A stretch of DNA of 23,028 nucleotides, taken from IMG/VR virus record IMGVR_UViG_3300005043_000095, positions 1-23,028 of that record; one strand, given 5' to 3'. The notes below the pieces were generated by a model, which worked only from the letters and a program-made list of their open reading frames with translations, was not told the origin of the DNA and did not search any database. Positions 1-23,028 of this stretch are shown here, piece by piece. Position numbers and translations under genes: made by a program. This stretch comes from a virus. The stretch's first letter is position 1, and the number at the start of each line of letters is the position of its first letter.

Positions 1-86
1 TCAGCATCTAACTTGCCAATAATGGTCATGCGTAATTCACTTTTACCTAAGTGATCAAGCAAGTTTACGGCGGTGATATAATTCAT
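1..86 (-). CDS. Mu gp36-like protein, N-terminal fragment
   Basis: A minus-strand reading frame opens with ATG at 86 and stays open to the window edge (about 28 residues, beginning MNYITAVNLLDHLGKSELRM). Its ATG shares one base with the stop of the upstream 60-aa gene (TAATG), which is typical of translational coupling in phage structural operons. In Mu the gene after gp35 is gp36 (DUF1320 family), which acts in head-tail completion. The position fits, and so does the short helical start followed by a basic stretch. The identification rests mainly on order; the fragment is too short for a firm family call. Confidence 0.5.
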   Translation of the reverse strand, partial: MNYITAVNLLDHLGKSELRMTIIGKLDA

Positions 87-268
87 TAGGTTTGCTCACT
101 TACTTCAGAGGCTAGGTTTTCATTGGCCTCTGAAATAGCACCAATAACCAACAATGGTGCTGCTTCATCTGTGGTTAGCATTAATGGCTTTTTGCTATCA
201 GGGTTAAATATTTGCTTGTTGTGCTTAACATTCCAGTTGGGCCGATATGCTTTTTTTTCTTCACTCAT
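86..268 (-). CDS. Mu gp35-like small head-region protein
   Basis: This 60-aa protein lies immediately downstream of the major capsid gene, where Mu carries gp35. It is hydrophilic at the N-terminus (lysine-rich, with Asn/Trp residues), then has a short hydrophobic segment around residues 38-45 and an acidic tail ending EVSEQT. The start at 268 is supported by a good Shine-Dalgarno (AGGTGA) a few bases upstream on the minus strand. It is coupled to the next gene by a TAATG overlap. Proteins at this locus are poorly characterised; a role in virion assembly is inferred only from position. Confidence 0.6.
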   Translation of the reverse strand: MSEEKKAYRPNWNVKHNKQIFNPDSKKPLMLTTDEAAPLLVIGAISEANENLASEVSEQT

Positions 269-379
269 AAATCACCTGTGCTCTTTATTTAAGGTATATG
301 CATTTAAGTTGCATCCTTGCTGCCGCCCATGGCTATCCTTAACTTTTTAGTCAGTCCACTGACCTTTAACGGTTATTTA

Positions 380-1321
380 TTAAATACAACCTTGGATCAA
401 GTAACCTGCATCCATACCTGTTAATAATGATTGGCGTTCATATTCGACACCGGCAACGTGTGATTTAATGGTGCGGTCATACCAAAATTGCTCTACGTTA
501 GGGTGTTTATTACCTGGAGCGTCTAGCGCATAGTTGTAACCAAAACTCATGGTTGCATGCGACGTGACCATTTTAGGCACAACAGCTAGCACAACATCTG
601 CAGCCCAAACATCTTCAAAGTTGTCGTTATTTTTAGGGTTAATCAGCATTGACATGCCAATAACTACCTTTTCAACTTGGAAAATCTTTTGATAATGCTC
701 AACGGTCATTATTTTCAGTTCATCGTTAGAGAACTTGGCTAACATCTGTGGATGCTCGCTTAGCATTTCGTTCACATCTGCAGGGATAAGCATTTTATTT
801 GGGTATTGGCCTGTTTTCTTACGAATAGCTTCACGGCCTGCTTTAACGTCACCAATGGGATCTGAATTAACATAATCAGACCATTTGGCATTACCTACTA
901 AGCTCACTTTATTGGTGGCACTATAGGCTGCAGGGTTGCGCGCTAATGTAGCTTGCTCGTACTCAAGGTTATTCAATTCAATTTGCATCACCGCTTCTAG
1001 CGATGAACGTTGAAAGCTTAAGCCTGGTATTAAAGCGGCTTCAGCTAACCATTCTTTAGGCACAACACAGTCAAGCGCGTTGCTATGTAATGAGTAGTTC
1101 TCGTCAGCAAAACCAATAGTGATGCGTTTGGTTGCAGTGCCCGGCGCACGGCGCGTGTTAATTACACGAAAGGCATCTTTACCAAATTTAATTATTTTTC
1201 CTGATTTAGCCGGTACACCAACACGTGGAAATAATTCATGACCAACTAACGACGGGTTGCTATAACCAAAGGCTAAATTAGACAGTACTGGGTCAACCGT
1301 GCGGATATTTTTACGATTCAT
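380..1321 (-). CDS. T: Major capsid protein (Mu T-like)
   Basis: This 313-aa protein follows protease I/scaffold Z and a decoration-like protein, the expected place for the Mu-like major head subunit (Mu T is about 305 aa). The N-terminal region (about residues 8-50) has the DPVLSNLAFGY...LVGHELFPRVGVPAKSG pattern seen in many phage capsid proteins, with FPRVPV-type motif and a FGKDAFR segment. The rest alternates helices and strands, compatible with an HK97-type coat fold. A good ribosome site (AAGAGGAAAA) precedes the ATG at 1321. The assignment as coat protein is strong from length, neighbours and N-terminal pattern; the exact family cannot be settled without a profile search. Confidence 0.8.
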   Translation of the reverse strand: MNRKNIRTVDPVLSNLAFGYSNPSLVGHELFPRVGVPAKSGKIIKFGKDAFRVINTRRAPGTATKRITIGFADENYSLHSNALDCVVPKEWLAEAALIPGLSFQRSSLEAVMQIELNNLEYEQATLARNPAAYSATNKVSLVGNAKWSDYVNSDPIGDVKAGREAIRKKTGQYPNKMLIPADVNEMLSEHPQMLAKFSNDELKIMTVEHYQKIFQVEKVVIGMSMLINPKNNDNFEDVWAADVVLAVVPKMVTSHATMSFGYNYALDAPGNKHPNVEQFWYDRTIKSHVAGVEYERQSLLTGMDAGYLIQGCI

Positions 1322-1347
1322 ATTTATTTTCCTCTTGTGTTAGCTGG

Positions 1348-1695
1348 TTAGCTATTTGCAGGTAGTAAAAGCACTTCAAATTGACCGCCATCAGCAGCTG
1401 CAGCACTTAGTGCTCTGCCAACCACTTTACCGGCTGCTTTGGTAATAAACTTGCCGTCATCGCCCACTTGTATAAGTGCATCAACAACAATGGCAGCACC
1501 TGCTTCACAGGTTGTTGACCCAAGTACATCAACAGCTAGCTCATCATCAATAAAAGAGTTGGTGTCTGATACACCGTGCATGTGCGCACCCACAGCGGCA
1601 TAACCACCGTCTAAAGCAATGGCGCGATGCGCTTCAATAATTGCAGCAGCAATAATGGTTAACGTTAAAATTGGGCGTTTAGATTGCGAATACAT
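1348..1695 (-). CDS. Capsid decoration (cement) protein, DUF2190-like
   Basis: This 115-aa, Ala/Gly/Val-rich, beta-type protein lies between the scaffold and coat genes. Its second half has the pattern of small capsid cement proteins: a polar turn (DVLGSTTCEAGAAI), a GDDGKFITKA stretch, then VVGRALSAAAADGGQFEVLLL ending close to the C-terminus. That arrangement (value, reset by G..VVGRAL, ending in EVLL) resembles DUF2190/capsid-cement family members, and the position corresponds to Mu gp33. A strong SD (AAGGGG) lies in the last codons of the upstream I/Z gene. The likely role is to bind and stabilise the outer surface of the head. It lacks any signal peptide. Confidence 0.6.
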   Translation of the reverse strand: MYSQSKRPILTLTIIAAAIIEAHRAIALDGGYAAVGAHMHGVSDTNSFIDDELAVDVLGSTTCEAGAAIVVDALIQVGDDGKFITKAAGKVVGRALSAAAADGGQFEVLLLPANS

Positions 1696-1696
1696 A

Positions 1697-2230
1697 TTAA
1701 TGCCCCTTAGCAGTTACAGCGTCTAACGCAACACTGTAAGAAACAGATTTGTCGCTTTGGTATTGAAGTACTACAGCGTTTAACTCAGCAGGTGAGCTAA
1801 ACTCAGCAACAACTAACACGTCATCATCAATGACATCTAACAACGAATGTTTACCACCGTTTTCAACCATGGCTTTCATGAATTCAACAGGGCTTTGGGT
1901 AACGGTTTCAACGTCTTTACCTGTGCCTTGGCTAAATTCAAACTTGCCACTTTCTTGGGTGGTGTCTGTGCCAATATGCGCCATAAACTCTGCCATACCT
2001 ATGGTTTGAGCAGGTAGTAACTTACTAGCGCTCACTTGCTCATTTATCCATGTCTGATGCGATTCAACCTGTTGGTTAAATTGCATGTCGGCATTTTGTT
2101 TTTCTAATAGAGCAATACGGTCTTTGTCCGTAGTTGCTTGTTGACTAAACTGAGCAGAGGTACTGGTTTGAGCATCTTGCTTAGCTTGGGCAACGGCCGC
2201 ATCAATATCGGCTTGAGTAAATTTACTCAT
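1697..2230 (-). CDS. Z: Nested scaffold protein Z (internal start in I)
   Basis: An internal in-frame ATG at 2230 begins a 177-aa product (MSKFTQADIDAAVAQAKQDA...). It is preceded by a near-perfect Shine-Dalgarno, GGAGGAT at 2235-2241, five bases from the ATG. The SD is written into codons for Ala-Glu-Asp-Asp of I, just after a Pro/Lys-rich linker that separates protease from scaffold. Mu uses this arrangement to make an excess of scaffold over protease. The product is helical and Gln/Ala-rich, ending in a more globular tail. This is a direct reading of start and RBS; the function is by analogy with Mu Z. Confidence 0.75.
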   Translation of the reverse strand: MSKFTQADIDAAVAQAKQDAQTSTSAQFSQQATTDKDRIALLEKQNADMQFNQQVESHQTWINEQVSASKLLPAQTIGMAEFMAHIGTDTTQESGKFEFSQGTGKDVETVTQSPVEFMKAMVENGGKHSLLDVIDDDVLVVAEFSSPAELNAVVLQYQSDKSVSYSVALDAVTAKGH

Positions 2231-2971
2231 ATCATCCTCCGCAGGAGTGTTAGGTTTGGGTTTGGAATAAAGATAATTAGATTCGTGAGTTTTTTCTTCT
2301 TCGATTTCAGCGCGAATAGTTTGACGTTGCAACCAGTCAATATCCCAGTCATCAATAATGGTTTTGGCTCCATCACTGTCACCGTTAGCTAACATCCATG
2401 TTTGAAATTTACGTAAAAAATTAACTAAGGTACTGGCGGTTTGGGTTTCAATTGAAAAATCAAAACTAGTGAGGGCTTCTTGCTCAACAGCAAATTTATA
2501 TTGACCTACAGGTTGAAGTTTTAACGCAGGTTTTTGGGCGCCTAAAAAGGCCATATGGTCAATATACCAACCTTTTTCTTTATCAAACTCAATGCCTATT
2601 GAGCGCTTACCGTAATGGCCTTTAACAACTGATTCAGCAAAGCCAATGTCAACACCATCACCGTTTAAGTACAACTTGTCGTCGTCACTTAACTTAACTT
2701 CTTTAGCAAAGCCGTAAGCCGGTGCATCGGCCTTTGGGTGCCCGGTCAGAAACGGCACAGTGCCAGGTTCAAAATTATCAACCATTTGCTGCAGGTCTTC
2801 ACGACTAAAAGTATAGGTTTTGCTAGCACTGTCGGTATGCGTACCCGCATGAAAGCTTTCAAACCAGGGTAAGTCTGTAACGGTCGCTAAGGCTTGCTCA
2901 ATAACTTGGGCTAAGGGCGCTTTTATTGGTAAAGAGCCTGGGGTCGAGGTAGTGCTGGTGTTTGTTTTCAT
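1697..2971 (-). CDS. I: Mu-like prophage protease I (head maturation protease with scaffold)
   Basis: This 424-aa protein has a Mu I-type organisation. The N-terminal half (about residues 30-190) is the protease part, including TFSREDLQQMVDNF, a GHP motif (about 77-79, GHPKADAPAYG) and KRSIGIEFD (about 122-130), features of the Mu gpI peptidase family. The C-terminal half from residue 248 is a glutamine- and alanine-rich coiled-coil scaffold. In Mu, I cleaves the scaffold during prohead maturation and the scaffold Z is made from an in-frame internal start, as appears to be the case here. The ribosome site for the full-length protein is weak (TAGG, about 12 bases from ATG), whereas the internal one is strong. 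It is the first gene of the leftward head operon. Confidence 0.87.
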   Translation of the reverse strand: MKTNTSTTSTPGSLPIKAPLAQVIEQALATVTDLPWFESFHAGTHTDSASKTYTFSREDLQQMVDNFEPGTVPFLTGHPKADAPAYGFAKEVKLSDDDKLYLNGDGVDIGFAESVVKGHYGKRSIGIEFDKEKGWYIDHMAFLGAQKPALKLQPVGQYKFAVEQEALTSFDFSIETQTASTLVNFLRKFQTWMLANGDSDGAKTIIDDWDIDWLQRQTIRAEIEEEKTHESNYLYSKPKPNTPAEDDMSKFTQADIDAAVAQAKQDAQTSTSAQFSQQATTDKDRIALLEKQNADMQFNQQVESHQTWINEQVSASKLLPAQTIGMAEFMAHIGTDTTQESGKFEFSQGTGKDVETVTQSPVEFMKAMVENGGKHSLLDVIDDDVLVVAEFSSPAELNAVVLQYQSDKSVSYSVALDAVTAKGH

Positions 2972-3009
2972 GCAGCTAGTTTGCCTACTTAACTGCGGGC
3001 TAACTGCTA

Positions 3010-3053
3010 GAAAACATTTGACGTATAACGTGGAAGGTTTCTTTTTTTACAGT
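3010..3053 (+). promoter_or_regulatory. Candidate activator-dependent late promoter (copy 1 of 18-bp box)
   Basis: The 18-mer GAAAACATTTGACGTATA at 3010-3027 recurs exactly at 16614-16631 in the same orientation. In both copies a -10-like hexamer follows at the same offset: TACAGT at 3048-3053 here, CATACT at 16652-16657 there. Each starts 30 bases after the start of the internal TTGACG. The 24-base gap is too long for an ordinary -35/-10 pair, so the box would sit near -40, where Mor- and C-type activators bind in Mu. Here it points toward the leader and the accessory operon at 3182-5210. It also lies 36 bases upstream of the divergent I gene and may serve both. Confidence 0.5.
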
Positions 3054-3055
3054 AC

Positions 3056-3108
3056 GTGTTGCCAGAAAAGAGTGCAACACTTTCTTTCTGAGTGTTGTTT
3101 CTGGTTTT
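3056..3108 (+). promoter_or_regulatory. Candidate attenuator: mutually exclusive hairpins
   Basis: A compound stem is formed by CAACACT (3075-3081) with AGTGTTG (3091-3097), and outside it CCAGAAA (3062-3068) with TTTCTGG (3098-3104), with a 6-nt bulge on the left arm and TTTT at 3105-3108. The same CAACAC segment can instead pair with an upstream GTGTTGC (3056-3062 with GCAACAC 3074-3080), which would destroy the terminator-like stem. That is the geometry of a terminator/antiterminator switch in a plus-strand leader. No ligand or leader peptide is recognisable. The pairing is seen directly; regulation is inferred. Confidence 0.45.
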
Positions 3109-3118
3109 ATTAACCATT

Positions 3119-3156
3119 CCCCACATCGGTTACCTATTTACGGTGTGGGGCTTTTT
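3119..3156 (+). terminator. Strong rho-independent terminator before accessory operon
   Basis: CCCCACATCG (3119-3128) pairs with CGGTGTGGGG (3141-3150), 10 pairs with one G-T wobble and a 12-base loop, followed by C and five T. It points rightward, yet no plus-strand gene lies upstream. It must therefore end a short leader or small RNA started near the box at 3010, or act as a second attenuator before the gene at 3182. Confidence 0.7.
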
Positions 3157-3181
3157 AACGACTAACTAGATGAGTTAAATA

Positions 3182-3442
3182 ATGTCTCCTGCACTTAACC
3201 TAAGAAAAAAACGTAAACCACAAAAGCAATGGGTATTAGAGCTAGCCCTTAGCGTTACACACAATACAGACCAAAGCGCTGTAACGCTTTATTACAATGG
3301 TGCTAAAGACCTTAAGCGTATTTACTTAACAAACAATATTAAGTACGCGCCCTGGTATGAGTCAAAACATCATGCCAATAGCCACTTAAACAGTGAAATG
3401 AAACATGCGGGCTTTGTGGCTCGTGAACATTCTTTTGTGTAG
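3182..3442 (+). CDS. Hypothetical protein, 86 aa, first gene of accessory operon
   Basis: I do not recognise this protein. It starts with a very basic N-terminus (residues 6-15, RLRKKRKPQK-like) followed by a beta-type segment (VLELALSV...AVTLYYN) and a central KDLKRIYLTNN region, ending in a His-rich tail. There is no membrane segment or signal peptide. The size, a basic leader and a single compact domain would fit a small DNA- or RNA-binding protein, but no motif shows it. Its ribosome site is weak (GATGAG about 7 bases upstream). It sits 26 bases after the terminator hairpin and 10 bases before the DUF2786 gene, so it is probably co-transcribed with the genes to 5210. Confidence 0.6.
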   Translation: MSPALNLRKKRKPQKQWVLELALSVTHNTDQSAVTLYYNGAKDLKRIYLTNNIKYAPWYESKHHANSHLNSEMKHAGFVAREHSFV

Positions 3443-3452
3443 GGTTGCTGTT

Positions 3453-4154
3453 ATGGAAACCGATAAGGCCACTGATAAAGTAATTGATAAAATTAAAAAA
3501 CTGTTAGCCCTGGCTAAAAGCAGCAACGCTAACGAAGCAGCACTTGCATTAAACCGTGCCCAAAAGCTAATGCAAGAATACGCTGTAACGTTTACGGATG
3601 TTCAGCTAGCTGATTGTGCAACCAGTGAAAGCCTACTTGATGCCAAGGGCGTTAATAAATATGAAATAATCCTTATTCATTTAATTGCCTATGCCTTTGG
3701 TATAGAGCCAATTGTCAGCTATACGAAAATTAATTGGAAAGTACGCGCTAAAGTGTGCTTTTTGGGCATATCTCCCCAACCTGAACTAGCACAATATTGT
3801 TTTGATGTTTTATATCGTCAGTTAAAGCAATCTCGCAGCCAATATATTAAGCAGCAATCCAAGCGATGTAAGGCAGCAACCAAAACTAAACGTGGAGATG
3901 CCTTTGCTGAAGCTTGGGTGATGTCGGCTTACCGAACCGTGCAAAAATTTGCATTAAACGATGAGCAATTAACTTTAATACAGACTTATAAAGACAATAG
4001 CTTTAATGACCTTGAAACAAGTAAAGGACGTGATAGAACCAAAGGAACGTCTCGGGCTAAAGATTATTTAGCTGGAATCAATGCAGCTAACGATGTTCGG
4101 TTAGACCGCCCTGTAGATGGCAAAGAAACGGCGAAACTGGGTTGTGACTTATGA
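3453..4154 (+). CDS. DUF2786 domain protein
   Basis: I start this at ATG 3453 (233 aa), with AGGG upstream, rather than at the earlier in-frame ATG at 3405, which would overlap the upstream gene by 38 bases. Residues about 10-50 carry the DUF2786 signature (IKKLLALAKSSNANEAALALNRAQKLMQEY), a short helical domain found in many phages. The remainder (HLIAYAFGIEPIV..., AFAEAWVMSAYRTVQKF, and a basic end with KGRDRTKGTSRAKDY and AGINAANDV) matches the usual C-terminal partner region of such phage proteins. Function is not established; the GR-rich tail suggests nucleic-acid contact. It overlaps the next gene by 4 bases (ATGA), which implies translational coupling. Confidence 0.8.
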   Translation: METDKATDKVIDKIKKLLALAKSSNANEAALALNRAQKLMQEYAVTFTDVQLADCATSESLLDAKGVNKYEIILIHLIAYAFGIEPIVSYTKINWKVRAKVCFLGISPQPELAQYCFDVLYRQLKQSRSQYIKQQSKRCKAATKTKRGDAFAEAWVMSAYRTVQKFALNDEQLTLIQTYKDNSFNDLETSKGRDRTKGTSRAKDYLAGINAANDVRLDRPVDGKETAKLGCDL

Positions 4155-4561
4155 CAGACACCAGAGAAATATGCAACAAGTGCCAACAAGAGTTTTCGCC
4201 ACTTAGCTCTGCTAGGGGTCAAGCAGTAAGCACTTGCTCAAACTGCTTATCAGGGATCACAGCTCTGAGACTTAAAAAAAAGAAACGTAAACATAAGATC
4301 AAACTTAATAAATACGCACTACTTAAAGGTTGTGAAGCATCAAAAGATATCGAGCTGCTATTTTTACTTACTCGGATTAAGAGCCCTTCGAAGAAGCAAG
4401 CCGTACTGGATTACTTATGCAAAGGCATGGATGCAGTTTCAGCACAGGCTTTTAATGGTGTTTCTCAATCTAAGTTTAGCGAAACGTTAAAACGGCTGAA
4501 TGAAGTAGCAAGTATTACCGGGCAACTTTTAGAGCGCAAATTAAAAATTCATACCGCTTAA
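4151..4561 (+). CDS. Zinc-ribbon plus PapB-like DNA-binding regulator
   Basis: This 136-aa protein has two parts. Residues 8-32 contain two CxxC pairs (C8/C11 and C29/C32), a typical zinc ribbon. A lysine-rich hinge (about 42-52, KKKKRKHKIK) follows. Residues about 70-130 resemble the PapB/FocB adhesin regulator helix-turn-helix: LTRIKSPSKKQAVLDYLCKG, then VSAQAFNGVSQSKFSETLKRLNEV, where PapB has a 'KVIKALEDYLV.G....C....VN.GYFS..L.RL' pattern. It probably binds DNA and regulates phage or host transcription. The gene overlaps DUF2786 by ATGA, so the two are made together. The zinc-ribbon call is seen directly; the PapB match is by pattern and is moderately sure. Confidence 0.7.
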   Translation: MTDTREICNKCQQEFSPLSSARGQAVSTCSNCLSGITALRLKKKKRKHKIKLNKYALLKGCEASKDIELLFLLTRIKSPSKKQAVLDYLCKGMDAVSAQAFNGVSQSKFSETLKRLNEVASITGQLLERKLKIHTA

Positions 4562-4583
4562 GTGGGATGAAAAAAGGTTAACT

Positions 4584-4814
4584 ATGCCTTCACTCAAATT
4601 ACAAGCCACATTCGAAGAAGGGCAAAACGCAGCCCTTTGCGATAAAACCTTAGATGATTGCCCTTACCGCAGAGTTGAGAAAAGAAATGCTTGGGTTAGA
4701 GGTTTTCATGAAGGAAAGCTAATTGCACAGCAGCGAGCCATTAGCCCGGTACAGGCCAGAACCAACCAAGGGCATATTGCCCACTTACGCAGTTTATTTA
4801 CTACTCAACATTAA
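4584..4814 (+). CDS. Ribosome modulation factor (RMF/CrpP-fold) family protein
   Basis: This 76-aa protein carries the RMF-family pattern: an N-terminal helix with EEGQNAAL, then CPYRRVEKRNAWVRGFHEGK (about residues 26-45). In E. coli RMF the matching part is CPYQTLNQRSQWLGGWREA. Host RMF binds the 30S subunit near the anti-Shine-Dalgarno end of 16S rRNA and causes 100S dimers; phage and plasmid relatives of this fold (CrpP-like) are known. The tail after residue 48 is longer than in RMF. The SD AAAGG lies about 8 bases upstream. A role in changing host translation is inference. Confidence 0.75.
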   Translation: MPSLKLQATFEEGQNAALCDKTLDDCPYRRVEKRNAWVRGFHEGKLIAQQRAISPVQARTNQGHIAHLRSLFTTQH

Positions 4815-4826
4815 CAGAGGTACGCC

Positions 4827-5096
4827 ATGGATAACCAACACAAGAAAATTAAAGGCTATAGAGATTTGAGCCAGGAAGAAATTAACTTAATGAATAAGAT
4901 CAAAGCCAAAGGTGAGGAGGTTGGCGAGCTTATTAATGAGTTTAACAAAATGCGAGATGTAGACGCTGACATTATTGGTAAGTTGACCAATGAACAGTTA
5001 GCCGAAACCCGTAGAACTTTAGCCCTTGCTAAAACAAAACTACAAACGGGCTTTATGTGGTTTGTTAGAGCAGTTGCTTTGCCTGATTCATTTTAA
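4827..5096 (+). CDS. acb2: Acb2-like anti-CBASS cyclic-nucleotide sponge
   Basis: This 89-aa protein matches the Acb2 family (T4 Vs.4 and Pseudomonas phage PaMx33 type): YRDLSQEEINLMNKIKAKGEEV (from residue 11), then a helical hairpin and the conserved ending LALAKTKLQTGFMWFVRAVALP. Known Acb2 proteins form hexamers that bind and sequester cyclic di- and trinucleotides, starving CBASS effectors; some also bind Thoeris signals. From memory of the published work, Tyr11 and Lys26 are ligand contacts in PaMx33 Acb2; this protein has Y11 and K26 at the same numbers. The ribosome site is AGAGG about 7 bases from ATG. It is the penultimate gene of the accessory operon. The family call is strong; activity on a given nucleotide is untested. 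Confidence 0.88.
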   Translation: MDNQHKKIKGYRDLSQEEINLMNKIKAKGEEVGELINEFNKMRDVDADIIGKLTNEQLAETRRTLALAKTKLQTGFMWFVRAVALPDSF

Positions 5097-5114
5097 CTAC
5101 TAAGAGGTAATATT

Positions 5115-5210
5115 ATGCAATCATCGAATAATAGCGAACCGCCTAGTTGGTTACTTTGGCTGTGTAGTATTGCCTTTACTATTGGTTTTTACTTAGCAGC
5201 TTTTAATTAA
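5115..5210 (+). CDS. 31-aa single-pass membrane peptide
   Basis: ATG at 5115 with AGAGGT five bases upstream opens a 31-codon frame ending TAA at 5210. The protein starts with a polar stretch rich in Gln/Ser/Asn (residues 1-11), then has one hydrophobic span (about 12-30, including WLLWLCSIAFTIGFYLAAF) that can cross the inner membrane. It follows acb2 by 18 bases and is followed by a terminator, so it is the last gene of the operon. I do not recognise it. Small one-span phage peptides at such sites often act in exclusion or lysis control; that is a guess. Confidence 0.6.
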   Translation: MQSSNNSEPPSWLLWLCSIAFTIGFYLAAFN

Positions 5211-5239
5211 TCAGAGAAAAGTTAGTGTTTTTTTGACCT

Positions 5240-5257
5240 CCCCTTAATTGGGGTTTT
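5240..5257 (+). terminator. Terminator after accessory operon
   Basis: CCCC (5240-5243), TTAATT, GGGG (5250-5253), then TTTT. It is a short but fully symmetric 14-bp palindrome 30 bases after the last stop codon of the operon. Confidence 0.5.
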
Positions 5258-5342
5258 CTGATACAAAGACCTGAAAGCTAACTGAGGACAAGACAATGAC
5301 AACGCAGGGGTAGCGCCCTTAGTAACTAACAATTACCCTGAG

Positions 5343-5361
5343 CCGCTTAATTGCGGTTTTT
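5343..5361 (+). terminator. Second terminator after accessory operon
   Basis: CCGC (5343-5346), TTAATT, GCGG (5353-5356), then five T. Outer arms ATTACC (5332-5337) and GGTAAT (5363-5368) can extend the structure. It probably backs up the terminator at 5240. Confidence 0.5.
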
Positions 5362-5501
5362 AGGTAATAGTAGCAAAGTACCTTTTCTTTTTCATACAAC
5401 CCAAACATTAAACACTGTTCAAACCATCTTTAAAACATGTTTAATGATTACGAGAAAGCGTTAACTTCTTTTTAACCTATCATTTACTGACTATTCTAAA
5501 T

Positions 5502-5532
5502 AAACGCCTTAATATTGATTTGAGGCGTTTTT
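5502..5532. terminator. Bidirectional terminator between convergent operons
   Basis: AAACGCCT (5502-5509) pairs with AGGCGTTT (5523-5530) around a 13-base loop, followed by TT on the plus strand. On the minus strand the arm runs into TTTATTTAG. It lies about 65 bases past the stop of the minus-strand gene at 5596 and so can end both converging transcripts. Confidence 0.65.
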
Positions 5533-5595
5533 ATTGTAACTTCACCAAATTAATCCAAAAGAATGAGCTTACACTATTAAAAAGATCTATAGCCT

Positions 5596-7128
5596 TTATG
5601 CGGCTGAAGAGTCTAACCCTTGCAGACGGCGAGACTCGTAATAATCTTCAGCTAAAGCTGTCATTTTAAATTCAGTTTTAATGCCTGCTATTTTCTCAAC
5701 AGCACTTTTAATTGAATGTAGATCAGTTCTAAAGAACTCTTTTCTCATATTGACGGCATTAACGCGTGAATGTGTAAACTCACGATGTAATGCAGATTCT
5801 AATGCAGGAGCGTCTTCAACGTATATCATGGCATGAACATCAAAACTAAAAGGCACACTAGCATCACCTAGCTCTTTAACTCTATCCATAGGTTCAAGGC
5901 GACGAGTCAAGCCTATTTTGTAAACATCATCACCAAAAGAACCCACATTACTAATAACATACACATGTCCTTTTCTAGTTTGTTCAGCCATGCTTTTAGC
6001 TCTTTCTTCTTTAGCTTCAGCTTCTGCTAATTGTTGCTCTAAATCAGCAATACGCTGCTCGGCAATAATTCGATCATCATCGGATACTTTACTTAGTTCA
6101 GCTTTGGCTTTAGCGAGCATATCTCTATACATTCGCTCTTCTTTTTCCGCTTGAGAAATTGCACGTTCATATTCTTTTATTGCCCGTTGTTCTTCTCTTA
6201 TTTGCTCTTTAATAAGACGTTGCTCGTCTTGTTCTTCTTGCTTTTTAAGCGTGTATTGATACTGAAGTTGGCACTCTTCATACTTAAGTTTTATATAGTT
6301 TACATTAAAACCACAATGAAGCGTTGCCGCTGATTTTTCTATGGTATTAGCTAATTTTTCAATACGCTCCAAAGTCCTTGAGAAGCTACTGGGACTAACC
6401 TTACCAATTAAGGTATCACACTCAATATTGAACGAATTCAACATTAGTTTAACTTGCCCATCAAGGATTTTTTTATTGTATGATTTATCTAATGAAATAA
6501 CGGTTGAATCAAGATAATTGACAGCATCCTTTATTTTAATTAACTCTTTTTGTTTTTCGCGTACTCTTTTTATTTCTTCTGAAAACTTAACTGATGTTTC
6601 ATGTAAATATTCAGGAATATCAAAAAAACCATTTGCTACAAATTCATCTATACGGGAATATAAATCAAGTTGTCCTATAAGGTTTTGAAGTTCACCTCCT
6701 TTATTTTTAGCTTCATCACTTTTAGTACTTATATCAATAGTTATAGAGTTTAATTGCTCTCTATTATCCTTAACTTGAAAGGCTAAACTGTCAGCACTAA
6801 GCTTTAACTCTTGTAGAATAGTTGTTTCAGCATCTACTTTGGATAATTCATCTTTAGCTTCTACTATAGCGCTCTTGATTTTTGACAAACTATTTTCAGA
6901 TGATTTTTGTAGGCTTACTGCTTCATCATCTAATTTTACAAGGCTTTCTTTACTTTCAGTAATAGCCTTCTCGGTTTCAGATAAAATAGTTTCAGACTTA
7001 ATAATAGCTTCTGCTATTGATTTATAGCTTGATAATTGCCCGTTAAATTTTTTCTTGGTAAAAAAATATGTAAAAAAAACTAGCACCACAACAATTAGAG
7101 AAATCGCTAATATAATATTAATATCCAT
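5596..7128 (-). CDS. Membrane-anchored coiled-coil protein with GIY-YIG (T5orf172/MUG113) domain
   Basis: This 510-aa protein has an N-terminal transmembrane helix (residues 5-23) followed by KKK, so the body should be cytoplasmic. Residues about 35-150 and 290-385 are coiled coil. The middle (about 155-285, LDLYSRIDEF...CDTLIGKVSP...) resembles DUF4041. Residues about 387-480 are a GIY-YIG-type nuclease of the T5orf172/MUG113 kind: VYVI (389-392), YKIG (403-406), conserved Arg in RLEPMDRVKEL, and ALESALHREF. DUF4041 plus T5orf172 fusions occur in prophages and bacteria, with no settled function. It is co-oriented with the repressor and just behind a small coiled-coil gene, so it is probably expressed in the lysogen. 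It is visibly more AT-rich than the neighbouring phage genes. A defence or superinfection-exclusion role is inferred. Confidence 0.8.
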   Translation of the reverse strand: MDINIILAISLIVVVLVFFTYFFTKKKFNGQLSSYKSIAEAIIKSETILSETEKAITESKESLVKLDDEAVSLQKSSENSLSKIKSAIVEAKDELSKVDAETTILQELKLSADSLAFQVKDNREQLNSITIDISTKSDEAKNKGGELQNLIGQLDLYSRIDEFVANGFFDIPEYLHETSVKFSEEIKRVREKQKELIKIKDAVNYLDSTVISLDKSYNKKILDGQVKLMLNSFNIECDTLIGKVSPSSFSRTLERIEKLANTIEKSAATLHCGFNVNYIKLKYEECQLQYQYTLKKQEEQDEQRLIKEQIREEQRAIKEYERAISQAEKEERMYRDMLAKAKAELSKVSDDDRIIAEQRIADLEQQLAEAEAKEERAKSMAEQTRKGHVYVISNVGSFGDDVYKIGLTRRLEPMDRVKELGDASVPFSFDVHAMIYVEDAPALESALHREFTHSRVNAVNMRKEFFRTDLHSIKSAVEKIAGIKTEFKMTALAEDYYESRRLQGLDSSAA

Positions 7129-7132
7129 ATAC

Positions 7133-7531
7133 CTACCTTAACTCTGCATCTATAAATTTATTACGAAGAGCATTGCGCTCTTCACATCGTTGACTATAAG
7201 AGTTATTCGCTTGTTCAATAGCCCTTTTAAAGTTATCCTTTTTTGTTGCTACATTGGCTTTCTGTTCTGCAATTTGTTCTTTTTCTTTAGCTACTCGCTC
7301 TTTGTTTTCGGCTTTTATTTTGACTGCCTGCTCTCGCGCTTGAGCTTTATCTTCTGCAATACGATCCCTTTCCTGTTGTCGACGTTGTTTCTCATATGCA
7401 CGTTGATTCCTTGCTTGTTCTCTTTCTTGTAGTTTACGCTGTCGTTCAGCTTCTTTAGCTGCTCTTACAACTGCTTTATCAATAGCTTTAGCAACACCTA
7501 CCACAAATCTTAATCCACCATTCCTTGCCAT
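7133..7531 (-). CDS. Small basic coiled-coil protein partnered with the GIY-YIG protein
   Basis: This 132-aa protein is almost wholly one charged helix: after a short N-terminal amphipathic stretch (residues 7-25, LRFVVGVAKAIDKAVVRAA) it has long runs of Arg/Glu/Gln/Lys up to about residue 115. No enzyme motif is visible. A good ribosome site (AAGGATG) precedes ATG 7531. The stop codon lies only four bases before the ATG of the 510-aa gene, whose own SD (AAGGTAGG) overlaps the end of this gene. The two are therefore one translational unit and probably partners. The N-terminal amphipathic helix could touch the membrane. Function unknown. Confidence 0.7.
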   Translation of the reverse strand: MARNGGLRFVVGVAKAIDKAVVRAAKEAERQRKLQEREQARNQRAYEKQRRQQERDRIAEDKAQAREQAVKIKAENKERVAKEKEQIAEQKANVATKKDNFKRAIEQANNSYSQRCEERNALRNKFIDAELR

Positions 7532-7560
7532 ATGACATCCTTATTTTTTTATTAGTTTTA

Positions 7561-8220
7561 CTAAACAGCTCGCCCTATCCATACGACTTTACCAATAACA
7601 TGCAGCAAATCTGAATTACTGTCATCAATAGTTTCATTTGGGTAAGCAGGGTTGTCTGAAATTATGTCAATTGCGCCCGTTAAGCGCTTTCGTAGGCGTT
7701 TTACAAACAAGTCTTTTTCGATACGTATTATATAAATACCATCAACAAACCTATCCATAGGGTTTTTATCAATAAGCAGCTCATCACCACAAGTAATGCT
7801 TGGCTCCATACTGTCGCCTTTAGCATGAATCATCACTAAATCTTTATTTTGTAAGTGATGTGCGTTTATCCATTCTTTTTTAAATATTAAGCCTTTCTCG
7901 CTTTCTTCGGTGAGTATCTCAGCGCCGTGTCCAGCAGAAGCATGAATATTTAGAACAGGAATATTGAGATATTCTTTTGTTTTATCTGAATGCACAACAC
8001 TTGAGGTAACATTTTTCTTACCTGTGATAATGTAATAAATGTCAAATCCCATAGACTCCATTACATCTAGTTTGTCCGACGGTATTGAGTTGCCAGACTC
8101 CCACCTTATAACGGTTTGCTTAGATACGCCGCTTTTTTCTATTAAAGCTTTTTGAGCAATGCCAAGCCTTTCTCTTTCTTCCTTTAAACGAAAAGTCACT
8201 TTTATTTCACCAAAATACAT
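7561..8220 (-). CDS. c: LexA/CI-type phage repressor (HTH_XRE + S24 peptidase)
   Basis: In this 219-aa protein, residues about 10-55 are an XRE helix-turn-helix (LKEERERLGIAQKALIEKSGVSKQTVIRWESG). A linker holds the likely autocleavage site Ala96-Gly97 (HASAGHG). The C-terminal part (about 110-219) is an S24 domain with catalytic Ser137 in GDSMEPSI and Lys174 in LFVKRLRK. It should hold the early operon off and be inactivated by RecA-stimulated self-cleavage after DNA damage. The classical Mu c repressor is not of this type, so the phage has a lambda-like switch. The gene starts beside an operator palindrome and has no SD: its promoter predicts an mRNA beginning at or next to the ATG. It leads the lysogenic operon with the two genes behind it. 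Confidence 0.9.
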   Translation of the reverse strand: MYFGEIKVTFRLKEERERLGIAQKALIEKSGVSKQTVIRWESGNSIPSDKLDVMESMGFDIYYIITGKKNVTSSVVHSDKTKEYLNIPVLNIHASAGHGAEILTEESEKGLIFKKEWINAHHLQNKDLVMIHAKGDSMEPSITCGDELLIDKNPMDRFVDGIYIIRIEKDLFVKRLRKRLTGAIDIISDNPAYPNETIDDSNSDLLHVIGKVVWIGRAV

Positions 8221-8224
8221 TGAC

Positions 8225-8244
8225 AGGTAATATATTTGTTACCT
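8225..8244. promoter_or_regulatory. Repressor operator palindrome
   Basis: AGGTAA (8225-8230) and TTACCT (8239-8244) form a perfect 6-bp dyad with an 8-bp spacer, five bases from the repressor ATG. It covers the -10 of the repressor promoter, so binding by the repressor or Ner would control that promoter. A related GGTAA/TTACC dyad lies at 9416-9441. Confidence 0.65.
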
Positions 8245-8257
8245 ATACTACTTCCAA
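8229..8257 (-). promoter_or_regulatory. Repressor promoter, probably giving a leaderless mRNA
   Basis: Reading the minus strand, TTGGAA (8257-8252) is followed by a 17-base spacer and TATATT (8234-8229). Transcription would start about 6-8 bases on, right at the ATG at 8220, and there is no Shine-Dalgarno. This resembles lambda cI transcription from PRM. Confidence 0.5.
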
Positions 8258-8326
8258 CTTAAACAAACCAACCCTTCACGCTGCTTTGTTTCACTTACTT
8301 AACACTAACCTAAACGAGTATATATT

Positions 8327-8629
8327 ATGAAACACTTACACTCCACACCTAAAGGCCTAACTCGCGCGCAAATCAAAGAGAAACTGCACGCCAAAGGCTT
8401 TACCTTTCAAATGTTAGCCATCGAACTTGGGTGTCACGCCAATGTACTTACTGCTGTTGCGTCCCGTAAAGGGGTGTCACACAGAGCTGCCAGCGCCATT
8501 AGCCTTGCATTAGGCAAAACCCTCACCGAGGTATTCCCTGACGTTGATTCGTACAAAAAAAGCCCACTACCTAAAAATGGCGACAAAGCACAAAAACAAG
8601 CTGAATTACGCACCCTATTAGCCAGCTAA
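8327..8629 (+). CDS. ner: Ner/Nlp-like early DNA-binding regulator
   Basis: This 100-aa protein has the Ner-type fold: RAQIKEKLHAKGFTFQMLAIELGCHANVLTAVASRKGVSHRAASAISLALGKTLTEVFPD (residues about 14-72), which includes the GxTxxxLA and EVFP.. hallmarks of the Mu Ner/SfsB (Nlp) family. Ner shuts down the repressor and early promoters after induction. It is the first gene rightward of the c/ner control region, as in Mu. The C-terminal 28 residues are Lys/Gln-rich. No strong SD precedes the ATG (ACGAG about 9 bases away). Confidence 0.85.
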   Translation: MKHLHSTPKGLTRAQIKEKLHAKGFTFQMLAIELGCHANVLTAVASRKGVSHRAASAISLALGKTLTEVFPDVDSYKKSPLPKNGDKAQKQAELRTLLAS

Positions 8630-8640
8630 GGAGCACCACC

Positions 8641-9345
8641 ATGACTAGCCCAAAACACGATCCAAAGCGCACCATTGAACAAATTATTTCTGATGAAACC
8701 AGCGCCCCTGTCAACAAAACCTATGATGAACGCTATGCAGAGCACGAGGCGCGTAAAGCCGCGGACACAATGACCCGTGCAAAGTGGGATCAACTAAAGT
8801 TAAGAAACAAAAAAGCGGTTAATGAATTACGCCTTGAGAAGTCTGCTCTAAACGTTGCTCAGGTGAAGCGAATAAAGGTTGATATGGCCATTCACTTAAT
8901 CCGTAACACGTTGCACCAAATTGGCTTAACGAAAGACGCGCGATATAACACCCTAATAAATCATCCGACAGCGCCTTACTTGTATTCAGCTCATCGAGAT
9001 CGGTTATTTGAGGTTTTCCCAATTCCACTAGAAAAGCATAACCGTGATAAGCGTCGCGAACAGCCAGCATTAGCTCAAGTAATAAAAGCGGTGCTACCTG
9101 ATTTCGCCCTCGCTTTCGAAACGCATCCGGACCTTGACGAAATATGGTTGCTTGCTGCTCGTGAGTTAGCTCTGAACCCTTTGCCACTTTTATCCCCCCT
9201 CCCTGATAAGCCAGTAACAGTTCGTCGCGAGCATCAGGCAAATAACACTGCTCAAGCGTGTTCATCCAATACTGAATTACCGAATAAAGCTCTTCATAAA
9301 AAAAGTCGTTTTGCTCGGTGGTTAGTAAAGCTGGGTTGGTCATAA
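8641..9345 (+). CDS. Early hypothetical protein downstream of ner
   Basis: ATG 8641 follows an excellent SD (AGGAG) 12 bases after ner, so translation here is very likely. The first 75 residues or so are charged and helical (RTIEQIISDETS..., DERYAEHEARKAAD, RAKWDQLKLRNKKAVNELRLEKSAL) and look like a genuine protein. From about residue 60 on the frame is overlapped almost entirely by a long open frame on the other strand, and there the product becomes rich in His, Pro and Arg (for example HPTAPYLYSAHRD), less typical of the region. The frame may therefore be real only in its N-terminal part, or both strands may code. No family recognised. Confidence 0.6.
   Translation: MTSPKHDPKRTIEQIISDETSAPVNKTYDERYAEHEARKAADTMTRAKWDQLKLRNKKAVNELRLEKSALNVAQVKRIKVDMAIHLIRNTLHQIGLTKDARYNTLINHPTAPYLYSAHRDRLFEVFPIPLEKHNRDKRREQPALAQVIKAVLPDFALAFETHPDLDEIWLLAARELALNPLPLLSPLPDKPVTVRREHQANNTAQACSSNTELPNKALHKKSRFARWLVKLGWS
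8819..9343 (-). CDS. Candidate antisense gene overlapping the early operon
   Basis: ATG 9343 (with GAGA about 8 bases upstream; a TTG lies at 9355) opens a 174-aa minus-strand frame that lies entirely inside the plus-strand gene 8641-9345. The product reads like a soluble helical protein: EQNDFFYEELYSVIQYW, DARDELLLAYQGGG, FRKRGRNQVAPLLLLELM, DLDELNTSKALSDDLLGCYIARLS. In this register a minus stop appears wherever a plus codon of the form NTT, NCT or NTC is followed by A; I counted about 38 such codons in the overlap, none followed by A. So one frame is open by unusual luck, or both are selected. No family recognised. Confidence 0.4.
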   Translation of the reverse strand: MTNPALLTTEQNDFFYEELYSVIQYWMNTLEQCYLPDARDELLLAYQGGGIKVAKGSELTHEQQATIFRQGPDAFRKRGRNQVAPLLLLELMLAVRDAYHGYAFLVELGKPQITDLDELNTSKALSDDLLGCYIARLSLSQFGATCYGLSEWPYQPLFASPEQRLEQTSQGVIH

Positions 9346-9353
9346 TTTTTCTC

Positions 9354-9441
9354 AATTGTTAAGTAAAAAGCTAAAAAGTTGAAACAAGCTTAACAAAGAA
9401 AAACTAACAATTAACCGGTAAAAATTAATTATTTTTTACCG
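9354..9441. promoter_or_regulatory. Intergenic cluster of inverted repeats (operator candidate)
   Basis: Within the 127-base gap between 9345 and 9473 lie TTGTTAAG (9356-9363) with CTTAACAA (9389-9396), AATTGTTA (9354-9361) with TAACAATT (9405-9412), and CGGTAAAAA (9416-9424) with TTTTTACCG (9433-9441). The last has the same GGTAA/TTACC arms as the operator by the repressor gene. It may control the operon from 9473 on, or both directions if the antisense gene is real. Confidence 0.45.
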
Positions 9442-9472
9442 TTGAACTAAACAAAAATAAAGAGTAGCCCTT

Positions 9473-9916
9473 ATGCAATCTGACTTTTTTGAAAGCTTAC
9501 AGCATGATCCGTTAGAGGCTGAAAACGCACCGCACTTAGATTTATCGCTTGATGTTATTCAGGTCATTAATCAGTGCATTCGTAATAGCGTGTTGTCACG
9601 CGAACAAATTATTGATCGCATGAACTTATGCTTGCGTGACAGTGACAAAACAGTGACTAAAATAGCGTTTAACAAGTGGTTAAGCCCTAGCCAAGCCAAT
9701 GCTATACCGTTTTGGGTGATTAGTGCCTTCTGTTGGGCTGCGCAAACCGATGCGCCATACCGCACGGTATTACAACCCATTGGCCGCAAAGTAATAGATA
9801 TGCGTGGCGACACCATGCGACAAATGACTGAAATGAATTTAAATATTGCCGCCCAACAACGTGAAGCAAAACAGCTACAAAAAACCATGCAGCAAATGAT
9901 TTCAGGCACTAAATAA
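9473..9916 (+). CDS. Early phage protein, probable DNA-binding regulator
   Basis: This 147-aa protein is not assignable to a named family by eye. Residues about 22-85 are helical, with a possible helix-turn-helix (LSREQIIDRMNLCLRDSDKTVTKIAFNKWLSPSQANAIPFWVISAFCWA), and the C-terminal 45 residues form a coiled coil (MRQMTEMNLNIAAQQREAKQLQKTMQQM) that could drive dimerisation. It is the first gene after an intergenic region full of dyads and lies before the transposase genes, so control of early transcription is a fair guess. The SD is weak (AGAG). Spacing to the next gene is about 20 bases. Confidence 0.6.
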   Translation: MQSDFFESLQHDPLEAENAPHLDLSLDVIQVINQCIRNSVLSREQIIDRMNLCLRDSDKTVTKIAFNKWLSPSQANAIPFWVISAFCWAAQTDAPYRTVLQPIGRKVIDMRGDTMRQMTEMNLNIAAQQREAKQLQKTMQQMISGTK

Positions 9917-9935
9917 TGATTAAAGGCGATTGTTA

Positions 9936-10124
9936 ATGGATATTTTAAATGTACAAGTGGCGCTAGACAACCTTGCTGAAGTGCTTACCAGCTTATTAGC
10001 GCACACGCCTGATGATATTCGTGAGTTTTTCGCAACCGAAGGCGAACGCATCGCCCAAGAGATTGAAAACGAAGAAGAGCGAAAAATGAGACAAAGCATA
10101 GGCTCGTGGGGGGAGGGTAAATAA
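9936..10124 (+). CDS. Small acidic early protein
   Basis: ATG 9936 opens a 62-aa frame; I prefer it to the TTG at 9930 because AAAGG lies at a suitable distance. The protein is helical and strongly acidic (MDILNVQVALDNLAEVLTSL, then DDIREFFATEGERIAQEIENEEERK) with a Gly/Lys tail. No family recognised. Its stop overlaps the next start (TAATG), so it is translationally coupled to the 310-aa protein. Confidence 0.6.
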   Translation: MDILNVQVALDNLAEVLTSLLAHTPDDIREFFATEGERIAQEIENEEERKMRQSIGSWGEGK

Positions 10125-11056
10125 TGAGTAAAGCATTACCTGATACCACTAGCCACCCAATAACCGCCAAAATACTTGAGCAGGTTAAAGCCATTGATAT
10201 TAGCTTGCCAGAATCGGTTGACGATAAATGGCGCGAGATAGAACAAAAAGAAATAACCCTGGCGGTGCATATTGCTGAATTGGGTTATCGCTACATGGAT
10301 TTACGTGAAGCGGTGGGTCATGGTGAATTTATAAAATCCCTTGAACAGCGCGGTATAGAAAGACGCAAGGTTAACAGATATATAAATATTGCTAAATTTT
10401 TCATGGAGGCACCCGAAGCAAATGGGATCGCGCTGTCCCATTTGAAACCAACACAAATTAGCATACTGACCAAGTTACCTGAAGAACAAAAACAAGCACT
10501 TACCCCTGAAAAAATAGAAGAATATGCACCTATGTCTACCCGTGCATTAGAGGCAGAAGTCAAACAACTACGCTTAGCCTTCGACGAACAAGACAACTTG
10601 GCCAACGAGAACCACCGCTTAAAAGCGCAATTAAAAGCGTCGCAACGTGATTATGCCAATAAAGTCACTGAGCTTAATCATGAGCAACTAATAAAAACAC
10701 CTGAAAAGCTTTTTGGCCTTCATGTTGAAGTGGCGAACACTCGCCAACGGGCAATGGTAACAGGCGAGTTATTGGCCACAGTAACGGCTGAAATTAACCA
10801 TTTAGTACAACACTGCACTAATTCGGGTTTAGCCCCAGAGCTAAGCCGAGATTGCGCCCTAGCAATTAACACCTCAGTGAGTGGGCAAATAATGCAACTA
10901 GCTAATAGCTTAACTGCCTTGCACGCAAGCTTTGACAAAACAGTATTAACCACACCCGACAATTTACCTGTGTATAGCGCCATTGAAGTAAACGAGGCAT
11001 TAAGCAATGCCGACTCTGCCAAAGGTGATTTTCTTGCCACTATAGGAGCGTTATAA
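10124..11056 (+). CDS. DUF3102-like early protein
   Basis: This 310-aa protein has an N-terminal part (about residues 40-140) resembling DUF3102-type phage proteins: a helical HIAELGYRYMDLREAVGHGEF, then a HTH-like RKVNRYINIAKFFMEAPE and the LSHLKPTQISILTKLPEEQ stretch. Such proteins share this pattern with ParB-like and phage regulatory HTH proteins. Residues 145-190 are coiled coil (EAEVKQLRLAFDEQDNLANENHRLKAQLKAS). The remainder is helical without motif. It lies directly upstream of the transposase, two bases apart, so it is part of the transposition operon; a DNA-binding accessory role is inferred. Confidence 0.65.
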   Translation: MSKALPDTTSHPITAKILEQVKAIDISLPESVDDKWREIEQKEITLAVHIAELGYRYMDLREAVGHGEFIKSLEQRGIERRKVNRYINIAKFFMEAPEANGIALSHLKPTQISILTKLPEEQKQALTPEKIEEYAPMSTRALEAEVKQLRLAFDEQDNLANENHRLKAQLKASQRDYANKVTELNHEQLIKTPEKLFGLHVEVANTRQRAMVTGELLATVTAEINHLVQHCTNSGLAPELSRDCALAINTSVSGQIMQLANSLTALHASFDKTVLTTPDNLPVYSAIEVNEALSNADSAKGDFLATIGAL

Positions 11057-11057
11057 C

Positions 11058-12752
11058 ATGATGCACACCGCCATTATTGAATATAAAAAACTTGACCTAA
11101 CCACGCCGCAAGTAGCCCGATGGGATCAAGCAACGCAAAAGCAACAAAATATTGCTAAGGCACGCAAACTTATTATCACTGACTTTTCTCAGTTGTTAGC
11201 GAGTTACTCATTTAGTAAAGCGCATAAACAGTTTAAAGGCCTTTTTAACACCAGTAGTTTGTCAGCACCCACTTTACAGGCCATCGGGTTATTAAAAGGT
11301 AAAGTAGCCAGTGCTAACACCCTTAAAACATGGTCGGATGATTATGAAGTTAATGGTCTTGCAGGCTTGTTACCTAGTCATAAAGGTAGCACCCGAGTGG
11401 TGCGTGGCTGGGAGCATAAAGCCTTAGAGCTTTACCATGTACCACAAAAACCTAGTTTAAAAAATGTGGCTTTGCAACTGCGAGAAGATTACGCATTTGA
11501 AGACGCTACCAACCATAATGTTTGGTACTTTTTCGGCTTGTTACCCGCTGAATTAGGTGATAAGTCTCGTTGGCGTATAGGTAGTAAATTATACCGAGAC
11601 GGACAACGCCAATATAACCTTCGTCACACCGAAAACATGCAAGTAGGTGAAATTTTTCAAGGTGACGGCCATACCTTAGATGTTTACTTAAAACACCCTA
11701 ATAATGGGGATTTATGGCGCGCTGAATTAACCGTATTTCAAGATTGGAAAAGCCGCTACATTGTGGGTTGGTATTTGGCTAATGCTGAAAGCTCTATTAC
11801 TACAATGGCCGCATTAAGCCATGCCATGGGTACTTACAACCATGTACCGGGCTTACTTTATGTTGATAATGGTTGTGGCTTTAAAAGCAAGCTAATGAAT
11901 GATGACATGGCAGGGTTTTATAAGAACTTTGGTATAGACGTTATTTTTGCCATACCAGGTAATGCCAAAGCCAAAGGTAATGTTGAGCGCTTCTTTCGCG
12001 TAATGGAAGAAGACTTGAATAAACGCTTCGACACGTATTGCGGCAAAGACATGAGTAACGATATTGCGCGCCATTTTAGCAGTAAAAATATTCCTAAATT
12101 CAAAAAGCTCGGCATTCATTTACCTACACAAGAAGAGTGGTGTGAAGCATTTGAAAGCTGGTTAATTAAGTACCATAACCGCCCAAATCCTGAATATAAA
12201 AACACAACCCCTGCAGCTATGTGGGCACAGCTAAATAATACACCGGTGCACGACATGAACTTACTGGTAAAACCGCGTGCTCGTGTAAATGTACGCCGTA
12301 GCTCTATTGTTCATCAAGGCAGAACATATCGCGCAGATTTATTGCATCAATTAAACGGCAAAGCGTTAGCGGCAGAGTACGACATGCACAATGATGAAAG
12401 CATGCGCATTTTTGATACCGACGGTACCTATTTGGTTACGGTTGACCTTGCCCATAAAAGTGCATCTATACCGACTAGCAGACTTGTTGAACAGCGTGAA
12501 AAATCGCGACTTGCGTCGAATAAGCGCTTAGAGAACAAACTGGCAGCAAACAACAGTCGTTATTTACCTGCTAAACCTGCGCACGAGCATCAATTAGACG
12601 AGCTTGAATTATTAACACCGGCAAAACAAAACAATTTACCTGAGCAAAGTGAGCCAGAAATAGACCTTAATAAAATAATACAAAGCGGCTTGTTTAATCA
12701 AAAGCCTGACGATGAAGACGAGCCCGAATTAGATTTACTTAATAACATTTAA
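11058..12752 (+). CDS. A: Mu-like DDE transposase A
   Basis: This 564-aa protein has a rve-type RNase-H core with the DDE triad: Asp203 in FQGDGH, Asp270 in YVDNG and Glu310 in GNVERFF. The first two are 67 residues apart, as in MuA (D269, D336). N-terminal helix-turn-helix regions (about 40-110 and 125-165) should bind phage ends. The C-terminal 60 residues are acidic (ending DDEDEPELDLLNNI), a likely contact for B. It performs strand transfer of phage DNA into target DNA. At 564 aa it is about 100 shorter than MuA and seems to lack the N-terminal enhancer-binding domain. SD TAGGAG precedes ATG 11058. Confidence 0.93.
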   Translation: MMHTAIIEYKKLDLTTPQVARWDQATQKQQNIAKARKLIITDFSQLLASYSFSKAHKQFKGLFNTSSLSAPTLQAIGLLKGKVASANTLKTWSDDYEVNGLAGLLPSHKGSTRVVRGWEHKALELYHVPQKPSLKNVALQLREDYAFEDATNHNVWYFFGLLPAELGDKSRWRIGSKLYRDGQRQYNLRHTENMQVGEIFQGDGHTLDVYLKHPNNGDLWRAELTVFQDWKSRYIVGWYLANAESSITTMAALSHAMGTYNHVPGLLYVDNGCGFKSKLMNDDMAGFYKNFGIDVIFAIPGNAKAKGNVERFFRVMEEDLNKRFDTYCGKDMSNDIARHFSSKNIPKFKKLGIHLPTQEEWCEAFESWLIKYHNRPNPEYKNTTPAAMWAQLNNTPVHDMNLLVKPRARVNVRRSSIVHQGRTYRADLLHQLNGKALAAEYDMHNDESMRIFDTDGTYLVTVDLAHKSASIPTSRLVEQREKSRLASNKRLENKLAANNSRYLPAKPAHEHQLDELELLTPAKQNNLPEQSEPEIDLNKIIQSGLFNQKPDDEDEPELDLLNNI

Positions 12753-12788
12753 CTCAAATAACTCAATTTAAAAGAGAAGGAATATCCC

Positions 12789-13823
12789 ATGGCTAAAGAG
12801 CACATTGACTACCCAGCTACATTTACTGAGTTTTACAGTGAACAAAATAAACTTGATGCGAAGCGTATTATTGATTGGCTTAACGAGAGTAAAACACGCA
12901 CTCAAGCGCATTTAGTAAAGCAAATATCGTATTCTGCAGGCTCGGTTAGTACGTTAATTAATGGTGTACACCCTAAAGATCCACAACCGGTAATTAATGT
13001 GATCATCCCTATTGTTGAAGATACTTCAAAGCCATTAGTTGCTGGCGAATTTGTACATACCAGTACCTATAACATTGTTCTTTCGGCATGCAAAAAAGCG
13101 AAAGACTCTGCGCGTTTTACTGTGGTAGCCGGTTCGCCTGGTGTAGGTAAAACATCGTCTTTGCTTGAGTATGTTAAAGAAGATCCTAACGCTATTTACA
13201 TGTGCGGCAGTGAAACCACAACAAGCAGTGTTGTGCTTGATGAATTAATGGAAGCGTTAAGCATTAAAGCGAGAGCAACCAACACTAAAAATAGCCGCCT
13301 TAAACTAATTATTGAAAAATTAGCTGGCTCTGGCCGGTTGATTATTTTAGATGAAGCGGATAAGTGCGCTAAGGATGCGTGCGACCCGTTAAGAACCATT
13401 TCAGACAAAACAGGCTGTGGCGTGGTGTTAGCGGGTAACCATCAGTTACGTGACAATATTATTGTGGGTAACAACCGCTACGATTTAATTAGTGACCGTG
13501 TTGTGTTCTGGCCTGCCGCCATAAACCATATAACACTTGAAGACTGCAGCCTGTTAATGCGCCCTTATTTTAACGATGACATGCTAGGTGATGACTTTGA
13601 TGTACTAGTGAAATACGCCTATGAGCTCACTAAAGGCAGCGCTAGAAAGCTGGTTGATTCACTTATTCCCAATGCGCTTGATGTATATAGAAACCAAAAA
13701 TCAACGAATGTTGACGCCGTTATTACCTGTAACTGGTTGAGAACTATTGGCAAGCAATTAATGGGTATCACTAACCCACCAATGATACCTCATAAACCTT
13801 GTGCAGTAGCCGTACCGGCATAA
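12789..13823 (+). CDS. B: Mu-like transposition protein B (AAA+ ATPase)
   Basis: In this 344-aa protein, residues 1-60 hold a HTH region (DAKRIIDWLNESKTRTQAHLVKQISYSAGSVSTLING). An AAA+ core follows, with Walker A GSPGVGKT (115-122) and Walker B LIILDEAD (184-191), then a sensor-1-like region (VVLAGNHQLRD). B binds target DNA in an ATP-dependent way, activates A and confers target immunity in Mu. SD GAAGGAA is close upstream, and the gene follows A by 36 bases. The length is slightly above the Mu B length of about 312 aa. Confidence 0.92.
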   Translation: MAKEHIDYPATFTEFYSEQNKLDAKRIIDWLNESKTRTQAHLVKQISYSAGSVSTLINGVHPKDPQPVINVIIPIVEDTSKPLVAGEFVHTSTYNIVLSACKKAKDSARFTVVAGSPGVGKTSSLLEYVKEDPNAIYMCGSETTTSSVVLDELMEALSIKARATNTKNSRLKLIIEKLAGSGRLIILDEADKCAKDACDPLRTISDKTGCGVVLAGNHQLRDNIIVGNNRYDLISDRVVFWPAAINHITLEDCSLLMRPYFNDDMLGDDFDVLVKYAYELTKGSARKLVDSLIPNALDVYRNQKSTNVDAVITCNWLRTIGKQLMGITNPPMIPHKPCAVAVPA

Positions 13824-13873
13824 CCAACTTTAACCCTTAACTTTAACGAACGACCATTAAAAAGGTAAATACG

Positions 13874-14569
13874 ATGACAGAACGAAATGAGATACAAGCA
13901 CCTAAAGGCTTTATTTTTAACGCACAAGGAGACTTGATTAAAGAAAGCAACTTAAGCCCGTTGCAACGAGAAGAAGACAGTTTATGTAAAACACTAATGC
14001 CTATGGCACAAGCATTACATGAGCAAATAGCCATTTTTAAATACCAGTCTATGCACTTGGTCGAGCAAGTATTAACGCGCTGTATGACCCAGCATAAGAT
14101 CCTTAAATTCAAAAAAATTAAGGGTAATGTGCAATTTACCTCTATTGACGGGTTACTCAAAGTAAAACGCCAAATTGATGATCGCATTGAAGCTAACTGC
14201 ATTAGCGAGGCTGCTCGCCAGTTTATTGCTCAATATCAAGCGGTAGTAAAGGAGGGTTCAAGCAAAGATGCAGAGCAATGGATTGAAACCACTTTTGAAA
14301 ATAAAAATGGCGGTTTAAGCGTGGCAAAAATATTTGAATTTATGAACAAGGATATTGACCACCCCCTCTACAGGCAAGCTGTTGATGCACTACGCAAGTC
14401 GTTATTTGTTTCAGGCACCAAGGCGTACTTGCGCTTTTATTTCCGCGAAACAACAGATGATGAATGGAAAACATTGCCCCTACAATTTTCAAGTGTTGAG
14501 GGCGTCAATCCAGATGAAGAAAAAACCAATGAAGAACAAAAAGAAGAAGCTGCACAAACGGCAGCGTAG
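13874..14569 (+). CDS. DUF3164 family Mu-like early protein
   Basis: This 231-aa protein matches the DUF3164 family found next to A and B in Mu-like phages. Typical parts are the N-terminal PKGFIFNAQGDLIKESNLSP, the middle TSIDGLLKVKRQIDDRIEAN and the end of the domain, RKSLFVSGTKAYLRFYFRE. It sits 50 bases after B with SD AGGTAA. The last 30 residues are Glu/Lys-rich and low complexity. The biochemical function is not established; in Mu the corresponding early gene lies in the semi-essential region. No catalytic motif was seen. Confidence 0.85.
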   Translation: MTERNEIQAPKGFIFNAQGDLIKESNLSPLQREEDSLCKTLMPMAQALHEQIAIFKYQSMHLVEQVLTRCMTQHKILKFKKIKGNVQFTSIDGLLKVKRQIDDRIEANCISEAARQFIAQYQAVVKEGSSKDAEQWIETTFENKNGGLSVAKIFEFMNKDIDHPLYRQAVDALRKSLFVSGTKAYLRFYFRETTDDEWKTLPLQFSSVEGVNPDEEKTNEEQKEEAAQTAA

Positions 14570-14627
14570 TTGGCAATGGCAACTAAAAAAAAGCGCTAAA
14601 CAAACTGAGTTAAACAATAATCAATCC

Positions 14628-14660
14628 GCCTTTAACGCTAATTTAACAGCCGTTAAAGGC
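14628..14660. repeat. 10-bp perfect inverted repeat upstream of HU gene
   Basis: GCCTTTAACG (14628-14637) and CGTTAAAGGC (14651-14660) are perfect complements around a 13-base loop, 34 bases before the HU start codon. No T-run follows, so it is less likely a terminator and more likely an mRNA structure or protein site. Confidence 0.6.
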
Positions 14661-14693
14661 ACTTTAAACCAAAACCTGAAGGGGTAAGTAAGA

Positions 14694-14969
14694 ATGAATA
14701 AATCTCAATTAATAGAAAAAATCGCACACGGTGCTGACATCACTAAAGCCGACGCTGGTAAAGCCTTAGATGCTTTTATTGAAGCAACCACTGAAGAGTT
14801 AAAGCAAGGTGGTGATGTGGCTTTAGTTGGCTTTGGCACTTTTAGTGTAAGTGACCGGGCTGCTCGTACTGGTCGTAATCCAAAAACGGGTGCAGCTATT
14901 GAAATAGCCGCAGCTAAAGTACCTAAATTTAAAGCAGGTAAAGGCTTAAAAGATGCCGTGAATACTTAG
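14694..14969 (+). CDS. HU-family nucleoid protein
   Basis: This 91-aa protein is full length and canonical: [11 protein letters not shown] at the N-terminus, [11 protein letters not shown] in the strand region, the DNA-intercalating arm with [12 protein letters not shown] (Pro about residue 63) and the [16 protein letters not shown] ending. HU bends DNA; Mu needs host HU (and IHF) to assemble the transpososome, so a phage copy would free the phage from host supply. It is co-directional with A, B and DUF3164 and lies in the middle of the early operon. SD GGGGTAAG is nine bases upstream. It has no extra domains. Confidence 0.95.
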
Positions 14970-14979
14970 CTTTACTGGT

Positions 14980-15000
14980 AATTAACAATTAACAATTAAC
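14980..15000 (+). repeat. Three tandem copies of AATTAAC
   Basis: AATTAAC is repeated three times without interruption, directly after the HU gene and before a hairpin. The word TAACAATTAAC also occurs at 9405-9415. The role is unknown; it may be chance in AT-rich DNA or a site for a bending protein. Confidence 0.5.
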
Positions 15001-15005
15001 TAATT

Positions 15006-15028
15006 AAGCCCCTTGCGTGAGGGGCTTT
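15006..15028 (+). terminator. Terminator-like hairpin after HU gene
   Basis: AAGCCCC (15006-15012) pairs with GGGGCTT (15021-15027) around an 8-base loop, followed by only TTA. It could be a partial terminator that lowers expression of the genes after HU. The SD (AGGA) of the next gene begins two bases later. Confidence 0.55.
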
Positions 15029-15040
15029 AGGAAAAAAAGA

Positions 15041-15664
15041 ATGAAACATTATTCAGAATTTGGCTTAACCCCATTGATGGCCGTGGTTGATATAGAAACA
15101 TTAGATACCGCTATAACTGCGGTTATTGCCTCCATTGGTTGTGTAGTAGTGAACGTTTTCACTGGTAAGGTAATAAGCGAGTTTTACGAGCGATGTGAAA
15201 TGATTCATCAACCGACAATTCAAGAGCGAACTAAGTCTCAAAGCACTATTGATTGGTGGGATGAGCAGGCTGAGGTTTCTTTGTTAGCTTATCAAGAAGT
15301 TTACGATAAAGGTCTAGAAAGAGATTCTTTATACAAGGTTCTACCTCGTTTTAATGACTTTTTAGTGATGTCATTTGATGGTGAGCGAGTACAACTTATG
15401 GGTAATGGCCCTGAGTTTGATAACGCTAAACTAGAGCATGCCATGCACCAATTTGGAATCAAGCCTGCTTGGGATCATGGTGCAAACCAAAGTCTACGAA
15501 CTACTGTATGGATGGGGCGCATGCTAGCGGGTGCTGACCCTAAATATGCACTGGAATTATCTGAAGGGGAAGTAAAGCACCATGCTTTACATGATGCTCG
15601 CCATGAAGCCCGATATCTATGTGCCATTTTTCAAGCATTGAACTTAAAAGAGGTAAAGGAATAA
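15041..15664 (+). CDS. DEDD-type 3'-5' exonuclease (Rv2179c-like)
   Basis: I start this at ATG 15041 (207 aa) because AGGA lies nine bases upstream; the GTG at 15017 would place the start inside the hairpin. Motifs of the DEDDh family are visible: DIETLDT with Asp17 and Glu19, GNGPEFDN with Asp127, and HHALHDARHEA with His180/181 and Asp185. The spacing and the WDHGANQSLRT stretch fit the Rv2179c-like 3'-5' exonuclease family common in phages. It would degrade RNA or DNA 3' ends in the cytoplasm; which substrate cannot be told. It is coupled by TAATG to a 38-codon gene. Confidence 0.82.
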   Translation: MKHYSEFGLTPLMAVVDIETLDTAITAVIASIGCVVVNVFTGKVISEFYERCEMIHQPTIQERTKSQSTIDWWDEQAEVSLLAYQEVYDKGLERDSLYKVLPRFNDFLVMSFDGERVQLMGNGPEFDNAKLEHAMHQFGIKPAWDHGANQSLRTTVWMGRMLAGADPKYALELSEGEVKHHALHDARHEARYLCAIFQALNLKEVKE

Positions 15665-15780
15665 TGACTAAGTTTTCTTATTTAACCCTTGCAGAAAAAC
15701 TTTGTATTGAACGTGTGGTCGATGGTGCAGATGTAATGAGTTTCACCCTGGCTACAAAAGGAAATTACAATGAAAATTAG
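15664..15780 (+). CDS. 38-aa small early protein
   Basis: ATG 15664 overlaps the exonuclease stop (TAATG), with AAAGGAA upstream. The frame ends TAG at 15780, overlapping the next gene by 11 bases. The product (MTKFSYLTLAEKLCIERVVD...) has one helix and no motif. The double overlap and SD support that it is translated. No family recognised. Confidence 0.55.
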   Translation: MTKFSYLTLAEKLCIERVVDGADVMSFTLATKGNYNEN

Positions 15781-16162
15781 ACGATTATTAAAAGCAGCTC
15801 AACATCAGTTAGACATGGATCAAGACGTTTATGTTGAAACGCTTGAATATCTTACGGGTAAATCAAGCAGTACATTGCTTGATTATGATGAATGTAAGAA
15901 GGTATTGGTTCATTTTGAATGCTTAGGGTATGAGCCACCTATTAGCCCAAGAGATAGGCAAATAAAGCGTATTCAATACCTTTGGATACGTTTAGCTGAA
16001 GAGAAAAAATTAGATAAGCCAGGCACACGTGCTATGCACAGTTTTTGCCGCAATTTCACTAAAAACGTTTCTGTTTATAATGCCAAACAAAGCCAATTAA
16101 GCGCATGTATTGAAGCGTTAAAAAACTGGTGTAACCGTGAACAGGTTGCTTTTGATGGGTAA
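15770..16162 (+). CDS. gemA: Mu gp16/GemA-like regulatory protein (DUF1018)
   Basis: This 130-aa protein has the Mu gp16 family pattern: IRRLLKAAQHQLDMDQDVYVETLEYLTGKSSSTLLDYDECKKVLVHFECLGYEP, followed by RQIKRIQYLWIRLAEEKKLDKPGTRAMHSFCRNFT and the closing helix ALKNWCNREQ. This corresponds to DUF1018, annotated as regulatory protein GemA in Mu-like phages, in the semi-essential region just before mor. SD AAAGGAAA precedes ATG 15770. It was reported in Mu to influence host gene expression and DNA topology; mechanism uncertain. Confidence 0.85.
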   Translation: MKIRRLLKAAQHQLDMDQDVYVETLEYLTGKSSSTLLDYDECKKVLVHFECLGYEPPISPRDRQIKRIQYLWIRLAEEKKLDKPGTRAMHSFCRNFTKNVSVYNAKQSQLSACIEALKNWCNREQVAFDG

Positions 16163-16574
16163 TTCATCAACAAGTAACCCTGTTGATTTACGGGCATTGC
16201 CAACGCGTACTAACTTACTGGCTCAACGTGTTGGCTTGCAACTCACTTATGCGTTTTTAAAGGCTCATTGGTTTGAAACCTTGTATATTCCACCGAATTT
16301 AGACTATTCAAATTTAGACAAGCGAGTGGGTAAAACTGTTGCTTTAGCCTTAATTGAATTATGGCCTAAACAGCACTTTACCCCACCAAAACCAGATAAG
16401 TTATTGCAAAAATGGCGTGATCATGAAATTGGTGCGAGTGAGTTATCAACCAAGGAGTTATGCAAAAAATATAATATTACTCGCCAACGATTAAGCCAAA
16501 TTAGAAAGGCATTAAAAGAGCCTAATACTCGCCAACAACAATTTGAAAATTTAACACTTGACCTAGAGCCATAA
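16155..16574 (+). CDS. mor: Mor-like middle transcription activator
   Basis: The frame can start at GTG 16137 or ATG 16155; I choose ATG 16155 (139 aa), overlapping the gp16-like gene by 8 bases. The C-terminal third has a helix-turn-helix (ELSTKELCKKYNITRQRLSQIRKALKE, about residues 92-120). The preceding ETLYIPPNLDYSNLDKRV matches the dimerisation part of Mor/C proteins ('GGE.IYIP'). The gene order gp16-like then Mor-like, just before a terminator and the lysis operon, is that of Mu. It should activate late promoters lacking a -35; the 18-bp boxes at 3010 and 16614 are the candidate sites. A separate C gene is not visible, so one activator may cover both middle and late steps. Confidence 0.75.
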   Translation: MGNSSTSNPVDLRALPTRTNLLAQRVGLQLTYAFLKAHWFETLYIPPNLDYSNLDKRVGKTVALALIELWPKQHFTPPKPDKLLQKWRDHEIGASELSTKELCKKYNITRQRLSQIRKALKEPNTRQQQFENLTLDLEP

Positions 16575-16578
16575 AATG

Positions 16579-16603
16579 GGCGAAGCTAATTAAGCGCTTC
16601 GCC
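16579..16603 (+). terminator. Hairpin at the end of the early/middle operon
   Basis: GGCGAAGC (16579-16586) pairs perfectly with GCTTCGCC (16596-16603) around a 9-base loop, starting 5 bases after the Mor-like stop. It is followed by TTACCCCCC rather than a T-run, so termination may be partial. Confidence 0.55.
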
Positions 16604-16613
16604 TTACCCCCCT

Positions 16614-16657
16614 GAAAACATTTGACGTATACCCCGCCAATTTAAACATTCCATACT
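16614..16657 (+). promoter_or_regulatory. Candidate late promoter for lysis/packaging operon (copy 2 of 18-bp box)
   Basis: GAAAACATTTGACGTATA at 16614-16631 repeats the box at 3010-3027, and CATACT (16652-16657) is at the same distance from it as the -10-like TACAGT in copy 1. It lies between the Mor-like gene and the lysis genes, where Mu has its late lysis promoter. A small hairpin (ATGGCA 16665-16670, TGCCAT 16674-16679) follows in the leader. Confidence 0.6.
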
Positions 16658-16703
16658 GCACCAAATGGCATTTTGCCATGAATTCTTTTCAAGGATGTGT
16701 TGT

Positions 16704-17189
16704 ATGGTGAAGTTTTATTATGGCCTTAAATCAAAAGAGCAAGCACTTGATTTAGCCACAGAAGTTTGCAATGGCTTAGGCAAAGAAAATGAGGTTGAAT
16801 CACAATTAATATTATTAGGCACTGCCTGTGCTGAAACAAAGCTAGGCACATATCCTGATAACACCCCAAAAACCCTTGGCGTTGGTCTTTGCCAGCATGA
16901 CCAAATAGGGTTAGACGACATAAAACAAGAGGGCGAGCAGCGTCATTTTGATATTATTAAAACGTTATGGGGGTATGATATTTTAGCGATTAAACTGGCT
17001 GATTTAGCACATGATCCTAAACTCTCTTTTATCTGCTGTCGCTTGTCTTATAAGCGAATTCCTGCACCAATCCCCAAAACCACCAAAGACAAAGCTGCCT
17101 ACTGGAAAAAATACTACAACACCGAAGCTGGCAAGGGCACTGAACAACATTACATTGATGCTGTTGATGAGTGCTTGGGAGTTAAGTAA
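16704..17189 (+). CDS. Putative lysozyme-like endolysin
   Basis: I use ATG 16704 (161 aa), which has AAGGA eight bases upstream, over the upstream in-frame ATG 16665 inside the leader hairpin. The middle (residues about 30-65: QLILLGTACAETKLGTYPDNTPKTLGVGLCQHDQIG) has the shape of a goose-type/SLT lysozyme active site: an Ala-Glu-Thr-x-x-Gly start with candidate catalytic Glu, then a G.G..Q segment. The C-terminal AYWKKYYNTEAGKGT is common in phage peptidoglycan-acting proteins. It heads the lysis operon and is followed directly by the holin. It has no signal peptide, so it would need the holin. The catalytic residue is inferred. Confidence 0.6.
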   Translation: MVKFYYGLKSKEQALDLATEVCNGLGKENEVESQLILLGTACAETKLGTYPDNTPKTLGVGLCQHDQIGLDDIKQEGEQRHFDIIKTLWGYDILAIKLADLAHDPKLSFICCRLSYKRIPAPIPKTTKDKAAYWKKYYNTEAGKGTEQHYIDAVDECLGVK

Positions 17190-17746
17190 TGGATATATTA
17201 AGCGTACTGAAAACCGTTGGTATTGGGCTTTTATCCTCAACGCCATTAGGCGTGGCAGCAATTCCTATTATTAATGCTTTTTTACCTGACGATAAGCAGT
17301 TAAGTGGCGACTCTTCAGGTGAAGAGGCAACCAAAGCCATTAATGATTTACCCCCGGAAGCAAGAAAACAACTCTCCCTGGCAAAAATCAATTTACAAGT
17401 AGAAGAAGAGCGCGGACAAACTAGCCGTTATGAGGCTATGTGCGCAGCAGACGGCCAAGAAACACGGGCAAAACTAGTGAATAAAGCAATGAATGCCTTA
17501 ATTGCTTTATCGCTCATTTTTGTGGCTGCAGTGGCTTGGGTTTATATAGAGAAAGGAGCACAAGCTGCTTTTAGTTATCAAATGGCAGCTGTGTTCATTA
17601 CGGTGTCAGGCACTTTTGCTTATGTGGTTAGGGCCTATATGGGTGACTTAAAAACCGAAACACAATCAAGACATAGTGTTGAAAGTGGTACACCATCAAA
17701 GCCAACAGGTATTGCCGGTATTATTAGCGCAATACAAGGAAAGTAA
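17189..17746 (+). CDS. Holin (3TM holin family)
   Basis: This 185-aa protein has an N-terminal hydrophobic/amphipathic helix (residues about 3-30, LSVLKTVGIGLLSSTPLGVAAIPIINAF), an acidic linker with a helical EERGQTSRYEAMCAADGQ, and two transmembrane helices (about 92-114, NALIALSLIFVAAVAWVYI; about 120-142, AFSYQMAAVFITVSGTFAYVVR). This matches the 'holin of 3TMs' family, with a polar tail. It shares one base with the upstream endolysin stop (TAATG). It should form the inner-membrane lesion that releases the endolysin. Confidence 0.75.
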   Translation: MDILSVLKTVGIGLLSSTPLGVAAIPIINAFLPDDKQLSGDSSGEEATKAINDLPPEARKQLSLAKINLQVEEERGQTSRYEAMCAADGQETRAKLVNKAMNALIALSLIFVAAVAWVYIEKGAQAAFSYQMAAVFITVSGTFAYVVRAYMGDLKTETQSRHSVESGTPSKPTGIAGIISAIQGK

Positions 17747-17749
17747 CGG

Positions 17750-18043
17750 ATGATTGATAAAAAACAACCTGCCATGAGTAGTGAAACCGCTCTGATTTTG
17801 CACGAGTTGGGGAAAATAACAGGGCAGTTAACGTCATTAGAAAAACATACCTGTGAATGGCGAGATGCACAATCAAAAACTAACCATGCCATTTTCAGGA
17901 AGCTTGATGAGCATGATGAACGCATTCGGTATAACGAAACCAGTATTGCCAAAAGAGCGGGTATTATATCGGCTGCAACAGGTGTTGGTGTGGCGTTAAT
18001 TGCTGAAGCGGTAAAGTTAGCGGTGAAAGCTAATGGCTCGTAA
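17750..18043 (+). CDS. Coiled-coil protein with C-terminal membrane helix (lysis/Mu gp25-like region)
   Basis: This 97-aa protein has an N-terminal two-thirds that is a charged coiled coil (ILHELGKITGQLTSLEKHTCEWRDAQ..., RKLDEHDERIRYNE), followed by one hydrophobic helix (about 70-90, AGIISAATGVGVALIAEAVKL) and a short basic tail. This layout resembles XhlA/DUF2730-type proteins found between holin and terminase genes in Mu-like phages, thought to assist lysis or membrane association. It starts 4 bases after the holin and overlaps the TerS gene by 11 bases. Function not shown. Confidence 0.6.
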   Translation: MIDKKQPAMSSETALILHELGKITGQLTSLEKHTCEWRDAQSKTNHAIFRKLDEHDERIRYNETSIAKRAGIISAATGVGVALIAEAVKLAVKANGS

Positions 18044-18530
18044 TCAAGAAAAACATGATGCGGTTCGCCGTGTTTTTATTTGTGACAGGCTTAGCCTTAA
18101 AGCCGCCGCTGAGTTACAAGGTGTTCCGCAAGCTACCGCTGCTCGCTGGAAAGTAAAAGCGAAACAAAAAGGGGACTGTTGGGATAAAGCAAAAAGTGCT
18201 TCACGCCTTGCGCAAGGCGGTATGGGTGACTTGTCTATTCAGGTGCTAGAAGATTTCACCCTTCAATATAGCTCATTAATGGACATATTAAGACACTCTA
18301 ATATGGAACCATTAGAAAAGGCGAGCATCTTAACAAAGCTTGCTGACAGTTATGTAAAAATAACCAAGGCTGCCGGGGGTGGTGACAATAAAATTGGTCG
18401 CTTAAGTGTCGCAATGGAGACGATAAGACTGCTTTCTGACTTTATGCGTGAACGCTATCCTCATCAGTTGGAGGCATTTACAATAGCGTTAGATCAATTT
18501 GCCCCTGAATTAAGTAAGCAGTTCAGTTAA
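18033..18530 (+). CDS. Terminase small subunit-like (DUF1804)
   Basis: This 165-aa protein starts with an N-terminal HTH (residues about 5-45: KHDAVRRVFICDRLSLKAAAELQGVPQATAARWKVKAK), followed by GDCWDKAKSASRLAQGG and a helical body (VLEDFTLQYSSLMDILRHS, LADSYVKITKA). The pattern matches DUF1804 proteins, the TerS-like partner encoded just before TerL in Mu-like phages. It would bind packaging sites and load the large subunit. The stop (TAA at 18530) directly abuts the ATG of TerL, and the start overlaps the previous gene by 11 bases. Confidence 0.8.
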   Translation: MARNQEKHDAVRRVFICDRLSLKAAAELQGVPQATAARWKVKAKQKGDCWDKAKSASRLAQGGMGDLSIQVLEDFTLQYSSLMDILRHSNMEPLEKASILTKLADSYVKITKAAGGGDNKIGRLSVAMETIRLLSDFMRERYPHQLEAFTIALDQFAPELSKQFS

Positions 18531-20279
18531 ATGGCTGACTTAAAAGAAAAGCAGTTCCTTGATGAAGTAGCCCAACTAACAGCAAAGCTACGACAAGAAA
18601 TAGACGCTAAAAAACAAAACCTAGACACCTCACCTACGGCAATAAGAAAACGCCGTAAGCGCGTACTTAGTGGTGATTTTGAGTTTTTTGTTTATGCTTA
18701 TTTTCCGCATCATATGTGGCTAGAAAAAGGTCAAAAGCCCAGCGAGTTTCAGGGGCGATTTTTCAAACGTTTCCCCCTGGCATTATTTAGTGAAGACCCT
18801 GTTAGAGATTGGTGGGCAGCTCCGCGCGGCGAGGGTAAATCAACATTACTCACTAAGTTAGGACCAATATTTGTTGCGGCTTTAGATTTACTACAGCGCC
18901 CTGGTGTTTGTGAAGAATTAGCGATTAAAAAAACTCCTGAAATTCATATTAACTATTTGATTGTTTTTGGCGCTGAAACACGTATGCCAGCCAAGCTGCT
19001 TGAAGTGGTTAAAACTGAATTAATTAACAACCCTCAATTACAGTTAGATTTTCCTGAAATATGTGGCAGTACCGGGCATTGGAAAATTGGCGAGTTTACG
19101 ACCAGTAACGGGGTGACCATGGAAAGCCGAGGTATTAACCAAGCGGTTCGTGGAACCTTTAGTGGTGCTAATAGACCACAGCTTTTATTAAGCGATGACA
19201 TTATTACCGACAGTGAGGCTAAATCATCAACCGAACGTGATAACCGTTGGGACACATTAGAAGCGGGTATTGATTATCTCGGCCCACCTGATGGTAGCGT
19301 TAAGTTTATGGCCGTTAATACCGTACTGCATCATGACGATCCTATTAGTCGTGCCAAGAACAGTCCTGGCCATACAGTCTTTCAATTTAAAGCATTGGTT
19401 GAAATGCCGCACAATATGGATTTGTGGCATCACTGTGAAGAGTTAATGCGTAATGATGATAAGCGTTACAAATTAGAAGTTGCCGCTCTTGATGGCTTTG
19501 CCAAGCTAAAAGACTACCCAAGCTATAAGTTTTGGATCAAAAACAAAAAGGCGATGAGTAAAGGCGCAGTGGTAAGTTGGCCTTGTGTACGTGATTTATA
19601 CACAATTATGTCACTGAGAGTTAAGAATTTAAAAGCCTTTAATAAAGAGATGCAAGGCATTCCACGTAGTGATGATGAGTTGCTGTTTGATAAGTTTGAA
19701 TTTTGGGTGAACCGATTACCTGAATGGAAAACTTATGGTGCTTGTGATCCCAGTATGGGTAAAGGTGAAAGTGCCGATCCTTCTGCATTAGTTGTTGGTC
19801 ATTACCACCCGTTATCTAAGAAGGGTCATATTGAGCATTGTGTACGCAAACGTAGACAACCGTCTGTGCTTTTGACTGATATGATTAAGCTTCAAAATGA
19901 ATTTAACCCTATCACATGGGGTTTTGAAAACAATAATGCTTTTGAATGGATGCGTAAATCTTTTGCCAATATGGCGCTTGATCAAAAGGTAATTATGCCT
20001 ACCACTGGTTGGACGGCCATAAAATCTCAGCAAGAATACATTGAGAGTTTAGAGCCATTTATTACTGACATAGACCCCAATATTTTATTCCATGCCCGGT
20101 GCCATGCATTAATTGAAGAAATGGGCACGTATCCCGACAAAGAAAGCCACCATCATTACGATGCGTTAGTTGCATTGCATTTATGGTGGGTAACGGCTGT
20201 AGCGCGTAGTGGTGGTATTCCATTAGCGCGTTCAGCTAACACTAGCGGCGGTGTTAATACCGCAGGATTTGGTCGATGA
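18531..20279 (+). CDS. Terminase large subunit (Mu gp28-like)
   Basis: This 582-aa protein has an N-terminal ATPase with Walker A APRGEGKST (97-105) and Walker B LLLSDDI (218-224). The C-terminal RNase-H-like nuclease carries Asp406 in GACDPSMGKG, Glu466 in GFENNNA and Asp544 in HYDALVALH. This is the motor and nuclease that cuts and packages phage DNA into the prohead. Mu gp28 is about 551 aa, so it is full length. It overlaps the portal gene by ATGA. It has no membrane segment. Confidence 0.9.
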   Translation: MADLKEKQFLDEVAQLTAKLRQEIDAKKQNLDTSPTAIRKRRKRVLSGDFEFFVYAYFPHHMWLEKGQKPSEFQGRFFKRFPLALFSEDPVRDWWAAPRGEGKSTLLTKLGPIFVAALDLLQRPGVCEELAIKKTPEIHINYLIVFGAETRMPAKLLEVVKTELINNPQLQLDFPEICGSTGHWKIGEFTTSNGVTMESRGINQAVRGTFSGANRPQLLLSDDIITDSEAKSSTERDNRWDTLEAGIDYLGPPDGSVKFMAVNTVLHHDDPISRAKNSPGHTVFQFKALVEMPHNMDLWHHCEELMRNDDKRYKLEVAALDGFAKLKDYPSYKFWIKNKKAMSKGAVVSWPCVRDLYTIMSLRVKNLKAFNKEMQGIPRSDDELLFDKFEFWVNRLPEWKTYGACDPSMGKGESADPSALVVGHYHPLSKKGHIEHCVRKRRQPSVLLTDMIKLQNEFNPITWGFENNNAFEWMRKSFANMALDQKVIMPTTGWTAIKSQQEYIESLEPFITDIDPNILFHARCHALIEEMGTYPDKESHHHYDALVALHLWWVTAVARSGGIPLARSANTSGGVNTAGFGR

Positions 20280-21733
20280 AAGCTTCTAAAAAAGAGTTAC
20301 TTGATAACAGCATTATTGAGCGTTTAAATGACAATCAACTAGTAGGTATGATGCATGAATTACCTGACACTGATGAGTTGTTACGTAAGGCAGGGGTAGA
20401 CCAAGAGGTTTATAACGAAATCCTACAAGACCCGCATGTAATGGGTGAAGTACGGCAGATTTATAGCTCTTTGTTAGGGTTTAAATATGAATTACAAGCG
20501 GGTGATGAGTCTAGCACTGCGCAACAAGCCTTAGAACTTTGCCAGAGTATATTTAAACAAAGACCACACCGCACTATGCGTTGGAATGATTTGTTTTGGT
20601 CTATTGGTAAAGCACCATTAACTGGTCGTAGAGTACATGCCATTAACTGGCAAGAGAAAAAAGGCAAGTTAATACCTGAACAAATTAAAGATATTGAGGC
20701 CTGTAAATATGGTTTTAATAGTGAAGGTGAATTACTGATTAAAAGCATGGAAATACCACAAGGTGAAGTTGCCCCTGATATGCGATTTTTAATCACTCGG
20801 CATATGTCTGATGCAACTAACCCGTACGGCTTAGCAATATTGAGTTGTTGTTTTTGGAGTTGGATGTTTAAAAACGGAGGTTTAAAGTTTTTTGTTCGCT
20901 TTTGTGAGCGATTTGGACAGCCATTCCCTATTGGAAAATACCCTCAAGGTACTCTTGAAGGAGATATTGATAAATTAATTGAATCACTTAAGCGCTTATC
21001 TGAAGATGCGGTTGCTGCAATTCCTGACGATAGCAGTATTGATATTTTAGAAGTTAAAACCAGTGGGCAATTGCCGCAAGAGCGTTTGGTTTTATTAATG
21101 AACCGTGAAATGAGTAAAGCATTAACCAGCCAAACTGCGGCGAGTGAATTAACGGGTGAAGGTGGTAGTAGAGCAGCGTCAGAAACGCATCAAGGTAGAA
21201 CAGATCAAAATGCTAAAGCTGATCGCGCATTAGTGGCAGATACAATGAACCAGCTGTTTGAGTTCACAACTATTGTGAACTTTGGTGAGAACGTGCCACC
21301 GCCAACGTTGAAATATATTGATAAAAAGCAAATCAGTAAGGAAGACGTCGAAATAACAGTAATGGCAGCAACTTCAGTACCAATTAAGGCTGATGAATTT
21401 TATAGCCGCACAGGATTCACTAAACCTGCCAAGAATGACGAAACCATATTCTTAGGTGCTAGTGTAGTCAAAGAGCCAAACAAAGGCACGGTTGCTGAAT
21501 TCGCAAATGGAAAGTTTAAAAAAACACAAGACTGGGATGATTATGATCAGTCGATTAGTGATCTTGTTGAGCAGATAAGGAAAGCGGTTGCGACAGGTGA
21601 AACATTAGAAAATGCATTAGATGCCATGGTTACATTAATGCCTGAATTAGATAAGAGTGTTTTAAATAATTTAGTTAGCCAGGAGCTTGAGATTGAGTTT
21701 GGCGCGGGCATGTTGGATGCTGATAATGACTAA
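20276..21733 (+). CDS. Portal protein (Mu gp29-like, DUF935)
   Basis: This 485-aa protein matches the DUF935 portal family: LLRKAGVDQEVYNEILQDPHV at about residues 36-55 (the 'L..D..V...' region), FWSIGKAPLTGRRVHAINW, then SRHxSD-like RHMSDATNPYGLAILSCCFWSWMFKNGG, and a FVRFCERFGQPFPIGKYP segment (roughly 205-225). The C-terminal part is helical and acidic. It forms the dodecameric ring for DNA entry. Mu gp29 is about 512 aa. Its ATG overlaps the TerL stop and its end overlaps the MuF gene start by 8 bases. Confidence 0.88.
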   Translation: MKASKKELLDNSIIERLNDNQLVGMMHELPDTDELLRKAGVDQEVYNEILQDPHVMGEVRQIYSSLLGFKYELQAGDESSTAQQALELCQSIFKQRPHRTMRWNDLFWSIGKAPLTGRRVHAINWQEKKGKLIPEQIKDIEACKYGFNSEGELLIKSMEIPQGEVAPDMRFLITRHMSDATNPYGLAILSCCFWSWMFKNGGLKFFVRFCERFGQPFPIGKYPQGTLEGDIDKLIESLKRLSEDAVAAIPDDSSIDILEVKTSGQLPQERLVLLMNREMSKALTSQTAASELTGEGGSRAASETHQGRTDQNAKADRALVADTMNQLFEFTTIVNFGENVPPPTLKYIDKKQISKEDVEITVMAATSVPIKADEFYSRTGFTKPAKNDETIFLGASVVKEPNKGTVAEFANGKFKKTQDWDDYDQSISDLVEQIRKAVATGETLENALDAMVTLMPELDKSVLNNLVSQELEIEFGAGMLDADND

Positions 21734-22979
21734 TTCAACCTCTGTAAGTTACGGTTCACTGCCTTATACCGAGGCAATCGAGTACTTTAAACAAAAGCTC
21801 ATCATTCCCAGTAAGCAATGGAATGATTTAACGGGTTCTATTCATGCTAAAGGCTTCACTATTGCCGGAGCAACTAAATTAGAGCTACTGCAAGACTTCT
21901 ATAAAACCATTGGTGAGTATATTACCAATGGCGACAGCTTAGGTAATTTCTTAAAAGATTTTGATGCTATTGCGGCTAAACATGGTTGGTCATATAAAGG
22001 TGATCGCCGCTGGCGCGCTAAAGTTATTTTAAATACGAATAAACGCTCTGCTTATATGGCTGGACGTTGGCAGCAGCTGCAGCGAGTTAAAACCCGTAGA
22101 CCTTATCTTATTTACATGACCGTTGATGATGGCCGTGTACGTGATGAACATCAAAAGTGGCATTTAAAGGTTTATCACATTGATGATCCCTTCTGGAAAG
22201 CTCATTACCCACCTAATGGTTGGATGTGCCGTTGTTATGTCCGATCAGCCTCTCAAAAAGACCTAGATCGCTTAGGCTTAAAAGTAGGCCAAAGCAAGGT
22301 TATTGAGCCCATTGAAATAATAGATTCTGAAACAGGCGTTATCACTAAAAAGATGCCTGGCATTGATGTTGGTTGGGATTATAACGTGGGTAAAGCTTGG
22401 CTGGCTCCTGAGGTTATTTTAGGGCAGCAGTTAATGGAGTTGCCTACTAAATTACGTAAGCCCGCTTTAGATTGGTTTGATAACTCTATATTTGATGAGC
22501 CATTTAAGCAGTTAGTTGATTCTACTGCTATGCAATTAGCAAAGGGGAATAGTGTAAATCAAGGTTTAGCGCAAACAGCGGGGTATTTAACAGAAGAGAT
22601 CATTGAAGGGCTAGCGACTAAGAACTTAATCCCCGTTGGTGCTGCCATTGTGGTGAGAGACGGAGATATTGCCCACTGGCTACGACATTCAAAAAATGAC
22701 AGAGGCGCATCAGTGCCACTATCTATAGCAACAAAATTACCTAGATTGATTCGTGATCCAAATGTTGTGCTTTTCGATGGTAAAGATTTGGTTTTTGCTG
22801 AGAAGCTGAATGATGGCCGTTACGCTAAGTTTGTTCTTAAACTCAATTTTAATGCCCGTTTAAGACACAATAAATCACGCTTTAAAGAGTATTTAAACGT
22901 GTTTAAATCAGCAGGAATTGTTTTAGCAGATAATTTACGTGAACCGCGGTACGAAATAATAAAAGGTAAAATAGAGTAG
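21726..22979 (+). CDS. F: Mu gp30/F-like head morphogenesis protein with C-terminal PBECR-type domain
   Basis: I start this at ATG 21726 (417 aa), inside the portal end, instead of the TTG at 21687. The MuF core (about residues 60-180) contains RRPYLIYMTVDDGRVRDEHQ and DPFWKAHYPPNGWMCRC, the hallmark of the Phage_Mu_F family, a minor head protein at the portal. A linker follows to about residue 295. Residues about 300-400 (IPVGAAIVVRDGDIAHWLRHSK..., RLIRDPNVVLFDGKDLVFAEKLNDGRYAKFVLKLNF) resemble the PBECR nuclease-like domains of the Barnase/EndoU/colicin/RelE fold group that cap many MuF proteins. It may be an ejected effector. Length is close to Mu gp30 (about 427 aa). The last 49 bases of the window (22980-23028) show no clear gene. 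Confidence 0.85.
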   Translation: MTNSTSVSYGSLPYTEAIEYFKQKLIIPSKQWNDLTGSIHAKGFTIAGATKLELLQDFYKTIGEYITNGDSLGNFLKDFDAIAAKHGWSYKGDRRWRAKVILNTNKRSAYMAGRWQQLQRVKTRRPYLIYMTVDDGRVRDEHQKWHLKVYHIDDPFWKAHYPPNGWMCRCYVRSASQKDLDRLGLKVGQSKVIEPIEIIDSETGVITKKMPGIDVGWDYNVGKAWLAPEVILGQQLMELPTKLRKPALDWFDNSIFDEPFKQLVDSTAMQLAKGNSVNQGLAQTAGYLTEEIIEGLATKNLIPVGAAIVVRDGDIAHWLRHSKNDRGASVPLSIATKLPRLIRDPNVVLFDGKDLVFAEKLNDGRYAKFVLKLNFNARLRHNKSRFKEYLNVFKSAGIVLADNLREPRYEIIKGKIE

Positions 22980-23028
22980 TTGGTGAGGAATGGAAGGACG
23001 CATAACCTTCATATGGTGGATAGTTACC

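Follow-up and report, generated by a model that had tools for sequence, protein, structure and literature searches.

PD-lambda-1 came from a functional selection (PMC9519451) and has since been renamed SNIPE (PMC13190303, Nature 2026). The E. coli protein is located in the inner membrane, with its DUF4041 and nuclease domains on the cytoplasmic side, and cleaves phage DNA during injection: defence is nuclease-dependent, with a need for E414, and the protein associates with both ManYZ and tape-measure proteins (PMC13190303). DUF4041 promotes DNA binding and probably contacts the tape-measure protein; loss of the transmembrane (TM) segment makes SNIPE toxic, the membrane-bound form being auto-inhibited, and the highly variable N-terminal region has been proposed to act as an adapter (PMC13190303). 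SNIPE thus represents a newly described type of self/non-self discrimination by place, in which DNA is cut only at its site of entry. Solo SNIPEs are capable of defence by themselves (PMC13190303, PMC12322248), no partner gene is mentioned in PMC13190303, where SNIPE is treated as one protein, and our literature search found no published description of a SNIPE partner like the one reported here. Since the characterised SNIPEs act without such a companion, it must be unnecessary for the basic reaction.

A SNIPE homologue and its companion gene in a Mu-like phage

The window analysed here is an entire 23-kb viral record, which by gene content derives from a Mu-like transposable phage: in addition to the transposase and ATPase listed in Table 1, the Mu portal and MuF proteins were recognised in it. 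A prophage repressor is followed on the same strand, after a 29-base gap, by a small gene, here termed the companion, and after a further 4 bases by the gene for a membrane nuclease, an arrangement of a 132-aa and a 510-aa ORF behind the repressor that a sequence-only reading of the window had already described correctly. Both ORFs have good Shine-Dalgarno sequences, namely AAGGATG before the companion start and AAGGTAGG, overlapping the companion stop, for the nuclease. No terminator-like sites were found between the repressor and the pair, and the stem-loop 3' of the pair may also terminate the minus-strand transcript. From this layout the repressor probably heads an operon that includes the pair, and we infer expression of both genes in the lysogen. 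The nuclease gene has the lowest GC content among the main ORFs (33.5%, with 29.3% in the part encoding the stalk, against 40.8% in the rest of the window), so that the earlier remark on AT-rich, moron-like DNA was a fair one.

Table 1. Coordinates of the features discussed in the text (window positions)
Feature	Position	Strand	Basis
Terminator-like stem-loop 3' of the pair	5502..5530		scored on + strand
SNIPE (PD-Lambda-1) family membrane nuclease, 510 aa	5596..7128	(-)	PADLOC PD-Lambda-1
GIY-YIG (T5orf172/MUG113), residues 387-480	5689..5970	(-)	PF10544 E=1.1e-16; PF13455 E=2.1e-18
Codon of Glu444, equivalent of SNIPE catalytic Glu414	5797..5799	(-)	alignment with L082
DUF4041, residues 227-282	6283..6450	(-)	PF13250 E=1.1e-12
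Cytoplasmic stalk, residues 29-154, heptad-periodic helix	6667..7044	(-)	AF2 helix 38-158; period 3.51
Putative hydrophobic transmembrane helix, about residues 5-25, then TKKKF	7054..7116	(-)	read from sequence; AF2; SNIPE alignment
Companion gene, 132 aa	7133..7531	(-)	ORF; homologues directly upstream of related SNIPEs
CI/S24-type prophage repressor	7561..8220	(-)	PF00717 E=1.6e-18; phrog_4 E=2e-41
MuA-type transposase	11058-12752		Pfam
MuB-type ATPase	12789-13823		Pfam

The 510-aa protein matches the PADLOC PD-Lambda-1 model over nearly its entire length (E=1.7e-163, residues 3-503 of 510) and is 40% identical to the E. coli PD-lambda-1/SNIPE of phage PhiR26_1 (L082, XSB42081.1). By sequence it is a SNIPE homologue and a new member of the family. 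The domain matches bear out the architecture proposed in the sequence-only reading, a putative TM segment (read from sequence) followed by DUF4041 and GIY-YIG domains, and the positive-inside rule predicts the N-out/C-in topology of SNIPE. An AlphaFold2 model (mean pLDDT 81.8) contains an N-terminal helix (residues 2-33) covering the putative TM segment, a continuous stalk helix of 121 residues (38-158), the helices of DUF4041, another long helix (276-345) and a GIY-YIG fold. When compared with PDB structures this model gave only chance matches of long helices, none with E<=0.001, and there was likewise no sequence match in the PDB. Cutting at the entry site by a membrane-tethered nuclease, as the sequence-only reading had suggested, is the mechanism demonstrated for this family (PMC13190303), and by analogy would apply to the present protein, which matches it along its full length.

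In an alignment of 160 SNIPEs the equivalent of the catalytic glutamate is Glu444, which is retained in 159 of them, the remaining one having a gap; the Y-I..K-G, R and H residues show almost no variation across the same set. The nuclease site is conserved among relatives, with a correction to the active-site residue: Glu450, named earlier for this role, has an E at the aligned position in just 41 of the 160. The reference sequence used for this assignment, L082, possesses all nine residues numbered in PMC13190303 (E223, N250, L253, W257, E264, K305, I308, T319 and E414), which indicates that it is the tested SNIPE or one nearly identical to it.

Several other features of the window deserve mention. 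On the plus strand, positions 4827-5096 encode an 89-aa protein with an Acb2/Tad1 hairpin domain (PF24729, E=4e-20), likely a cyclic-nucleotide sponge directed against CBASS or Thoeris; together with the SNIPE pair, this putative sponge means that one phage seems to carry both anti-defence and defence. The left end (1-2971, minus strand) encodes a cement-protein homologue and large ORFs which, by size and position, are probably the protease and capsid genes, whereas the portal and MuF genes lie at the right end on the opposite strand (18033-22979, plus). As Mu has a single head operon, this split of head genes over both ends and strands points to a contig that is rearranged, inverted or circularly permuted. 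Two ORFs overlap on opposite strands, 8819-9355 (minus, 178 aa) and 8641-9345 (plus, 234 aa), and neither has a Pfam match.

Association of the companion with a single SNIPE clade

The SNIPE core being already known, the new element of the locus is the companion gene that gives it a two-gene form. The closest relatives of the window SNIPE, on four viral contigs (L002-L005) and on L083, a Pseudoalteromonas plasmid, are all preceded at 3-10 bp by a small gene homologous to the companion; companions also lie upstream of SNIPE in L110 and the plasmid L127. When an alignment of this SNIPE clade was scanned against 84,980 species genomes, 26 loci were recovered and a companion was present in all 26, 3-13 bp upstream of SNIPE. 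Their hosts are Vibrio, Photobacterium, Enterovibrio, Grimontia, Aliivibrio, Moritella, Shewanella, Pseudoalteromonas, Marinomonas, Colwellia, Noviherbaspirillum, Duganella and a Desulfobacteraceae MAG. Over genome loci, viral contigs and plasmids taken together, the companion measures 93-162 aa and lies 0-25 bp upstream, with spacings of 0-13 bp in nearly all cases.

The association holds in the reverse direction as well. SNIPE occurs in 64 of 330 Vibrionaceae genomes; a companion profile had 22 matches, in 22 of the same 330 genomes, each immediately preceding a SNIPE gene, which in one case is interrupted, and no orphan companions were seen. None of the 39 more distant Vibrionaceae SNIPEs examined has a companion beside it. 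In a FastTree phylogeny of 112 SNIPE cores, the paired SNIPEs all fall in one clade (support 0.997) with L128 and L006 as a sister branch, the exception being L114, which belongs to an unrelated SNIPE clade and has a weaker companion match. Pairwise distances of companions and SNIPE cores are correlated (r=0.82, Mantel 0/5000). The companion diverges fast, which explains why viral contigs and phages scanned with the companion alone gave no match; its homologues were reached only via synteny with SNIPE and through one plasmid match.

Within the paired clade only L151 and L152 lack a scored companion. L151, from a Vibrionaceae genome (919-2520), has a naturally interrupted SNIPE next to an intact companion, so that the companion can outlast an intact SNIPE, at least for a while. 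In L152 an unrecognisable 126-aa ORF (735-1115) lies 1 bp upstream of a 576-aa SNIPE and is read as a replaced or very divergent companion. In both L006 (4779-4907) and L162 (1348-1476), a CI-type repressor of 323 aa and SNIPE flank a 42-aa ORF; its resemblance to the companion is confined to the C-terminal motif, and it is possibly a minimal version.

These patterns bear on one alternative, namely that the window encodes an ordinary solo SNIPE whose cotranscribed neighbour, the companion, does something independent or of marginal importance, e.g. as a regulator or hitchhiker. The ability of solo SNIPEs to defend by themselves and the reduction of the companion to 42 aa in L006 and L162 would fit this explanation, but it appears improbable given a near-strict two-way association that extends over gamma- and betaproteobacteria and a Desulfobacteraceae MAG, the tight spacing, the survival of the pair on chromosomes, plasmids and phages alike, and the covariation of companion and stalk length detailed below.

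The relatives also inform on genomic context. A search for the pair next to repressors in other prophages, as the sequence-only reading had proposed, was successful in L004, where the repressor is followed after 2 bp by the companion and after a further 6 bp by SNIPE. Solo SNIPEs lie directly behind CI-type repressors (phrog_4) in L028, L029, L033, L036, L050 and L124, and other phage regulators precede those of L034 and L113. Thus, it appears that in many prophages SNIPE occupies a position from which it is expressed in the lysogen. Further pairs have plasmid or chromosomal locations close to other genes of defence type; on the Pseudoalteromonas plasmid (L083, pKCTC22325, 1783-3769), a SLATT-domain gene and a reverse-transcriptase gene stand beside the pair in an apparent defence cluster. 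The location of the window pair among the early and regulatory genes of a transposable phage could alternatively suggest that it serves the Mu-like phage itself, in lysogeny or in DNA processing (e.g. conversion of its own ends), and has no part in defence. We regard this as very improbable, because there are close relatives on plasmids and chromosomes that have no Mu-like genes around them and the family is an experimentally demonstrated defence system.

The companion helix and its match to the SNIPE stalk

No family in Pfam, PHROG, NCBIfam or PADLOC matched the companion above cut-off. Its homologues share a conserved amphipathic N-terminus (MAR..GLR..I.V.KAIDKA) and a conserved C-terminal motif (RCEER..LR..FI...L), separated by a charged, length-variable middle with only 11% aliphatic or aromatic residues, and are basic (net charge about +9 to +19, pI 10 or higher). 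AlphaFold2 models the window companion as a single helix of 127 residues (5-131) with a pLDDT of 92.6. The periodicity of companions peaks at 3.65-3.66, i.e. an 11/3 repeat, and that of SNIPE stalks at 3.5. The stalk is accordingly a heptad coil and the companion one long charged helix devoid of a heptad coil; the coiled-coil label of the sequence-only reading survives for the former and fails for the latter. A canonical heterodimeric coiled coil of the two was considered and rejected, as the mismatch in periodicity renders such a simple pairing unlikely.

Across 29 non-redundant pairs, companion length (93-162) and stalk length (85-186) are correlated with r=0.96, the window pair standing at 132 and 126. 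Phylogenetic contrasts of the two lengths retain this relationship (r=0.94, with none of 2000 permutations as high), though only about 16 contrasts are informative, because most close relatives share identical lengths (104 against 100); once the longest members are dropped the values are 0.83-0.93. The slope of the contrasts is 0.69, so that at the upper end of the range stalks exceed their companions in length. Little length variation is seen in the linker between DUF4041 and the nuclease. From this covariation we take the companion to span the same distance as the stalk, and infer direct contact between the two. The positions of indels in pairwise alignments were too ambiguous, in these low-complexity helices, to tell a parallel from an antiparallel orientation.

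Two other roles for the companion can be weighed against these features. As an immunity factor or antitoxin, it would keep the SNIPE nuclease off host DNA in a toxin-antitoxin-like pair; this would accord with the toxicity of SNIPE lacking its TM segment, the auto-inhibition of the membrane-bound form (PMC13190303) and the first position of the companion gene, as is seen with many antitoxin genes. Yet solo SNIPEs restrain themselves without a partner, a long rod matched in length to a stalk would be unusual for an antitoxin, and orphan companions were absent from Vibrionaceae, leaving this role unlikely. A function in specificity is a somewhat better, still tentative proposal: the basic helix might capture DNA or serve as an adapter to a host membrane protein, steering SNIPE to entry ports other than ManYZ. 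The high positive charge and the highly variable N-terminal region of SNIPE, with its proposed adapter role (PMC13190303), are in its favour, but by itself it supplies no reason for the length of the companion to track that of the stalk.

Mechanistic interpretation and comparison with known systems

The explanation we favour, and consider quite probable, is that the window encodes a two-gene SNIPE for superinfection exclusion, placed in the repressor operon of a Mu-like temperate phage, with the companion as a length-matched strut beside the stalk. The predicted course of events would begin as the injection channel of a second phage opens, the likeliest targets being phages whose tape-measure protein is long, such as siphoviruses. 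Both the injection machinery and the incoming DNA would be recognised by DUF4041, and the GIY-YIG domain would cleave that DNA during entry. The companion, a predicted rigid charged helix of stalk length, would most likely run alongside the stalk as a strut, presumably with its amphipathic N-terminus at the membrane or the stalk base and its C-terminal motif near DUF4041, and may either tune targeting or keep the nuclease off until injection. A more specific version of this proposal, possible though speculative, is that the companion acts as a strut or ruler reaching from the membrane to DUF4041 and mechanically couples docking of the injection machine to the release of the auto-inhibited nuclease. 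If true, this would make the pair a sensor-plus-effector SNIPE, with two rods held equal in length by selection. The paired subfamily offers a direct handle on how the nuclease is restrained before injection and on the role of the variable N-terminal region. Moreover, any survey that scores PD-Lambda-1 as one gene overlooks the other half of this two-gene form, in Vibrionaceae as well as in other marine bacteria.

Like the E. coli SNIPE of PhiR26_1 (XSB42081.1), the window protein combines a predicted N-terminal TM segment, helical stalk, DUF4041, charged helix and GIY-YIG domain, is prophage-borne and retains all conserved nuclease residues, including the equivalent of E414 (E444). It differs from the E. 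coli system, at 40% identity, in comprising two genes rather than one: the single-gene organisation of characterised SNIPEs is replaced by a conserved companion throughout the paired clade. As the family is not defined in PMC13190303 by the absence of a partner, the companion marks a variant and membership stands. PD-Lambda-1 of Streptococcus thermophilus belongs to the same family and confers >3-log protection against several phage genera, but has a Gram-positive host and is listed as a one-gene system (PMC12322248). The T5orf172/MUG113 GIY-YIG nucleases share the nuclease domain family, a relation at the level of that domain only. Kiwa and Zorya are likewise sited at the membrane, act on DNA at entry and consist of more than one protein (PMC12904381); their proteins are unrelated to the pair, and the resemblance is one of working principle alone.
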